A DNA stretch of 64,000 bases from Nostocales cyanobacterium HT-58-2 (lineage in GTDB: Bacteria; Cyanobacteriota; Cyanobacteriia; Cyanobacteriales; Nostocaceae), in NCBI GenBank assembly GCA_002163975.1, contig CP019636.1, forward strand, positions 2,207,001-2,271,000. Reading direction: 5' to 3'. Positions 1 to 64,000 of the stretch are shown one piece after another. Positions within the stretch are counted from its first letter, which is position 1, and every line of letters begins with the position of its first letter. Position numbers and translations under genes: made by a program. The notes under the pieces were generated by a model, which had not been told where the DNA came from, did no database searches, and worked only from the letters and a program-made list of their open reading frames with translations.

Positions 1-74
1 GTAACTAACGCACTGGAACCTTGTAATAATGAAACGATGGCATTGGTATCCAGTAGATAACGTTTACCATTCAT
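1..74 (-). CDS. PIN-domain (VapC-like) toxin, N-terminal part, cut by window edge
   Basis: Read on the minus strand from an ATG at 74, the frame gives MNGKRYLLDTNAIVSLLQG and runs off the left edge. The LLDTNAIVSLL stretch is the first strand and first acidic residue (D9) of a PIN-fold ribonuclease, the usual toxin of VapBC-type pairs. The start overlaps the end of the upstream antitoxin-like gene by 11 nt, the normal antitoxin-then-toxin arrangement. Only 24 residues are visible, so the remaining catalytic acidic residues cannot be checked. Confidence 0.7.
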   Translation of the reverse strand, partial: MNGKRYLLDTNAIVSLLQGSSALV

Positions 75-288
75 CCCGTAACATCCTTGTTTGGGTGATA
101 CTATCACCCTGCCAGCTTAAACGTCCCGCTAAATCAGAAAAATCATAGGATTTCGTTTGAGGAGTATCTGGGACACTTGGATTTAAAACGACAACTACAT
201 CAACAGTACCAGATGATAATTCAGTGGGAATATCAAGATGTAAAATACCCAAATCATTGATAAATGCTGCAAGCTTTATAACTTTCAC
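64..288 (-). CDS. Small antitoxin paired with the PIN toxin
   Basis: This 74-residue protein starts at GTG. It has a beta-rich first half (residues 14-36) and an acidic/aromatic tail (YDFSDLAGRLSWQGDS) of the kind that wraps around PIN toxins. No helix-turn-helix is obvious, and I cannot name the family. Its role as antitoxin is inferred from size, the 11-nt overlap with the downstream PIN gene, and tail composition. A damaged second copy of about 157 nt lies at 11001-11157. No clear Shine-Dalgarno sequence is visible before the GTG. Confidence 0.65.
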   Translation of the reverse strand: MKVIKLAAFINDLGILHLDIPTELSSGTVDVVVVLNPSVPDTPQTKSYDFSDLAGRLSWQGDSITQTRMLRDEW

Positions 289-571
289 TTTCTGAAATTT
301 GATATATCTGTATCCTCATTATAAGTGGTAATAAGTAAGCACTAGCTGTTTGTTGGATAAGGTGATGTCTGGCGACAAGAAGCAGAGCTTCTACGCACTT
401 CTGATGATAGGTGATATAGGCGGCGATAAGCGGAGCGATTAGCCTTGTCCTGGCAGACACGCTCCGCGTTGGCGTAGCCTGTCCGCAGGACTTACGGCTA
501 TCGCATTTCTGATGATGGGATTGATGTGGGTGATCATCTTGGTTAATATTTATATCATCGCTCTAAAAACT
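289..571. repeat. Intergenic region with palindromic interspersed repeat
   Basis: No gene is supported here. The stretch 421-505 is GC-richer than its surroundings and contains the modules cggcgataagcggagcgatt, ctccgcgttggcgtagcctg and ggacttacggctatcgc. Related modules recur at 1340-1380 and 45450-45480 and inside several genes of this window. Parts such as GGCGATAAGC and GCTATCGC can fold back. The flanks carry gatgatggg/gtgatgtgg motifs shared with the tandem array at 2241-2433. Confidence 0.5.
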
Positions 572-790
572 CTATTGTGTCAGAGTATCAAGTTTAGCTA
601 GTATTCTTAAGCCTTCTTCTGGGTTGCCAGTCACAGCTATTGCTTTAAATCTCGTATGGGCATCAAATTCTGCTAAAGCTATGGTAGAAAGTTCTTCAAT
701 CAGCTTATTGACACTAATGCCTTTAGCTTGAGCAAGTTCTTTCAATCTATTATGCTTATCGTCTGGTAAACGAATAGTTAAAGTTGCCAT
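572..790 (-). CDS. Ribbon-helix-helix antitoxin
   Basis: This 72-residue protein has an N-terminal ribbon (MATLTIRLPDDKHNRLKELA) followed by two short helices (GISVNKLIEE), the layout of Arc/MetJ/CopG-type DNA-binding antitoxins. It probably binds its own promoter and neutralises the PIN protein encoded just upstream. Its Shine-Dalgarno (AGGAGTT on the minus strand) lies inside the last codons of the toxin gene, and only 6 nt separate the two frames, so the pair is translationally coupled. The order is toxin first, antitoxin second. Confidence 0.75.
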   Translation of the reverse strand: MATLTIRLPDDKHNRLKELAQAKGISVNKLIEELSTIALAEFDAHTRFKAIAVTGNPEEGLRILAKLDTLTQ

Positions 791-796
791 TTTTGT

Positions 797-1219
797 TTAA
801 CTCCTAATAATTTCTTCGGGTTTTAGTATTGATAAGTTAGGAAATAACAATTCAGCATTGTGGAAATCTTTGACATTGTGAGTGGCAATAATTTGAGCAT
901 TCCCCGCAACTGCTAATTCAATTAAGTGATTGTCAGCTTCGTCTTTTAAACTAGGTCGCCATAAATAGTAGATAGAAATCCATTGACTTACGCTCATCAA
1001 TGATGCTATTAAAGCCAAAATTTCTTCACTCGTTAAAGGGCATTTGGCAATAATTTCTGAGCGTTGAATGACTGATTCATACTCAGAAAATAAAGCATTT
1101 CCCATCAAAGGCTGATATTCCCCTTTCAAGCAGCGTCGAATGAGTTCTCTACTGGAGCCTTGAGAGCTAATCAGCGCACTAATAAAAACGCTGGTATTAA
1201 CTACAATTTTAATCGACAT
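797..1219 (-). CDS. PIN-domain toxin component with atypical active site
   Basis: This 140-residue PIN protein belongs with the group annotated as putative toxin-antitoxin toxin component, PIN family. The order is a first strand IVVNTSVFISALIS (residues 5-18), a middle acidic motif LKDEADNHLIELAVAG (about 91-106) and ATHNVKDFHNAELL near the C-terminus. The usual first catalytic Asp of xDTN reads N8 (VVNTS), and the last acidic motif reads THNVKDF. It may therefore be weakly active, or a subfamily that uses other residues. It sits upstream of and is coupled to a ribbon-helix-helix antitoxin. Confidence 0.75.
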   Translation of the reverse strand: MSIKIVVNTSVFISALISSQGSSRELIRRCLKGEYQPLMGNALFSEYESVIQRSEIIAKCPLTSEEILALIASLMSVSQWISIYYLWRPSLKDEADNHLIELAVAGNAQIIATHNVKDFHNAELLFPNLSILKPEEIIRS

Positions 1220-1275
1220 ATTATTATGATAGCATATACGCTATCATAAAAGTCCCAGTCATAAAGACTCAAAAG

Positions 1276-1380
1276 TGATCGCACTCTGCTGAGCAATTGT
1301 GTCAAATATGCAATCACGCTTGTGATGATGGAGTGATGTAAGCGATAAGCGGAGCAATTAGCCTTTGGTTATCGCATTTT
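1276..1380. repeat. Isolated copy of the 2241-2433 repeat plus palindromic module
   Basis: The segment carries gatcgcactctg, gagcaattgtgtcaaatatgc, cttgtgatgatggagtgatg and then gcgataagcggagcaattag...ggttatcgc. The first part matches one unit of the tandem array at 2241-2433. The second part matches the palindromic module at 430-505. No gene is present. Confidence 0.55.
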
Positions 1381-1423
1381 TAGCCTAACTATACTTAATA
1401 CTACAAAGAATCTGGAGGTAAGA

Positions 1424-1792
1424 ATGATGCAATATCAGGTATTTGTTAGGAGTCAGTCCGAAAGCCACTTCGTTGCATCTGTTGTGGGAATGCCAAACTT
1501 AACAGTTGAGGGTAGAACGGAAGAAGAAGCGATCGCCAAGGCAAAAGATTCCCTAAAATCCCAATTAGCAACGGGTAAATTTGTGACGATTGAGGTGAAT
1601 CTAGAAGATGAGTTGAATGAAACTGTATCTCAAATAGAGAAGCCATTTTTTGAAACAGCAACGGATGAAGAATGGGAAGCTGCACTCATGGATTTGGCAA
1701 ATAGTGCCTTTTTTAGCAAAACACCGCCTCTTTCAGACGAAGCTATCAGCCGCGAGAGTATTTATCGCGAACGAGAAGATAGCCAATTATGA
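1424..1792 (+). CDS. HicB-like antitoxin of a PIN toxin pair
   Basis: This 122-residue protein has an N-terminal HicB-like fold (YQVFVRSQSESHFVASVVGM, then LTVEGRTEEEAIAKAKDSL, residues 4-44) and an acidic, flexible C-terminus (residues 60-122). HicB-like domains often serve as antitoxins. The gene is preceded by a good ribosome site (ctggaggtaag, 1411-1421) and its stop overlaps the ATG of the PIN toxin (ATGA), so the two are co-translated. No DNA-binding domain is obvious. Confidence 0.7.
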   Translation: MMQYQVFVRSQSESHFVASVVGMPNLTVEGRTEEEAIAKAKDSLKSQLATGKFVTIEVNLEDELNETVSQIEKPFFETATDEEWEAALMDLANSAFFSKTPPLSDEAISRESIYREREDSQL

Positions 1793-2187
1793 GTTATTTA
1801 ATAGATACCAATGTTCTATTGCGTGTCGTACAGAAGAATAGTCCCATGCATTCTGATGCTCGTAGAACGTTTGTTACGTTGCGGAAACAAAGTGAAAAGC
1901 TTTGCATTATCCCCCAGAATTTAATTGAGTTTTGGGCGGTTGCAACACGTCCTTTGGCAAGTAATGGCTTAGGCTTGACGACAGATGAAGCGGAAAAAGC
2001 GACTAAGAAACTAAAACGGATTTTGATATTATTTCCCGATACTCCAGTAATTTTTACTGTATGGGAAAATTTGGTAACCAAGTATCAAGTTATGGGTAAA
2101 CAGGCACACGATACACGGTTAGTTGCTGCTATGATTGCTTACCAAATGACACATCTGTTGACGTTTAATACGGCTGACTTTAAGTAG
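1789..2187 (+). CDS. PIN-domain (VapC-like) toxin
   Basis: This 132-residue PIN protein begins MSYLIDTNVLLRVVQ, with the first catalytic Asp at D6 and the following TN intact. A conserved middle Glu lies in NLIEFWAVATRP (about residues 43-54), and the C-terminal acidic positions appear in KQAHDTRLVAAM and LLTFNTADF. The substrate is probably RNA. It overlaps the HicB-like antitoxin by 4 nt. The motif pattern is much more canonical than that of the PIN protein at 797-1219. Confidence 0.8.
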   Translation: MSYLIDTNVLLRVVQKNSPMHSDARRTFVTLRKQSEKLCIIPQNLIEFWAVATRPLASNGLGLTTDEAEKATKKLKRILILFPDTPVIFTVWENLVTKYQVMGKQAHDTRLVAAMIAYQMTHLLTFNTADFK

Positions 2188-2240
2188 ATCCAAGAACAAT
2201 CCTACCACCACCATAATTAGCGATCGCTATCGCTTCATAT

Positions 2241-2433
2241 GATCGCATTCTGAGCAACTGTGTCAAATGAGCGATTCCACTTTTGATAATTGGGTGATGT
2301 GGGTGATCGTTCGTTCTCTAAGCAACTGTGTCAAATATGCAATTGCACTTGTGATAATTGGGTGATGTGGGCGATCGCTCTCTAAGCAACTGTGTCAAAT
2401 ATGCAATTGCACTTGTAATGATGGGTTGATGTT
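2241..2433. repeat. Tandem repeat, about three units of 64-68 bp
   Basis: Three degenerate units each contain agcaactgtgtcaaat, an (aattg)cac segment and gataattgggtgatgtgg. The agcaactg landmark falls at 2253, 2321 and 2385, giving periods of 68 and 64 bp. Units 2 and 3 are nearly identical (aagcaactgtgtcaaatatg and following), and unit 3 begins with a HIP1 site GCGATCGC at 2371. Single related copies occur at 1276-1345 and partly around 500-540. The unit contains no gene. It resembles the long tandemly repeated repetitive sequences of heterocystous cyanobacteria, though I cannot assign it to a named class. Confidence 0.7.
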
Positions 2434-2817
2434 AAGCGTTGTCTCAAAGGCGGCAGCAAAGCTATCGCTCTTATTTATTTACGAAAGCCTTAAGTTGAAA
2501 TTAACTTGCTAAAGTTGCCTGGTGTAAATAGGGAAAAATATGCAAACTATAATTACGTAACAATTACATCACACTTTAAAACTAACTCTTTATGCACACA
2601 CTATATTAAATATATAGACGTAGAGTAACTAGTTGCTAGATATCACTTTAGATTCTACTTATAAGCAATTGACAGGTATTCTTTCACAACTGCATAAGTC
2701 GATTTTGCTTGCTTCTGTAATAATATACAAGGTGATTTTATGCTTAACTTCATTAAATCAAGAAAACTAGGATTTTAATTAGTTATTAAAAATGCTTAGG
2801 TAATATACTCAACTAAG
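2434..2817. other. AT-rich intergenic region upstream of the TIR gene
   Basis: No open frame with coding character is visible. The start (2434-2472) has a short palindromic-module remnant (caaaggcggcagcaaagctatcgc). The rest is AT-rich and presumably holds the promoter of the TIR-GUN4 gene, but no clear -10/-35 pair or operator stands out. Confidence 0.5.
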
Positions 2818-3735
2818 ATGTCAAATCATAATTATAAGTATGACGTTGCACTATCCTTTGCAGGGGAAGATCGTAGATACGCTCAAAAATTAGCACAACT
2901 TCTACAAGCCCGTGGTATTAATGTCTTTTATGACGAATACGAAGAAGCCACACTTTGGGGAAAGAACCTATATGAGCACCTTCTCGAGGTGTACCAAAAG
3001 CAAGCTCGTTTCTGCGTAATGTTTCTTTCACAACATTACGCTCGAAAGCTGTGGACAAACCATGAACGAGAGGCGGCTCAAGCTCGTGCTTTTAAGGAAA
3101 AGAGAGAATACATTCTTCCTATACGTCTGGACAATACAGATATATCTGCAATTTTACCTACTATTGGATACATAGAGTGGTCTAATGCTAATTCAATTGC
3201 AAACACCATTGTTTTAAAATTAGAATCAGAACAAAAAACTCGAAGTCCTGTTATCACTAGAAATTCTGATAATGACCTTAATAGTGAACGCGATGTAGAC
3301 TACACTCCACTACGAGATTTGCTTCAAGCAGGACATTGGAAAGAAGCAGATAAAGAAACTTTTACTGTCATGCTGAAAGCAGTGGGTAAAGAAAATGGCT
3401 TTTTGGATGACGAGTCTATGAAATTTTTTCCCTGCACTGACTTATGCACTATTGACAAACTTTGGGCAAGATACAGTAAAGAGCGCTTTGGCTTTAGTGT
3501 GCAAAAGCACATCTGGCAAAGCGTTGATAAAGACTACGAACAGTTTGGTAATCTCGTTGGATGGAGGATGAATCGTAAATGGACAGGAATTAGAGATGTA
3601 ATTTATGATACAGACGCTCCGAGGGGACATCTTCCAAGTTGGGGTGGGGTTAGAGAATTTGGGCGGTCGGTGTGGTGTGGTTGGGGAGAGGATATCTCTT
3701 CTCTCACATCATTGCTTGAAAGGTGTAATCTATAA
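2818..3735 (+). CDS. TIR domain fused to a GUN4 domain
   Basis: The 305-residue protein opens with a TIR domain (residues 7-140): KYDVALSFAGEDRRYAQKLA, then GINVFYDEYEEATLWG, CVMFLSQHYARKLWTNHERE and YILPIRLD. W79 with E83 or E85 sits where TIR NAD-cleaving enzymes carry their catalytic Glu. Residues 161-300 form a GUN4-type domain: LRDLLQAGHWKEADKETF, CTDLCTIDKLWARYS, RFGFSVQKHIWQS, then a late APRGHLPS. GUN4 binds porphyrins in chlorophyll synthesis; cyanobacteria also carry stand-alone and fused copies. The combination suggests an NAD-consuming or signalling effector controlled by a porphyrin-like ligand, which is inference. The GTPase gene follows 266 nt downstream on the same strand. Confidence 0.88.
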   Translation: MSNHNYKYDVALSFAGEDRRYAQKLAQLLQARGINVFYDEYEEATLWGKNLYEHLLEVYQKQARFCVMFLSQHYARKLWTNHEREAAQARAFKEKREYILPIRLDNTDISAILPTIGYIEWSNANSIANTIVLKLESEQKTRSPVITRNSDNDLNSERDVDYTPLRDLLQAGHWKEADKETFTVMLKAVGKENGFLDDESMKFFPCTDLCTIDKLWARYSKERFGFSVQKHIWQSVDKDYEQFGNLVGWRMNRKWTGIRDVIYDTDAPRGHLPSWGGVREFGRSVWCGWGEDISSLTSLLERCNL

Positions 3736-4001
3736 GCACTTCGGACTTTTGTAAAAATTTTTACAGCACTCCTTACCATAATAGAATCAGCATTACAGAA
3801 ATCCGATATTTGGTACCACCGGGTCATAACAATTTGCTCAACCACTGTTGCAATTATCTCTATAATCTCGCTACTAACTTCTTTTCCCAGGGCAGCAAAT
3901 TGGTTTAAGAGCTTGGTTTGGAATGCTGTCCCTATGTTCTATGTAATCAATAGAGCTTTTACGACTCCAATAATTTTTTGAAATTTTAATCAGTAACACT
4001 C

Positions 4002-5420
4002 ATGCTTAATACAAATAATTTTCAAATAAGAATTGCGTTAGCTGGCCATACAGGTGTAGGTAAAACTACACTTATATCTACTCTCAGAAAAGCCTATTCA
4101 GGTGAAATTAGTGGTATGGGTAATACTACTAAAGAAGCAGAGGACTATAAGATTCCAGAATATCAATCCTTGCAAGCAACTTTTGTAGATTGCCCAGGTT
4201 TTCAAAATGCTAGTGAAATGCTTCGCTACCTAAGAGCAAAGCAAAAAGGAGAGAGTGCAGTTGGTGATTTTTTTGATTTTTGTGAAGAAGAAAAGATTGA
4301 TGTTACATATGATATACGCGCAGTAGATGCATTAAAAACCAGTGATGTAGTTTTGTATGTAGCGGATGTGAGGAGAGCAGCAGATGATTCAGACTTAAAT
4401 GAGGTAAAAGTCATCCAGAAAATTCAGCCTCAAGTTGTAGCTGTTTTAAACAAAGCTGTAGAGTTTGAAAGAAGTCATAGTAAGAAAGATACAAATCAGC
4501 GTATTGACCAATGGAAAGAGAATTTAAACTTGCTAGTAAAAGATATTATTGTCTTTGATGCACATTGGGATAAACCCGCAAAGGTTCAAGAAATTTATAA
4601 TGCCATTTTAAGGATATTACCCTTGGATAGAAAAAAAATATTTGAAACAGGTTTACGGAATTTTTCTGACCAGCAACGTCAGATCGAACAAAAAGTATAT
4701 AAATTATTAGCGAAAGAAGTAATTTTTGTCAAAGATAAAACTCTAAAACAAAAAATAGACGACGGTGCTCGAGAAAAGGCGAAGAATGAACTGAAGGAGG
4801 ATCTAGAGTATTTGTTAAATTCTTCCGTAACTAGTTTTCTTGAAAAAGCTATTGAATTATATAAGATAGAAGCGAAAAATCCAAATTTGTCTGTAAGTAA
4901 ATTTCTAGAAAACCTTACAGAAAGCCAAGAAGAACCTACTGAAACACAGAGAAGGGAGCAGGCGGCTGTAACTGCCTCAATAGGAGGAATTATAGGCGGT
5001 GCAATCGGTATAGTAGGCGCGGGTATTGGTGCTACAATTGCCAGTTTATTATCAGGTGGGTTAGCAATACCAGCAATAATTGCTACAGCTACAACAATAG
5101 CAGGTATAACAGGAAGTTTAGGTACTGTTGGTGGCGCACTACATGGTGCAACATCAGCTGAGGGAGATACCGTGTTTCGAGTAAGTTTATACTCAGGAGT
5201 GTCAGAATATCTTGCGGAAATATGTTTAACACTTATTTATGCTTTATCACATCATGGTTATGGTGCTGGACAAGAAATTAACCTAAAGAAATTCAATGAG
5301 TTGCTAAAAAAAGTTCAAGAATTGAATAAAAATAGAAAAGGTGAGATCAATTGGAGCGATGCAAAAGAATTTGATATTATCGAATGGTGTGAAGAGACTC
5401 TAAGGAAGCTAGAAGATTAG
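4002..5420 (+). CDS. P-loop GTPase with glycine-zipper membrane segment
   Basis: This 472-residue protein has a TRAFAC-type GTPase domain: G1 GHTGVGKT (15-22), a Thr pair at 42-43 as probable switch I, G3 DCPG (63-66), and G4 NKAVE (150-154) where NKxD is usual. Residues 220-320 are charged and helical. Residues 325-385 form a glycine-rich hydrophobic stretch (ASIGGIIGGAIGIVGAGIGA and on) that could insert into or perforate membranes. The layout recalls GTPase/DUF3482-like proteins. It lies 266 nt downstream of the TIR-GUN4 gene. Partnership is possible but not shown by coupling; a separate promoter in the gap is likely. Confidence 0.75.
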   Translation: MLNTNNFQIRIALAGHTGVGKTTLISTLRKAYSGEISGMGNTTKEAEDYKIPEYQSLQATFVDCPGFQNASEMLRYLRAKQKGESAVGDFFDFCEEEKIDVTYDIRAVDALKTSDVVLYVADVRRAADDSDLNEVKVIQKIQPQVVAVLNKAVEFERSHSKKDTNQRIDQWKENLNLLVKDIIVFDAHWDKPAKVQEIYNAILRILPLDRKKIFETGLRNFSDQQRQIEQKVYKLLAKEVIFVKDKTLKQKIDDGAREKAKNELKEDLEYLLNSSVTSFLEKAIELYKIEAKNPNLSVSKFLENLTESQEEPTETQRREQAAVTASIGGIIGGAIGIVGAGIGATIASLLSGGLAIPAIIATATTIAGITGSLGTVGGALHGATSAEGDTVFRVSLYSGVSEYLAEICLTLIYALSHHGYGAGQEINLKKFNELLKKVQELNKNRKGEINWSDAKEFDIIEWCEETLRKLED

Positions 5421-5560
5421 AAGATTAAGCACATAATTCTTAAAATTTCTACTAGATATTAATGCGTTAATCATCCAAGAATCTGGATTTTGAGGTGACG
5501 AACATTACAGTAACTACCGCATTGATGTAAATATCCGTGGTCAAGCGATTGTATTCTTTC

Positions 5561-5739
5561 TATCGCTCTTCCATCACTCTAAGCAGAGGGAAAAGAATAA
5601 TCCTTGCTACACAAGAGTTCCAGGCAAAGGTGATGATTTTATTCATAATGTTAGAAAATAAAGCTTTAAACCTAATTGCTGTCTGAGGTTTAAAAGTTGT
5701 CTAAGGTTTTTCTTTTACCAGAGTGATGGAAGAGCGATA
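5561..5739. mobile_element. MITE-like element with 20-bp perfect inverted repeats
   Basis: TATCGCTCTTCCATCACTCT at 5561-5580 is the exact reverse complement of 5720-5739. The 179-bp interval has no coding capacity, as expected for a non-autonomous miniature transposable element. No target duplication is obvious at its edges. No transposase with matching ends is present in the window. Confidence 0.6.
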
Positions 5740-5778
5740 ACTATCTCAAATAGATGATCGCCCACAATAAAACCTACC

Positions 5779-5924
5779 TTACACCATCCACCGCCCCCAA
5801 AGCCAAAAGCGCAGATCGCTGCGCGGCTATTAACCCAGTCACACCCCTAATGCCTAATGTTCATCCCTTCATAAAGGCGATCAACTTTCAGGGTTTTGAT
5901 ATACTTAAGAGCTTTCACATCCCA
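5779..5924 (-). pseudogene. Duplicated 3' fragment of the WD40 gene
   Basis: This stretch matches 6599-6737, the last 45 or so codons of the WD40 gene, at well over 80 percent by eye (acaccatccaccgcccccaa, then ttcatcccttcataaaggcg, atcaactttcagggtttt). It differs by substitutions and a short insertion (cctaatg). It is a detached scrap of the STAND gene tail, or of a lost sister gene, left on the far side of the BrnT/BrnA module. Confidence 0.75.
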
Positions 5925-6074
5925 AAACACTACTTCCTAAGAACAATCATACTCAAAACATTGTGCCTGATGTGTAAATTTTGACTTTCTAGGATAACTC
6001 TTGGCATTGTCAAAAAAAGATGAAAAATAGTACATTAAATATACATTTTTTAAGGATTAACGGCTCTGCTCTCT

Positions 6075-6335
6075 ATGGAATTTGAGTTCGACGAGCAGAA
6101 AAGTGCTGCAAATAAAGTAAAACATGGTGTTGATTTCATAGAGGCGCAAGAACTGTGGGGCGATAGGAACCGGGTAGAAGTCGCTGCTCGTAACATTGAT
6201 GAACCAAGGTTTCTTGTAATTGGACTGATAAATGGGAAACATTGGTCTGCCGTCATCACATACAGAGAAGAGCGGGTGCGAATAATATCAGTCAGGCGAG
6301 CCAGAGATGAAGAGGTAAAAATATATGAAGGCTGA
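6075..6335 (+). CDS. brnT: BrnT family ribonuclease toxin
   Basis: This 86-residue protein reads MEFEFDEQKSAANKVKHGVD, then FIEAQELWGD, RFLVIGLINGKHWSAVITYR and IRVISVRRAR-like text (residues 72-82). This is the full BrnT pattern: small RelE-like fold, conserved N-x-x-KHG and RRA(R/S) end. BrnT cleaves RNA and is neutralised by BrnA. The 3' end overlaps brnA by 11 nt, the typical toxin-first order of this system. Confidence 0.9.
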   Translation: MEFEFDEQKSAANKVKHGVDFIEAQELWGDRNRVEVAARNIDEPRFLVIGLINGKHWSAVITYREERVRIISVRRARDEEVKIYEG

Positions 6336-6564
6336 AGAATTTGATCAAAAATTTGACTCTGGAGAGGATATTACTTCTTACTTAGACCTTTCTACAATTC
6401 GTCGTCCTGGCTATGAGCAGCGACGGGTAAATGTTGACTTCCCCTTATGGGTAATTGAAGCACTTGATAGGGAAGCAGAGCGAATTGGTGTAACCCGACA
6501 ATCAATCATAAAAGTATGGATTGCCGAGCGACTCGAACAGCATAGTCAAATCAAAAATCTCTAA
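6325..6564 (+). CDS. brnA: BrnA family antitoxin
   Basis: This 79-residue partner of BrnT has a flexible N-terminus (DSGEDITSYLDLS, IRRPGYEQ) and a C-terminal ribbon-helix-helix (VNVDFPLWVIEALDREAERI, GVTRQSIIKVWIAERL; residues 37-72), characteristic of BrnA/CopG-type antitoxins. The ribbon-helix-helix half normally represses the brnTA promoter and the N-terminal half binds the toxin. It is translationally coupled to brnT. Confidence 0.88.
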   Translation: MKAEEFDQKFDSGEDITSYLDLSTIRRPGYEQRRVNVDFPLWVIEALDREAERIGVTRQSIIKVWIAERLEQHSQIKNL

Positions 6565-6589
6565 TTGTTTGTAGGGACAGGTACTATCA

Positions 6590-8176
6590 TTATTTTCCTA
6601 CACCATCCACCGCCCCCAAAGCCAAGAGTGCTGATCGCTGTGCTGCTGTTAACCCAGTCACACCCCTGATGTTCATCCCTTCATAAAGGCGATCAACTTT
6701 CAGGGTTTTAATGCACTCAAGAGTTTCCACATCCCACAGCTTTACCACATCATTTTGACTCGTGTGAACCAAAATATTGCCAACAGAATTAAAGCAAATA
6801 GTGGATAATCCACTACTATAAGTATGCAAGACTCTGACACAGGTAAAATTATTCATATCCCAGAAACGAATTGTTTGGTCATAACTGGCGGACGCCAAAG
6901 TGTAACCAACTTCTGTCGGGCATTGCTCGCCCGCTTCGCTAACGGAGAATGCTGCGCGAACAGGACTAAAACTGACTGACCAAACACCAGCAGTATGTTC
7001 TTCTAACACTTTTATACAAGTAAAGTTACTGGTATCCCAAAGTCGAATTGAGCCATCAAAACTAGCACTTGCGAGCACTTTACCATCTGGACTCCATGAT
7101 AATGACCAGATTGCATCAGTGTGACCAGGCAAAGTTGTTATGGACTTACCTTCACCCACATCCCATAACTTAACCAAGTAATCGTCACCACCTGTAGCTA
7201 AAATATCGCCATCTGGACTAAAGCTAACTGACCAGATGATATCCGTGTGTCCTTCTAATGTTTTTACACATTTATGCTCGTGAATATCCCACAACTTCAC
7301 GCTCTTGTCTCTACTAGTACTAGCCAAGGTTTGACCATCTGGACTAAAGCTAACTGATGTTACTTCACCGCTATGACCGTTAATGGTTGTAATACAATCA
7401 CCAGAAATGATATCCCATAGCTTAATGGTTGTGTCATCACTGCCACTCGCCAATATAGAACCATTAGGACTAAAGCTAATTGACCATACCCAACCTGTGT
7501 GACCTTGTAGAATTTTAGTAGAGTACCCAGACGCAACATCCCATAGCCAAACTGAACTATCTAAACTACCTACCGCCAATATACAATCATTAGGGCTAAA
7601 GCTGACCGAATGCGCTCCACTGGAATGACCCTTTAAAGTTCTCACGCACACACCTTTACTTGTATCCCATAAACGCACGCTGGAATCTTTACCAACACTA
7701 ACTAAGATTCGACCATCTAGACTAAAAATGACTGAGAACACTTGATTTGTATGACCGTGTAAAATTTTAACGCACGTACTTTGCTGCACGTTCCACAACC
7801 TCACACTCAAGTCAAAACTACCCATGGCTATAGTTTGACCATCTGAACTAAAGCAAACTGACCACACCCAATCTTTATGACCGTGGAATATTTTGATGCA
7901 AGTACCTTTATTCACATCCCATAACCGAACAGAGTGGTCGCTACTACCACTGGCAAGAGTTTTACCATCTGGACTGAAGCAAACCGAACATATCCTGCCA
8001 GCATGACCTTGCAAAGTTTTGATACAGATACCTTGAGTGATATTCCACAAGCGGATTTCGCCATCTAGACTACCACTTGCTAGAGTACAACCATCAGGAT
8101 GAAACGTGACTGAATATACCTCACCAGTATGACCGTGCAGTACTTTGAGACACTTACCTAAGCGGATATCCCACAA
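6590..8176 (-). CDS. C-terminal WD40 part of a frameshifted STAND protein
   Basis: The frame holds about 12 WD40 repeats, each with a [17 protein letters not shown] core. Its apparent start at 8176 is a TTG inside an RLWD motif, and the same frame continues open upstream with WD40-like sequence ([20 protein letters not shown]) to about 8260. It is thus the continuation of the NB-ARC frame at 8217-10232, displaced by one frameshift. With the two repeats encoded upstream, the intact protein would have about 14 WD repeats, enough for two seven-bladed propellers. One blade is interrupted by about 18 extra residues from a palindromic repeat (6904-6963). Confidence 0.85.
6904..6963. repeat. Palindromic repeat inserted in frame in a WD40 blade
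   Basis: Between FSP and TLASAS of a WD40 repeat, where two or three residues are normal, the gene carries about 20 residues ([20 protein letters not shown]). The DNA holds CGGGC-7nt-GCCCG (6917-6933) and tgcgcgaac/gcttcgctaacg motifs shared with the intergenic palindromic modules of this window. The insertion preserves the frame. Confidence 0.65.
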
Positions 8177-8216
8177 TCTAATTGAAGTATCACTACTGCC
8201 GCTTGCTAAAATTTGA

Positions 8217-10232
8217 CTATCCGGACTCCAAGCTACAGACCAAACAACATCTGTGTTGATCTAAAGTTTTTAAGCAATCCCCCGTTTGTACATCCCACAA
8301 TTTGACTAGTTTATCTAGACCACAACTTGCCAGGGTTTGCCCCGAAGGACTAAAGGCGACTGCCCAAACAATACCTTCGTGTCCTTGAAATGTCAACAAG
8401 TTTTTTCCATCCGCCACTTGCCACAAATGAATCTGCCCATCAATATCACCCGTAGCCAACAGTTTTCCATCTGGACTCAAGGCAAGTGAAAAAATACTCT
8501 TCAAGCTTGTAGCAAATACAGACTTATCAAAAGCAGTATTTTGGAAGTTCACTCCAGCTAAATTTACACGCTGTAAGTCAGCTTGTCTAATACTCAAATT
8601 TGAGAAGTCATACCCTTGTAAATTTACTTGCAAATGCACTAACAAGTTGAGGATATTGCCTCCGGTATACCCTGTTAATATTGCAGCTTGATGTCTTTGC
8701 TGCTTCAATAGATCCTGCAACAAAATTACAAGCTTTTGTTGACTGCCCAACTCTAGCAACAATTGCTCAAGCAAGGGTTGCACAATTAGTTGCTTTTGTA
8801 TTTCCCGGATGTAATCTTTGGCTGTTGCCTTAATCAAAGCATGGGTTTTAAACAAGCGTAAAGAAACAGATTTTTCCCCTACTAATTCTTGACAAACTTG
8901 TTCAACCAATCGCTGCGTGCCATATTCCATAACGACTGGTTGCAGAAAGAAATACTCGCTGCTTTTTTCAATTAATGAGCGTTGCAATAAGGATTTAATA
9001 GCTTGCGGTAATTGACGCTGGGAAGCAGATGTTACTATATCCTCAGCTAACTCGGCAAGGGATACTGGCTCTCGATTAATTGCCAGCCAATACATGAGTT
9101 CCTCTTCTACCGCTGACAAACGCTGGAACTGACGTTCTAACAAGTCACCGATGTCCTCAAAAATGAGTATCCCCTGTTGCATATACTGCAAAACAGGGGC
9201 AATACTACCATTGAAAAGCTCTTGGGTTCCGGCTGCTACCATCTTGAGCGCTAAGGGATTACCCCCATAATGCTCGATGAGTTCTTGCCATTCTCGTTCT
9301 GTACCCGTGAATTGTCCTTTTTGCTGGAATAACTGTTGTCCCTCGGTAGGATTTAATCCTTTTAATAGGAGCGACTTAACTCCTGTTCTGTCTCCTTCTA
9401 GCGGTACCATTTCTCTGGGTTTTTCTCTAGAAGTCAGCAGAACGCAACTCATATGAGGTACTTCGCCAACACACTTCAGTAATTGACCATATCCCTCGTA
9501 ACCAGGACGACATTGCCCTGCTTGACCATTACTACATAAAATTGTCTCAACATTGTCTAAAATCAGCAGACATCGATTTGATTGCAAACATTCCATCAGC
9601 TTCGATAGTTTGCCATCAAAGCTTTCAGGTAGCACCATCTCTTTTCGTAGCGCCCACAGCAAAAATTGCAGTATGTTTGTTACAATGTCATCCACTGGTG
9701 GTGCATTTTGCAGACTTCGCCACACCACTACCTCAAATTCGGTTTGAATTTGTAACCCCAACTTCACAGCTAACGTACTTTTGCCAATACCACCAATTCC
9801 CAGCAGTGCGACTAATCGACATCGTTCTTCCAACACCCAGTGTCGTAGCTGCAATAATTCTTCACTACGACCATAAAACACGGATGCATCCGGTGCTTCT
9901 CCCCAATCATACTGTGGGTTGGCTTGTCGAGTTTCTAGTTCCTCTGATGGGGAAATAGGTCGGGTATAATCGCTCTTAGACAACTCCAGCCCAAAGGCTC
10001 TAAAAGCAGATTGCAACGAACTTTTATCTACAGGTTCCTCTCGTCCCAGTATCCTGGAAATAGTGTGCAGTGCTAAGTGTGTGCGATCGCTCAATTCTTC
10101 TAAAGAAAAGTTGTCTCCAGCATTCTCATCAAATTCGGCTTGAATTTTGGCAGCTTGAAATCTGTCCCAACCTTGAAGGGTGAGGATGACACCCCGCCTA
10201 CGTCTGCTTGACTGCTGTTTCATCAATATCAC
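8217..10232 (-). CDS. HTH/NB-ARC STAND protein, N-terminal part (frameshifted)
   Basis: This 671-residue frame encodes an N-terminal helix-turn-helix-like region ([20 protein letters not shown], residues 42-61) and an NB-ARC ATPase: P-loop GIGGIGKST (145-153), Walker [11 protein letters not shown] (about 220), GGNPLALK near 325. A helical arm follows, then a short pentapeptide-like run ([18 protein letters not shown]) and two WD40 repeats. It ends abruptly in [19 protein letters not shown], where homologous repeats would read [14 protein letters not shown]. Restoring one base at about 8253-8262 joins it to the downstream WD40 frame (total about 1210 residues). STAND proteins of this kind are thought to be switch-like sensors with the WD40 part as ligand detector. 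Whether the break is a true mutation or a read error cannot be decided here. Confidence 0.85.
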
Positions 10233-10578
10233 CTAAAACGGAGTAGATGCATCTCAATAGAGAAAATTCTCAAAGGAAAATAGAAGGAGATAGTGTGAAA
10301 CAAAATTTAAGTTTGACAAATCAAATAAAATATGGTTTCGTGCATATCTTAATTTGAGCTAACTTATGTAAGTTAATAGGTTGAGTGAGAGTTTACTTAT
10401 GCAGTTTTTACCAGCATGGTTATCACAAGATCAGCTTTCTTTGTAACAAATTACGTGAATTAACTAATTTGCGTACTACAATCTGGGTAAAAAGTGCTGG
10501 TTTGCCACACGTCACACATACGCCATTCATTAGTCACAGCAACGACACAAGCACAAGTTAACCTGTTGTCTGTAATTT
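10233..10578. other. Intergenic, promoter side of the STAND gene
   Basis: The region is AT-rich and has no supported gene. It must contain the STAND promoter on the minus strand. It contains imperfect repeats of acttatg(c/t)a but no operator that I can support. Confidence 0.4.
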
Positions 10579-10794
10579 ATGACGGGAGAAACGGTTAGAG
10601 CAATGACTGGACAAGACTATGCATCGAGTTCTTTTCGGCTCATGCTGGGCTTGTTGTTGGGCACTTTACCTATTGTTGTTGGTGGTTTACTACTCAAGCC
10701 AATTCTCAACGCCTGTAACTCCCCACTGCGAGGGTTAGTCGTTATTGGTGCAGCGTCTATTGTCATGTCTTTGCTGCTGGCGATCGCAGAATGA
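10579..10794 (+). pseudogene. Fragment of undecaprenyl-diphosphatase (UppP/BacA)
   Basis: The 71-residue frame contains MTGQDYASSSFRLMLGLLLG, then TLPIVVGGLLLKPILNACNS and LRGLVVIGAASIVMSLLLAI. This resembles the internal membrane region of UppP, which recycles the lipid carrier of cell-wall synthesis (the GTIP-x(3)-GLL motif followed by a helix ending LALAE). The family is about 260-290 residues with catalytic Glu and Arg residues outside this stretch, so the piece cannot be functional. It abuts a transposase scrap on the other strand. Confidence 0.55.
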
Positions 10795-11000
10795 AGCTGC
10801 CTTAAATAAGGCTTCAAGGATAAAGTCGTAAGAAGTGAGAGAGGCAATCATGGAAGGTGTAATTTCTTTGAGGGCATCAGTTAACTTTTGCTGTAGTTGT
10901 GAGAGTGTTTTACAGTTTTCCCATTGGAGTTGAGATTTGAGAAATCCCCAAAACCGCTCAATCGGGTTGAGTTCAGGAGAGTGAGGAGGCTGAAAAATCG
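10795..11000 (-). pseudogene. IS630-family transposase C-terminal remnant
   Basis: The minus strand reads IFQPPHSPELNPIERFWGFL, then KSQLQWENCKTLSQLQQKL and SMIASLTSYDFILEALF. The HSPELNPIERFW segment is the hallmark around the last catalytic acidic residue of IS630-type DDE transposases. Nothing upstream of this block remains: at 11001 the sequence switches abruptly to the duplicated antitoxin. Confidence 0.8.
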
Positions 11001-11157
11001 CTTGTTTGGGTGATACTATTACCCTGCCAGCTTAAACGTCCCGCTAAATCAGAAAAATCATAGGATTTCGTTTGAGGAGTATCTGGGACACTTAGATTTA
11101 AAACGACAACTACATCAACAGTACCAGATGACAATGCAGTGGGAATATCAAGATGTA
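11001..11157 (-). pseudogene. Truncated second copy of the 64-288 antitoxin gene
   Basis: 11001-11157 is almost identical to 86-243, with only a few differences (for example gatactattaccc versus gatactatcaccc, gacaatgcag versus gataattcag). It covers about residues 16-68 of the antitoxin but lacks its start, its end and the PIN toxin. Both breakpoints are sharp: cttgtttggg on the left joins the IS630 scrap, and agatgta on the right joins unrelated DNA. Confidence 0.85.
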
Positions 11158-11183
11158 GTGCCCCTGTCTGTGGTTATGTGTCG

Positions 11184-13982
11184 TTAATCCTTAATAGTCT
11201 TTGTTTTGAATAGCCGCATTCCATTCGCCGTTACCAACAACGATGTTCCTGTATCTGCTAAGACGGCGATCGCCAACCCAACAAAACCAAATGTCCCCAA
11301 CAGCAGAAACAAACCTTTTGTTACCAAAGAAAAGACTACATTCTGTTGAATCACAGATACAGTACGGCGGCTTAGTTCCACTGCATAAGCAAGCCGTCTA
11401 AGGTCACTTCCCACTAGCACAACATCTGCTGTTTCCAGAGCAATATCAATTCCACCAACCGCAAAACTAATATCTGCAGCAGCCAGAGCGGGCGCATCGT
11501 TGATGCCATCCCCAACCATGCCTACCACCCCTTTTCGACGCAGCTGTTCAATTGCTTGCAGCTTATCTTCTGGTAGCAGTTCTGCCCGATACTCTGTAAT
11601 TCCTACTTGTTGGGCAATCTGCTTGGCAACAGCAGTGCGATCGCCCGTTAGCATTACCAACTGCTTTAGCCCAAAGCGCTTGAGCTGTCGTACTGCCTCT
11701 GTTGCTTCTAAGCGTAGCCCATCCGAGAGGGCGATCACTCCCAATAATCCTTGGGTTGTCCCTACCAACACTGGGGTTTGAGCGAGCTGTTCAATTTCAG
11801 CCAACAGAGATTCAGCTTGACTAGACAAAGGAATACCAGAGTCTATGAATAACTGTCGATTACCAACAAAGTATAAAAGTTCACCAAAGCTTGCCTGAAT
11901 CCCTTTACCGGGTAACGCTGTGAAGTTAACAGGTGTTTCTAACTCTATCCCTTCTGAGTGAGCGTTTGTTACAATTGCCTTTGCTAGTGGATGTTCTGAG
12001 AACTGCTCTAGTGAGGCTGCAATCTGTAGCACCACATCTGTACTTACTTTCCCAAGGTCATAAACTTCCTGCACAATGGGTAAACCTTGTGTAAGGGTGC
12101 CAGTTTTATCAAAAGCAAGAGTCGTCAGATGCCCGGCTGTTTCTAGTGCATTACCTCCTTTGAATAATACTCCTTGCCGAGTTGCAGCACCAATGGCGCT
12201 GACAATTGAAACAGGGGTAGAAATCACCAAGGCACAAGGACAAGCTATTACCAACATCACTAGCGCCCGATAAAACCAAACATTAAAAGATTGGGTAAAT
12301 ACCAAAGGTGGAATGAAGGCAATAGCGATCGCTATCAAAATTACAATCGGGGTGTAAACTTGTGCAAACCGATCCACCCATTGTTGTGTGGGAGCGCGAC
12401 TTCCTTGGGCTTCTTCTACCAAATGAATAATTTTGGCAACGGTTGTATCGTCAGATGTATGGGTAACTTTAACTTCTAAAAAACCTGATTGATTCAACGT
12501 CCCAGCATAAACCGTATCGCCTCTTTCTTTATCTTCTGGGATTGACTCTCCTGTAATCGGGGATTGGTCAATAGCGCTTGTACCAGAAACGACTATGCCA
12601 TCCAACGCCACACGCTGTCCTGGTCGAATGGTCAAAATTTCACCAACTTGAACACTTTCAACAGGAACTGTAACTTCTTTACTCCCTCGCTTGACGGTAG
12701 CAGTTGGTGGCGTTAAATTCATCATGGCGCTGATCGCATTGCGCGTGCGACCAAAGGTAAAAACTTGCAGCGTTGTGCCTAGAGAGAACAAAAACAGGAC
12801 GAGCGTTCCTTCAAACCAGTCCCCTAAAATCACTGCCCCAATAACTGAAATGGTCATCAGCAGATTCATATCGGCGCGGCGCAAACGCAACTCAAACAAC
12901 CCAGCCCGTGCTGTGGGATAGCCTGCAATGACGATGCCAATGCCATAAAAACCTCGTGCTATCCAGACGGGTAACGCTAAATGTTGCGCGAGTAAGCCCA
13001 GAATTAACCCCACTCCCGCTAAAATGACACTTTGTCCCCGACGGTTCGTAATCCAGAATCTCCAATCTACTAGATCGCCTTTTTGAGTCGTTTTGGCGAC
13101 TGGATGAGCGTGGTCATGGTCATGATTGTGCTCATGGCAATCATCATGGGTGTTGTGGCGCTCACTTGCCTCAAGACTCTGCTCAACCGTATATCCCAGA
13201 CCTTTAATTCGGTCATAGATTGCTGCTTCACTTACTAATTGTGGGTCGTAGGATAGTTGCAATCGTTCAGTGGCAAAGTTAACCGATACATCTGTGACCC
13301 CTGCCATTTGCTGCAAGCCGACCTCAATTGTCTTAGCACAGCTGCCGCAATCCATTCCGTTTACTTTCACTTGTAGCTTTTTAGCATAAGCTACTTCAAC
13401 GTGTTCGTGGTCATCATGCTCGTGATCGTGGTTGCGAGAACAGGAATGAGAATAATGGTGCGGCTCTACTTCACGACTGTGCTCAACTGTATAACCTAAA
13501 GCTCTAACCCGGTCATAAATTGCTGTCTCGTTAAGGATCTGCGGATTATAGGATACTTGCATTCTTCCTGTAGCAAAGCTGACTGATGCCTCCAAAACGC
13601 CTGCCATTTGCTGCAAGCCAACTTCAACTGTTTTGGCACAACCGCCACAATCCATCCCCCCAATTTGTGCCTGTAGTTTTTTAGCAGGTGCCACCTCAAC
13701 ATAGGTGTGGTCGCTGTCACAGCAGTGGGTGTGATTATGCGGCATTGCTTCACCACTCAGTTTAACCATATAACCCAAAGCAGTTATGCGATTTCTAATT
13801 TCAGTTTCGCTCAAGAGCTGAGTGTCATAGGAAACTTTGACTTTTGCAGTTGCAAAGCTAACAGTTGCTTCCGTTACACCGCGTAATGAAAGTAAACTGG
13901 CTTCAATTGTCTTGGCACAACTTCCACAGTCCATACCATCAACTTGTAAAAGTTGAGTCTTGAGGGAAGGAGTTTGAGTCAT
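11184..13982 (-). CDS. Heavy-metal P1B-type ATPase with three HMA domains
   Basis: This 932-residue export pump probably moves Zn, Cd or Pb out of the cytoplasm. It has three N-terminal HMA domains with GMDCxxC motifs (C19/C22, C112/C115, C212/C215) separated by His/Asp-rich linkers (about 81-92, 173-194, 275-293). Then come the membrane helices, the TGES phosphatase loop (477-480), the CPC ion motif (581-583), the phosphorylation motif DKTGT (625-629) and a GDGINDAPAL hinge. HMA2 and HMA3 look like a recent internal duplication, since their DNA is highly similar. CPC plus the His-rich linkers fits the ZntA/CadA/ZiaA type; copper is less likely given the ArsR-type regulator. It is divergent from that repressor gene. 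Confidence 0.93.
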   Translation of the reverse strand: MTQTPSLKTQLLQVDGMDCGSCAKTIEASLLSLRGVTEATVSFATAKVKVSYDTQLLSETEIRNRITALGYMVKLSGEAMPHNHTHCCDSDHTYVEVAPAKKLQAQIGGMDCGGCAKTVEVGLQQMAGVLEASVSFATGRMQVSYNPQILNETAIYDRVRALGYTVEHSREVEPHHYSHSCSRNHDHEHDDHEHVEVAYAKKLQVKVNGMDCGSCAKTIEVGLQQMAGVTDVSVNFATERLQLSYDPQLVSEAAIYDRIKGLGYTVEQSLEASERHNTHDDCHEHNHDHDHAHPVAKTTQKGDLVDWRFWITNRRGQSVILAGVGLILGLLAQHLALPVWIARGFYGIGIVIAGYPTARAGLFELRLRRADMNLLMTISVIGAVILGDWFEGTLVLFLFSLGTTLQVFTFGRTRNAISAMMNLTPPTATVKRGSKEVTVPVESVQVGEILTIRPGQRVALDGIVVSGTSAIDQSPITGESIPEDKERGDTVYAGTLNQSGFLEVKVTHTSDDTTVAKIIHLVEEAQGSRAPTQQWVDRFAQVYTPIVILIAIAIAFIPPLVFTQSFNVWFYRALVMLVIACPCALVISTPVSIVSAIGAATRQGVLFKGGNALETAGHLTTLAFDKTGTLTQGLPIVQEVYDLGKVSTDVVLQIAASLEQFSEHPLAKAIVTNAHSEGIELETPVNFTALPGKGIQASFGELLYFVGNRQLFIDSGIPLSSQAESLLAEIEQLAQTPVLVGTTQGLLGVIALSDGLRLEATEAVRQLKRFGLKQLVMLTGDRTAVAKQIAQQVGITEYRAELLPEDKLQAIEQLRRKGVVGMVGDGINDAPALAAADISFAVGGIDIALETADVVLVGSDLRRLAYAVELSRRTVSVIQQNVVFSLVTKGLFLLLGTFGFVGLAIAVLADTGTSLLVTANGMRLFKTKTIKD

Positions 13983-14032
13983 GGCAGCTAAGGAGAAAAG
14001 ACTACAAAGTTAACTGCCAATATTTTAATACA

Positions 14033-14056
14033 ACAATTGAACAACTGTTCAATTGT
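14033..14056. promoter_or_regulatory. Perfect palindrome, probable SmtB-type operator
   Basis: ACAATTGAAC-AACT-GTTCAATTGT is a perfect 10-4-10 inverted repeat in the 133-bp divergent gap between the ATPase (start 13982) and the ArsR-type repressor (start 14116). SmtB/ZiaR proteins bind imperfect TGAACA-type inverted repeats in just this position and let go when Zn or Cd binds. The assignment rests on position and the TTGAAC half-site. Confidence 0.75.
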
Positions 14057-14115
14057 ATAACTACTATAATTTTAGGTACTATTGAAATTGAGAACCATTT
14101 TCTACCAAGGACACC

Positions 14116-14520
14116 ATGAACAAGCGCAAGACGACGCAAGACTTGGAAAACCTCACTAATTCTGATGCACCAAAGTGTGACAGTCATGTAGTACACCTAG
14201 ATCATGTACGCGCCTCAAAGGTGCAAATCTTGCCAACAGACAAGGCACGACAGATGGCAGAGGTTTTTGGAGTGATGGCAGATACAAACCGCCTACGCCT
14301 TCTATCAGCTTTGGCTGACCAAGAGTTGTGTGTTTGCGATCTAGCGGCATTAACGAAAATGACGGAATCAGCTGTTTGCCATCAACTGCGATTATTAAAA
14401 GCGATGCGTTTAGTTAACTACCGCCGGGAAGGTCGAAACGTCTATTACAGCTTGGCTGACAGTCATCTTCTTAACCTGTATCGTTGTTTGGTAGAACATT
14501 TAGATTCGTCAAACGTTTAA
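14116..14520 (+). CDS. ArsR/SmtB-family metal-responsive repressor
   Basis: This 134-residue winged-helix repressor has a metal-site helix ELCVCDLAAL (residues 70-79, Cys 72 and 74) and a recognition region TESAVCHQLRLLKAMRLV (83-100). Its C-terminal helix ADSHLLNLYRCLVEHLD has D115, H117 and H128 at the spacing of the SmtB alpha-5 zinc ligands; the fourth SmtB ligand (Glu) is not obviously kept. C21 and H24 in the N-terminal tail could be extra ligands, as in ZiaR/CadC. It most likely represses the divergent ATPase gene through the palindrome at 14033-14056. Confidence 0.9.
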   Translation: MNKRKTTQDLENLTNSDAPKCDSHVVHLDHVRASKVQILPTDKARQMAEVFGVMADTNRLRLLSALADQELCVCDLAALTKMTESAVCHQLRLLKAMRLVNYRREGRNVYYSLADSHLLNLYRCLVEHLDSSNV

Positions 14521-14636
14521 ATGCCCAATTGTCTGGTTGTAAATACTGCCTGCTGTTTCAAAATCATTTTTTAATTCATAATTTGTGAGAAAAAGTCAAT
14601 TGAAAACGAACGTTGCTGTAATGGATGAACGTTTAA

Positions 14637-15143
14637 TTGCCAGAAGGATTTCTGAACGCATGGTCATTGCCATCGGCGGGTTACTATTGTTGGTGTTTGC
14701 GTTGTTGTGATTTGGGAAGGAGCTCAAGCAAACCGAAATTAGTTGACGAAAACCAAGTCATAGTTGTAGAAAATCTCGCAGTGAAAAACATGGTTAGAAA
14801 CTCCAAGTTAGCTAAATCTATTAGTGATGCTGGATGGGGTCAGTTTTGTACCATGTTGAAATACAAGGTAGAATTGGAAGGAAAAATCTACATCGAAGTA
14901 GACAGATTTTTCCCCAGTTCAAAAACTTGTAGCAACTGCTTGCATCCAGTAGATAACCTCAGTTTAGATATTCGTAGTTGGCAGTGTCCTAAATGCCAAA
15001 CAAGACACGACAGGGACATCAACGCAGCTATGAATATACGAGATGAAGGTTTACGAATTTTGGCGGGAGGGCATCTCGCTACTGCTTCTGGACAACGTGT
15101 CAGACCATCTAAAGGCACTGCTTTTAGAGGCAACGCTGGATGA
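14637..15143 (+). pseudogene. TnpB C-terminal fragment
   Basis: From about 14732 the frame reads as the end of an IS605-type TnpB: VIVVENLAVKNM (RuvC-II Glu region), KLAKSISDAGWGQF, a CSNC...CPKC zinc ribbon and HDRDINAAMNI with the RuvC-III Asp. The RuvC-I half and the N-terminal domain are missing, so it cannot be an active nuclease. The first 30 codons of the frame are unrelated. In another frame, 14582-14709 (RRISERMVIAIGGLLLLVF) looks like the tail of a lost membrane protein, possibly a GDT1/UPF0016 type, but that is weak. Confidence 0.75.
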
Positions 15144-15151
15144 AGGAAGAA

Positions 15152-15174
15152 TCTCTGCCGTTCTACGGCGGAGA
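15152..15174. repeat. Hairpin at the right end of the TnpB remnant
   Basis: TCTCTGCCGT-TCT-ACGGCGGAGA forms a stem with one G-T pair, 8 nt after the TnpB stop. Its position matches the subterminal hairpin or guide-RNA end of IS605-type elements; it could equally act as a terminator. Confidence 0.5.
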
Positions 15175-15339
15175 GTTGTCAAGGTCACTCAGTAGATACA
15201 ATGATTCAGCGCTAAGAGTAACAAACTCTACAAGAATCGTCATCAGCCCTTAGGCTCTTACTGAGTCGCTCCTGCATATTTCATCGTTGAAGGGGCATTT
15301 TAAGAATATTGGTGGGGTGTACTGTAAAGGCTAATGCTA

Positions 15340-16506
15340 CTAATTTGCCCTTGCTTGTAACTTTCGCTTCGACTGTATCAGCAATCCAATCAGCATGCCA
15401 ATGCCCACAAGAGCAGTAAAGTAGAATAAACCAAGCAACCGGACAGACATTGGTGGTGCAATCCCCTCTACTTCAACTGACTGTGCTACTTTCACTGGTG
15501 GAAATTGACGCTTAGATCCCCTCAGAGGAGTTGCTTCCACCTCGACTTTATGGGGTGAGCCATCAAAAAATTGTTCCTGCCATGTTAACTTACCTTCAGA
15601 GTCTGCAACACCTTTGTAGGTAAAAACTGTTAAACCATGTTCCAGAGCGATCGCCTTGACGTGCAACGCTACATCCTTGATAGGTTGTCCTGTAGTGGCA
15701 TCTTTCACCTGTAGCGCTAAATTAGCAAGTTTTCCAACAGTCGCATTTTTATCCCCCTCAAGCTGGACTTCCACTCCCTGAGATTTTTGCACTGATGGTG
15801 CAATAACTTCTGTACCGCTTGAGTGTCCACTGCCATGAGCTTCTGCGACTTCTGCACTAATGTTGATAAACAATAGAGTGACTATAGCTATCAATGTCAA
15901 CCCACTTAATAACAGACGTACTGACTGCGGTGCAATTTCCCCTTGTCGCAGTTGTTCTTGTCCGCCAATAACCCAACCACCCAGCAATCCAACCGATAGT
16001 AAAATAGCTGCAACGACAGCAAAATATTTATATTTGACTGGATTTTCCCGAACATTCAAATTCAAGGTTTGCTCGTAGGGAGCAAAGGCATTTGCGACTA
16101 AAGGTGACACATTCACCCGTAGTTGATAGTTACCACGAATAGGTAGCATCTGTTGAATTTCTAACTGACCAGCAGGTGCAACTGCCTCCATTTGCAGTAG
16201 TTTTGTTCCCTCGACAATCGGAAAATCTGTTGTCAATAGGGGATTCGTCGGCGGTGTCAGAATTTGTAAGCCAATGAGAGCATTTTCTAACGGTTTACCC
16301 GCAGCATCAACAGCAAGGAATGTTAAAGTAACGGGAGATTGTTCTTTTTGTGCTTCTGCTTCAAAGGGGATAATACGTTCTAAGGGTGGGTTGGTAGTGA
16401 GTAGCACTTTAGGTGCAGGAGTTTGAGAAACTCCTACGAAGGAATAAAGAATTGACAATACGATGCAACCAGCACTGATCACCCCAAGCAGTCGATATTT
16501 TTTCAT
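15340..16506 (-). CDS. Membrane protein of unknown function in metal cluster
   Basis: The 388-residue protein has an N-terminal membrane/signal helix (about 8-26), an extracytoplasmic beta-rich domain (30-155), two membrane helices (about 163-182 and 196-217), a second beta-rich domain (225-345) and a C-terminal helix (about 355-380) ending in a basic tail. A short His-rich spot EAHGSGHSSG follows the third helix. Both soluble parts contain AVDAAGKPLENA/KDATTGQPIKDV motifs like FixH/YtkA-type or carboxypeptidase-regulatory beta-sandwiches. I do not recognise a named family. The metal-gene neighbours suggest a role in metal handling at the envelope. Confidence 0.7.
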   Translation of the reverse strand: MKKYRLLGVISAGCIVLSILYSFVGVSQTPAPKVLLTTNPPLERIIPFEAEAQKEQSPVTLTFLAVDAAGKPLENALIGLQILTPPTNPLLTTDFPIVEGTKLLQMEAVAPAGQLEIQQMLPIRGNYQLRVNVSPLVANAFAPYEQTLNLNVRENPVKYKYFAVVAAILLSVGLLGGWVIGGQEQLRQGEIAPQSVRLLLSGLTLIAIVTLLFINISAEVAEAHGSGHSSGTEVIAPSVQKSQGVEVQLEGDKNATVGKLANLALQVKDATTGQPIKDVALHVKAIALEHGLTVFTYKGVADSEGKLTWQEQFFDGSPHKVEVEATPLRGSKRQFPPVKVAQSVEVEGIAPPMSVRLLGLFYFTALVGIGMLIGLLIQSKRKLQARAN

Positions 16507-16833
16507 AAGACTTTATAAAAAGTGCAGAAGTTTGGTAGCTTTAGCGACTGACACCCTGACATTTGTAGGTAAAACTTACCTCACTTCTTCAGCTGCCATA
16601 TACATATAGATATGGAATGGAAAAAGTTCAGGGAAATCATCAAGAGTCAGTCGGACTTGATATGACATCAAAAGCAGGTGATGTAGAGACGCAAAACAAA
16701 GCATCTCTACAAAACCTAAAATTGTTTCTAGGCAAATACGTTGGCGCAAATTTCGCGCCATTTGAATGCCATTACTTTGTTGGGTATCATAGCAAAACCT
16801 AATACACCTAAAAAGTAATAGAATTGTGATAAT
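16507..16833. other. Intergenic region with one palindromic repeat
   Basis: No convincing gene is present. GTAGAGACGC...GCATCTCTAC at 16683-16710 is a common cyanobacterial short palindrome (a related one is at 60610-60637). The promoter of the membrane protein at 15340-16506 should lie near 16510-16600. Confidence 0.45.
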
Positions 16834-17025
16834 TTAATGACACGCAACGCCTAAAGTGTGATGACGCACTGAGTGCGCTGTGTTGTGAACCGCAGGATAG
16901 GTGGAGAAAAACACAGTCCAGATCACAAGACTTGATAGCAGCATATAAAGCGTCACCTGTACAGGCTTGGATAGGGTAACATCTGCGGTTTTCTGGAACA
17001 CTGAAGGACGAGAAAAAGCAGTCAT
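16834..17025 (-). CDS. cbtB: CbtB-like small membrane protein
   Basis: This 63-residue protein has one membrane helix (VTLYMLLSSLVIWTVFFS, about 24-41) and a His-rich end (VHNTAHSVRHHTLGVACH) that matches the C-terminal metal-binding signature of CbtB, the small partner of the proposed cobalt transporter CbtAB. No cbtA lies beside it. An alternative in-frame start would lengthen it slightly at the N-terminus. The gene sits between two metal-related membrane genes and is preceded by an inverted repeat at 17124-17140. Confidence 0.7.
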   Translation of the reverse strand: MTAFSRPSVFQKTADVTLSKPVQVTLYMLLSSLVIWTVFFSTYPAVHNTAHSVRHHTLGVACH

Positions 17026-17123
17026 TTTTGACCTCCCACAATTAATTTGGGTAATTCATCAATCAAAGGGTATTCTGCCACTTGATTGCAAAAAGATATA
17101 CGATAAACTTTCTTCTTGACAAG

Positions 17124-17140
17124 AGTGTATAAAATACACT
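17124..17140. promoter_or_regulatory. Perfect 7-3-7 inverted repeat upstream of cbtB
   Basis: AGTGTAT-AAA-ATACACT lies about 100 bp before cbtB on its promoter side. The size and AT-rich core fit a dimeric repressor site for a metal regulator, but no specific regulator can be named. Confidence 0.45.
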
Positions 17141-17150
17141 GCAAAAGTTG

Positions 17151-17204
17151 TGCTTTTCTACACAAGAAAAGCATTTTTGAGAGCAGGGGTAACACCTCTC
17201 AAAA
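17151..17204. terminator. Two adjacent hairpins between ynfA-like gene and cbtB
   Basis: TGCTTTTCT-ACACA-AGAAAAGCA (17151-17173) is a perfect 9-bp stem followed by TTTTT on the plus strand. TTTTGAGAG...CTCTCAAAA (17175-17204 region) is a second 9-bp stem that runs into T residues when read on the minus strand. The second would terminate transcription from the YnfA-type gene at 17243-17575; the two could also be alternative structures of a leader for cbtB. Confidence 0.5.
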
Positions 17205-17242
17205 GACGATATTAGAAAGTTTTTAGTGCCTAAATTCTTTTT

Positions 17243-17575
17243 TTATGTTCTCGGCGCATACATGATAATCAATACACTCAGTAACGCCAAACAAGCTCCT
17301 AGCATATCATAGTGGTCTGGGGCTACCCCATCTACCTTCCAACCCCAAAGCATTGCCATTGCTATAAATACGCCGCCGTAAGCAGCATAAACTCTACCAA
17401 AGTTTGCAGTCTGGAAAGTCGCGACGATACCGTATAGAGTTAACCCAATACCTCCCGCAATTCCCCACCACAGAGGCTTTCCTTCTTTTAACCATTGCCA
17501 GACGAAATAGCCACCGCCTAACTCAAATAAGCCAGCCCAAATGAAGTTAAATAAGGACTTCAATATTTCTTTCAC
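17243..17575 (-). CDS. YnfA/UPF0060 family four-helix membrane protein
   Basis: This 110-residue protein has four predicted helices and the family text AGLFELGGGYFVWQWLKEGK, YGIVATFQTANFGRVYAAYG and GGVFIAMAMLWGW. YnfA proteins are small SMR-like membrane proteins; a multidrug efflux role has been proposed for some. It often sits near heavy-metal genes, as here. A hairpin with a T run follows its stop codon. Confidence 0.88.
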   Translation of the reverse strand: MKEILKSLFNFIWAGLFELGGGYFVWQWLKEGKPLWWGIAGGIGLTLYGIVATFQTANFGRVYAAYGGVFIAMAMLWGWKVDGVAPDHYDMLGACLALLSVLIIMYAPRT

Positions 17576-17821
17576 CTAAGCAACTCCTAATTGTAAAAGA
17601 TTATTTACAAACTTCAGATTTTCTCAGGCTTGAGTCTCTCAAAGGTTGTATAAAAACGCAATAATCCGCCGTGTTGGTACGATACATCATTTGATACAGC
17701 CTTGACTGTACCAGTGTAGATGTAATGTTTCCCTTTGTATCTATACACCCTATGGTTGATGCTTGTAGCAAATTTTCTGAGACTATGAAAAGAATATGAA
17801 AATATGAAATAGCAAAAACCA

Positions 17822-19147
17822 ATGGCTCATCCCGAAAATAGACCCAGTCTTCCTGAAGTTCACCGTAGCATTTCTATTCCGAACAGTAGTAGCTTTTGGC
17901 GTAAGATGCTAGCTTATGCAGGACCAGGGTATCTGGTTTCAGTTGGATATATGGACCCTGGAAACTGGGCAACTGACATCGCAGGGGGAGCTAAGTTTGG
18001 TTACGCTCTGTTGACAGTGATTCTGCTGTCGAACTTAATGGCGATATTGCTACAATCTTTGTGTGTGCGTTTGGGTGTTGCCACTGGGCGAGATTTGGCA
18101 CAGGCTTGTCGTGATTATTTCAGCCCACGCGTCAGCTTTTTTTTGTGGGTACTGTGTGAGATTGCTATTGCTGCTTGTGACTTAGCGGAACTTTTAGGCA
18201 GTGCGATCGCCCTGCAACTCCTATTTGGGATTCCCTTGGTGTGGGGTGTATGCATCACTGCGTTGGATGTACTCGTGTTGTTATTCTTACAAGGGAAAGG
18301 CTTTCGCTACACAGAAGCTTTGGTAATAATGCTTGTAGCAACTGTAGGCATTTGTTTCACAGCAGAAATTCTCTTCTCTCGACCTCATTTTGGGGCAATT
18401 TTGTCGGGATATCTGCCTAAGCAAGAGATTTTACAGAACCCAAATATGCTTTATATTGCTATTGGCATTTTAGGGGCAACAGTCATGCCTCATAACTTAT
18501 ATTTACACTCCTCAATTGTGCAAACACGCGATTGGCAACCGACTACTCAAAAACGATGGGAAGCGATTAAATTTGGTACCATTGATTCAACTTTTGCTCT
18601 GTCTTTGGCACTATTTATCAATTCAGCAATTTTAATTGTATCTGCTGCAACGTTTCATTTTTCTGGTAATCAAAATGTGGCAGAAATTCAAGATGCTTAT
18701 AAACTGCTTTCACCATTATTAGGAGTTAGTGCTGCGAGTGCTATTTTTGGCATCGCCTTACTTGCTTCTGGACAAAGTTCAACACTGACTGCTACTTTGG
18801 CTGGGCAGATTGTGATGGAAGGATTTTTGCAATTTCGCTTCCCGTCATGGTTACGCCGTCTGGTAACCCGTTTGCTTGCCATCGTTCCAGCGTTAATTAC
18901 TATTATTCTCTTTGGAGAACATAGTACAAGCAGCCTCATTGTTCTCTCTCAAGTTATCCTCAGCTTACAGTTACCGTTTGCCGTAATTCCATTGGTAATA
19001 TTTACAAGTAACCGTCGCCTGATGGGTGAGTTTGTAAATCCGCTATGGCTCAAATCTTTAGCCTACTTTGTTGCTATTATTATCGTTGGCTTAAATGCTT
19101 GGTTGTTATTACAAAGTATTTTGGGTTGGCTGCATCTTACCTCCTAA
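17822..19147 (+). CDS. mntH: Nramp-family divalent metal transporter (MntH)
   Basis: This 441-residue transporter has about 11 helices. DPGN (45-48) in helix 1 and MPHN (222-225) in helix 6 are the metal-coordinating motifs of Nramp proteins, and the Asp/Asn/Met set expected for Mn2+ or Fe2+ is intact. It imports divalent metal driven by protons. The gene is divergent from the YnfA-type gene with about 245 bp between them; no Mur/Fur box is clear. The gap contains only AT-rich promoter-like sequence near 17790-17815. Confidence 0.93.
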   Translation: MAHPENRPSLPEVHRSISIPNSSSFWRKMLAYAGPGYLVSVGYMDPGNWATDIAGGAKFGYALLTVILLSNLMAILLQSLCVRLGVATGRDLAQACRDYFSPRVSFFLWVLCEIAIAACDLAELLGSAIALQLLFGIPLVWGVCITALDVLVLLFLQGKGFRYTEALVIMLVATVGICFTAEILFSRPHFGAILSGYLPKQEILQNPNMLYIAIGILGATVMPHNLYLHSSIVQTRDWQPTTQKRWEAIKFGTIDSTFALSLALFINSAILIVSAATFHFSGNQNVAEIQDAYKLLSPLLGVSAASAIFGIALLASGQSSTLTATLAGQIVMEGFLQFRFPSWLRRLVTRLLAIVPALITIILFGEHSTSSLIVLSQVILSLQLPFAVIPLVIFTSNRRLMGEFVNPLWLKSLAYFVAIIIVGLNAWLLLQSILGWLHLTS

Positions 19148-19234
19148 TCTATGTTAACCAGTTTACAATAGTTGTGACTGGAAACAATTCTGTGCAAATC
19201 TACCTCGTATTTCTAGCGCGGAGAAACTCAAGTC

Positions 19235-19909
19235 ATGAACTACATTTACAAAGCTATTGCAATCTTGGGAATCACTAGTGTACTGGGTGGATTGCCTACT
19301 GCCATCTCTGCACAAGTACCACAAACTCGCATCCAGCAAAGGAATATTCAGGAATACTATAACCAAGGTGTGCAAAAGCTTAAGCAAGGCAACTTTAGCG
19401 GAGCTATTGAAAATTTTAACTCTGTAGTACAATTGAACCCCAGATATTACGAGGGTTATTGCCTACGAGGACTGGCAGAATCTCGTTTAGGAGACTTGAA
19501 AGCAGCAATCACCGACTTTAATGTGGCGCTACGACTTAATCCTAACCATGTGGATGCCTATAATGGTCGGGGAACTGCTCATGCAGAATTGGGAGATATC
19601 CACAAAGCGATCGCCGACTTTAATCAAACAATAAAAATTGATCCGACCTCACCAGATGGCTACTACAATCTCGGACTTGCCAATTTTAGACAAGGCAATC
19701 ATAAGCAAGCGATTTCCAACTTTAATCAGGCAATAAGGATTAATCCCAACCTAGCTGATGCTTATGGTAACCGAGGTCTTGCCAAATACGCTTTAGGAGA
19801 TAGCAAGAGCGCTGTTGAGGATTTACAGCAGGCTGCAAATCTATTTCAACAACAGGGAAATACCCAAGGGTATCAGCAAACACAAGTTTTCCTTCAGCAG
19901 ATTCAGTAG
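19235..19909 (+). CDS. Secreted TPR-repeat protein
   Basis: This 224-residue protein has a signal peptide (MNYIYKAIAILGITSVLGG, cleavage near AISA-Q28). It then carries four to five TPR units of 34 residues (for example NYNQGVQKLKQGNFSGAIEN-like starts, each ending in LNP/IDP/INP), and a Gln-rich tail. TPRs mediate protein-protein contacts; the cellular partner is unknown. It starts 87 nt after mntH on the same strand but is probably a separate unit. Confidence 0.8.
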   Translation: MNYIYKAIAILGITSVLGGLPTAISAQVPQTRIQQRNIQEYYNQGVQKLKQGNFSGAIENFNSVVQLNPRYYEGYCLRGLAESRLGDLKAAITDFNVALRLNPNHVDAYNGRGTAHAELGDIHKAIADFNQTIKIDPTSPDGYYNLGLANFRQGNHKQAISNFNQAIRINPNLADAYGNRGLAKYALGDSKSAVEDLQQAANLFQQQGNTQGYQQTQVFLQQIQ

Positions 19910-20132
19910 TAGGTAATTCAAAGTTCACGCATTGGAAAACTTGTTGTTAATTGGCTGATTTGTAGAGTGGGCAAGCTTTGCTCACCCGATTTTTCACAAA
20001 ACAGGGCACACAGACGGAAACAAATGTGTGGCATACATTGTCAAACTAGCTATTCCAGGAGAAAATTCACTTGACTTTTTGACAGTGAATTGAGTAACCT
20101 GATGCGGTCAGACACGTTTTTTAAGGAAGCCC

Positions 20133-20513
20133 ATGAACAGAAAACTTGTACTGAATTTGCTTTCTAGTTCCACCATTTTTACATCACTCATGTCTACTTT
20201 GGCAGTCATTAATCCTGCTCATGCTGCTACTACGACCCAGCGATTAATACACACAGATGATGGTCGTACCTGTATCACTCATCCTCACGGTAACTACGCT
20301 TTTGTTTGCATTAAAGATTCACAGAGGAATCCATCAGCTCCCCCTGCACCGAAATCAACGGTTATCTCAGCGCAACCATCTGACAGCAAGGTTGCCATGC
20401 TCGACTTTACTGAGGAGGAAAGCAATGCTGCGATTCAGTTATTTAGTTGCGACTGCCCATATTGTATAAATTCCTTACGTCAATTACGTGGTACTGGTAA
20501 CTTGGTGTACTAA
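20133..20513 (+). CDS. Small exported protein with CDCPYC motif
   Basis: The 126-residue protein has a signal peptide ending at PAHA-A (about residue 32), a region RTCITHPHGNYAFVCIKD with two Cys and two His, a Pro/Ser linker, and a C-terminal motif FSCDCPYCINSLRQLRGTGN. The CxCxxC cluster could bind metal or form disulfides. I know of similar short cyanobacterial proteins ending in this motif but no function. Nearby metal genes make metal binding attractive, as inference. Confidence 0.7.
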   Translation: MNRKLVLNLLSSSTIFTSLMSTLAVINPAHAATTTQRLIHTDDGRTCITHPHGNYAFVCIKDSQRNPSAPPAPKSTVISAQPSDSKVAMLDFTEEESNAAIQLFSCDCPYCINSLRQLRGTGNLVY

Positions 20514-20550
20514 AGGGCTTGTTACTATTCTGGATTTGACATTCTCCACA

Positions 20551-20588
20551 CGCCTACAAGGCGGGGGATTCTAGGAATCACTTCCTAG
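20551..20588. repeat. Hairpins at the 3' end of the TnpB element
   Basis: CGCC-TACAA-GGCG (20551-20563) and CTAGGAA-TCAC-TTCCTAG (20571-20588) flank the original stop codon of the damaged tnpB gene. They fit the right-end and guide-RNA end of an IS605/IS1341-type element. Confidence 0.5.
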
Positions 20589-21780
20589 ATTTCCTCTTTC
20601 CACGAGTTGACTTGCTTGGAGGAGTTTCCTCTCCCAAGTATTGGTCAGTCTCTCCAGAGGCGTTGGTTCCGACGTGACCCGCCGTACGTAGTGCCTTTTC
20701 TAGTATGTTTCGTGCTGCATTATGATCTCTGTCTTAGGTATGCCCACAATGTGGGCAGGTATGCGTCCTAGTACTTAGCGTCTTCTTAACAACCTTGGCG
20801 CAATTGGAGCAATTTTGACTGGTATAGTGAGGTGGAACAGCAACTGTGACCACTCCAAATACTTTCCCGAAATACTCAACCCAAGAACGAAACTGAGTCC
20901 ATGCTGCATCAGATATTGACTTGGCAAGATGTTTATTTCTCACCATGTTCCGCACTTTTAAGTCTTCATACGCCACGAGGTCGTTAGACATCACTACGCA
21001 TCTTGCCGTCTTGATGGCAAAATCTTTACGCTGGCGACTTACCTTAAGATGCTTGCGAGCTAGCTTATTCCTAAATTTAGTTCGATTCTTAGAACCTTTT
21101 TTGGTCTTAGAGAAACGACGTTGTAGCCGCTTGAGCGACTTTTCCGACTTGCGCAGATGACGCGGGTTGGCGATGGTCTGCCCGTCCGAGTCGGTGTAGA
21201 AATGATTTAGCCCTACATCAATTCCAACCGTCTTAAGCGTTGGTTCCCGTTTCTCCAGTCTTTCCTGGTCAATGCAGAATTGAACGTAGTACCCATCGGC
21301 ACGACGTACAACACGAACACGCTTAAATTGTTCTTTCTGGTAAAAATGCAGGTCACGAGTTCCCCACATCTTGAAAGTTCCAGCTTCAAAGCCATCGGAA
21401 AAAGTGATGTGCCGCCGGTCAGAGGAAAGCTTCCACCCACTAGTCTTGTATTCCACGCTGCCGTGGGTTTGCTCTTTCTTAAACTTCGGATATCCTTTCT
21501 TGCCTGGAATCTTCTTTTTGCAGTTGTCGGAAAAACGAGATATTGCAGACCATGCTCTTTCTGCACTAGCTTGTCTTGCCATAGAGTTGAGCTTGTCTGC
21601 CCATTCAAATTCTTTGGCTAAAACAGCACAATAAGCCGAAAGCTCATAGCGTCCAATATCGCGATTATCCATCCAGTACCTAATGCAACTGTTACGAACA
21701 AAGCGAGCAGTACAAATCGCTTCATCTAGCTTTTCGTACTGCTCCTTTACTCCTTCCAGTTTTGCCTCAAGTACTAGCAT
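20578..21780 (-). pseudogene. tnpB: TnpB RNA-guided nuclease gene with premature stop
   Basis: The minus-strand frame encodes a TnpB of about 400 residues: MLVLEAKLEGVKEQYEKLDE at the start (ATG at 21780), RuvC-I VGIDVGLNHFYTD, RuvC-II LVAYEDLKVRNMVRN, a CSNC...CPHC zinc ribbon, then TAA at 20734-20736. Beyond that codon the same frame resumes with DRDHNAARNILEKAL, which carries the RuvC-III Asp, and ends at TGA 20578-20580. One C-to-T change (CAA to TAA) would explain the stop. Without readthrough the product lacks its last catalytic residue. No TnpA gene is present. A longer N-terminus from TTG at 21816 is possible but unlike the family. Confidence 0.88.
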
Positions 21781-21828
21781 CTTTACGTTGAACTCGTTGA
21801 CGTAATCATAGCACAAATATTACTAGAC

Positions 21829-21892
21829 GGGGAATAAATTCCCCAGCGCCCTACATCCCCAGGTTTAGAAAACCGGGGCTTTGGGCGCGTCC
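21829..21892. repeat. Left-end structures of the TnpB element
   Basis: GGGGAAT-AA-ATTCCCC (21829-21844) is a perfect hairpin just upstream of tnpB. The following sequence has pairing segments gcgccc...gggcgc and cccc-ggttt-agaa-aacc-gggg (21846-21890). Such subterminal hairpins are expected at the left end of IS200/IS605-type elements. Confidence 0.45.
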
Positions 21893-22022
21893 TCGGTAAA
21901 AATTACCAGAAAGCTACGTGATAGGGAAACGGTCATGCGTAGTTTGGAGGGGAGTGGTTGGGAAAGTAACAGTAATGGTAACTCGCTGGCTACCTACCCT
22001 ACAGCACGTCCGGATCTAACTG

Positions 22023-23032
22023 AACGTGAGTTCGACGAACTAAAAAACGGCAGGAGGCAGAGCAGGCAGGTGTTTTGGGTAAATGTCAAGTGAGGGTTTT
22101 TTCGGTAGATAAGTATAAGCAGCCAAACCTGCCATCAAATTGACTAAGAAATTGAATACACTACGATGCCGAGAGTGTTCTATTTGGCACAAATTTTTGA
22201 GGTGGTCATTAACGGACTCAATTACTGCACGTTTGCGTAAAAGAATTTTGTCAATTAATTTGACCAAACGGTTTTTCATATTCTTTTTAGATTTCGTGAC
22301 TAACTGTAACCCCCGTTCATATAGCTGTTCAAAAAGTTTTTGGGAGATATAACCTCTATCTCCAAATAGTTTACCAATCAAGTCCTTGGTCATGTCTGGA
22401 ACTGGTTCTCGGTCATCAACATTTGCCGGAGTTAGTTTGAATGCCAGCAATTCTCCCTGGTCGTTAATAATCAAATGGAGTTTAAAGCCGAAGTGCCAAC
22501 CCACCGAATTTTTGCCCCATTTAACTAATCCTTTAAAGACCTTGTGTGCATGAGCACGGCATTTATGACAAACTTCTATTGGCGTTGAGTCAATAAAGCT
22601 AATTCCTGTAATTTCACCTCTGCGTCTATGTAAAAAACAACATAACAACATTAAGCACCAAGGCATTAACTCCACAAATCGTGTGTAGCTCACTAAGTTT
22701 GGGAAAGCTCCACGCCAACCCGGTAGCACTTGTAAGGTGTAAAACTCCTTAAATGTTCGGTAGCCACTGCCGTGAAAGGCGATGGCAATAGTCATAACTT
22801 CACTTATATGCATCCTTGAGGCACTACGGCGTTCTCCAGTCATTGATGGTAGCTGCGGTGCTTGCTGCCATAACTTTTCCCATGATGAACAGAAATCATC
22901 TACCTCACAGAAAATCTGGGTTACGTCAAGCCGAGATACAATAGTGGACATCGCTGAGACACCTTGTTTATTTTTGCTTTTATGACAGTCTCAGCTTTTT
23001 TTGTGCCATTTTCAAGCCGTCGAACTCACGTT
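22023..23032 (-). mobile_element. IS982-family insertion sequence, complete
   Basis: The 1010-bp element has matching ends AACGTGAGTTCGACG (22023-22037) and its reverse complement (23018-23032). It is flanked by the direct repeat AACTG (22018-22022 and 23033-23037), a target duplication. It contains one intact transposase gene. Removing the element and one AACTG rejoins the surrounding sequence ...gtccggatctaactg/agaggtgcggg... . Confidence 0.88.
22040..22951 (-). CDS. IS982-family transposase
   Basis: This 303-residue DDE transposase has SFIDSTPIEVCHKCR with the first Asp, GKLFGDRGYISQKLFEQL with the second, and KRAVIESVNDHLKNLCQIEH with the Glu. KLHLIINDQGELLAFKLTP is typical of IS982 proteins. 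Start at ATG 22951, about 70 bp inside the left end of the element in its own orientation. All catalytic residues look intact, so the copy may be mobile. Confidence 0.92.
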   Translation of the reverse strand: MSTIVSRLDVTQIFCEVDDFCSSWEKLWQQAPQLPSMTGERRSASRMHISEVMTIAIAFHGSGYRTFKEFYTLQVLPGWRGAFPNLVSYTRFVELMPWCLMLLCCFLHRRRGEITGISFIDSTPIEVCHKCRAHAHKVFKGLVKWGKNSVGWHFGFKLHLIINDQGELLAFKLTPANVDDREPVPDMTKDLIGKLFGDRGYISQKLFEQLYERGLQLVTKSKKNMKNRLVKLIDKILLRKRAVIESVNDHLKNLCQIEHSRHRSVFNFLVNLMAGLAAYTYLPKKPSLDIYPKHLPALPPAVF

Positions 23033-23037
23033 AACTG

Positions 23038-23496
23038 AGAGGTGCGGGACGTAATAGTCCCCATCAACTCAACCCTATTGACTGAATATCATTCTATGAA
23101 AGAACGTGCTTGGCTTTGCTGCACCGAAATTGTTGGGACAGCAGAAATTCAGGAATTACTTGATCTCAGAACTTTTCAAGCATTTTTCGCTCTTGTGGAC
23201 TATTCCTAATCATCTCAAAGGTGTGCATATTCCGATTTCACTTATCCCAATGAGTGATACAGAAGCGTAGGTTCGGCTTAAGACTCCTGAAAACCCTTAT
23301 TTCCTCCCTTAAGGTATGCAAGGAAGCCTTGAGTCTCATATTCATAGTTGCGCTCGCTCACAAAGATAAAATGGGACTTCAACTTATGATGAACAAAATG
23401 ACTCTAATACTCTGCTACTCTCCCAATAAGTTCAGTAAAGTTAAAATGGCACAAAACAAGGCTGTACAGTGATTACTTGCATACATATCATAAAAA
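23038..23496. other. Intergenic region upstream of the sigma-like gene
   Basis: No gene is well supported. A 37-codon frame at 23095-23208 (MKERAWLCCTEIVGTAEIQE...) and a 72-codon frame at 23254-23472 lack ribosome sites and family resemblance. The sequence appears to be a mosaic of degraded pieces. It presumably holds the promoter for the gene at 23497. Confidence 0.4.
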
Positions 23497-25179
23497 ATGA
23501 CTTTGTTGACTAGTAGGGAGAAAAAAACCAAGATGTTTAATTTCACTAAATTGGACAGTATTCCTGTACTACCAAAGCGGGAGAATAATCTTAATAAATT
23601 TTCTACCTATATTATGATGTGTGACCAAGATAATCGATTAACCCTGAAATGGAAACATCAACCTTCTCTGCAACGTAATTTGAAGTTATATGAAGAAAAA
23701 CATAAAGAGTTTTATAATTTATCTTGCCAGCAGGATAAGGGGATAGACATAGCGTATTTTTGGCGGAAGATAGCACTTAATGAATCACAATTAATAGTAG
23801 ACTGGGAGCCAAGGAATAAAATACAACTTGCCTATGAACATTTAGCAAGTTACTTTGAAGAAAGATGTTATTGGACAGCTAAAAATTTATGTAAAGATGA
23901 TAACGTTAATTCTTGGGAGGAATATTTATGTATTGCGAGACTGCTAGTTTACAATCCGTTGAAATTAAGTGGAATTTTACTTAAATATAATTCCCATAAT
24001 GCCAATTTAGAGACATATATAAGTCACGCCTTGACAAATCATATTAAATTCTCATTAGAGGTGAGTCGATTTTCACGGTGGCGATTACTATATAAGAAAA
24101 GTGATAAAGAATTAAAAGAGGCACTAGAAGTATTAGGAATTGTAGAACCTGAAATTTCGCAAGTTATTTTTGCTCGGAAATATTTTAAACAGGTTTATTT
24201 AATTAGCAAAATAAAAAATCCGGCGAGAAGTACAGGTAAAAAATGGATAGATCCAGACCAAGAAGATTTTGAAAAATCTGCCCAATGCTATAACGCAGAA
24301 AAGTCACTACCAACAGCACCTCATGAAGTATCTGCTAACTCTACTAAAGTGACTGCTAAACAGATTCAGGATTGGATGGAGATTTGCATTACAGCTTTAA
24401 AAAACTATCCGAAGTCAATTTTACCTAAGTTTTCACTTGATGCTTTGCAATCTGCTGGTATGATAGCTAAATTAGAATCACAAGCTGATGTAGTGGAAGT
24501 TGAATGGCAAGAAATATCAGTCACTGAAGAGACAAGTGAAAATCAAGAAGATCTCATAAAGAAAGCTAACTCGGTTTTATCTGAGCAACTGCAAGCGATG
24601 AAACCAGATTATCAGAAGATTTTGCTTCTCTATTATGGCTTTGGACTCAATCAAAAACAGTTAGCGGATAGACTGGGAATTAATCAAAGTACAATTTCTC
24701 GTTATCTAGCAAAATCCATAATCCAATTACTGGAAACTTTAGCAAGATTTTCCCAACCCCAACAGTGGGTACAACAATATGTAGAAAAATGGTTAGAAAG
24801 AGAGTACCACGCACCTGTACACTCAGATTTAATTCAAGCAGCTTTGGTGTCAACTATCAAGAAGTTAACAACCGAAGAACGCGAAATTTTACAACTTTAT
24901 TACGGACAGCGAATGGATGAGAACAAAGTTGCTTCTCATTTAGGTATTCATCTTGAGGAAATAACTAAAAGACTTACCAACACAAGACATAAATTACAAA
25001 ATAACTTAATGCATGAGATAAATATTTGGACAAAAGAGTATTTAGAAAAATGGTTAAGCAATTACTATAAATCTCTGATTAAATCAGTTTTAAAAACTCT
25101 ATCGAAGTCTGGAAATCAAGAAATAGATATAGAAGAGAAGATTTCCTTGGTTGAGAAGTACATTCAGAATAAATACTAG
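23497..25179 (+). CDS. Sigma-70-like protein with two tandem region-4 HTH segments
   Basis: The 560-residue protein lacks an obvious sigma region 2 but has two sigma-4-like segments. The first is LSEQLQAMKPDYQKILLLYY, then GLNQKQLADRLGINQSTISR (about 370-425). The second is TIKKLTTEEREILQLYYGQ, then DENKVASHLGIHLEEITKRL (about 455-500). The N-terminal 300 residues are helical and basic. It matches the cyanobacterial group annotated as sigma-70 family proteins next to DUF1822 genes. An internal start at 23533 (MFNFTKLDSIPVLP) with agggag upstream is as likely as 23497. It is the first gene of a run with DUF1822, CHAT-CHASE2, DUF928 and an exoprotein, and may regulate them (inference). Confidence 0.75.
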   Translation: MTLLTSREKKTKMFNFTKLDSIPVLPKRENNLNKFSTYIMMCDQDNRLTLKWKHQPSLQRNLKLYEEKHKEFYNLSCQQDKGIDIAYFWRKIALNESQLIVDWEPRNKIQLAYEHLASYFEERCYWTAKNLCKDDNVNSWEEYLCIARLLVYNPLKLSGILLKYNSHNANLETYISHALTNHIKFSLEVSRFSRWRLLYKKSDKELKEALEVLGIVEPEISQVIFARKYFKQVYLISKIKNPARSTGKKWIDPDQEDFEKSAQCYNAEKSLPTAPHEVSANSTKVTAKQIQDWMEICITALKNYPKSILPKFSLDALQSAGMIAKLESQADVVEVEWQEISVTEETSENQEDLIKKANSVLSEQLQAMKPDYQKILLLYYGFGLNQKQLADRLGINQSTISRYLAKSIIQLLETLARFSQPQQWVQQYVEKWLEREYHAPVHSDLIQAALVSTIKKLTTEEREILQLYYGQRMDENKVASHLGIHLEEITKRLTNTRHKLQNNLMHEINIWTKEYLEKWLSNYYKSLIKSVLKTLSKSGNQEIDIEEKISLVEKYIQNKY

Positions 25180-25211
25180 CTACTGAAAATTTATTAAGAT
25201 AGAGGAAAATT

Positions 25212-26498
25212 ATGTTAAGTTTATCAGATTTTGTAAATATTGACACTGAGCATACTTGGTTGCAGTTAGAGACAGCCAAACAAGAACAAGCATGGCAGCT
25301 TTCTGGGCACCACTCGAATCCGATTGCTTGTTACAATGCTTATCTCAATCGCGTCTGCTTGAGTCACTTACTGAATTGGTTTCAGGAATGGCTACCAGAA
25401 GAATCTACGTTATATGCAGAGGTATTTCCTTGTGAGGAAAGCTTACCTAGTATTTTAGAAATAGTCAATGGTACAGCAATTAAGGTGGGTGAAACCCGGA
25501 TAGTGTTAGTACCAACTGAAACTATAGATATAGAAGAATTGCGTGTACCGCAAGAATGGGTAGATATTAACAGTTGGGCGGCTGACTATTACATCTCGGT
25601 ACAGGTAAATTTAGATGAAGATGATGATTCGAGTATGCGGTTATGTGGGTTTACCACTCACCGTCAATTGAAGAACCAAGGCAAATATAACGAGAGCGAT
25701 CGCACTTATTCTTTACCCATAGAACAGTTAACTGAAAACTTCACCTTGCTGTTTGCTACACTGGGACTACATTGGCAAGAACAATTTCCACCCGAAGTGA
25801 CTTTGTCAGCAGCAGAAGCCCAAAACCTATTGCAGACATTGAGTGATACATCTGTTTATTCTCCCAGATTGCGTTTGGATATACCATTTGCTTACTGGGC
25901 AGCACTCATTTCCAATGAGCAATGGCGACAACAACTGTATAATAAACGTGTAGTTGAAGAAAAAAATACCGTATCTACAGCAGAGATATGCTCACCACTA
26001 AATACAGAAGCAGTAAATTCTATTCTTGTAGACTCTCCACTTAAAAATGTGAACCTCAGTCAATGGTTCCAACAGATATTTACAGCAGGTTGGCAATCTA
26101 TTGACGAAGTTTTAAATTTAAATTCCCAGCTAGGAAATTTAGCATTTGATTTCAGAAGTTCTTCCACAACTAGAAAAGCAGGTGTTAATGGAATCAAACT
26201 AATTGACTTGGGGATGCAATTGGGAGGACAATCTTTAGCACTCATGCTAGCTCTTTCTCAAGATGCAGATGAAAAAATTGCTATTCTCGTACAAGTTCAT
26301 CCCACTGGTAATGAGAAATACCTGCCGCGAAATCTCAAACTTCTGCTTTTAGAATCAGGTAACATTTTACAACAAATTCAATCGAGAAGCCGAGATTCCT
26401 ACATTCAACTTAACCGTTTTAAAGGTTTAACTGGAACTAGCTTTTCTATCAAGCTGATTCTTGATGATTTCAGTATGATTGAAAATTTCTCTATTTGA
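25212..26498 (+). CDS. DUF1822 family protein
   Basis: This 428-residue soluble protein starts MLSLSDFVNIDTEHTWLQLE after a good ribosome site (gaggaaaa). Typical DUF1822 text includes ARQEQAWQLSGHHSNP-like residues 24-37, ACYNAYLNRVCLSHLLNWFQ and VELIDLGMQLG...LALMLALSQDADEKIAILVQVHPTGNE in degenerate form near 335-380. Function is unknown. It lies 32 nt after the sigma-like gene, so the two are very likely co-transcribed, an arrangement common in Nostocales. Confidence 0.85.
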   Translation: MLSLSDFVNIDTEHTWLQLETAKQEQAWQLSGHHSNPIACYNAYLNRVCLSHLLNWFQEWLPEESTLYAEVFPCEESLPSILEIVNGTAIKVGETRIVLVPTETIDIEELRVPQEWVDINSWAADYYISVQVNLDEDDDSSMRLCGFTTHRQLKNQGKYNESDRTYSLPIEQLTENFTLLFATLGLHWQEQFPPEVTLSAAEAQNLLQTLSDTSVYSPRLRLDIPFAYWAALISNEQWRQQLYNKRVVEEKNTVSTAEICSPLNTEAVNSILVDSPLKNVNLSQWFQQIFTAGWQSIDEVLNLNSQLGNLAFDFRSSSTTRKAGVNGIKLIDLGMQLGGQSLALMLALSQDADEKIAILVQVHPTGNEKYLPRNLKLLLLESGNILQQIQSRSRDSYIQLNRFKGLTGTSFSIKLILDDFSMIENFSI

Positions 26499-26608
26499 AA
26501 TTTGCTAACTGCTAATTGAGACTTTCAACTCATGAAGGCACAAATCAACACTAAATATATGGTAAATTATGTATTAAAATCCAATATCGTAACACCCACT
26601 TTCAGTTT

Positions 26609-26639
26609 GTTGGGTGACGCGCTTTGTGCTCTACCCAAC
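26609..26639. repeat. Short palindromic repeat
   Basis: GTTGGGT-17nt-ACCCAAC with a gacgcgctttgtgctct loop. This is a frequent cyanobacterial interspersed palindrome and lies in the 224-bp gap between the DUF1822 and CHAT-CHASE2 genes. Confidence 0.55.
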
Positions 26640-26722
26640 CTACAATTCTTCTTAACTAGGGTGTTGGCAGAGTATTTATGTAGACTGGGAATGTCTTCAG
26701 CATAGCTGCCTTGTAATAAACA

Positions 26723-29044
26723 ATGAATAAGTTAGTTGTTATCAACTTAGAAAAAGGTAACTTCAATGATGGCTTTTCTCCTGTCACTGCTCAACTGTGG
26801 GAAATTAACAACTCTCGCCCGATAAAATTTACAGGGGGTTTACCTCCTGCACCAGAAATTCCTGAACTTTATAAACGCTTTCAATTAATATATCAGGCGC
26901 TCAATCAACGTTTGCTACGTTCTGGACTGGAAATAGAATCGACTGGTTTAAATAACGTTAGTGAAGTCGATTTTAGCGAAGTTCAAGAACAGTTATATGA
27001 AGCCATCAATTCTTGGCTCAACTCTGATTTATTTCGCCCAATCGACCAAGAATTACGAGGGCGATTTGCTTTAGATGAAGAATTTCAGGTTATTATTGAA
27101 GCAAGTGACAGTCTCCTGCGACGGCTACCTTGGCATTTGTGGAATTTTATTGAACGTTATCAATCATGTGAAGTTGCTGTAAGTACCTCAAAATATGAAC
27201 GAGTAGAATCATTACCCAAACCGAAAATCAATCAAGTGAGAATTTTGGCAGTTTTGGGTAATAGTGAAGGAATTGATGTTCAAGAAGATAGAAAGATTCT
27301 CGAACAATTGCCCCATGCATCAACAGTCTTTTTGGTAGAGCCTTCACGTCAGGAGTTGGATAGGTGGCTTTGGGACGAACAAGGATGGGATATTTTATTT
27401 TTTGCAGGGCACAGTCATAGCCAAGGTGATAAAGGTAAGATACATATAAATCCTACTAGTCGTTTAACAATAAGCGAGTTAAAAAACGCGCTAAAATATG
27501 CAATTGCACGCGGTTTAAAAATAGCTATTTTCAATTCCTGTGATGGTTTGGGATTAGCAAAACAGTTGACTGATTTATACATTTCCCAAATTATTGTTAT
27601 GCGGGAGGAGGTACCAGATTTAGTTGCACAAGAATTTGTCAAACATTTTTTGGGAGCCTTTTCAGGGGGTCAATCTTTCTATTTAGCAGTGCGTTACGCA
27701 CGCTTAAGATTGCAGGGATTGGAAGATGAATTTCCCGGCGCTTCTTGGTTACCTGTCATTTGCCAAAATCCAGCAGAAGAGCCTCTCACTTGGCAAGAGT
27801 TACGTGGTCAAACAAATACAATTCCTTCTCCTAAATTAACAGTGCGGAATCTGCAATCCGTATTGATAATAAGTGTCATCATAACTGGGTTCATTGCGGG
27901 AGTGCGATCGCTCGGTCTCATGCAACAATGGGAAATGTCAGCTTTCGACTCAATGATACGGATGCGACCTGATGAAGGTGCAGATGAACGCCTTTTGGTG
28001 ATTACTGTCACAGAAGCAGATATTCAGGCTCAAAAACAAAGACAAAAATCATCACTATCAGATATCACACTACAACAACTATTGCAGAAATTAGAACCAT
28101 ACAAACCAAGAGTTATTGGTTTGGACATCTATCGAGATTTTCCAGTAGATTCTCAATATCCAGATTTAGCAACTCGTTTGCGAACGAACAGCAGCTTTAT
28201 TGGTATCTGTCAAGTCAGCGGTAGTCAACAACAAGAAGTTGGGGTTCCACCACCACCGGAAATTCCAACGAACCGCACAGGTTTTAGTGATGTTGTCTTG
28301 GATGGTGATTTGGTTATTCGTCGCCATCTACTATCTATGACACCAGAGCCAGAATCACCTTGCAAGTCTCGCTACTCCTTTAACTTCCAACTAGCACGAC
28401 AATATCTAGCTAAACTTGGCATTCAACTTCATATTACCGACGAAGGCTACTTGCAACTTGGCAAAGTAGTCTTTAAACCCATAGATGTCCCCACAGCTGC
28501 TTACCAACAATTCAATGCAGGGGGACACCAAATACTGCTCAATTATCGCTCCTCACGACAGATAGCCAAACAAGTCAGTGTTGCACAAGTCCTGAATGGT
28601 CAATTAAACCCCAATTGGGTTAAAGATAAGATTGTCCTAATTGGCGTTGACTCACAAAGTGCTAAAGACTATTTTTTCACACCCTATAGTGCGGCAGCTA
28701 CCCCACACCAGGAAGTTCCAGGGGTACTGCTGCACGCACATATGGTCAGTCAAATTCTGAGTGCTGTTTTAGACCACCGATCGCTACTATGGGTTTTGCC
28801 TGCATGGGGTGAATTTCTGTGGATTGGCGGCTGGTGTTTATTCACAGGAATAGTTGCTGTATACAGTAGGTCACAATTAAAACTTGCAATCATCATCAGT
28901 GCAGAATTACTTACTCTCTATGGTTGGTGCTTTCTCCTCTTGTTGTATGGGGGTTGGATACCATTCCTTCCCCCTGCACTGGGACTAGTAGCAAGTGGAA
29001 TTGGTGTAAAAAAATTCGTAACTTTTTTCACAAGAAATAATTAA
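26723..29044 (+). CDS. CHAT domain plus CHASE2 sensor membrane protein
   Basis: The 773-residue protein begins with a soluble region (1-170) and a CHAT caspase-like domain (about 180-350). Its probable catalytic His lies in ILFFAGHSHSQGDKG (about H229) and its Cys in IAIFNSCDGLGLAKQL (about C273). One membrane helix follows (about 380-400), then an extracytoplasmic CHASE2 domain (about 405-680; DERLLVITVTEADI, RVIGLDIYRD, VPGVLLHAHMVSQIL) and three C-terminal membrane helices. There is no kinase or cyclase output domain. I infer an inverted design in which CHASE2 sensing controls a cytoplasmic protease-like CHAT domain. It sits between DUF1822 and DUF928 genes. Confidence 0.88.
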   Translation: MNKLVVINLEKGNFNDGFSPVTAQLWEINNSRPIKFTGGLPPAPEIPELYKRFQLIYQALNQRLLRSGLEIESTGLNNVSEVDFSEVQEQLYEAINSWLNSDLFRPIDQELRGRFALDEEFQVIIEASDSLLRRLPWHLWNFIERYQSCEVAVSTSKYERVESLPKPKINQVRILAVLGNSEGIDVQEDRKILEQLPHASTVFLVEPSRQELDRWLWDEQGWDILFFAGHSHSQGDKGKIHINPTSRLTISELKNALKYAIARGLKIAIFNSCDGLGLAKQLTDLYISQIIVMREEVPDLVAQEFVKHFLGAFSGGQSFYLAVRYARLRLQGLEDEFPGASWLPVICQNPAEEPLTWQELRGQTNTIPSPKLTVRNLQSVLIISVIITGFIAGVRSLGLMQQWEMSAFDSMIRMRPDEGADERLLVITVTEADIQAQKQRQKSSLSDITLQQLLQKLEPYKPRVIGLDIYRDFPVDSQYPDLATRLRTNSSFIGICQVSGSQQQEVGVPPPPEIPTNRTGFSDVVLDGDLVIRRHLLSMTPEPESPCKSRYSFNFQLARQYLAKLGIQLHITDEGYLQLGKVVFKPIDVPTAAYQQFNAGGHQILLNYRSSRQIAKQVSVAQVLNGQLNPNWVKDKIVLIGVDSQSAKDYFFTPYSAAATPHQEVPGVLLHAHMVSQILSAVLDHRSLLWVLPAWGEFLWIGGWCLFTGIVAVYSRSQLKLAIIISAELLTLYGWCFLLLLYGGWIPFLPPALGLVASGIGVKKFVTFFTRNN

Positions 29045-29072
29045 CAAAAAAATATAACAAAAAATCACTGTA

Positions 29073-29315
29073 TAGGACTTACGCACTTTACTTAGAGACA
29101 GTTGCATGCATCCACAGCACTGCAGTCAGTCTTCTTGGTTGAACTGACCAGAATACTGGCAATTTTTTCCATCTCTATCCCAGAACTGCATAAGTTAGCG
29201 TGGTTACATCTATTAAAAATACAGAAAGTAAGCCTGTAGGAGTGCTTAACTTCTGTTCTGTAAATCAAGTAAGGTTTATGCATACAATCAAATTTATATC
29301 AATACGTAAGTCCTA
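29073..29315. mobile_element. MITE with target duplication
   Basis: TAGGACTTACG (29073-29083) and its reverse complement CGTAAGTCCTA (29305-29315) bound a 243-bp interval flanked on both sides by CTGTA (29068-29072 and 29316-29320), a 5-bp target duplication. The AGGACTTACG end is well known from cyanobacterial insertion sequences. The interior has no coding frame with family resemblance. Confidence 0.75.
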
Positions 29316-29339
29316 CTGTAAATAATTGAGAATTGAATT

Positions 29340-30188
29340 ATGACTGGAAGTAGCTTTCTGTTACCACCAAAAGTATTAGTATTGATTGCAACTTTTCTAG
29401 TAGTTAATTTCATGCAGTTAGTAGCACAATCTCAGCAATCAAATACCACAAGCATACGTTTTGTTCAGCCAACCTTAGAAAAGCAACCAGAAAATCGGGG
29501 CGCACCGAGAGACAGAAAAGGTGCAGGAACTCGTGGTGATTGTCCAGCTGTGAAAAAATCTTTGACAGCCTTGGTACCTTTGGTGCAAACAACTGTGAAT
29601 CAGAAGCAAGTCACAACAGGTACACCTAGCAAACAATATGTTTTAGGCTTAACCACAGCAGAACATCCAACTTTTTGGTTTTACGTTCCCTATACACTCA
29701 AGAACATCAATTCAGTAAAATTTGTCTTGCTAGATGAAAAAAACAACTCTGTCACCAATGAACCAATTCCCATTACTCTATCTAACACACCAGGAGTCAT
29801 TAGCGTTAGCCTTCCCACAACAGAGAAACCACTCTCAATTGGACAGTATTATCACTGGTACTTCTTGATTGATTGTAACCCTCAAAGTCGGTCAGACGAT
29901 ATCGCAGTTGAGGGCTTAGTGCAACGCATTACCCCGAAAGATGAGTTAACACGTCGCCTACAGACAGCAACGCCGCGTCAACGAGTTGCCCTTTATGCTC
30001 AAGCAGGAATATGGCAAGATGCTGTAACGACTTTAGGAGAACTTAGGCGTGCTAAACGTCAAGATGCAACCTTAGCAGCTGATTGGAAAGAGTTGTTGGA
30101 ATCTGTGGGATTAGAAGATATTGCTACGGAAGCGATTCTCCCAAAGGGAGACGCCCAAAGGGCGAACGCACCTTGTTGTACTCCTTAA
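29340..30188 (+). CDS. DUF928 family exported protein
   Basis: The 282-residue protein has a signal peptide (hydrophobic 11-31, cleavage near VAQS). Family text follows: RGAPRDRKGAGTRGDCP, LTALVPLVQ, GLTTAEHPTFWFYVPYT, ISVSLPTTEKPLSIGQYYHW and GLVQRITPKDELTRRLQTAT. DUF928 is of unknown function and is frequent next to CHASE2 and exoprotein genes in cyanobacteria. The last residues (LPKGDAQRANAPCCTP) come from a palindromic repeat inserted at the 3' end (30138-30164), so the natural C-terminus may have been replaced. Confidence 0.88.
   Translation: MTGSSFLLPPKVLVLIATFLVVNFMQLVAQSQQSNTTSIRFVQPTLEKQPENRGAPRDRKGAGTRGDCPAVKKSLTALVPLVQTTVNQKQVTTGTPSKQYVLGLTTAEHPTFWFYVPYTLKNINSVKFVLLDEKNNSVTNEPIPITLSNTPGVISVSLPTTEKPLSIGQYYHWYFLIDCNPQSRSDDIAVEGLVQRITPKDELTRRLQTATPRQRVALYAQAGIWQDAVTTLGELRRAKRQDATLAADWKELLESVGLEDIATEAILPKGDAQRANAPCCTP
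30138..30164. repeat. Double palindrome in the 3' end of the DUF928 gene
   Basis: CTCCC-AAA-GGGAG (30138-30150) is followed directly by CGCCC-AAA-GGGCG (30152-30164) and gaacgc. This encodes LPKGDAQRAN, the signature of a cyanobacterial palindromic repeat read in frame. Confidence 0.7.
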
Positions 30189-30244
30189 CATGAGCATAGG
30201 GCATGGGAGTGCGAAAACTTTTTCTACTTGTTTAGAGGGATGTA

Positions 30245-33200
30245 ATGTTAGGCAAAAATGTGCGTTTAGCGTGTTTCAAAGGGCTAAGAATTTTGATAGC
30301 GTACCCGCGTTGCGCTTCGCTTCTCGCGCAAATCCTAACTTATCAGTTCGCTGGTGCAATAATACTTCTTACTAATTGCGCTATTGCCGAAATTGTACCT
30401 GATAGTACTCTCCCGAGTAATTCTGATGTGAAATTAGAAGGCAACACCAGAATTATTGAGGGTGGAACGCAAGCCGGAAGCAATCTTTTCCACAGTTTTT
30501 CCGAATTTTCTGTCCCCAGCAACGGTACAGCTTTTTTTAACAACGCCTCAGACGTTCAAAATATTATTAGTCGAGTGACAGGTCGCGATCGTTCTGATAT
30601 CAATGGCTTAATCAAAGCCAACGGTACGGCGAATCTGTTTTTAATTAATCCAAATGGAATTGTATTTGGACCAAATGGCAGCTTAAATATAGGCGGTTCT
30701 TTTATTGCCACAACAGCCAACGCTTTACAATTCGGTAGTCTAGGTAACTTCAGCGCTACAAATCCAGAAGCACCTTCACCATTACTGACGATTAACCCTT
30801 CAGCTTTTTTATACAACCAAATCACTACAGGAGCAATTCAAAATAACTCAGTTGCACCTGCTGGTCTTCATTTAGCAAATTTTGAAACATTTGGTTTGCG
30901 AGTACCCGATGGTAAAAGCATATTACTCATCGGTGGTAATGTAACGATGGATGGCGGACAATTAAATGCTTATGGTGGACGAATCGAATTAACAGGATTA
31001 GCTGCTCCAGGAAGTATAAACCTTATCACAGATGGCAACACTTTTAGTACTCAAGTACCTGAATCACTACGAAGTGATGTATTTTTGAATAATGAAGCGA
31101 TCGCTAATGTTTCTTATAAGAATGGTGGTAGTATCGCAGTCAACGCACGTAACATAGATTTATTAAAAAATAGTTCACTCAATGCTGGTATTGAGGTCAA
31201 TTTGGGTTCAGCAACTGCAAAAGCAGGAAATATTACTCTTGACGCCACGGAAGCAATTAGGATAGAGCAAAGCGAAATTAGAAATCAGGTGAGAACGAAT
31301 GGCATCGGGAATGCTGGTGATATTAATATTACTACTGGATTATTGTCTGTAAAGGATGGAGCTAGAATTTACACTCGTTCCTTTGGTCAGGGTAATGGCG
31401 GCAATATCAATATAAATGCTCGCGGACAAGTCTCGTTTCTGAACGGAAGTTTTGGCTGGACTAATTTAGAACCTATAGGTGTAGGAAAAAGTGGAGATTT
31501 GCAAATTCAAGCTGATTCTGTGTTAGTTGGTAACGACTCTCAATTAAATGTTAGTACTTTAGGTCAGGGAGATGCTGGTAATTTAACAATTGATGCTCGT
31601 AATACCGTTGAATTTTATAATAATTCCTTTGCCTTTAGCCAAGTTGAAAAAGGAGAAGGTAATGGCGGGATCATAAAAATCAATACGGGTTCACTCAGAC
31701 TGAACAATAATTCGTTTCTTAGTGCTAGTACCCTTGCAAAAGGAAATGCGGGTAGCTTGCAAATACAAGCTCGCGATCGTGTATCCTTTGCAAATAAGAG
31801 TAAAGCCTTTTCCACAGTCCAAGATGGCGGTATGGGAAATGGAAATGACATTTCAATCCAAGCAAGGTCAGTTTCGGTTACTGATGAATCGTTTTTAACA
31901 GCAGGGACTTTCGGTGAAGGCAACGCAGGTAATGTAATAATTGATGCTGCCGATTCAGTTATATTTGATGCTAAAAGTTATGCTGCCAGTAGCATAGGTT
32001 TGGAAGGATATGGCGTAGGATTAGGCAACGGAGGAATAATAAAAATCTCTACAGGTTCGCTTCAGCTCGCCAACCAAGCCAAATTAACAACAGAAAGCTA
32101 CAGCAAAGAAGGAAATGCAGGTAATATCATCATTAATGCCCGCGATACCGTCTCTTTATCAAATGGAAGTTCTATAAAAAGCTTGTTAGGAGGGCAAATA
32201 AAGGGTAAAGCAGGTAATATCAGCATTACCACAGGTTCACTTTCAATTGCCAGTGCTTCCTCGCTCCAGGCTGATACTTTTGGATTAGGAGACGGCGGTA
32301 ATATTAATATTGAAGCACGAGATAATGTGTCTTTTATAACCGAGGGGGGAGCTTATACTAGAGTACAACTAGATGCCAATGGTAGGGGAGGTGACATAGA
32401 TATTAAAGCAGATTCTTTGACCCTAAGTGATGGTTCTTTTATGGCAACAAGCACTCTAGGACAAGGAAATTCTGGCAGTGTAACTATCAAAGCCGCTAAT
32501 TCCGTTAATTTAAATGGAGTCAACCAACAAGGTTTTCCAGGAGGTATTTACAGCGAAGTTGCGACTATTCAACCTAATAGTGATGGAGGCGATATAAATA
32601 TCACTGCGAGGTCACTAAAAGTCAGTGATGGTGCACGCTTGGCTACCAGTACAAATGGTAATGGAAATGCTGGTAAAGTTAATATCAACGCGACTGATTT
32701 CGTTTTATTTGATGGTGTAGGCAGTAATAACCGCAGAAGTGGCGCTTATAGTCTTGTGTTACCTCTAGGAACAGGTGCGGCAAATGATATTAACATTAAT
32801 ACAGGTTCACTTTTTTTGCGAAATGGTGCGAACTTGCGCGCAGGCACGGACGGAGTAGGGAATGCAGGAAAAATAAAAATTATTGCCCAAGATACGGTAT
32901 CTATTGACGGAGCAAGCAGCTATGAATTCCCAAGTACGATTGAGAGCCAGGTAACAGAAAATGCTGTGGGCAATGGAGGTAATGTTGATATTACAACTAG
33001 GTCACTTCTTATTACCAATGACGCTGAACTATCTAGCAATAGTCAGGGAAATGGAGCAGCAGGAAATTTAACGGTAAATGCTAATTTGATTCGTCTTGAT
33101 AACCGAGGCAAAATTTCAGCTAACACTGTTGCAGGACAAGGCAATATAAATCTAAATCTAAGAAATTTATTAATAATGCGTCGTAATAGTGAAATCACTA

Positions 33201-33877
33201 CTAAAGCTTCTGGAAACAATATTACTGGTGGTAATATTAAAATTGATGGCAAAAATGGCTTTATAGTTGCAGTTAAAAATGAAAATAGTAACATTCGTGC
33301 TGATTCTGAAAACTTTCGTGGAGGAAATGTCACGATTAATGTAGCTAATATCTTTGGTTTTCAATCCCAAGCAACATCATTCCCGCAAACGAGTAGCATT
33401 ACTGCAAAAGGAGCAAGCCCTGACTTGGGGGGAAATATACAAATCAATACTCCTGATACAGACCCTAGTAGAGGATTAGTTCCTTTAGCAATAGATGTGG
33501 TGGATGTTGCCCGTTTAGTAGAGGACAATGTCTGCGCGAGAACTGCCAACAGTAGCTTCACCTATACTGGACGTGGTGGTTTACCTCCCTCTCCTAACAA
33601 CACACTTAATAGTGATGCCGTGTGGGAAGATTGGCGACTCACTGCTGTGCCAAGGGGAAGAGAGCGAGAAAGAGATAGGGGGAACTCAAAGTCCCGTCTG
33701 GGGATAAGGGAGCAAGGGGGAGAGAATAATTCCTCACACCCTACTCAAATTGTGGAAGCACAGGGGTGGATAGTGAATCAGAATGGGGAAGTGATTCTTA
33801 CAGCTTACGCTCCCACAGCCGCACCTCACAAAGTAGGCAGTTCATCATTGGGATGTCAGCTGCCAATTGCCAAGTGA
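30245..33877 (+). CDS. Haemagglutinin-like giant exoprotein (TPS-type N-terminus)
   Basis: This 1210-residue secreted beta-helix protein has a signal region (1-48), then a filamentous haemagglutinin N-terminal (TPS) domain (about 50-190: GSNLFHSFSEFSVP, NIISRVTGRDRSDINGLIKA, NLFLINPNGIVFG). Many parallel beta-helix repeats follow (GNAGNI, DGARL, ATSTNGNGNAGKV and the like, 280-1040), and a conserved C-terminal region (VARLVEDNVC, FTYTGRGGLP, DAVWEDWRLTA, IVEAQGWIVNQNGEVIL). It should be exported through an outer-membrane TpsB-type channel, which is not encoded here. The signal region contains a palindromic repeat (30310-30331) encoding YPRCASLLAQ, so an alternative start may exist. Confidence 0.88.
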   Translation: MLGKNVRLACFKGLRILIAYPRCASLLAQILTYQFAGAIILLTNCAIAEIVPDSTLPSNSDVKLEGNTRIIEGGTQAGSNLFHSFSEFSVPSNGTAFFNNASDVQNIISRVTGRDRSDINGLIKANGTANLFLINPNGIVFGPNGSLNIGGSFIATTANALQFGSLGNFSATNPEAPSPLLTINPSAFLYNQITTGAIQNNSVAPAGLHLANFETFGLRVPDGKSILLIGGNVTMDGGQLNAYGGRIELTGLAAPGSINLITDGNTFSTQVPESLRSDVFLNNEAIANVSYKNGGSIAVNARNIDLLKNSSLNAGIEVNLGSATAKAGNITLDATEAIRIEQSEIRNQVRTNGIGNAGDINITTGLLSVKDGARIYTRSFGQGNGGNININARGQVSFLNGSFGWTNLEPIGVGKSGDLQIQADSVLVGNDSQLNVSTLGQGDAGNLTIDARNTVEFYNNSFAFSQVEKGEGNGGIIKINTGSLRLNNNSFLSASTLAKGNAGSLQIQARDRVSFANKSKAFSTVQDGGMGNGNDISIQARSVSVTDESFLTAGTFGEGNAGNVIIDAADSVIFDAKSYAASSIGLEGYGVGLGNGGIIKISTGSLQLANQAKLTTESYSKEGNAGNIIINARDTVSLSNGSSIKSLLGGQIKGKAGNISITTGSLSIASASSLQADTFGLGDGGNINIEARDNVSFITEGGAYTRVQLDANGRGGDIDIKADSLTLSDGSFMATSTLGQGNSGSVTIKAANSVNLNGVNQQGFPGGIYSEVATIQPNSDGGDINITARSLKVSDGARLATSTNGNGNAGKVNINATDFVLFDGVGSNNRRSGAYSLVLPLGTGAANDININTGSLFLRNGANLRAGTDGVGNAGKIKIIAQDTVSIDGASSYEFPSTIESQVTENAVGNGGNVDITTRSLLITNDAELSSNSQGNGAAGNLTVNANLIRLDNRGKISANTVAGQGNINLNLRNLLIMRRNSEITTKASGNNITGGNIKIDGKNGFIVAVKNENSNIRADSENFRGGNVTINVANIFGFQSQATSFPQTSSITAKGASPDLGGNIQINTPDTDPSRGLVPLAIDVVDVARLVEDNVCARTANSSFTYTGRGGLPPSPNNTLNSDAVWEDWRLTAVPRGRERERDRGNSKSRLGIREQGGENNSSHPTQIVEAQGWIVNQNGEVILTAYAPTAAPHKVGSSSLGCQLPIAK
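30310..30331. repeat. Palindromic repeat in the exoprotein signal region
   Basis: TTGCGC-10nt-GCGCAA with ttcgcttctc loop, within gcgtacccgcgttgcgcttc. It lies in frame in codons 19-32 of the exoprotein and belongs to the same repeat family as that at 6904-6963. Confidence 0.6.
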
Positions 33878-34056
33878 TAGGCAGCAGGACATAAGGCAAT
33901 AAGAAGATATGGTGTTGGCAGCTGATTGGAAACAGTTGAAATGTCGTCTTTTACTCTCTAGCAAATACTAATATTTGCATAAATCAACCCAGGTTCCTCA
34001 ATAAGGTATATAGAACCCATTTGGGATCTTGGAACAGAGGGTAAGATGAGAAATAA

Positions 34057-34353
34057 ATGCCGTACTCCAGCAGCTTAACGGACAAAGAGTGGGAAATCAT
34101 TGAACCATTGTTGCCCCAAAAAAAGCAAACAAGACCACCAAAGTGGACAAAGCGACAAATCTTAGATGGTATATTTTATCAACTCAAGAATGGGTGTAAC
34201 TGGTGCGATTTACCAAAAGACTTACCGCCCTACTCAACAGTATTTTGGCACTACAAGCAGTGGCGGGAAGCAGGAGTACTAGAGCAAATGATGACAAAAT
34301 TGCATGGGAAAGTGCGCTCTAACGCCAAAAAAAACCACAGTGGACAACCCTAA
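34057..34353 (+). CDS. IS5-family transposase, first frame
   Basis: This 98-residue frame holds the N-terminal domain (LTDKEWEIIEPLLPQKK, RQILDGIFYQLKNGCNWCDL, TVFWHYKQWREAG). It ends with TAATG, overlapping the second frame. A run of eight A residues at 34327-34334, just before the end, is a likely -1 slippage site. Slipping there joins the frame to ...PQWTTLMIIDSQAVKN, giving a continuous transposase. Confidence 0.88.
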   Translation: MPYSSSLTDKEWEIIEPLLPQKKQTRPPKWTKRQILDGIFYQLKNGCNWCDLPKDLPPYSTVFWHYKQWREAGVLEQMMTKLHGKVRSNAKKNHSGQP

Positions 34354-34895
34354 TGATCATAGACTCGCAAGCAGTCAAGAATACTTGCAATGCTAGTGTA
34401 GAGTCCAAAGGGTTCTGCCATTACAAGTGTACCAATGGCATCAAACGACACTTGGCAGTAGATACTCTCGGCTTACCATTCTTCACCCACTGCACTAAAG
34501 CCAGCGTAAGTGATGACAGTGGTTTGATTGAACTGTTGAGCAAGAACATGGACTACTTTCGTGCCAAGCCTGTGAACATTCCAAAGATTACAATTTTGCT
34601 TGACCACGGTTACCACCTAGACAAGCTCACTGCTGCTTTGCAAATACTCTACCCTCAAATTATGACCAAGATCCGATTCCAACTGGCACCTAAACCCACA
34701 AAAGCCGAAAAAGCCGCTCTTGGTAAAACAGGATTTGTCCCGGTAGCAACTCGTTGGGTAATTGAACGTTCCAATGCTTGGATGGAACGATGCAAGAGTT
34801 TGGTCAAAAACTTTGAACGAACACTGGCTAACGCCACTTCCAAGCTCAATCTATGTTTTATCCGACTCATGCTCAAGCGTTTAGCTCAGGCATAG
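34353..34895 (+). CDS. IS5-family transposase, second frame (DDE core)
   Basis: This 180-residue frame carries the catalytic core: Asp in MIIDSQAVKNT, second Asp in ITILLDHGYHLDKLT and Glu in WVIERSNAWMERCKSLVKNF. The active protein is probably made as a fusion with the first frame through -1 frameshifting at the A8 run. Both frames are intact, so the copy may still transpose. Confidence 0.88.
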   Translation: MIIDSQAVKNTCNASVESKGFCHYKCTNGIKRHLAVDTLGLPFFTHCTKASVSDDSGLIELLSKNMDYFRAKPVNIPKITILLDHGYHLDKLTAALQILYPQIMTKIRFQLAPKPTKAEKAALGKTGFVPVATRWVIERSNAWMERCKSLVKNFERTLANATSKLNLCFIRLMLKRLAQA

Positions 34896-35001
34896 ATCTC
34901 AAATGGGTTCTATAAACAACATCAAAGAGTCAACACAAGTGCAAGATAGTCTTACACTTGTTTACAAACATATTTACACGAACTCGTTAATAGTTATAAA
35001 T

Positions 35002-37944
35002 ATGCTTATTGGAAATAAAATTACGGGTTTGCCGGGAGAGTGCTATCGATTCAAAGGCAATGAACCTTTACTATTAGATGACCCGCAGACAGTTTGGGTG
35101 GTGCAATCAGGTTCAATGTCACTATTTGCAATTACAGTTAACAATGGTAACCCAGAGGGAAAGCGGCGTTACCTATTTAGTATCAAATCCGCAGAAGCGA
35201 TGTTCTCAACAGCACCAGAGTTTCAAAGCGAGCAGCTCCAGATTTTAGCAGTGTCACTTGAGGAAACAGAACTGCTCAGAATGTCTCGAAAAGATTTTGA
35301 GTATATGCTCGCAAACAAACAAGGCTATGCGGTGGATTTGGTAGAGCGTTGGATACATCAACTGGGTTTGGCTGTTGCTTGTGAACCTAATCATAGCTTA
35401 AATATGCGCGTACCAGAGCCAGGAATCGAATTCTTCTCCTTAGCTAGTGGCGAGATATTCCGACCTGAAAAAGGTAGCGTATCTTGGGTACAAATCCAAC
35501 GTGGTTATGCCAAATTGATGGGATTTGCCGAACTAGTTTTTGAGCCTGCATCTGGTATGTTACCTTTGAGTGCTTATATGTGGTTGCAGGCGGAAGACAC
35601 ATTAGAATTGAAAAGCCTTCGCACCGAAGACATCGAATATGCAGATACTTTAATGGTGAGTCTGGCTCAACTGCAAATTGATTTTCTACAGATGATTAAC
35701 TTGCTCTCTAAGCAAGAAATCCAGCAAGAAATTTTGAGGTGTCAAGAAAGAGAAGACCTCAAGCGTCAGGTCATGGATGAAACATTGGGGGAACTGTCAT
35801 CCGTGCTGCAACAGCGGGAAACAGGTACCTCCCCACAAGTGATACATGGCACTTCCCCAGATCATGCTCTGTTAGTTGCTGCTGGGGCAGTCGGACATGC
35901 TCTAGGGATTAGGATTTGCCCCCCAGCTCAGTCAGAAGACTTCAAACGCCTCAAAGACCCAATAGATGCAATCGCCCGTGCTTCACGAATTCGGATGCGT
36001 CGGTTGCATCTTGTGGGGAACTGGTGGAAAAGTGACTGTGGTCCAATGCTGGCATACAGCTTAGAAGACGAAAGTCCAGTGGCTTTGTTGCCAGTTAAAG
36101 GCGATCGCTATGAAATTTATGATCCGCTCAAGCAGACTCGCACCCCCGTAGATGAGCAAAGCGCTGCTACGCTGTCCACCAATGCCTATGTATTTTATCG
36201 GCCTTTGCCCGATAAAGACCTCAAAACCTGGGATATACTTCAATTTGCACTGCGGGGTCATTTTAAGGATGTAGTTATCATCCTGTTAACTGGAATTGCT
36301 GTTTCTTTACTAGGGATGGTGACGCCTCAGGCTACTGCTATTCTCATAGACAACGTCATCCTAGATGCCAACAGGGGATTATTGCTACAAATTGCTTTGG
36401 GTCTTTGCGCAACAGCTTTTGGAGGCACAATCTTTCAACTGGCTCAGGGGCTTGCCCTGATGAGACTGGAAACTTTTGCCAACTCATCCACTCAAGCTGC
36501 GGTGTGGGACAGACTGTTGAACCTGAAAGTATCTTTTTTTAATCAGTATTCTATCGGTGACCTAGAATCTAGGGTTTCTGCCATCAGCGATATCCGCTCC
36601 AAACTAAGCGGCACAGTTCTCAAAAGTATTTTCTCTGGCGTATTTGCCTTCTTAAACTTGGGATTGCTCATCTACTACAACGGTTCATTAGCCTTAATAG
36701 CCATTGTGGCAGGGGTTGTGAATATAGCCCTCACTTTTATCTCTGGTATTCTCACCCTCCGCAAGGTTCGTCCCCTATTGGAGCAACAAGGACAAATCTT
36801 TGGCGTGATGGTGCAGTTAATCAACGGGGTTGCCAAATTGCGAGTAGCAGGAGCTGAGGAACGCGCTTTTGCGTACTGGGGTAAACAGTATAGCCAGCAA
36901 CTAAAATTGATCCTGGGTACCCAAGTCATTGAAGACATTCTCGCTGTCGTCAATAAAGTCTTGCCCATATTCACATCTTGCGTGCTTTTCTGGTTTACTG
37001 CCACATTACTACAGCAGAACCAGCAAACACAGGGTGCTCAAGCACTATCTATTGGTACTTTCCTCGCGTTCAACTCTGCTTTTGGTACCTTTATAAGCGG
37101 TGCAATCGGCTTGAGTACAACAATTGTGGACGTTCTTGAAGTCTTACCTTTGTGGAAGCGTGCTCAACCAATTTTGCAAGCAGAACCGGAAGTTAGTCAT
37201 AGTAAAGCAGATCCTGGTAAGCTATCAGGCAGAGTCGTTGTAGACCATGTGGTTTTTCGTTACCGAGATGATGGTCCGTTGATCTTAAATAATGTGAGTA
37301 TTCGGGCTGAACCTGGAGAATTTATTGCTCTGGTGGGGACTTCTGGAAGTGGTAAATCAACTTTGTTTCGCTTATTACTGGGATTTGAAACTCCGGAATC
37401 TGGCAGTATTTACTATGATGGACAGGAGTTGACAGGAGTGGATGTTCATGCTGTACGCCGACAGATGGGTGTTGTCCTGCAAAATAGCCGATTAATGTCA
37501 GCTTCCATCTTTGAAAACATTGCCAGTGGTGCCCTAGTCACAATTGATGAAGCATGGGAAGCCGCCCGGATGGCGGGTTTTGCAGATGATATCCAAGCTA
37601 TGCCAATGGGTATGCACACTGTTGTCAGTGAAGGAGGTGGTAATATCTCTGGCGGACAACGGCAGAGGCTGTTAATTGCTAGGGCGTTGGTATTGAAACC
37701 ACGAATTTTACTGTTTGATGAAGCGACCAGTGCCTTAGATAACAGAACACAGGCTATTGTCAGTGAAAGTCTTGACCAGCTAAAGGTGACGCGCATAGTT
37801 ATTGCTCACCGAGTCAGTACAATCCGCAATGCCGACCGTATCTATGTGCTTCAGGATGGTCGGATTGTACAGCAGGGCAGTTTTGAGCGACTAGCCAATC
37901 AAGAGGGGCTGTTTGCTCAACTTATGATGCGGCAGAAGCTGTAA
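35002..37944 (+). CDS. NHLP-type export ABC transporter, ATPase/permease without peptidase (set A)
   Basis: The protein is about 980 residues. The open frame reaches back to 34903, but that ATG lies in the end of the IS5 element; MLIGNKITGLPGECYRFKGN at 35002 aligns with the start of the paralogue at 57712. The N-terminal 400 residues are a domain of unknown function typical of NHLP bacteriocin-export permease/ATPases. Next come a six-helix permease (about 420-690) and an ATPase with GTSGSGKST, NISGGQRQRLLIARAL and ILLFDEATSALD. No C39 peptidase is present. It should work with a C39-ABC and HlyD partner; those of set A lie about 3.7 kb away on the opposite strand. Confidence 0.9.
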   Translation: MLIGNKITGLPGECYRFKGNEPLLLDDPQTVWVVQSGSMSLFAITVNNGNPEGKRRYLFSIKSAEAMFSTAPEFQSEQLQILAVSLEETELLRMSRKDFEYMLANKQGYAVDLVERWIHQLGLAVACEPNHSLNMRVPEPGIEFFSLASGEIFRPEKGSVSWVQIQRGYAKLMGFAELVFEPASGMLPLSAYMWLQAEDTLELKSLRTEDIEYADTLMVSLAQLQIDFLQMINLLSKQEIQQEILRCQEREDLKRQVMDETLGELSSVLQQRETGTSPQVIHGTSPDHALLVAAGAVGHALGIRICPPAQSEDFKRLKDPIDAIARASRIRMRRLHLVGNWWKSDCGPMLAYSLEDESPVALLPVKGDRYEIYDPLKQTRTPVDEQSAATLSTNAYVFYRPLPDKDLKTWDILQFALRGHFKDVVIILLTGIAVSLLGMVTPQATAILIDNVILDANRGLLLQIALGLCATAFGGTIFQLAQGLALMRLETFANSSTQAAVWDRLLNLKVSFFNQYSIGDLESRVSAISDIRSKLSGTVLKSIFSGVFAFLNLGLLIYYNGSLALIAIVAGVVNIALTFISGILTLRKVRPLLEQQGQIFGVMVQLINGVAKLRVAGAEERAFAYWGKQYSQQLKLILGTQVIEDILAVVNKVLPIFTSCVLFWFTATLLQQNQQTQGAQALSIGTFLAFNSAFGTFISGAIGLSTTIVDVLEVLPLWKRAQPILQAEPEVSHSKADPGKLSGRVVVDHVVFRYRDDGPLILNNVSIRAEPGEFIALVGTSGSGKSTLFRLLLGFETPESGSIYYDGQELTGVDVHAVRRQMGVVLQNSRLMSASIFENIASGALVTIDEAWEAARMAGFADDIQAMPMGMHTVVSEGGGNISGGQRQRLLIARALVLKPRILLFDEATSALDNRTQAIVSESLDQLKVTRIVIAHRVSTIRNADRIYVLQDGRIVQQGSFERLANQEGLFAQLMMRQKL

Positions 37945-38058
37945 AGGAATGTCAGAAACCGGGTTTCTTAGCTCATCGCATCAGCTATAAATTCACTTTT
38001 TAATATCACTCAAGTATTACTAAAGTATATTTTGGTGCAAATAAAAAACACCGTAATC

Positions 38059-40713
38059 TCAATTTGCAATTGCTGGCTGACATCCAAATGGGGAATTTCT
38101 CAGCCTGTGAGGCGTTACCACAGGCACATTAGCTACTAGTATGACTTCCCCATTAGCATTTACCACCCAACCTTGGGCTTCGACAATTTGAGTGGGGGGT
38201 GGTGAGGGGTGAGAGGTGAGTGAAGAATTATTCTCTCCTCCTCTTGTTGGTACAGCAGTGAGTCGCCAATCTTCCCAAACTGCATCGTTGTTGAGTGTGT
38301 TGGTGGGAGAGGACGGTAAACCGCCACGTCCTGTGTAAGTGAAGCTACTGTTAGCAGTTTTGGTGCAGATATTATCATCTACTAAACGCGCCACATCCAC
38401 CACATCCACTTTTAAGGGAACTAATCCTTTACTAGGGTCAACATCCGGTGTGTTGATTCGTACTGTGCCACTTAAGTCAGGAGTTTTTCCTATAGCAGTG
38501 ATATCACTAGTCTGGAGGCTAGGTGGGTTCCGAAACTGAGCGCCGAATACACCTTGAGTCTTGATTTTTACTTGCCCTCCAAGAAATTCATCAGAATTGG
38601 CAGTGATATCACTGTTTTCAAACGCTGCTAGAACCCCAGTACTAATGTTGATATTGCCACCAATCACATTGATACCTTTGGCGTTCGCGGTGATTTGACT
38701 CCCACGACGCAATACCAAACCTACAGAATTGATATTAATATTTGCTTGTTGGCGACTTGGGTCAGTGGTAACGCTGGTGGTATTTGCATTGAGGCGAGAG
38801 TTACTGTCTAAAAGGATAAAGTTAGCGTTTAAGTTAATATTGCCTGCATTTCCTAGTCCTTCACTTTTGACTAATACTTCTGCTCCATCTTTTATAGTGA
38901 GTAGTTCTGTATTAATTGTCACATCTCCAGCCCTTCCCGTTGAATCTTTACCAGCTAGGGCACCCACAGCACTGCTAAAAAGTAGCTGTACGGATTCAGT
39001 AGCATTTACTAATACATTGCCACCACTGCCTTCACCAAAAGTACTAGCGCTGATCTCCGCTCCTTGGTCAAGACGCAACGTCCGAGTATTAATTGTCAAG
39101 TCCCCCGCCGCTCCTTTTGCACCTGAGGTATCTTGTTGAGTATATAAGCCACTCGGAAGTTCTCCATCGGGGGTAAGGAGACCAGTCAGTTCCACGGCAC
39201 CGCCATTAGTATTAACAGTCAAATTTCCCCCCCTACCATTGCCACGAGTGCCAGCGCTGATATAAGCTCCACTCTCAAGACGTAGCAGGGGAGTATTGAT
39301 TGTCAGGTTTCCTGCAATACCTGTAGCATCTTGTGCTGCTTGAGAATTTAAAGCGCTACTAGTCTTGATCTGCACTGAGTCAGTGGCATTTACAGTCAAA
39401 TTTGCTCCATTACCTGAACCAAAAGTGTCAGTACTGACCAATGCTCCATCACTCAGGCTCAACACGCGAGTATTAATTTTTAATTCTGTAGTCGCATTTG
39501 TTGAGCCACGAACTTGAATACCCAAGCCAGTAGGGAATGGATTATTATTACCAATCAGTTCCACTGTATCTGCATTCACTGTCAAATTTCCTACCCTGCC
39601 CACACCTTTGGTGACTGCACTGACTTGGGCTCCATCTTGGACTTGCAATAAGCGCGTATTTATCGTTATATCTCCTGCTGACCCTGTGGCATTTTCTTCA
39701 GCTTGAGCATAAAAGCCTCCAGGAAATGGAAACTCTGCACCGGGGCTGCTATACACACCACTAAGTTGCACCTCATCCAAAGTATTTACGGTTAAATTTC
39801 CACCTATGTTTGAACCTAAAGTACTTGTTTCAATCACGGAACCATCACTCAATTTCAGGCTTCTAGCTGTGACTTGAACATCTCCGCCACCATCGCCTGT
39901 GGTATCAACCGCTGTTTGTTGAGATAGTCGAATACTTCCCAAGTTTTGCAAGCCACCATAGCTTAGGGAAAAGCCATTTTCTGTAGGAACGAGACTCACC
40001 AAACGATTAGAACCAGCACTACCTAATTCAATTCGCCCTCCCGCCGTTTTGAGTGTTGCCCCTTCTAAAGAGATATCTCCACCTACCAAAGCTAAGGTTT
40101 GATTCTCTTGCACTCGTAAACCGACATTAGTATCTATTGCAGGAGATGGGGTGGTTCGACTTCTGATCCCCTGTCCGTCTCCCTGTACTTGAATCAAACC
40201 GGGATTTGCCCCAAATTGTAAACCAATAGGAGTACTAACAGTTAACAGAGGTGTTGTTTGTGGGGTGGTACTATACTCAAATCCGTCAGCAAACTTTACA
40301 CTATTTGCAGTCGTGGCAAAAAAAGAGCCTCCAATTTCTAAACGAGCATCTTTCCCGAATACAATCCCGTTGGGATTGATGAGAAACAGGTTAACTGTAC
40401 CATTAGCTTTAATTAATCCATCAATATTAGAGATAGATTTACCAGTGATGCGACCAATAATATGTTGAATGCTCTGGATGTTATTAAAGTACGCTGTGCT
40501 ACCGTTCGGGACAAAAAATTCTGAAAAACTATGAAATAAATTGCTTCCAGATTTAGTGCCACCTTCAATATTTATAATATTGTCAATAATTGTAACGCGA
40601 GAATTTTCGGGTAGAGTCGTATCTGGAGTGATTTGGGCAATCGTAGAATTTCCCCAAATAGAGAACGCAACACAATTAGCAATTCCAAACCATCTCCGCC
40701 AGTTTAAGTGCAT
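38059..40713 (-). CDS. Second haemagglutinin-like exoprotein
   Basis: The secreted protein is about 884 residues. An upstream ATG at 40752 adds 13 residues, but MHLNWRRWFGIANCVAFSIW at 40713 makes a standard signal peptide. The TPS domain has GSNLFHSFSEFFVPNGSTAY, then IIGRITGKSISNIDGLIKAN and LFLINPNGIVFG. Beta-helix repeats follow (DVQVTARSLKLSDGS, GNLTVNA, DGAQVSAVTKG). The C-terminal 150 residues (VARLVDDNICTKTANSSFTY, AVWEDWRLTAVP, IVEAQGWVVNANGEVILVAN) are very close to those of the exoprotein at 30245. It converges with the set A ABC gene. Confidence 0.9.
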   Translation of the reverse strand: MHLNWRRWFGIANCVAFSIWGNSTIAQITPDTTLPENSRVTIIDNIINIEGGTKSGSNLFHSFSEFFVPNGSTAYFNNIQSIQHIIGRITGKSISNIDGLIKANGTVNLFLINPNGIVFGKDARLEIGGSFFATTANSVKFADGFEYSTTPQTTPLLTVSTPIGLQFGANPGLIQVQGDGQGIRSRTTPSPAIDTNVGLRVQENQTLALVGGDISLEGATLKTAGGRIELGSAGSNRLVSLVPTENGFSLSYGGLQNLGSIRLSQQTAVDTTGDGGGDVQVTARSLKLSDGSVIETSTLGSNIGGNLTVNTLDEVQLSGVYSSPGAEFPFPGGFYAQAEENATGSAGDITINTRLLQVQDGAQVSAVTKGVGRVGNLTVNADTVELIGNNNPFPTGLGIQVRGSTNATTELKINTRVLSLSDGALVSTDTFGSGNGANLTVNATDSVQIKTSSALNSQAAQDATGIAGNLTINTPLLRLESGAYISAGTRGNGRGGNLTVNTNGGAVELTGLLTPDGELPSGLYTQQDTSGAKGAAGDLTINTRTLRLDQGAEISASTFGEGSGGNVLVNATESVQLLFSSAVGALAGKDSTGRAGDVTINTELLTIKDGAEVLVKSEGLGNAGNINLNANFILLDSNSRLNANTTSVTTDPSRQQANININSVGLVLRRGSQITANAKGINVIGGNINISTGVLAAFENSDITANSDEFLGGQVKIKTQGVFGAQFRNPPSLQTSDITAIGKTPDLSGTVRINTPDVDPSKGLVPLKVDVVDVARLVDDNICTKTANSSFTYTGRGGLPSSPTNTLNNDAVWEDWRLTAVPTRGGENNSSLTSHPSPPPTQIVEAQGWVVNANGEVILVANVPVVTPHRLRNSPFGCQPAIAN

Positions 40714-41117
40714 ATTTATCCCTGATACTAGAGTCAAGAATGGCTCTAACACATCATCACATTTTTAGGTACGTCGGTACACATTGGTGTCAATATGTTG
40801 CCTAATAACCCAAGTTGCTAGTGATAAAAAAGCACCTCTTTTGTCGTTGCAGAACTGGAATTGGAAGCCCCTTTTTCAGCGAAGCAAAAAGGGGTACTTC
40901 ACTAGTGTTTGTTGAGAAAAAGTTCAAGGACAAGGGTTAAAGGAATACAGAAATACCTCTCCCCCAAATCCCCTCCAGGAAACTCTGAGTTCCCCTTACC
41001 CTTGAGTTTTTATGATTGTGGACAAAACGTTTATATCTGAAAGTTTTCACTGATTAGTTGACACTAATGGTCAGATGACAATCCCACAATATGGATAATT
41101 TATTTCCTGGTTGTCTC
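40714..41117. other. Intergenic region with strong hairpin
   Basis: No gene is seen. CCCCTTTTT-9nt-AAAAAGGGG (40868-40894) is a perfect 9-bp stem. It may be a terminator for the peptide gene read on the minus strand or an interspersed repeat. The part 40955-41010 is a degenerate C-rich stretch. Confidence 0.45.
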
Positions 41118-41339
41118 TTATGTCCCCATCGATCTAGGACGCGGGTTTGGCATCAAGTGGTAATCTCCAACATCAACCCATTTCTTTGTTTCTGAACACC
41201 ATTTTAAAATACCACCACTAATCGCATCTAAATCGGCTTCATTGACTTCCTCTACGCCTGGAATTGATTTTTGCTCGGATACCAACTCGTTATTTTGGTT
41301 GTTCTGAATCTTTTGTTGGTTTGTATGATTCTGGGTCAT
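41118..41339 (-). CDS. Double-glycine leader peptide, probable exported bacteriocin-like precursor
   Basis: The 73-residue protein has a polar leader ending VEEVNEADLDAISGG (G42 G43), a textbook double-glycine site for C39 peptidase exporters. The core would be 30 residues with one Cys (C48), two Trp and a Pro/Arg-rich tail (LMPNPRPRSMGT). A perfect ribosome site (AAGGAG, 9 nt before ATG) is present. It lies on the same strand just downstream of the C39-ABC/HlyD pair of set A. No modification enzyme is encoded nearby, so the core may be exported unmodified. Its activity (toxin, signal or adhesin cofactor) is unknown. Confidence 0.82.
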   Translation of the reverse strand: MTQNHTNQQKIQNNQNNELVSEQKSIPGVEEVNEADLDAISGGILKWCSETKKWVDVGDYHLMPNPRPRSMGT

Positions 41340-41596
41340 TGTGATTATCTCCTTGTTGATTGGCTTTAGTTCAGTAATAGTATAAATAGATACTGTTTTA
41401 TGAAAGCAGCTTAACTAGCAGAACTAGCTACACACATATGACTCAATCCTGTGAGGTTTGAAACCTTCTACTAACTTATAGGGAACGTTCAAGTTGACTT
41501 ATGCAGTTAGGCTCGTCTCTGGGACAGAAAAAATCGGTGTAATCTTTGGTTGGCAAGCATTTCATGTTTTTTGAAATTTCTAGTGATACATTGCTA

Positions 41597-43882
41597 TCAA
41601 AGAGCATCTCCCTCACTGCGGATCAATTGCAAGTATGCTCCTTCGACTTGTTGCAATTCTTCATGAGTTCCCCGTTGCACTACCTTTCCCCGTTCCAAAA
41701 CAATAATTTCATCACAATCGCGGATGGTACTCAGTCGATGTGCCACAATAATGCAAGTACATCCTCGCTGACGTAGTTTTTGGTCAATAATTTTTTCTGT
41801 TTCAGCATCCAGGGCGCTTGTGGCTTCATCCATGATGAGGATGGAGGGGTTATTAACTAAAGCACGAGCTATTTCCAAACGCTGTCGCTGACCGCCACTC
41901 AAATTAGTAGCTCCTTCTAAAAGGATGCTATCATAGCCTCCTGGTAGGGAAAGGACTGTATCATGGATGGCTGCATCCTGACAAGCTTGCACTAAATGGC
42001 TTTCAGGCACAGTAGTATCCCAAAGGGTTAAATTGTCCCTGACGCTACCAGCAAATAATAAAATATCTTGCTCTACGAAGGCGATAGAATTCACCAGGAC
42101 TGGGCGAGGAATTTGATTTCTGGGTTTGCCATCAAATTGAATTTCTCCCTGAGTCGGTTCATATAGCCCACATATGAGTTTGGCAATGGTAGATTTACCA
42201 GAACCACTTCCACCAACAAGGGCAACTCGCTGTCCTGGTTTGATTGATAAATTAAAGTTTTCAATTAAGGGAGCAGCAGCTTGGTTGTAGCCAAATGTCA
42301 CATTCTCCAACTTGACATACCCCTGCAATTTGGGCATGATTCTAGAGAAGGTTAGGGGTTGAGAGGAAGTTTCTCTCGTTTCCTCTTTTAACTGCGGATC
42401 TATCGGGTTTTGGGAAACATCATCCAAGCGATTTAGGCTACCCTCGACTTTTTGGAGATCACTGCCAAGACTAACGAGATTATTCACAGGCTCCATAAAA
42501 CTATTCATTAGTCCTTGAAATGCTACTAGCATTCCAATAGTCAAGTTACCGTCCATAACCCGCAGCCCACCAACAGCTAAGACTAACATGGATGTCATGG
42601 TCGATAAGAACGAGGGCAAAATTCCCAAACCCTGGCTAGTTATATCTATTTCCTGTCGCGCATTAATCGCGTTGGCATAGTAGCCGGCCCATCGGGCAAA
42701 GAAATCAGACTCTAACCCAGATGCTTTTAAAGTTTCCATACTTTGGAGACCAGAAATAGCCACTCCACTAACTTTTCCTTGCTCCTGCATGAATCTGATA
42801 TTGGCGTCTACGCGCCACCGAGATACTTGCTGCAATGTCAGGAGATTCACAGCGACAAAGATGATCCCAATTAAGGTCAACACCGCGTCATATTGCAGCA
42901 TAACAATTGCATAAAAAATGACCATGACTGCAGCGATCGCAGTAGTGGCTAATTTCCCCGACAGCAGATCGGCTAAGTCGTCGTTAAGATGGATGCGGTT
43001 GCTGATTTCTCCGGCAAATCTTTGAGCATAAAAACTTACAGGTAAACGCAGGATATGCCATAAAAATCGGCTGGACATACTCACAGATAACTTAATCTTC
43101 ATCCGGCGCAGAAACTTTAACTGTAGTAATGTCAACAGTCCATTCAGGATGGCTGTGAGTATCATTCCTAACAGGAGTGGGCGCAGCCAATCCTGCCTGT
43201 TTTGTACCAAAATATTATCTACAAACACTTGGGAAAATACGGGTGATACTAGTCCAGGAATGACGAGTAAAAATCCAGCGAAAATGCAGTAGAGCAGTAC
43301 CTCACCAGACCCTTGCAGACGTTCCCGCAAAGCTAAGATAATGTTGGGTTTGCTACCACCTTTTTGGAACTGTTGACCTGGTTCCAAAAGCAGTACAATT
43401 CCTGTGAAACTTGCGTCAAATTCTTGCGCAGATATAGACCTTGGTCCGGTTGCGGGGTCATTCAGATAAACTTGCTTGTCGCTAAACCCCTCCACGACCA
43501 AGAAATGGTTAAAGTTCCAAAAGACGATGTAGGGGCATTGCAAATGTCGCAGTCCATCCAAATCTGCTTTCAAACCTTTGGCATTTAATCCGTAGCCTCT
43601 AGCAGCGTTAAGGATATTTGAAGCTTTGCTCCCATCCCGCGATACGCCGCAATCTTGACGCAGTTGCGCTAGGGGTACAATCCGACCGTAGTAACCCAGA
43701 ATAATTCCCAAAGCAGCAGCGCCACATTCCACCGCTTCCATTTGCAAAACAGTGGGGGTACGACGCCGAATGTCCCTATCCCCAAATAAAGTTAGTATTT
43801 TTTTGACAAAAGTTATCGCAGTAGAAATACGATGGCGAATATTTTTATTTGTAAATATTGCTTGTAGCTTTGACAACAACAT
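41597..43882 (-). CDS. C39-peptidase ABC exporter (NHLP type, set A)
   Basis: This 761-residue protein has an N-terminal C39 peptidase with Cys in VECGAAAL (C53), His in NFNHFLVVEGF (H126) and Asp in YLNDPATG (D142), all in place. The permease spans about 175-460 and the ATPase carries GGSGSGKST, NLSGGQRQRLEIARAL and ILIMDEATSALD. It should cleave leaders after GG and export the core. The HlyD partner precedes it by 24 nt and the leader peptide gene follows 257 nt downstream, so all three probably form one transcription unit. Confidence 0.93.
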   Translation of the reverse strand: MLLSKLQAIFTNKNIRHRISTAITFVKKILTLFGDRDIRRRTPTVLQMEAVECGAAALGIILGYYGRIVPLAQLRQDCGVSRDGSKASNILNAARGYGLNAKGLKADLDGLRHLQCPYIVFWNFNHFLVVEGFSDKQVYLNDPATGPRSISAQEFDASFTGIVLLLEPGQQFQKGGSKPNIILALRERLQGSGEVLLYCIFAGFLLVIPGLVSPVFSQVFVDNILVQNRQDWLRPLLLGMILTAILNGLLTLLQLKFLRRMKIKLSVSMSSRFLWHILRLPVSFYAQRFAGEISNRIHLNDDLADLLSGKLATTAIAAVMVIFYAIVMLQYDAVLTLIGIIFVAVNLLTLQQVSRWRVDANIRFMQEQGKVSGVAISGLQSMETLKASGLESDFFARWAGYYANAINARQEIDITSQGLGILPSFLSTMTSMLVLAVGGLRVMDGNLTIGMLVAFQGLMNSFMEPVNNLVSLGSDLQKVEGSLNRLDDVSQNPIDPQLKEETRETSSQPLTFSRIMPKLQGYVKLENVTFGYNQAAAPLIENFNLSIKPGQRVALVGGSGSGKSTIAKLICGLYEPTQGEIQFDGKPRNQIPRPVLVNSIAFVEQDILLFAGSVRDNLTLWDTTVPESHLVQACQDAAIHDTVLSLPGGYDSILLEGATNLSGGQRQRLEIARALVNNPSILIMDEATSALDAETEKIIDQKLRQRGCTCIIVAHRLSTIRDCDEIIVLERGKVVQRGTHEELQQVEGAYLQLIRSEGDAL

Positions 43883-43906
43883 TATTTATTAAAATTTTAG
43901 ACTACG

Positions 43907-45175
43907 TTAATTGACACCAGTGAAAGACTTGAGGAGAGGAAAAACAAAGCTAATAGGCGCTCGTTCCTCTGTGGTGACTCTTACGGTAGTCGTAGTGCCA
44001 GAAGAAATTTTCATCTGCGGACCTTTGGAAGAAGACCACTTGTATCCACTGAAGGTTGAGTTGTCTGGTTGCAAGTCAGCAAAAACTTGGATTTGAGGTC
44101 CTTGAGCCATCAAGCTTTGCACAACCTCTGAATTGCCTACTAGACTTAAAGCACCCTCTTTAGTGACAGGAAAAGCTGAGACATCGGTGACAGTAGCCAC
44201 GATGCCGCCAAATCGTTCGCGCTCTACTGTGGAAGGTGTAATTTGTACCTTCATTCCTGTGCGAATCTTCTTACCATCGCTCACAGGAAAGAAAGTCAGG
44301 GCAGTTATTTTGCCTGATGGCTCCTCTGCTTGAATAGTGGCAATGCGGGTTCCTTGGCTAACGACTTGCCCAGGAAATGTAGTTACTTCTAAAACTCGTC
44401 CGCTGTAAGGACTGATAACTTGGCTGTTTTTCTGTAATTGCACTTCCAATTGGGCGATATTTTGCCGTACCTCTTGGATCTGATTTTGTCGGGTGGTTGA
44501 AAATTGAAAATTTTGTTCAATCAGACTTTTTTCTTTGATTACCAATCCTTGCAACTGGCTTTGGAAGTCGTTGATTTGGCTGAGCTTCTCCTGGTATGCT
44601 TGTTGTGCCTGTAAAACCATTTCCTCTGAAATTGCCCCTTGTGCCTTCAGCTTTTTGAGCCTCTCGAATCTAGTGTTGAGAATAGGGGCTAAACTTTTAG
44701 CTTGACGGAGGTTTTGCTGTAGGCTGTAGCGTTGCTGGGCGATCGCTTTAATTTCTAGTTCGCTTCGTAAAGATTGCAATGAGTTAGCGTTCTGATTCTG
44801 GCTTTTTAGTTCTAGTAGCTTGATACCCTGCTGCTGTAGTTGTTTCTGGAGTTCGGCTTGGTCAATCATTGCCAGTATCTGTCCCTTTTTGACAAATTCC
44901 CCAACACGTAAATTCATTGCCACCAATTGTCCGCTAGCTGGCGACTGGAAAGCCATAACCTTGCTAGGATAAATTAATACCCCTTGACCTGTAACCGTAA
45001 TGGGTATGCGACCAACAATACTCCAGATAACTGCTGTTGCTACCAACGAACCAAGAGCAGTTAAAGGTAGCCAATTCATTGGGTGGATCACTTGCATGAC
45101 TTGATCCAACCGTTCTGGGGAAGATGAACTTTCTAAAGCTTTTTTTCGGAAAAGGTTGTTATTTTGTGTAACCAT
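43907..45175 (-). CDS. HlyD-family adaptor of NHLP export (set A)
   Basis: This 422-residue membrane-fusion protein has a cytoplasmic N-terminus (FRKKALESSSSPERLDQVMQ), one membrane helix (about 35-57), a lipoyl-like half (GQLVAMNLRVGEFVKKGQIL), a long coiled coil (about 105-265) and a closing half (VISPYSGRVLEVTTFPGQVV). It links the inner-membrane ABC to the outer envelope. It is the first gene of the HlyD-C39ABC-peptide unit and clearly paralogous to the protein at 54022. Confidence 0.92.
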   Translation of the reverse strand: MVTQNNNLFRKKALESSSSPERLDQVMQVIHPMNWLPLTALGSLVATAVIWSIVGRIPITVTGQGVLIYPSKVMAFQSPASGQLVAMNLRVGEFVKKGQILAMIDQAELQKQLQQQGIKLLELKSQNQNANSLQSLRSELEIKAIAQQRYSLQQNLRQAKSLAPILNTRFERLKKLKAQGAISEEMVLQAQQAYQEKLSQINDFQSQLQGLVIKEKSLIEQNFQFSTTRQNQIQEVRQNIAQLEVQLQKNSQVISPYSGRVLEVTTFPGQVVSQGTRIATIQAEEPSGKITALTFFPVSDGKKIRTGMKVQITPSTVERERFGGIVATVTDVSAFPVTKEGALSLVGNSEVVQSLMAQGPQIQVFADLQPDNSTFSGYKWSSSKGPQMKISSGTTTTVRVTTEERAPISFVFPLLKSFTGVN

Positions 45176-45755
45176 ATGACACCGTCTTCAGGCAGGGGGT
45201 GGAGAATGACAATTACCAATTAACAATGTCCGCGAATTTTCTTTAGTGTCCAGTCAAATCTATGTGCAGCTAGTGACACTTGAAGCAACAACTCCGTACT
45301 TAGTTCATTTTCATATTTGCAATGCTCACTTAGGGGCTTACCAGTAATATACGCGAACCTGCCATAATTGTCGAAAGTCCAACACGACAACCGATTGATA
45401 ACTCAACACGTGAATTAGTCGAGAAACTCTTGCTTGAACGGGTTTTATTAGCAGCGATAAGCGGAGCTTAAAGCCTTGCCTGCGGCAGCTAGCTGCGCGA
45501 ACGGCTCTTGCTGGTTCTGTTACCTAACCAAGCTCTGCTTGGTTGCCTCAAAGCTCGGCTTTGAAGCTTGTTCTAAAAGTGAAGCTTGTTCTAAAAGAAC
45601 AGGCTTGGCAACATACGGACCATCGCCCGTGTCACTGGAGTCTCACCACGTTAGCTCCAACACTGTGGAAAACAGAAATAGTACCAGGTTCCGAAATACG
45701 TTGAAGCCACTAAAAAAACCAGGTAGGCTAATTCTCCAATCCGAAAACCGTTAAG
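45176..45755. repeat. Repeat-rich intergenic region
   Basis: No gene is supported. It contains a palindromic module (gcagcgataagcggagctta, 45450-45472), the palindrome GCAGCTAGCTGC (45484-45495), AACCAAGC-TCT-GCTTGGTT (45526-45544), CAAAGC-TCG-GCTTTG (45549-45563) and a tandem duplication of gaagcttgttctaaaag (45563-45580, 45581-45598). The stretch 45200-45440 presumably holds the set A promoter. The stacked hairpins lie between two minus-strand genes. Confidence 0.6.
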
Positions 45756-48674
45756 CTAAAGCCAGTTCCCAACTAAAACATAAGGTGCCCAGTAAAATGG
45801 GTGTCCTTTATCCTCCAAAACAAACAGTTGGGCGCGACGTAAAGCTTCTGCTTTCGTTATCTTAGAGTCCAGCGTTAACTGGCGGTAAAATTCACTCATT
45901 AGGATGGAAGTAGAATTATCATCTACTTGCCACAACGAAGCCAGGGTACTGCGTGCGCCAGAACGCACAGCAAATCCAGCGAGTCCTAAAGCAGCTCGCT
46001 TATCTCCAGTAGCTGTCTCACAAGCACTAAGGACAAGTAATTCAATGGGAGGAGGTACGCGAGATGAACGCCCTACCACTTGTTCTCTTGTTTGCAGTAC
46101 TTCACGCAATTGCTTAATATTAATCTTGCCATTCCAAGCTAGTATAAATGTCTCTTCCTGTTGGGAACTAAATCTGCCGTGGGTTGCGAGGTGAACAACT
46201 CCGTAAGAAGCATAACTAACTTGCTTTTCAACACTTGTGTCAGTAAAAGCTTGGTTGACAAGTTGTTTCGAGGGGATAACTGCTGCAATTTGCTGCAATT
46301 CAGTGGCGACGTTGGGTAGAGGACTAAAATTGAAGCGAGATTCTGTCAGTCCAGCTGTTAAAGCCTCAAATTGTTCCCGGTTTGGTTTGGGTGCTAGTAG
46401 TTGCAAACCGGGTGATAGGGCGATGCTGTACTTTTCTATGAGATACTGCTTGCCATCATAAAGTGCAGCCATCGGAATATTTCGCAATGAACCATCCAAT
46501 ACAAAAACGAGATTTTTGACGTTGCTTTGCTCCAAATCTGCAATGGCAGGTTTGATCATCCAGTTATACACTTCTTGGGATAGCGCTTCGCGATCGCGAA
46601 ATGTGTAGCGTTGTTCTAGTTTTTGTCGCAGTGCTTCTAAGGTGCTTTCGACTTCGGCTTTGGGTTTGTCAGTTGTGTAGTGCCGTAATTCTTTAGAAAG
46701 CGGTAATTTGACAATTGTTTCTATGCGGTCTGTCAAAATAATTGAGTAAAAAACTGCTGTGGCTGGACTACTATTATCCACCACTTCGTCAATCTGCGTT
46801 GGCTGGACGGTAATACAAGCATCTCGAAAAAAGTTGTCTAATTCAGCCAACTGTAAAGTTTCAATCGCCTCACGAGCTTGTTTTAAGTTTTTTTGGTTGA
46901 CTTCTCCTTTCATTCCTGCTTTGTCGGAAGAAATTTGAGAAGGTTGTAAAAGTAATGCAACGAGTTGGCGATAAATAGGTTCTACTTCATCGCGAAAGTC
47001 AAATTGAACGTCGGGATTGAGGGCTACCAAGTCACTACGTATAGATTTGAGAGTTTCCACTGCTGCGGTGTAAGCTGTAACTGCACTTTTGATATCTCCC
47101 TGAGCAAACAGCAGGCGTCCCAGTTGCCATTGCCATTGATAGGCAATATCAGGAGCATTAATGATCTGAGCAAGGTTTAAGGCTGATTCAGTATATCGTT
47201 GTGCTTGCGACCATTGTTTTTCCATCTCGTAAAATTGACCCAGATAACCTAAACTGTAAGACTCAGCACGTATATCTTTTAGGTCTTTGGCTTGTTGCAC
47301 AGCTGTATTTAATAGCTGGATAATCATTTGGGGATTTTGAATTGGAGAATTGAAAATTTCTCTGGTTGTTCCCTCGTTGCCTTGTCTCTTTATCTGGTTA
47401 TCCCTGTTTCCAAGACAAACTAAACTCTGGGCGAAGTTCACCCTGGCATAGACTGCGCCTCGACTGGGAGTTAAATTCGAGAGCGAAGATTGGATTGCTT
47501 GCAAATCTTCATTCGTTGGTTGCTTTTGAAGATACTGTAATACCTTCAACCGATTCAGTTGTGCTTGTACGGCAGTCAGGGTTGAAGTTGACGTATTTGC
47601 ACTTTTATAGTAATACTCACTGGCTTTTCTGTAGTAAGACTCAGCATTGTTTGTTTGCGTGACGTCCAAGCGGCGATAAGCCGGAGGCTTGACGCTACGC
47701 GTATCGCTCTCTTGCACTGTACCTTGTCTGCAGTGCGACGGTAGAAAATTATCTTCAGTGTTGATAGTATCTTTGAGTAGATTTCTGTTGCCCAAGGCAA
47801 AGGCAGCATTGCCTAAACTGAGTAAAATAGAACTTTCTTTTTGTGATGCTGGCAGCTGTTGCGCCAATACCAAACTTTGCTCCAGTACCTTTTGAGACTT
47901 ATCTATATTCCCACTTGCTAGCAGTACATTGCCGTAACTTTGCAATCCAGAAACTTTCAGAAGGGAATTTGGTGTAGAATCCAGATTTTTTTCTACCTGC
48001 TCAAAGATTTTCATCGTCCGCCGATAGAGCCCCAAGGATTGGAAGGCTGTAGCCTGGTTAATTAAACTACCAGTTTTCCCCGCAGTATCACCAATTTCAC
48101 CATAAATATTAGCAGCCTTTTGCCATGATTCCAATGCATTTTCAGCTTGCCCCAATGCTAGTTGCAAACTACCTTGAGTGTTGAGAGTCTGGGCAAGAAT
48201 GTGTTTGATGTCACTCGTATTCAATTTTGATTGGTTTAATAAATTCAGGCTGGTTGTAATAGCTTTACTGGCTTGGTTCCACTGTCCTAATTTTTGCTCA
48301 GTCAAAGAAAGATAATTTAACGCCAAAGCTTGGTTGAGTGCATCTTTTTGGGACTCATAAACCCGTGCAGACTGTTGGAAACTTTGCGCCGCCTCAGCAA
48401 ATTGTCCTGCTTGGTATAAAGTCTTTCCTTGTTGCATCAGTTGTTCTGTGTTTGAGGGCGCTTTGACCGGTTCACCAGTAGAAGATACTGAAGCAGAAGC
48501 ATAAAACAACCCCTCTGTTGGCAGGGAGGTTTTCTGGGCAAGAAGTCTCGAATCAGATGGTAACAAAGAAACACCACTACTGAAAATCAGTCCTAGCACA
48601 ACTAACAGGATGATTCGCAACTTGAGAAATACAGGCTTTTTTCTAGCTATCTTCCAAAAACCTGGTTTCGGCAT
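45756..48674 (-). CDS. TPR-CHAT protein, exported caspase-like protease candidate
   Basis: The 972-residue protein has an N-terminal membrane/signal segment (about 18-38), TPR repeats (about 70-520) and a C-terminal CHAT domain (about 680-972). The catalytic dyad is H832 in VHLATHGRF and C885 in LVLSACETATGD, both intact. CHAT-TPR proteins are caspase-like proteases; related ones in other bacteria are switched on by partner proteins. The TPR region contains about 25 in-frame extra residues (CRQGTVQESDTRSVKPPAYR) from a palindromic repeat at about 47668-47745. It lies 0.6 kb upstream of set A in transcription terms, divergent from the set B operon. Confidence 0.9.
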   Translation of the reverse strand: MPKPGFWKIARKKPVFLKLRIILLVVLGLIFSSGVSLLPSDSRLLAQKTSLPTEGLFYASASVSSTGEPVKAPSNTEQLMQQGKTLYQAGQFAEAAQSFQQSARVYESQKDALNQALALNYLSLTEQKLGQWNQASKAITTSLNLLNQSKLNTSDIKHILAQTLNTQGSLQLALGQAENALESWQKAANIYGEIGDTAGKTGSLINQATAFQSLGLYRRTMKIFEQVEKNLDSTPNSLLKVSGLQSYGNVLLASGNIDKSQKVLEQSLVLAQQLPASQKESSILLSLGNAAFALGNRNLLKDTINTEDNFLPSHCRQGTVQESDTRSVKPPAYRRLDVTQTNNAESYYRKASEYYYKSANTSTSTLTAVQAQLNRLKVLQYLQKQPTNEDLQAIQSSLSNLTPSRGAVYARVNFAQSLVCLGNRDNQIKRQGNEGTTREIFNSPIQNPQMIIQLLNTAVQQAKDLKDIRAESYSLGYLGQFYEMEKQWSQAQRYTESALNLAQIINAPDIAYQWQWQLGRLLFAQGDIKSAVTAYTAAVETLKSIRSDLVALNPDVQFDFRDEVEPIYRQLVALLLQPSQISSDKAGMKGEVNQKNLKQAREAIETLQLAELDNFFRDACITVQPTQIDEVVDNSSPATAVFYSIILTDRIETIVKLPLSKELRHYTTDKPKAEVESTLEALRQKLEQRYTFRDREALSQEVYNWMIKPAIADLEQSNVKNLVFVLDGSLRNIPMAALYDGKQYLIEKYSIALSPGLQLLAPKPNREQFEALTAGLTESRFNFSPLPNVATELQQIAAVIPSKQLVNQAFTDTSVEKQVSYASYGVVHLATHGRFSSQQEETFILAWNGKINIKQLREVLQTREQVVGRSSRVPPPIELLVLSACETATGDKRAALGLAGFAVRSGARSTLASLWQVDDNSTSILMSEFYRQLTLDSKITKAEALRRAQLFVLEDKGHPFYWAPYVLVGNWL
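47668..47745. repeat. Palindromic repeat read in frame in the TPR-CHAT gene
   Basis: The gcggcgataagccggaggct / gacgctacgcgtatcgctct modules equal those of the intergenic palindromic repeats, yet they lie inside a TPR-coding stretch with the frame open. The encoded text (SDTRSVKPPAYRRLDVTQ) does not fit a TPR unit. Confidence 0.6.
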
Positions 48675-49127
48675 TCCAAACCCCCTCCTTAGAGACTTTC
48701 AAAGAATAAATTATCCAAGAAAAAGAAAGAAAAGTAAAAGATTACCGAATCTAAGTCTAGCTAGCTTCCGTCTTTGTGATAGCGCGATCGCACATAAGCG
48801 CAAAGTGCAGGCTAAGCCAACGCCCAGGTGTTTCAAACAGACTCGGTACCCACCTTCGCTACGATAGCAGCAGCGCTGCTTTCAGTAGATCCCACTCGCG
48901 CAAAAATTCTTTTAAAGCCTCATTCAGTCTAGAATTCGTTTGACAGACAGAACCCCAAAACGAGCTCAGACTGCATAATTCACTTTGAGTCACTCCTAAT
49001 AGTTAGTTGTCAGTGGTAATGCAGTCCACAAAGCATCTCTATTTAAACTAAGGCAATTACAAATTAGTCCCTTTGCAGTTTGTAAAAAAACATTTTGCAT
49101 TAAACTTTAACAACGGAAATACTCATT
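48675..49127. other. Divergent intergenic region
   Basis: The gap separates the minus-strand CHAT gene from the plus-strand ParA-like gene and must hold both promoters. It contains GCGATCGC (HIP1) near 48783 and gatagcagcagcgctgct palindromic text near 48862-48880. No gene or operator is supported. Confidence 0.45.
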
Positions 49128-49889
49128 ATGGCAAAAATTATTTCTATTCACTCATACCGAGGTGGCACTGGCAAGTCAAACTCAACAGCTAATATTGCTA
49201 CAGCCATTGCCCGCCAAGGCAATCGAGTTGGCATTGTTGACACTGACCTTCCATCACCAGGCATTCACATCTTGTTCGGCTTGAATGAAAAACCCATAAA
49301 ACATACCCTTAATGAGTTCTTGTGGGGTCGCTGTGCAATTACCGATGCCGCCTATGATGTTACATCTGTCCTTAAAACCCAGGCGGATGCCCGTAGTGGC
49401 ATCTATTTAGTTCCTTCAAGTGTTAAATTGAACGATATTTCCCGTATATTACGCGAGCGGTTCGACGTTGAACTGTTGCTTAAGGGTTTTAAAGACTTAA
49501 TCAAAAATCTCAAACTTGACTACCTGTTAATCGACACTCACCCAGGTCTTAACCAAGAAACCCTAATATCACTAACAACTTCCGATATCGTCTTGTTAGT
49601 ACTCCGACCCGACCAACAAGACTTTCAGGGTACTGCTGTAACTGTAGATGTAGCGCGCAAGCTGCGAGTACCAAACTTATCACTAATGGTTAATAAAGCG
49701 CTGAAATACTACGACTTCGAGGATCTGCAAAAAAAAGTGGAACAAATTTATCAAACCCCAGTTGTTGGTATCATTCCTGAGTCACAAGACTTGCTTCGGT
49801 TTGCTAGTAGCGGCATTTTTTGCCTAAACTACCCCAATCATCCTATAAGTCAGATGTTAGACAAAGTAGCAAAAAAAATGATCTCTTAA
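49128..49889 (+). CDS. ParA/MinD-like ATPase
   Basis: This 253-residue P-loop ATPase has a deviant Walker A RGGTGKS (11-17), IVDTDLPSPG (about 37-46) and YLLIDTHPGLNQETL (about 134-148). These are the hallmarks of MinD/ParA/SIMIBI ATPases, including the signature Lys at position 16. No ParB or MinE gene is near, so chromosome or plasmid partition is unlikely. As the first gene before a haem-sensor-like protein, a nucleotide-fold protein and export set B, it may position the secretion complex in the cell (inference). Confidence 0.85.
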   Translation: MAKIISIHSYRGGTGKSNSTANIATAIARQGNRVGIVDTDLPSPGIHILFGLNEKPIKHTLNEFLWGRCAITDAAYDVTSVLKTQADARSGIYLVPSSVKLNDISRILRERFDVELLLKGFKDLIKNLKLDYLLIDTHPGLNQETLISLTTSDIVLLVLRPDQQDFQGTAVTVDVARKLRVPNLSLMVNKALKYYDFEDLQKKVEQIYQTPVVGIIPESQDLLRFASSGIFCLNYPNHPISQMLDKVAKKMIS

Positions 49890-50041
49890 AAGAGCTACAG
49901 TTCTAATTTGCTATCTTTCTGTTGTCACTCAAGCAGAATAAAAATAGAAATATTCCTGATTCACTGTTATGAAAAGAATTTTCTATTAGCTCACATTTTG
50001 AACATTATCAATCTTGATTTATCCAGTGCATATCATTCTAT

Positions 50042-50986
50042 ATGTTCAAAAAAATTAACTCAAAATTAAATAATTTAAAATTAGCGAAAAAGCTTACTCT
50101 CCTACTACTTCTAATATTTATTGGCGGAATTGCCTTTAGTGGAGTTGCTTTGGCTAATATTCTCAATTACAAAGCTCAAGATGAAATCAGTTCAAAGGCT
50201 TGGTTAATGATTCGGACTCTAAGTTCAGTTCGTTCTTACACAAGCAACGAAGTGACTCCGCAGCTGGAAACTCGCCTAGAACGAGATGAATTTTCACCAC
50301 AGGTTATCCCTGCTTACTCAGCACGTATAGTCTTTGAGAATCTAAAAAAGGATAACAAATCCTACAAAGACTTTATTTATAAGGAAGCGATGCTTAATCC
50401 TACTAATGTTAACGATAAAGCTGATAGTTTTGAGACGGCAATTGTAAAACGCTTCCAGCAAAACAAGAGCCTTAAAGAATTAACAGGTTTTCGTTCTTTA
50501 GAAAATGGAGAATACTTCTATATCGCTCGTCCCTTAGCCTTAACCGATTCTAGTTGCCTGAAATGTCATAGCACACCAGATGTTGCGCCCAAGAACATGG
50601 TTGAGATTTATGGGACAAAAAATGGATTTGGGTGGACATTGAATCTGATTAACGGCATTCAAATTATTTCGATTCCAGCCGCTCAAGTTCTCCAAAATGC
50701 TCGTCAATCATTTGTTGTAGTTATAGGAATTGTAGCTATCTTTTTTGCACTTGCCATATTCATGGCTAACTTATGGCTCAAGCGATATATTCTTGGACCG
50801 ATCAAGCGCGTAGTCCAAGTTGCAGAAGCTGTGAGTACTGGTGATATGGATGCCGAGTTTGAGAAAGTATCTAACGATGAGGTAGCCAGTTTAGTTGAAG
50901 CCTTTACGCGCATGAAGCTAAGTTTAGCATTGGCAATCAAAAGGGTAGAGCAGTACCGTATGAAACCTCGTAAACCTGATAATTGA
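50042..50986 (+). CDS. DUF3365 haem-sensor-like protein with HAMP domain
   Basis: This 314-residue protein has membrane helix 1 (about 18-39) and an extracytoplasmic DUF3365/Tll0287-like domain (40-215) with a c-type haem motif CLKCH (172-176). Helix 2 (about 221-244) and a cytoplasmic HAMP linker (245-295: LGPIKRVVQVAEAVSTGDMD) follow. There is no output kinase or cyclase. Such proteins are thought to sense redox or gas ligands through covalently bound haem. The output probably passes to a separate partner, perhaps the next gene, the double CNB-fold protein. Confidence 0.88.
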   Translation: MFKKINSKLNNLKLAKKLTLLLLLIFIGGIAFSGVALANILNYKAQDEISSKAWLMIRTLSSVRSYTSNEVTPQLETRLERDEFSPQVIPAYSARIVFENLKKDNKSYKDFIYKEAMLNPTNVNDKADSFETAIVKRFQQNKSLKELTGFRSLENGEYFYIARPLALTDSSCLKCHSTPDVAPKNMVEIYGTKNGFGWTLNLINGIQIISIPAAQVLQNARQSFVVVIGIVAIFFALAIFMANLWLKRYILGPIKRVVQVAEAVSTGDMDAEFEKVSNDEVASLVEAFTRMKLSLALAIKRVEQYRMKPRKPDN

Positions 50987-51051
50987 TAAAAATGAATGAA
51001 CTGTATGCTCATCAAAGCTAATGGCAACAATACTATTGAAAATTTAAGCAT

Positions 51052-52161
51052 ATGACACAGGTTTTGCTCCAACAGTTGAGTAACAGTGATATTAACTGGA
51101 TGATAGCTAATGGGCGTCAACAGCAAATTGCCCCAGGTACCGTATTGATCCAGCAGCAGAGCAATCTTGACTATTTATACATAATTCTTGAAGGCACTCT
51201 AAGTGCTAGTATCAGAAGAAATCCAGATAGTGCTTTGGCTAGCGTTTTTGCCGCTCTTGAGGATGATCAAGACTTGGAGCAGGAAATTACTCGCTTCGAC
51301 CGTGGTGAGGTGCTTGGTGAAATATCCTTTTTGAATTTCAGTCCCTCAGCGATTACAGTAAAGGCGGAAGAAAATTCAGTTGTTCTGGCTTTACCCAGCG
51401 AAAAACTGCTAGCGATACTTCGGCAAGACGTGGGATTTGCTAACCGATTTTACCGTGCGATCGCAATTTTGCTATTAGACCGCTTTGAACGTCTGGTCAA
51501 AAAGTTTACACATCGCCAAAATTTGCAAATTCCGCCACTGCAAGATGTTCCCCTGCTGTTTGGTGAACTCAGCGACAGCGATGTGGACTGGTTGATACAA
51601 CATAGTCAAGTTGAAGTGATTGCCCCAGACACTGTGTTGATCCAAGCGGGTAGACCACTAGAGTATCTCTATGTGCTATTACGTGGAAGAGTTTCTATGT
51701 TTGCACAAGAAGTGACACAGAACTCTCTGACTCGTGTTTTTACAATTTTGGAAGATTACGACCAAGGCAACTCTTCACCCGCAACCGAGATAGCCTCCTC
51801 CTTGAGTGGTGAAATTATTGGCGAAACTGCTCTGGTCGATGCTCGCTTACCAATGTATACCTTTAAAGCTGCAGAAGATTCTCAAGTGTTGGCGATTAAA
51901 AAGCAACAACTAATGATCAAACTCCAGCAAAACCCAGGTATGGGTGCTCGTTTTTACCGAGTCATAGCTATGCTGCTTTCGGCTAGACTTCAAGGGTTAA
52001 TCAGTCGCCTGGGATACGGTAGAAGCTCATATCGGGTAGGGCAGAGGCTATCCGAAGATTTTGAATACGAAGATGAAATTGATTTGAATGTGATGGACAA
52101 CATTTTTCTAGGCGGTGCCAGATTTGACTGGATGCTCAAACGCTTGAAAGTTCTGTCTTAA
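51052..52161 (+). CDS. Double cyclic-nucleotide-binding-fold protein
   Basis: This 369-residue protein has two CNB-type beta-barrels: residues 20-150 (GTVLIQQQSNLDYLYIILEG, RGEVLGEISFLNFSPSAITV) and 185-325 (DTVLIQAGRPLEYLYVLLRG, GEIIGETALVDARLPMYTFK). The phosphate-binding cassettes keep the GE pair but lack the usual Arg (SPSAITV; LPMYTF), so cAMP binding is doubtful. No DNA-binding domain follows; the tail is acidic. It lies in one orientation with the ParA-like and DUF3365-HAMP genes and, before the IS110 insertion, was probably next to the HlyD gene of set B. Confidence 0.82.
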   Translation: MTQVLLQQLSNSDINWMIANGRQQQIAPGTVLIQQQSNLDYLYIILEGTLSASIRRNPDSALASVFAALEDDQDLEQEITRFDRGEVLGEISFLNFSPSAITVKAEENSVVLALPSEKLLAILRQDVGFANRFYRAIAILLLDRFERLVKKFTHRQNLQIPPLQDVPLLFGELSDSDVDWLIQHSQVEVIAPDTVLIQAGRPLEYLYVLLRGRVSMFAQEVTQNSLTRVFTILEDYDQGNSSPATEIASSLSGEIIGETALVDARLPMYTFKAAEDSQVLAIKKQQLMIKLQQNPGMGARFYRVIAMLLSARLQGLISRLGYGRSSYRVGQRLSEDFEYEDEIDLNVMDNIFLGGARFDWMLKRLKVLS

Positions 52162-52555
52162 CTCAGATATTGCACCTATCCGTGTAACCCCGGCTTTAGT
52201 CAAAAGTAGCGCAATCAAGCGAAGAGCGTTTTTCTTGGCTTTTGTGGGTTAAATAAGGGTTTTAGAGTTAGTCCTGTGTGTCAAATAACCTCAAGTTTTC
52301 TTGGTGCAAGATGTGAGCCTCCGACTAGCGCGGCGACGCACTAGCAAAATATCGAAGAAACACAGCCTCTCGAATGTATTAAAGCTAATAAATATTACAC
52401 TGAAGTAGTACCGTGACAGCAAAAACCGTCTTATCAATGGTGCAGTATTTGCCCGAATGTGAGCCTGGTTCTGGGTGATTTTGGCAGAAATATTGGTGAA
52501 GTAATGACCGTTACTATCCCGTTTGAGAGATTAGATTTATTAGCCTCACTCAGGC
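52162..52555 (+). ncRNA. IS110 non-coding end, possible bridge RNA locus
   Basis: The 394-nt stretch upstream of the IS110-type transposase holds no gene. IS110 elements carry, next to the transposase gene, a structured bridge RNA that pairs with donor and target DNA. The GC-richer part with local pairings (gtgagcctccgactagcgcg, gcgacgcactagc; 52310-52345) and the segment 52380-52555 are the place to look. No fold was computed and the exact element ends are not visible, so the RNA is an inference from family knowledge. Confidence 0.35.
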
Positions 52556-53983
52556 ATGGTACATCCTTACACAAAAACTATGCGCTCGCTGTGGTCAAAA
52601 CCTATGAAGAAGCAGGAACAGCCAATTGCCGCAGAGCAAAGAAATCTACCTGTAATTAACCCGAATGCGGCAGGTATTGATATTGGTGCTGATAGACATT
52701 GGGTGAGTGTTCCTGTTGACAGGGATAGCGAGAATGTGCATAGTTTTGCTTGCTTTACAGCAGAGCTATATGCAATGGCTGATTGGTTAAAACAGTGTGG
52801 GATTGAAACGGTGGCAATGGAATCAACAGGGGTCTATTGGATACCTGTGTTTCAAGTGTTAGAAAGCCGTGGTTTCGAGGTCAAGTTGGTAAATGCTCAC
52901 TACGTCAAAACTGTACCTGGTCGGAAAACGGATGTTTTAGATTGCCAATGGCTGCAAAAGTTACATAGTTATGGTTTGTTATCCGGTTCATTCCGTCCAG
53001 ATGACCAAATCTGTGTCCTGCGTAGTTACATTCGACAACGAGATAACTTAATCAAGAGTGCTTGTGTTCACGTACAACGAATGCAAAAAGCCTTGACCGA
53101 GATGAATCTACAACTGCACAGAGTGATTAGTGACATTACAGGTACTACAGGCTTGAGCATTATCAAAGCCATTGTCAGGGGCGAACGTAACCCACTTACC
53201 CTCGCCGCACTTAAGGATGGGCGTATCAAAGCCTCTTGTGAAGAGATTGCTGCCGCTTTGACGGGCGATTATCGTGATGAGTTGATTTTCATCCTACAAC
53301 AGGAATTGCAACTGTACGAGTTTTACCAGACACAGATTCTCGCCGTCGATGCCCAAATTGAGCAATGCTTGGCTTCATTTGCTGATAGGGTTGATGTGAC
53401 AAAAAAGCCATTAACCAAACCTAAACGCCGAGGTAAGAAGCAGCCCGGTAATGCGCCTCAATTTGACCTGCGTACTCACTTGTATCGCATTAGTGGCGTT
53501 GATTTTACTCAAATTCAGGGCTTTGGCGCTTTGACCGTATTGATATTGTTGTCCGAGTTGGGATTAGATCCGACTCGTTTCCCAACTGTGAAGCACTTTA
53601 CTTCATGGTTAGGTTTATGCCCTGGTAGCCGTGTGACTGGTGGTAAAGTCAAAAGCTCTCAAACTCGCTCTGTTGTTAGTCGTGCTGCCAACGCTTTCCG
53701 GATGGCGGCTCAAACTCTTTGCCGTAGTAACTCGGCTTTAGGTGCTTATTACCGTCGTATGCAAGCCAAAATCGGCGCTCCCAAAGCTATTACTGCTGCT
53801 GCTCACAAGCTAGCACGTATTTTTTATCGCCTTTGGACTTCTGGTGATAAATTTATTGACCCTGGTGTTGATGCTTATGAGCAACAGTATCGAGAGCGGG
53901 TAGTTAATAACCTCAAGAAAAAAGCTTTGACTTTTGGTTTAGAACTCATCCCCATTTCTGACTCAACGCAATGTGTTTCTTGA
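52556..53983 (+). CDS. IS110-family transposase
   Basis: This 475-residue recombinase has a RuvC-like DEDD core: GIDIGADRHWVSVPVDRD (first Asp), VAMESTGVYWIPVFQ (Glu) and KTDVLDCQWLQKL (Asp pair). Its C-terminal Tnp20-type domain carries ISGVDFTQIQGFGALTVL and WLGLCPGSRVTGGKVKSSQT. Where many family members have a Ser before GGK, this has Thr. Starts at 52556 or 52604 (MKKQEQPIAAEQRN) are both possible. The element separates the signalling genes from the HlyD gene of export set B, so it may weaken co-transcription. Confidence 0.92.
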   Translation: MVHPYTKTMRSLWSKPMKKQEQPIAAEQRNLPVINPNAAGIDIGADRHWVSVPVDRDSENVHSFACFTAELYAMADWLKQCGIETVAMESTGVYWIPVFQVLESRGFEVKLVNAHYVKTVPGRKTDVLDCQWLQKLHSYGLLSGSFRPDDQICVLRSYIRQRDNLIKSACVHVQRMQKALTEMNLQLHRVISDITGTTGLSIIKAIVRGERNPLTLAALKDGRIKASCEEIAAALTGDYRDELIFILQQELQLYEFYQTQILAVDAQIEQCLASFADRVDVTKKPLTKPKRRGKKQPGNAPQFDLRTHLYRISGVDFTQIQGFGALTVLILLSELGLDPTRFPTVKHFTSWLGLCPGSRVTGGKVKSSQTRSVVSRAANAFRMAAQTLCRSNSALGAYYRRMQAKIGAPKAITAAAHKLARIFYRLWTSGDKFIDPGVDAYEQQYRERVVNNLKKKALTFGLELIPISDSTQCVS

Positions 53984-54021
53984 GAGTTAAACAAATCAAA
54001 TTTAAAATTCAAAAAAACAGT

Positions 54022-55467
54022 ATGCAAAGTAAAGAAAATAAACTTTTTCGTCAAGAAGCTTTAGAACGCTTATCTTCGCCAGAACGGCTAGATCAGTTGA
54101 TGCAGGTAGTTAACCGTAGAGCATGGTTACCCCTGACTACAATTGGCTCTTTAGTCGTCGTTGCTGTAATTTGGAGTATATTCGGACGGATTCCGCTCAC
54201 TGTCAACGGTCAGGGCGTACTGATCAGACCCCGCAATGTGGTGCCATTTCAAGTTGCTAGTGAAGGTCAAATTGTCACACTCAATCTTAAGTCAGGGGAT
54301 AGAATTAAGTCAGGGGATGTTCTCGGTACAATCGACCAACCCCAACTGAGGCAGCAGCTACAGCAAGAGCAGTCAAAACTAGCCGAACTGCTCAATCAGA
54401 ACAGAGAAACCGATGAACTTCAAAGGCGGGGAATTGCTCTCAAACGAGAGAACTTAGTGAAGCAGCGAACTGTCCTCCAGCAAAACCTGACTACTGCTGA
54501 AAAGTTTGGACCAGTTGTGCTGGAAAAAAGTATTAAGTCCCTAGCACAACGGCGTGCAAGCCTCCAGCAAAGTCTACGGCAAAGTAGATCCCTCATCCCG
54601 ACCTTCAAACGACGGCTTGAAGTTCGACGTTATCTTAGGCGAGAGGGAGCCATTACAGATGATGTGTTGTTGCAATCTCAACAAGAATATACAGAAAATC
54701 TAACCAAGGTGTCAGATTTGGAAGCGCAACTCAAGGAACTTGATCGCCAACAAACCGAGGCAGAATCCCAGTACGTGAGCAATCGCAACTCCATTAAAGA
54801 TATTAATGCCCAAATCCAAAACCTTGATGTCCAAGCAGCCCAACTGGAGCAACAAGACCGAGAGCAGTCAATTGAAAAAAATAATAAAATCCAGACAAGT
54901 AAACGTCAGATTTCCCAACTGGAATTAGAACTAGCGACAAAAAGCAAAATTGTCAGCAAATATAATGGTCGCGTCCTAGAAGTTGCCATAGTCCCTGGTC
55001 AAACAGTCAGTGCAGGCACTCGCATTGCTTCGATTGAAACCGAAGACCGCAACTCTCAACTCATCAGTGTCATCTACCTCGCCGACAAAGACGGTAAACA
55101 AATTAAGCCGGGAATGCCTGTACAAGTCACTCCTAGTATGGTTAAGCGCGAACGTTTCGGCGGTGTTATGGGCAAAGTCACCGAGGTTCGCCCCTTCCCA
55201 GTAACGAACCAAGATATGACCGCAATCATCGGTAACGAAAACCTGGCGAGCAGTATAACACAAAGTTTGGGTGGGGCACCGATGCAAATCTTTGCCTCTC
55301 TGGAACAAGACCCAAAAACTGTTAGTGGCTACAAATGGTCTTCCTCCAATGGACCACCACTACAAATTTCTTCCGGGACTACTGCCCAAGTCCGGGTACA
55401 AGTCGGGCAACAAGCGCCCATTTCCTACGTGATTCCGATCTTCAAGTCTTTAACTGGTATTTACTAA
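54022..55467 (+). CDS. HlyD-family adaptor of NHLP export (set B)
   Basis: The protein is about 481 residues. The frame is open from 53971, inside the IS110 gene, but MQSKENKLFRQEALERLSSP at 54022 aligns with the set A adaptor. One membrane helix (WLPLTTIGSLVVVAVIWSIF), then GQIVTLNLKSGDRIKSGDVL, a long coiled coil (about 100-310) and VSKYNGRVLEVAIVPGQTVS. It pairs with the two ABC proteins that follow after 15 and 12 nt. The coiled coil is about 60 residues longer than that of set A. Confidence 0.9.
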   Translation: MQSKENKLFRQEALERLSSPERLDQLMQVVNRRAWLPLTTIGSLVVVAVIWSIFGRIPLTVNGQGVLIRPRNVVPFQVASEGQIVTLNLKSGDRIKSGDVLGTIDQPQLRQQLQQEQSKLAELLNQNRETDELQRRGIALKRENLVKQRTVLQQNLTTAEKFGPVVLEKSIKSLAQRRASLQQSLRQSRSLIPTFKRRLEVRRYLRREGAITDDVLLQSQQEYTENLTKVSDLEAQLKELDRQQTEAESQYVSNRNSIKDINAQIQNLDVQAAQLEQQDREQSIEKNNKIQTSKRQISQLELELATKSKIVSKYNGRVLEVAIVPGQTVSAGTRIASIETEDRNSQLISVIYLADKDGKQIKPGMPVQVTPSMVKRERFGGVMGKVTEVRPFPVTNQDMTAIIGNENLASSITQSLGGAPMQIFASLEQDPKTVSGYKWSSSNGPPLQISSGTTAQVRVQVGQQAPISYVIPIFKSLTGIY

Positions 55468-55482
55468 AAAGACTATTAAACT

Positions 55483-57699
55483 ATGGCTATTGGCTTCATT
55501 AATCTCAAGTTTTTACAGCAACGCCAACCAAGTTACGTCCGCACTCCTACACTTCTGCAAATGGAGGCGGTGGAATGTGGTGCTGCTGCTCTAGGAATTA
55601 TTTTAGGCTACTTTGGTCGCAACGTACCCTTGCCCGAACTGCGGCGCGAGTGTGGAGTATCACGAGATGGCAGTAAAGCCTCTAACGTGCTCAAAGCAGC
55701 CCGGCTTTATGGCTTGGAGGCAAAAGGTTTCAAAAAGCCCTTGGAAGCTCTTAAAGACTTTCGCCCTCCGTATATTGTCTTTTGGAACTTCAATCACTTT
55801 TTAGTAGTGGAGGGGTTTTCTCAAAACCGCGTTTACCTCAATGACCCAGCCTCAGGTCGCAGGTCGGTTTCTTTGGAGGAGTTCGACCAAGCCTACACTG
55901 GCGTCGTCTTGTTGATGGAACGCGGATCGGAGTTTAAGAAGGGAGGCAAAAAAAAGAGCATTGTCTCGGCTTTAAGCTCCCGTCTACAAAGCTCGCGTGG
56001 AGCAATTATATTCTGTTTGCTAGCAGGACTGCTACTTACTATCCCTCGTTTAGCTGTACCCGCTTTTACTCAAGTCTTTGTAGATGAAATTTTAGTTGAA
56101 AACCGTACTGACTGGCTGCGACCTTTGCTATTAGGTATGCTGTTTGCTGCGGTAAGTCAAGGTCTTCTTGCTCGGATGCGACTTTTTTACCTGCGCAGGC
56201 TGATGGTCAAGTTGTCGGTTTCGATGTCAGGACAGTTTCTTTGGCATACTCTACGCTTACCGATTGGGTTTTATGCGCAGCGCTTTACGGGTGAAATTAG
56301 TAGTCGCAATGAACTCAATGATAAGGTCGCAGATGTGCTATCGGGACAACTTGCCACCACGGTAATCGATACGCTGATGATTGTCTTTTATGCTGCTATT
56401 ATGATTGTCTATGACTGGGTATTAACCAGCATAGCTATTATGTTTGCGGTATTCAACTTCTTTGCTCTGCAATTTTTATCACGCAGTCGTGTTGATGCCA
56501 ACATGAAAGTCGCCCAAGAGAACGGCAAAGTTGCTGGTGTTGCGATCGGCGGTATTCAATCAATGGAAACGGTCAAAGCCAGTGGCTTAGAGTTTGACTT
56601 GTTTTCTAAGTTCACTGGGTACTATGCTAAAATGCTCAACGCCCAGCAGGAATTGGCACTCCCTACCCAAGTTCTATCAACATTACCCAAGTTTTTGACA
56701 GCTTTGGCGACAACCTCTATCTTGGTTATCGGTGGTTTTAGGGTAATGAACGGCAGTCTGAGTATCGGGATGCTGGTTGCCTACCAGACTCTAACAACTG
56801 AATTCTTGAATCCGGTTAACAATCTCGTCAATTTCGGCAGTACAATGCAAGAGTTAGAGGCAGACTTAAACCGACTTGATGACGTTCTGCAAAACCCGAC
56901 TGATTCTGAATCTGACCGCAGCGCCTCTATTCAGAATGTGTCTGTACATACAGTCAGGGAAGACTCATTTCAACTTGTGGGTTATGTTGAGTTGCGTAAC
57001 ATCAGCTTTGGATACAGCCGTTTGGAACCCCCCTTGATTGAAAACTTGAATGTGACTTTGAAGCCTGGGCAACGGGTAGCGTTTGTTGGTGGTAGTGGTT
57101 CTGGTAAGTCCACAGTTGCCAAGCTCGTCACAGGTCTTTACTCACCTTGGGGGGGCGAAATTCTGTTTGATGGCATTCCCCGAAGTCAGGTTCCGCGCTC
57201 AGTGCTAGCTAATTCATTGGCTATGGTTGAGCAGGATATATTTCTGTTTGCTGGGACAGTGCGGGAAAATCTGACGCTTTGGGATTCAACTGTAACAGAA
57301 GAAGATTTGGTGCAGGCTTGTAAAGACGCGGTAATTCACGATCTGATCTTGAATATGCCTGGAGGATATGATGCCCAGATTTTAGAAGGGGGCACGAATA
57401 TGAGTGGAGGACAACGCCAGCGTTTGGAAATTGCCCGTGCTTTGGTTAGAAATCCGGCGGTGTTGGTGTTGGATGAGGCAACTAGTGCGCTAGATGCTGA
57501 AACAGAATTGATTATTGACCGGAACCTGCGACGGCGCGGTTGTTCCTGTATTGTGGTAGCTCACAGACTTAGTACAATTCGGGATTGCGATGAAATTATT
57601 GTTCTAGAGCGAGGCAAAGTGGTGCAAAGAGGTACCCATGACCAGTTACGCCATCTCGGAGGAATGTATGCGCATTTGACAAGTAGTGAAGAGGGTTAG
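55483..57699 (+). CDS. C39-peptidase ABC exporter (NHLP type, set B)
   Basis: This 738-residue paralogue of the protein at 41597 has peptidase Cys C32 (AVECGAAALG), His H105 (FNHFLVVEGF) and Asp D121 (YLNDPASG). The permease spans about 155-440 and the ATPase carries GGSGSGKST, NMSGGQRQRLEIARAL and VLVLDEATSALD. All active residues are in place, so it should process double-glycine leaders. It starts 15 nt after HlyD and ends 12 nt before the second ABC gene. No leader-peptide gene is visible next to set B. Confidence 0.93.
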   Translation: MAIGFINLKFLQQRQPSYVRTPTLLQMEAVECGAAALGIILGYFGRNVPLPELRRECGVSRDGSKASNVLKAARLYGLEAKGFKKPLEALKDFRPPYIVFWNFNHFLVVEGFSQNRVYLNDPASGRRSVSLEEFDQAYTGVVLLMERGSEFKKGGKKKSIVSALSSRLQSSRGAIIFCLLAGLLLTIPRLAVPAFTQVFVDEILVENRTDWLRPLLLGMLFAAVSQGLLARMRLFYLRRLMVKLSVSMSGQFLWHTLRLPIGFYAQRFTGEISSRNELNDKVADVLSGQLATTVIDTLMIVFYAAIMIVYDWVLTSIAIMFAVFNFFALQFLSRSRVDANMKVAQENGKVAGVAIGGIQSMETVKASGLEFDLFSKFTGYYAKMLNAQQELALPTQVLSTLPKFLTALATTSILVIGGFRVMNGSLSIGMLVAYQTLTTEFLNPVNNLVNFGSTMQELEADLNRLDDVLQNPTDSESDRSASIQNVSVHTVREDSFQLVGYVELRNISFGYSRLEPPLIENLNVTLKPGQRVAFVGGSGSGKSTVAKLVTGLYSPWGGEILFDGIPRSQVPRSVLANSLAMVEQDIFLFAGTVRENLTLWDSTVTEEDLVQACKDAVIHDLILNMPGGYDAQILEGGTNMSGGQRQRLEIARALVRNPAVLVLDEATSALDAETELIIDRNLRRRGCSCIVVAHRLSTIRDCDEIIVLERGKVVQRGTHDQLRHLGGMYAHLTSSEEG

Positions 57700-57711
57700 G
57701 GAAGCAAGGTT

Positions 57712-60600
57712 ATGCTGAATATTGAATCGAAACTACGCTGTATTAAAGGTAATGAACCTCTGCTGTTGAATGATCCACAGATGGTTTGGGTGGTTCATTC
57801 TGGCACACTTGCACTGTTTGCAACGTCTGTTGAGGATGGAGAACCAAAAGGCAATCGTCGCTATCTTTTCAGTGTCGGCGCTGGTGAAGCTTTGTTCGGT
57901 ACGGCACTATTATCGCAATGGGGTATTCTGGCGGTGGCAATTGAAGAAACAGAACTGTCGCCAGTGGCGATCGCTGCCTTAGCCGCTGATATTGCTAACA
58001 ATGACGAGTCTGCGATCGCTCTAGTAGAAGCTTGGACCAAACACTTGGGCGATTTCATCGGTAGTAATCCGCTCTTAACTCCTATGAATATGGAGCAAAC
58101 GGGTTCCTCGCACTACTTATCTTTACAAAAGGGACATACCCTAATAGGCTCTCCAGATCAAGTCGTTTGGGTACAACTGAGTGAGGGCTATGTCCGGTGG
58201 ATGGGAATTGAAGATCTCAAGCTAGAGCCAACTTCGCCTCATTTCCCCCTCGCACTTGGCATGTGGGTAGAAGCGGAAGACTTGGTTGAAGTGCATCTCG
58301 TTCCAACAGCCGAGTTGGAAGTCGATCAAATAGCAATTAGCCTAGATTATTTGCATGAATATTTCCTTCACTACTTTAATATACTTTTTGTCAAGAAGAA
58401 AGAGCAGGATTTTCGCCTTTTTCAGGAACGCGAACAGCTCAACCGTCAGGTGACCCAAACGGCGTTGGGGCAGTTAACCACGGTGTTGCACCCCCAAGAA
58501 ACCTCGTTTTTTCAGGAAGGAACACCACTGCTGATTGCGGCTGGGGCTGTTGGTCGCGCTCTAGGAATCACGATTAATCCTCCGGCCCAATCGGAAGACC
58601 TTAGTCGGGTTAGCGACCCGTTGGATGCGATCGCTCGGGCATCTCAATTTCGTACTCGTCGCGTGCTACTAGCAGGAGATTGGTGGCAACAGGAGAATGG
58701 TCCTTTATTGGCATATACCAACTCAGACAAAAGCCCAGTAGCATTGTTGCCACAAAAGGATAATCGTTATGTTTTGTTCGACCCAGTACAGCGCACACGG
58801 ATATTAGTAAATCGGGCAGTAGCACAGACGCTATCGCCAGAAGCTCAAATGTTCTACCGACCGTTGCCACTCCGCGTGCGTAACTCCTTGACACTATTCG
58901 AGTTTGGGACAAGGGGCAATAGAAAAGAGCTTGTGGGTGTAGTTTTGCTGGGGATATTGGGAACACTGCTGGGAATGGTTACGCCCCAAGCAACAGCAAT
59001 GTTGGTAAATGATGCAATTCCTGACAGCAATCGCGTCCAGTTGTTGCAAATTGGGTTAGCGCTGTTTGCCGCCGCGATCGGACAAGCCGCATTTCAAATG
59101 GCTCAAGGAATTCTGACGCTGCGGGTCGAAAACTCTGCTGATGCTGCGCTACAGCCAGCAATTTGGGACCGATTACTGACTCTTAAGCCTGCATTTTTTC
59201 GCAGCTACTCGTCTGGTGACTTGCTAACTCGCTTATTGGCAGTTAGTCAGATTCGTGCCAAGCTCAGTGGTGCCACACAACGCACTCTCTTAAGTGCAGT
59301 GTTTTCCCTGTTGAACTTGGCACTGATGTTTGTCTACAGTTTCCAACTAGCTTTAGTAGGATTTGGTCTAACCTTGATAGCTGTTATTGTTACAGTAACT
59401 TCTAGCATACTAATAATACGCAAAGACCGAAAGCAAGAAGCTGCAGATGGTGAAATTAATGGGCTAACTGTGGAACTGATCAACGGGGTATCAAAACTGC
59501 GGGTAGCGGCTGCAGAAGGGCGGGCGTTTGCAGCTTGGGCGAAAAAGTATAGTCAGCGTACTAAACTTAAGGCAGGCATCAAACGGATAGATGATAGTGT
59601 TTCCGTGTTTAACGAGGCGCTGCCTTTGATAAGTTCCATACTGCTATATTGGTTTGCGATGATGTTTATTCAGATGGCGCAGGCTAAAGGTAGCGGTGGG
59701 CTGAATATGGGTACGTTTTTGGCTTTTAATTCCGCGTTTGGAACTTTTATTGGTGGTGTAACTGACTTGAGCAATACCCTGACTGACGTTTTGGGAATTG
59801 TACCATTGTGGGAGCGGGCAAAGCCGATTGCGCAAGGAATCCCAGAAACTAACCCAAGTAGCGCCGATCCAGGTCGCTTGACCGGCAGAATAATTCTAGA
59901 TCACATCACCTTCCGCTACCGTGAAGATGGACCTTTAATTCTTGATGATGTGACCATTCACGCAGACCCAGGAGAATTTGTCGCGATTGTAGGTCCTTCT
60001 GGCAGTGGGAAATCAACTGTATTTCGATTGTTATTGGGGTTTGAGACGCCCCTAAGCGGCACTGTTTATTATGATGGACAAGACTTGGCTGGGCTAGACG
60101 TTCAAGCTGTACGACGGCAGTTAGGAGTGGTACTGCAAAATGGTCGAATTAACTCCGGCTCAATGTTTGAGAACCTCACCTGCGGGGCGTTGGTGACGAT
60201 GGATGAAGCTTGGGAGGCGGCACGGATGTCAGGTTTTGCTGCTGATATTGAGCAAATGCCAATGGGGATGCACACTGTAATTAGTGAGGGCGGTACGAAT
60301 CTTTCAGGGGGACAAAGGCAGCGGTTATTGATTGCTCGTGCCATCTTGTTAAAACCAAAAATTATCCTGATGGATGAGGCAACTAGTGCTCTCGATAACC
60401 GCACCCAAGCAATTGTGACCGAAAGTCTAGACAAGTTAAATGCTACTCGGATAGTCATTGCCCACCGCCTTAGTACCATTCGCAATGCTGACCGCATCTA
60501 TGTTATTGAAGCAGGTCGCTTGATCGAGGTAGGTTCCTATGCGGAATTGGTTAAACAAGGGGGTTTATTCGCTCGATTAGTAGCACGACAAATAGATTGA
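57712..60600 (+). CDS. NHLP-type export ABC transporter without peptidase (set B)
   Basis: This 962-residue paralogue of the protein at 35002 has the N-terminal NHLP-specific domain (1-395; RCIKGNEPLLLNDPQMVWVV, ALLPQKDNRYVLFDP), permease helices (about 400-690) and an ATPase with GPSGSGKST, NLSGGQRQRLLIARAI and IILMDEATSALD. It probably forms a heteromeric or parallel exporter with the C39-ABC upstream. It is the last gene of the set B operon, followed by a palindrome at 60610-60637. Confidence 0.92.
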   Translation: MLNIESKLRCIKGNEPLLLNDPQMVWVVHSGTLALFATSVEDGEPKGNRRYLFSVGAGEALFGTALLSQWGILAVAIEETELSPVAIAALAADIANNDESAIALVEAWTKHLGDFIGSNPLLTPMNMEQTGSSHYLSLQKGHTLIGSPDQVVWVQLSEGYVRWMGIEDLKLEPTSPHFPLALGMWVEAEDLVEVHLVPTAELEVDQIAISLDYLHEYFLHYFNILFVKKKEQDFRLFQEREQLNRQVTQTALGQLTTVLHPQETSFFQEGTPLLIAAGAVGRALGITINPPAQSEDLSRVSDPLDAIARASQFRTRRVLLAGDWWQQENGPLLAYTNSDKSPVALLPQKDNRYVLFDPVQRTRILVNRAVAQTLSPEAQMFYRPLPLRVRNSLTLFEFGTRGNRKELVGVVLLGILGTLLGMVTPQATAMLVNDAIPDSNRVQLLQIGLALFAAAIGQAAFQMAQGILTLRVENSADAALQPAIWDRLLTLKPAFFRSYSSGDLLTRLLAVSQIRAKLSGATQRTLLSAVFSLLNLALMFVYSFQLALVGFGLTLIAVIVTVTSSILIIRKDRKQEAADGEINGLTVELINGVSKLRVAAAEGRAFAAWAKKYSQRTKLKAGIKRIDDSVSVFNEALPLISSILLYWFAMMFIQMAQAKGSGGLNMGTFLAFNSAFGTFIGGVTDLSNTLTDVLGIVPLWERAKPIAQGIPETNPSSADPGRLTGRIILDHITFRYREDGPLILDDVTIHADPGEFVAIVGPSGSGKSTVFRLLLGFETPLSGTVYYDGQDLAGLDVQAVRRQLGVVLQNGRINSGSMFENLTCGALVTMDEAWEAARMSGFAADIEQMPMGMHTVISEGGTNLSGGQRQRLLIARAILLKPKIILMDEATSALDNRTQAIVTESLDKLNATRIVIAHRLSTIRNADRIYVIEAGRLIEVGSYAELVKQGGLFARLVARQID

Positions 60601-60609
60601 CCAGTTTTC

Positions 60610-60637
60610 GTAGAGACCGTAAATTTAAGGTCTCTAC
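60610..60637. terminator. Palindrome after export set B
   Basis: GTAGAGACC-10nt-GGTCTCTAC forms a perfect 9-bp stem 10 nt after the ABC stop codon. It could terminate the operon, although no long T run follows; the same palindrome type is also a common dispersed repeat (compare 16683-16710). Confidence 0.5.
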
Positions 60638-60663
60638 ATACTAAAAATTCCCACCAATAGCCC

Positions 60664-60759
60664 TTATTCACTCCTTAATATATCTGGTAACCACAACAAG
60701 ATTAGTACTAACAAAGAGACTATAACTAAACCAACGCTAAATTGTATGGAATCATTCAT
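60664..60759 (-). CDS. Putative 31-residue single-helix membrane peptide
   Basis: The minus-strand frame MNDSIQFSVGLVIVSLLVLI, then LLWLPDILRSE, has a single strong membrane helix (about residues 8-26) and a charged end. The composition is very unlike random AT-rich sequence. No good ribosome site is visible and I recognise no family (it does not match the small photosystem or cytochrome subunits I know). It may be a real tiny protein or chance. Confidence 0.35.
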   Translation of the reverse strand: MNDSIQFSVGLVIVSLLVLILLWLPDILRSE

Positions 60760-61133
60760 ATTAGTTGCTTTTCATGATGACATTAATTGATAGTTTAACT
60801 TTACGCTTATACTTTTATTTAGTCAATTAATAAAAATTCAGTTTTTTTAGGTAATTTATCATCAAAAAAATAAACAATTGCTATTATCAGCATATAAAAA
60901 TATTGAGATTTTGAATTAAAAGCTCATCTCAATAATCCCGAATTTTTCAATAACCTAGGTATATAGGATTCCTATTTAATTTTTGGAAAAGAGTACAAGA
61001 GAATACGCAGAGGTGTACAAGTGTGAGCGTAGACAATAGACCTGTCCTTAAAACAAAGCCCAGGGAAGTTTGATTTTCCCACTTTTAAAATGAACGAAGT
61101 TTTTTCAAAAATCAAATAGGAGTGTTAATAGTA
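60760..61133. other. AT-rich region upstream of the kinase
   Basis: No gene is seen. The sequence is strongly AT-rich with A/T tracts (60835-60990). It ends with a good ribosome site (aaataggag) before the kinase ATG at 61134. A promoter near 60940-61020 is plausible but not specific. Confidence 0.4.
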
Positions 61134-62714
61134 ATGCTCGTCGGTCAAATTCTCCGCCAGCGCTATAAAATTGTCAGACTCTTAGGAAGCGGTAGCTTTG
61201 GAGTCACTTATTTAGCTGAAGATTTAGATTTACCCGACCATCCTGTATGTGTTGTAAAAAATCTCAAACAAAACCAAAATCCAGAATATTTACAACTTGC
61301 CCGAAGGTTATTTGACAGGGAAGCAAAGGTTTTATCTCACTTAGGCAATAAGTGCAGTCAAATTCCCAGACTTTTCGCCCACTTTGAAGAAAACGGCAAA
61401 TTTTATCTAGTACAGGAATTTATAGATGGGCACGATTTGAGTAAGGAAATTTTTCCTGGCAAGAAATGGAGTGAAGCTGAAGTAACACAGTTATTACAGG
61501 AAATTTTAGAACTTCTTACATTTATTCATAATAAGAATATCATTCACCGAGACATTAAACCACAAAACTTAATGCGTCGTAAGACAGACGGCAAGATAGT
61601 GTTGATAGACTTTGGCGCTGTCAAGCAAATTAGCGGATTAGTAGTCAATGCTCAAGGGCAGACAAACATCTCCGTTATTGTTGGTACTTCTGGCTATATG
61701 CCCATCGAACAATTAAATGGGTTTCCCAAGTTAAGCAGCGATATCTACGCAGTAGGGATGTTGGGAATTTATGCTTTAACTGGGATCAAACCTCAGGAAC
61801 TGCCAAGAGATAGTGGTAGTTGTGAAGTCTTGTGGCGAAATTTGGCTTCGGTTAGCCCTAGGCTGGCATATGTGCTAGATAAAATGGTGCGCTATCACTT
61901 TAATGAACGTTATCAAACAGCATCTGAGGCGTTGCAAGCGCTAACACCACCATCGCCATCAACGTTCATATTGCCATCATCGCCACAATCATTACTAACC
62001 TCCATACTAGGAGAAGTGGGAGTTAACCAGAAAGTTTTAATTAGTGCTGGAATCGGGGCGAGTGTGCTACTCGGAGTGGGATTGCTATTTATGAGTTTTT
62101 TGGGAAAACCCGTATCCGAACCAGAAAAACCTGTAGCTGAATCGCCACTCACATCCACACCGGAATCGCCACTCACATCCACACCGGAATCGCTACTCAC
62201 ACCCACACCGGAATCGCCACTCACATCCACACCGGAATCGCCACTCACACCCACACCGGAATCGCCACTCACATCCACAAATGATGTGCAATTGGTTTGC
62301 CCAGACACACCAATACCACCTCTACCGAGTACGCCAGGTAGGAAAACTGGGATAGCCACAGTTTATGGTTTCCCAAATCATTCACCACTGACAGGCAAAG
62401 GAATTATGATCTATCCTGATCAGAAGTTTGGTGGATATGTTCGATATTACGGAGAACTAAAAGATGGAAGGTTTAGCGGTTGTGGAAACTTAACGCGTGG
62501 AAATGGTGAGCGCTACGTAGGTCAGTTTGATAATGGTTCTTTTCAAGGCATAGGAAAATTTGTTTTAAAAAATGGTTGTCAATATGTAGGAGAATTCAAA
62601 AACAACCAGTATGATGGTCAAGGTACGTGGATGTGTGAAGACGGCTCGCCTTTAAGTGGAATTTGGCAGAAGGGAAAATTGCAAGGAAGCAATAAGCCTT
62701 CTAGCTACGAATAA
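61134..62714 (+). CDS. Ser/Thr protein kinase with repeat linker and MORN tail
   Basis: The protein is 526 residues from ATG 61134; a GTG at 61122 overlaps the ribosome site and is less likely. The kinase domain has GSGSFGVTYLA (18-28), Lys in VVKNL (K42), HRDIKPQN (138-145) and DFG (159-161), all intact. A membrane helix follows (about 300-324), then six 8-residue repeats of type SPLTSTPE, then MORN-like repeats (RYYGELKDGRFSGCGNLTRG, RYVGQFDNGSFQGIGKFVLK, QYVGEFKNNQYDGQGTWMCE). MORN repeats can bind lipids or partner proteins. The extracytoplasmic MORN part would act as sensor or anchor (inference). Confidence 0.92.
   Translation: MLVGQILRQRYKIVRLLGSGSFGVTYLAEDLDLPDHPVCVVKNLKQNQNPEYLQLARRLFDREAKVLSHLGNKCSQIPRLFAHFEENGKFYLVQEFIDGHDLSKEIFPGKKWSEAEVTQLLQEILELLTFIHNKNIIHRDIKPQNLMRRKTDGKIVLIDFGAVKQISGLVVNAQGQTNISVIVGTSGYMPIEQLNGFPKLSSDIYAVGMLGIYALTGIKPQELPRDSGSCEVLWRNLASVSPRLAYVLDKMVRYHFNERYQTASEALQALTPPSPSTFILPSSPQSLLTSILGEVGVNQKVLISAGIGASVLLGVGLLFMSFLGKPVSEPEKPVAESPLTSTPESPLTSTPESLLTPTPESPLTSTPESPLTPTPESPLTSTNDVQLVCPDTPIPPLPSTPGRKTGIATVYGFPNHSPLTGKGIMIYPDQKFGGYVRYYGELKDGRFSGCGNLTRGNGERYVGQFDNGSFQGIGKFVLKNGCQYVGEFKNNQYDGQGTWMCEDGSPLSGIWQKGKLQGSNKPSSYE
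62142..62285. repeat. Six 24-bp repeats in the kinase linker
   Basis: Units of 24 bp (tcgccactcacatccacacc plus ggaa) encode SPLT(S/P)TPE six times. The third unit has SLL and two units have TPT. Units are nearly identical in DNA, so the copy number is likely to vary between strains. Confidence 0.85.
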
Positions 62715-62797
62715 TTTTTAAGGGATTTTATTTCCTAATACTTTGGTTGATTCAGTATTTCAAGAATCACACTGCTGATGAAAAATTTTTCTAATCT

Positions 62798-62832
62798 AAG
62801 ATCCCCGGCTTCTCCAAGAGATTGGGGATCTT
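62798..62832 (+). terminator. Terminator-like hairpin after the kinase gene
   Basis: AAGATCCCC-17nt-GGGGATCTT is a perfect 9-bp stem followed by aattta, 84 nt after the kinase stop. The U tract is short, so efficiency is uncertain. Confidence 0.55.
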
Positions 62833-62946
62833 AATTTAGACTGCTATGTATTTTAGAAAATTTATTTTAAAAAAACTAACTACAACTGGTTGAAGCTAAA
62901 AAACATGAGATTATGTAGAATGTGCTAGACGCCGCCGCAATGCTTA

Positions 62947-63037
62947 TATAGCGTTTCTCATTTGGATGCCATACATATAGGGGAACAGCATTATTGTGCC
63001 CTTATGGGTGTATCTGACGCAATTGAGAACCGTTATA
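62947..63037. mobile_element. Small MITE-like inverted-repeat element
   Basis: The 29-bp imperfect inverted ends tatagcgtttctcatttgga... (62947-62975) and ...gcaattgagaaccgttata (63009-63037) match at about 20 of 29 positions, including TTCTCA. The element is about 91 bp and non-coding. The TATA/TATA outer bases would fit a TA target site. Confidence 0.45.
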
Positions 63038-63191
63038 AATTGAGAGTGTTCGGCGACCTGCAACACTGCAAAACCGATTTTACAAGCTTTATTTCCTTAT
63101 ACATTTTTGCTGTCTCCTTTCTACCTTAAAGTACTAGCAGGCGATTAGTCAATTTATGTCTTCGGTGTGTTGATATTTAGAGGAGTGAGAA

Positions 63192-64000
63192 ATGAATCAA
63201 AAGTTATTTACAAAGTTAATATTAGTTTTCTCTAAAACTTCTTTACTGGGTATTACAAGTTTAGTTATTTCTCTACAACCATCCCTAGCGCAACCTACGG
63301 TCGTTAATCGATTGCCAACAACAACGCCAACCTTACCACCTGCAAAAAATCCGCTCAGCCAAACACCTCCAGAAAATCCCGTCAGTCCAACACCTCCAGA
63401 AAATCCGCTCAGCCCAACACTAATACCCTCACAAAATCAGATACCAAGTCCAACACCTCCAGAAAATCCGCTCAGCCCAACACCAACACCTCTACAAAAC
63501 CAGACACCAAGTCCAACACCTCCAGAAAATCCGCTCAGCCCAACACCAACACCTCTACAAAACCAGACACCAAGTCCAACACCTCCAGAAAATCCGCTCA
63601 GCCCAAAACCAAGCCCAACCTCACCACCAAAACCAAGCCCAACCTCACCACCAAAACCGAACCCAACCTCACCACCAAAACCGAACCCAACCTCACCACC
63701 AAAACCAAACCCAACCCCACCACCAAAACCAAAGCCCAACCTCACCACCAAAACCGAACCCAACCTCCACCACCAAAACCGAACCCAACCTCACCACCAA
63801 AACCGAACCCAACCCCACCACCAAAACCGAACCCAACCTCACCACCAAAACCGAACCCAACCCCACCACCAAAACCAAGCCCAACCCCACCACCAAAACC
63901 AAACCCAACCTCACCACCAAAACCAAGCCCAACCTCACCACCAAAACCAAGCCCAACCCCACCACCAAAACCAAGCCCAACCCCACCACCAAAAACACCA
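63192..64000 (+). CDS. Proline-rich secreted protein, C-terminus beyond window
   Basis: The gene starts at ATG 63192 with a good ribosome site (gaggagtgag). A signal peptide is followed by SLQPSLA-Q (cleavage near residue 34). Then come Pro-rich repeats: TPPENPLSPTPTPLQNQTPS units, next (PKPSPTSP)n and PKPNPTSP units of 24 bp. At about 63731 and again near 63767 single-base insertions change the frame of the repeats from PKPNPTSP to KTEPNL and then HHQNRTQP-type text. The frame nevertheless stays open to the window edge. Its function is unknown; cell-wall or sheath protein is a guess. Confidence 0.7.
   Translation, partial: MNQKLFTKLILVFSKTSLLGITSLVISLQPSLAQPTVVNRLPTTTPTLPPAKNPLSQTPPENPVSPTPPENPLSPTLIPSQNQIPSPTPPENPLSPTPTPLQNQTPSPTPPENPLSPTPTPLQNQTPSPTPPENPLSPKPSPTSPPKPSPTSPPKPNPTSPPKPNPTSPPKPNPTPPPKPKPNLTTKTEPNLHHQNRTQPHHQNRTQPHHQNRTQPHHQNRTQPHHQNQAQPHHQNQTQPHHQNQAQPHHQNQAQPHHQNQAQPHHQKH
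63608..64000. repeat. 24-bp tandem repeat array
   Basis: About 16 units of ccaaaaccaagcccaacctc plus acca, varying at agc/aac/cga and tca/cca positions. Two units carry an extra base (63731 region; 63766 region). The array is part of the Pro-rich coding region and reaches the end of the window. Confidence 0.85.

Follow-up and report, generated by a model that had tools for sequence, protein, structure and literature searches.

Many cyanobacterial double-glycine (GG) precursors have been called bacteriocins owing to their nearness to C39-type ABC transporters. The closest described systems, reported in 2011, combine a short C39-ABC protein, a peptidase-less second ABC protein, an HlyD protein and small GG precursors, and their precursors show very little core conservation, with 150 of 290 placed in the class “Other” (PMC3140520). 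The C39 domain LahT requires GG together with hydrophobic leader residues at -4, -7 and -12 (PMC6363468). In Synechococcus elongatus PCC 7942 the GG peptides EbfG1-4 are required for biofilm formation and need the C39 protein PteB for efficient secretion (PMC4997328), and EbfG4 is located at the cell surface and in the matrix (PMC9981879); we liken them by description to the peptide presented here, as cyanobacterial GG peptides with C39 ABC protein-aided export and a non-killing role outside the cell. The Mcb locus of Moraxella catarrhalis shares the order of membrane-fusion adaptor, C39-ABC and GG peptide (PMC2761928), and the precursors of the CTB type (NF038167) share the transporter type and a leader ending in double glycine.

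The locus described here lies in Nostocales cyanobacterium HT-58-2, within the window, by which we mean the whole stretch of 64,000 nucleotides that was analysed, and its GG precursor is of a known type and stands in a conserved setting that is new. Compared with the systems of PMC3140520, it has one precursor, which is tied to a clade of two-partner secretion (TPS) exoproteins rather than to the transporter. Its two ABC genes are convergent, whereas they stand in tandem in 34 of 40 compared loci (a hand count; including L068, to which the window's second system matches, makes it 35). The core is estimated at ~3.5 kDa from its 30 residues, against 6-7 kDa for the mature parts of EbfG (PMC4997328). 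Our literature search, thin in subscription journals, returned no description of a GG peptide paired with a TPS protein; the word stem “hemagglutin” is absent from the main texts of PMC3140520 and PMC4997328, as is “double-glycine” from that of PMC3482391, which was consulted on the same pairing. The locus brings two secretion routes together in a small conserved unit, export by a peptidase ABC protein and two-partner secretion, and the comparative data point to a partner other than the transporter, namely a secreted surface protein, which gives such a precursor a concrete and testable non-antibiotic role.

The peptide gene occupies positions 41118..41339 of the minus strand and encodes 73 amino acids, which agrees with the preliminary description of a 73-residue peptide whose leader ends in NEADLDAISGG; the assignment draws on the open reading frame, the leader pattern, a Shine-Dalgarno site and comparison with homologues. 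The leader (residues 1-43, 41211..41339) carries hydrophobic residues I40 at -4, L37 at -7, V32 at -12 and V29 at -15 before the GG, and is followed by a hypervariable core (residues 44-73, with the stop codon at 41118..41210) of the sequence ILKWCSETKKWVDVGDYHLMPNPRPRSMGT, 30 residues long with a single Cys, residue 48. The 5′ region (41340..41596, minus strand) contains AACAAGGAGATAATCACA ahead of the start codon, a good Shine-Dalgarno site. Only this gene fits the strict GG-leader pattern among 488 window ORFs of 30-200 aa, and in 30 dinucleotide-shuffled windows the narrower count of ORFs of 50-120 aa gave no match.

Together with the window, the peptide is known from four loci only, the others belonging to three further genomes of the family (G018, G022 and G075, the last being Calothrix sp. 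HK-06). All four genes have a start codon, a Shine-Dalgarno site and an open frame. The GG site, whose conservation in homologues had been named beforehand as a check that could go against the peptide, is kept in 4 of 4, along with the hydrophobic residues at -4, -7 and -12. The window and G018 are the nearest pair of genomes, and over the 43 leader codons they differ by 7.0 synonymous and 4.0 non-synonymous changes (dS 0.366, dN 0.039; Fisher p = 0.0007 with rounded counts); they share 118 of 129 leader bases and 64 of 81 bases in the aligned stretch adjoining the start codon. The peptide gene is therefore real and its leader conserved, and the substitution pattern indicates purifying selection on the leader between these two genomes.

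Used singly, the peptide sequence found no close relative in GTDB contigs, and the alignment A2 found one, Calothrix sp. HK-06; the plasmid collection gave no peptide match. In an order-wide profile search, 69 of 388 drawn genomes matched at E up to 0.05; the window and G075 were clear, and G018 and G022 were not among the matches listed. Twenty-eight further loci were inspected and set aside as other GG precursors aligning by their leader end, ABC ATPase ORFs or chance frames. Two candidates were likewise rejected on inspection: L004 (G014), which at E 0.008 scored better than the G022 match, has an internal stop and no GG ORF, and L006 was a weak match. The peptide search is insensitive, since the three-peptide profile missed the G022 peptide at E up to 0.01, and peptides lying away from TPS genes could therefore be missed.

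The gene following the peptide encodes a TPS exoprotein of 897 aa (38059..40752, minus strand; the start may be at ~40713, judging from G018), with a PF05860 TPS secretion domain at its N-terminus (E 2.8e-64, residues 39-294). In all four genomes the peptide gene lies directly upstream of such a gene. A TPS profile search of 211 genomes listed 56 closest matches, at E up to 1e-170; the upstream sequence was inspected for every one (785 bases only for L192, and with masked bases for L213), and the peptide was present in 4 and absent in 52. The four peptide-linked proteins form one clade, with support of 100/99 in one tree and 100 SH-aLRT in another, so that the peptide genes found so far are tied to one TPS clade. 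From the peptide to the longest TPS frame there are 365 bp in the window, 291 bp in G018, 56 bp in G075 and 112 bp in G022. A single transcript for peptide and TPS protein is only putative in the window and G018 because the gap is long and poorly conserved (126 of 319 bases between the two), and co-inheritance without joint function could also account for the linkage. We considered a contact-dependent toxin of the CdiA type and rejected it, because the four proteins can be aligned almost to the end of their C-terminal region, share many invariant residues there and show no variable toxic C-terminus.

The preliminary description had placed an intact C39-ABC and HlyD beside the peptide, and both are indeed intact and above curated cut-offs. 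ABC1, the NHLM peptidase-permease-ATPase (41597..43882, minus strand), scores 1181.6 bits against TIGR03796 (cut-off 853.3) and retains Cys53, His126 and Asp142, which we take to be its catalytic triad. The HlyD adaptor (43907..45175, minus strand) scores 409.3 bits against TIGR03794 (cut-off 156.2), and ABC2 (34903..37944, plus strand, running convergently to the other genes; the G018 sequence points to a probable start near 35005) scores 1039.2 bits against TIGR03797 (cut-off 709.4). The three match the NHLP export system above all three curated cut-offs. The interval first delimited, 41118-45175, covers the peptide, ABC1 and HlyD, and has to be widened to include ABC2 and the adjoining TPS gene. 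The proposal of a common unit held only in part: 24 bp separate HlyD from ABC1, against 257 bp between ABC1 and the peptide gene. A promoter and terminator scan of this 257-bp gap returned no site; the scan gave fewer sites overall than shuffled sequence and therefore says little. In G075 only a remnant of ABC2 is left, and transposase-like ORFs stand immediately before ABC2 of the window.

To speak of the peptide's own exporter proved too strong. C39-ABC is adjacent to the peptide gene in the window, G018 and G075 but not in G022, whose peptide-TPS pair has no HlyD, ABC1 or ABC2 match within the 19.5 kb read; the constant partner is therefore the TPS gene. The ABC1 of G022 comes from a different contig (L033). 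In a quick tree it groups beside the three linked ABC1s, as would fit an exporter acting in trans, and repeats the order of the TPS tree, with SH-aLRT values of only 84 and 88 and the long branches L055 and L041 meeting nearby; this order may simply follow the species tree.

Turnover of the core begins at the cleavage site and continues onward, while the leader stays much alike. Aligning the window and G018 cores, 4341 of 5000 shuffles score equally high, i.e., the cores are unrelated, and no mutual alignment among the window, G018 and G075 clearly beats shuffled sequence. The window core does resemble that of G022, the most distant genome (score 51, reached by 2 of 5000 shuffles; z 6.3 against 3.5 for the next among 107 cores), and all four cores contain a single Cys, which falls at core position 3-6. 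By eye, we discarded the idea that a frame shift produced the G018 core, because the other frames after its GG do not look like the window core. The view that the core resembles no peptide family stands against NCBIfam and Pfam, where no curated family lies above cut-off, and gives way to the extent of this one diverged homologue in G022. The window peptide had no match at E up to 10 to the NHLP and Nif11 leader models TIGR03793 and TIGR03798 or to the CTB model NF038167 (cut-off 32 bits), and the peptides of G018 and G075 had none to NF038167 at E up to 1. TIGR03949 (class IIb, lactobin/cerein) gave the window peptide 12.4 bits over residues 30-47 only, below its cut-off of 21.5, and no bacteriocin model was above cut-off for the peptides of the window, G018 and G075.

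Judging from sequence, the peptide is very likely exported by a C39 system, and this is well supported because the GG and the hydrophobic residues that LahT requires are kept in all four homologues. We propose that the leader helix would dock on the C39 domain of ABC1, the NHLP-type protein encoded alongside, which would cut the precursor after Gly43, and that ABC1 and HlyD, together with ABC2, would export the 30-residue core through an outer-membrane channel. The core would probably be unmodified; no modification-enzyme family was found among the neighbouring proteins scanned. The peptide gene may functionally belong to the TPS gene that follows it, both products presumably ending outside the cell, where the cell surface or the matrix would be the core's most likely site of action, jointly with the adhesin-like TPS protein or at the same time as it. 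Of the three roles first offered, that of a surface-protein cofactor is now the best supported, since each of the four peptide genes found is followed by a TPS gene from a single clade, and bacteriocin and signal are less probable; taken as a whole, with cleavage, export and joint role all inferred, we give the surface reading an even chance. In a bolder and improbable version, leader and TPS adhesin would form a constant frame for an exchangeable core that starts exactly at the cleavage site; shown alongside the TPS protein, or held by it, the core would label or control the contacts that filaments make with others of their own strain.

The main rival to a surface role is a bacteriocin of class II type, whose exported core would kill close relatives, with turnover as an arms race and the TPS gene either a bystander or presenting the peptide. 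A GG leader, a C39 exporter and a small core fit it, as does a core that shows no relation to the nearest relative's behind a similar leader and 5′ region, and NHLP loci of relatives carry CTB-type precursors (against NF038167, two of the typed precursors scanned, from L040 and L064, are above cut-off and three more match weakly). These CTB-type precursors adjoin cNMP/HlyD genes. The window peptide, however, matched no bacteriocin model above cut-off. Moreover, the Moraxella bacteriocin gene is overlapped by its immunity gene (PMC2761928); none is seen at the window locus, inspection by eye showed no ORF shared by the four loci in the interval from the peptide to the TPS gene, and the gaps of G075 and G022 leave little room for an immunity gene, though immunity encoded away from this interval is possible. 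Rapid core change is equally typical of bacteriocins and surface factors. We regard the bacteriocin as rather unlikely.

Less probable again is a secreted signal, whose core would report kin or cell density and control the TPS gene or the biofilm state. A constant leader with a variable core is what specificity factors show, and C39 ABC transporters of Gram-positive bacteria export antimicrobial or quorum-signalling peptides (PMC6363468), but the large response-regulator-like ORF near the G022 pair (L083:12891-15290) has no counterpart noted in the window. That the core is degenerating, with the leader kept by recent descent and the peptide without present function, would suit the three unalignable cores, the G075 remnant and the transposase-like ORFs, but is very improbable given the purifying selection on the leader, four intact genes, the likeness of the window and G022 cores and the single Cys in each. 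A hairpin before the TPS gene, tested as a dispersed repeat, has three exact copies in the genome and yielded no further meaning.

The window, taken from a genome of 7.9 Mb (G000:C1:2207001-2271000), carries on its minus strand the genes of an HlyD adaptor (45175-43907), a C39 peptidase-ABC protein termed ABC1 (43882-41597), the double-glycine (GG) precursor of 73 codons (41339-41118) and a two-partner-secretion (TPS) exoprotein (40752-38059), while the gene of a second ABC protein, ABC2 (34903-37944), faces them from the plus strand. HlyD, ABC1 and ABC2 matched the NHLP export equivalogs well above the cut-off, ABC2 being part of the same export system as the other two. The peptide is the sole ORF with the strict GG pattern among 488 window ORFs of 30-200 aa, and the pattern was found in none of 30 shuffled windows (counted among ORFs of 50-120 aa). 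A good Shine-Dalgarno site precedes the gene and likewise its homologues in three other genomes, namely G018, G075 (Calothrix sp. HK-06, which belongs to Nostocales) and G022. One more unclassified GG precursor is ordinary, since 150 of the 290 cyanobacterial GG precursors catalogued by Wang et al. (2011; PMC3140520) fall outside named families, and little core conservation is reported there. What appears new is that the peptide is consistently paired with a single TPS clade and that identity switches at the cleavage codons, as no description of either was found in the literature searched.

Judged by the searches made here, the peptide family is rare. A single-sequence search of 149 relatives (E up to 1) gave matches in 45 genomes including the window's own, where the only clear homologues besides the window were those of G018 (E 1.9e-20) and G075 (3.4e-6); the weak G022 match (E 0.011) proved informative, and a slightly better one in G014 (E 0.008) was rejected because no GG gene was present when the sequence was read. 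When 217 genomes of the family were searched with a profile of the window, G018 and G075 peptides, these three were recovered clearly, and the eight other genomes at E up to 0.01 all had E of at least 2e-4 and were dismissed as Nif11 or other leaders or chance. The G022 peptide was missed by this profile, the row for that genome being a different GG ORF, thus diverged members may escape the search. As a query on 211 genomes, it found itself and the window peptide (E 0.009) and neither the G018 nor the G075 peptide. The different G022 locus (L075:1531-2033) holds two nearly identical GG ORFs with the core CGYHHPRPQPKKRTCVVYRPY[YH]YSCH.

The TPS gene is the constant neighbour: the longest downstream TPS frame starts on the same strand 365 (window), 291 (G018), 56 (G075) and 112 bp (G022) after the peptide gene. 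In a first set of TPS homologues (59 loci from the 149 relatives and the own genome, several being parts of one gene), 51 loci yielded a TPS frame and this peptide was present at the four peptide loci only. For a second set, the four TPS proteins were built into a profile, with which 56 matches were listed among 211 genomes at E up to 1e-170. Among the 30 loci that were the best of 30 genomes, the peptide was upstream in 4 and absent in 26 (L192, one of the 30, with an upstream reading of only 785 bases); the remaining 26 matches had it in none (L213 includes masked bases), giving 4 of the 56 listed. The four peptide-linked TPS proteins form one clade both in a tree of 36 of the 51 frames (support 100/99, bootstrap not quite settled) and in the 30-row tree of the second set (SH-aLRT 100), and score 1439-1661 bits against the profile, the next best reaching 916. 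From this occurrence, the single clade and the score gap, a single gain of the pairing would explain the distribution. The alignment of the four proteins runs nearly to their C-termini, so that CdiA-like toxins with a swapped tip were rejected. At a further locus of the window's genome (L064:2912-12092 and L120), three near-identical CTB-type precursors precede a different TPS gene, and HlyD lies between two TPS genes. L104 and L105 have unrelated GG ORFs near TPS genes, on the opposite strand. The placing of TPS genes next to GG-precursor systems may be more widespread.

The window and G018 share 64 of 81 aligned bases upstream of the start and 118 of 129 leader bases; in the core, 32 of 72 aligned bases agree (with 21 gap columns), and from the core to the TPS gene 126 of 319. 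The leader shows dN of 0.039 and dS of 0.366, and its N-terminus is duplicated in G018. In a shuffle test (5000 shuffles, six pairs compared), the window core was not similar to those of G018 and G075 (4341 and 4068 shuffles scored as high) and was similar to that of G022 (2 of 5000). Against 107 other distinct GG-ORF cores of the fetched loci, many of them unverified frames, the window-G022 likeness has a z of 6.3, followed by 3.5. Because these two cores are alike despite G022 being the most distant of the four genomes in the TPS tree, an old core type (WC..TKK..V...) appears to be common to both, which G018 and G075 would have replaced or diverged from. Each of the four cores has a single Cys at core position 3-6.

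The window leader ends in GG with hydrophobic residues at -4, -7 and -12, matching the C39 recognition rule (PMC6363468). ABC1 would cut the precursor after Gly43 and, together with HlyD, export the core, which would then meet the TPS protein outside the cell. Around the G022 peptide-TPS pair, 19.5 kb of sequence contained no HlyD, ABC1 or ABC2 match, and the exporter may serve the peptide in trans. A quick tree was made of 41 ABC1 proteins; those of the window, G018 and G075 form a group (SH-aLRT 84), next to which branches a G022 protein on another contig (SH-aLRT 88), a branching order also found in the TPS tree. Supports are moderate, and the tree program gave a warning about two long branches that join nearby. 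This pattern could result from vertical descent alone. The ABC2 by the Calothrix sp. HK-06 peptide is a mere remnant in two fragments (L039:9318-9831). In the window, two transposase-like ORFs (34057-34895), probably IS5-type, end 7 bp before the listed ABC2 start, and the G018 frame has no equivalent of the initial residues of the ABC2 ORF, so that expression of ABC2 may be altered.

We prefer a role of the peptide at the surface or in the matrix, given its tie to the TPS protein by linkage and phylogeny and the precedent of Synechococcus, in which a role of this kind has been described for GG peptides (PMC4997328, PMC9981879). The peptide may instead be a bacteriocin; however, no immunity ORF common to the four loci was seen by eye between the peptide and TPS genes, whose gaps are just 56 and 112 bp in two loci. 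Modification-enzyme families were absent among the neighbouring proteins scanned (part of the window ORFs).

A perfect 9-bp inverted repeat, CCCCTTTTT/AAAAAGGGG, lies between the peptide and TPS genes (40868-40894) and has 3 exact copies genome-wide. HlyD, C39-ABC and ABC2 occur a second time on the plus strand at 53971-60600, although the 73-codon gene is the window's sole strict GG ORF; the ABC1 of this second set clusters with that of L068, another locus of the same genome, which bears mersacidin/lichenicidin-type precursors. At 23497-33877, sigma-factor-like, DUF1822, putatively CHAT-like (773 aa), DUF928 and TPS genes are consecutive, and as the first four directly follow HlyD in G018, the region has been rearranged. 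A protein at 2818-3735 combines an N-terminal TIR with a C-terminal GUN4 domain, and an NB-ARC/WD40 (STAND-like) protein at 8217-10232, which adjoins a WD40 protein, could be the product of a defence gene.
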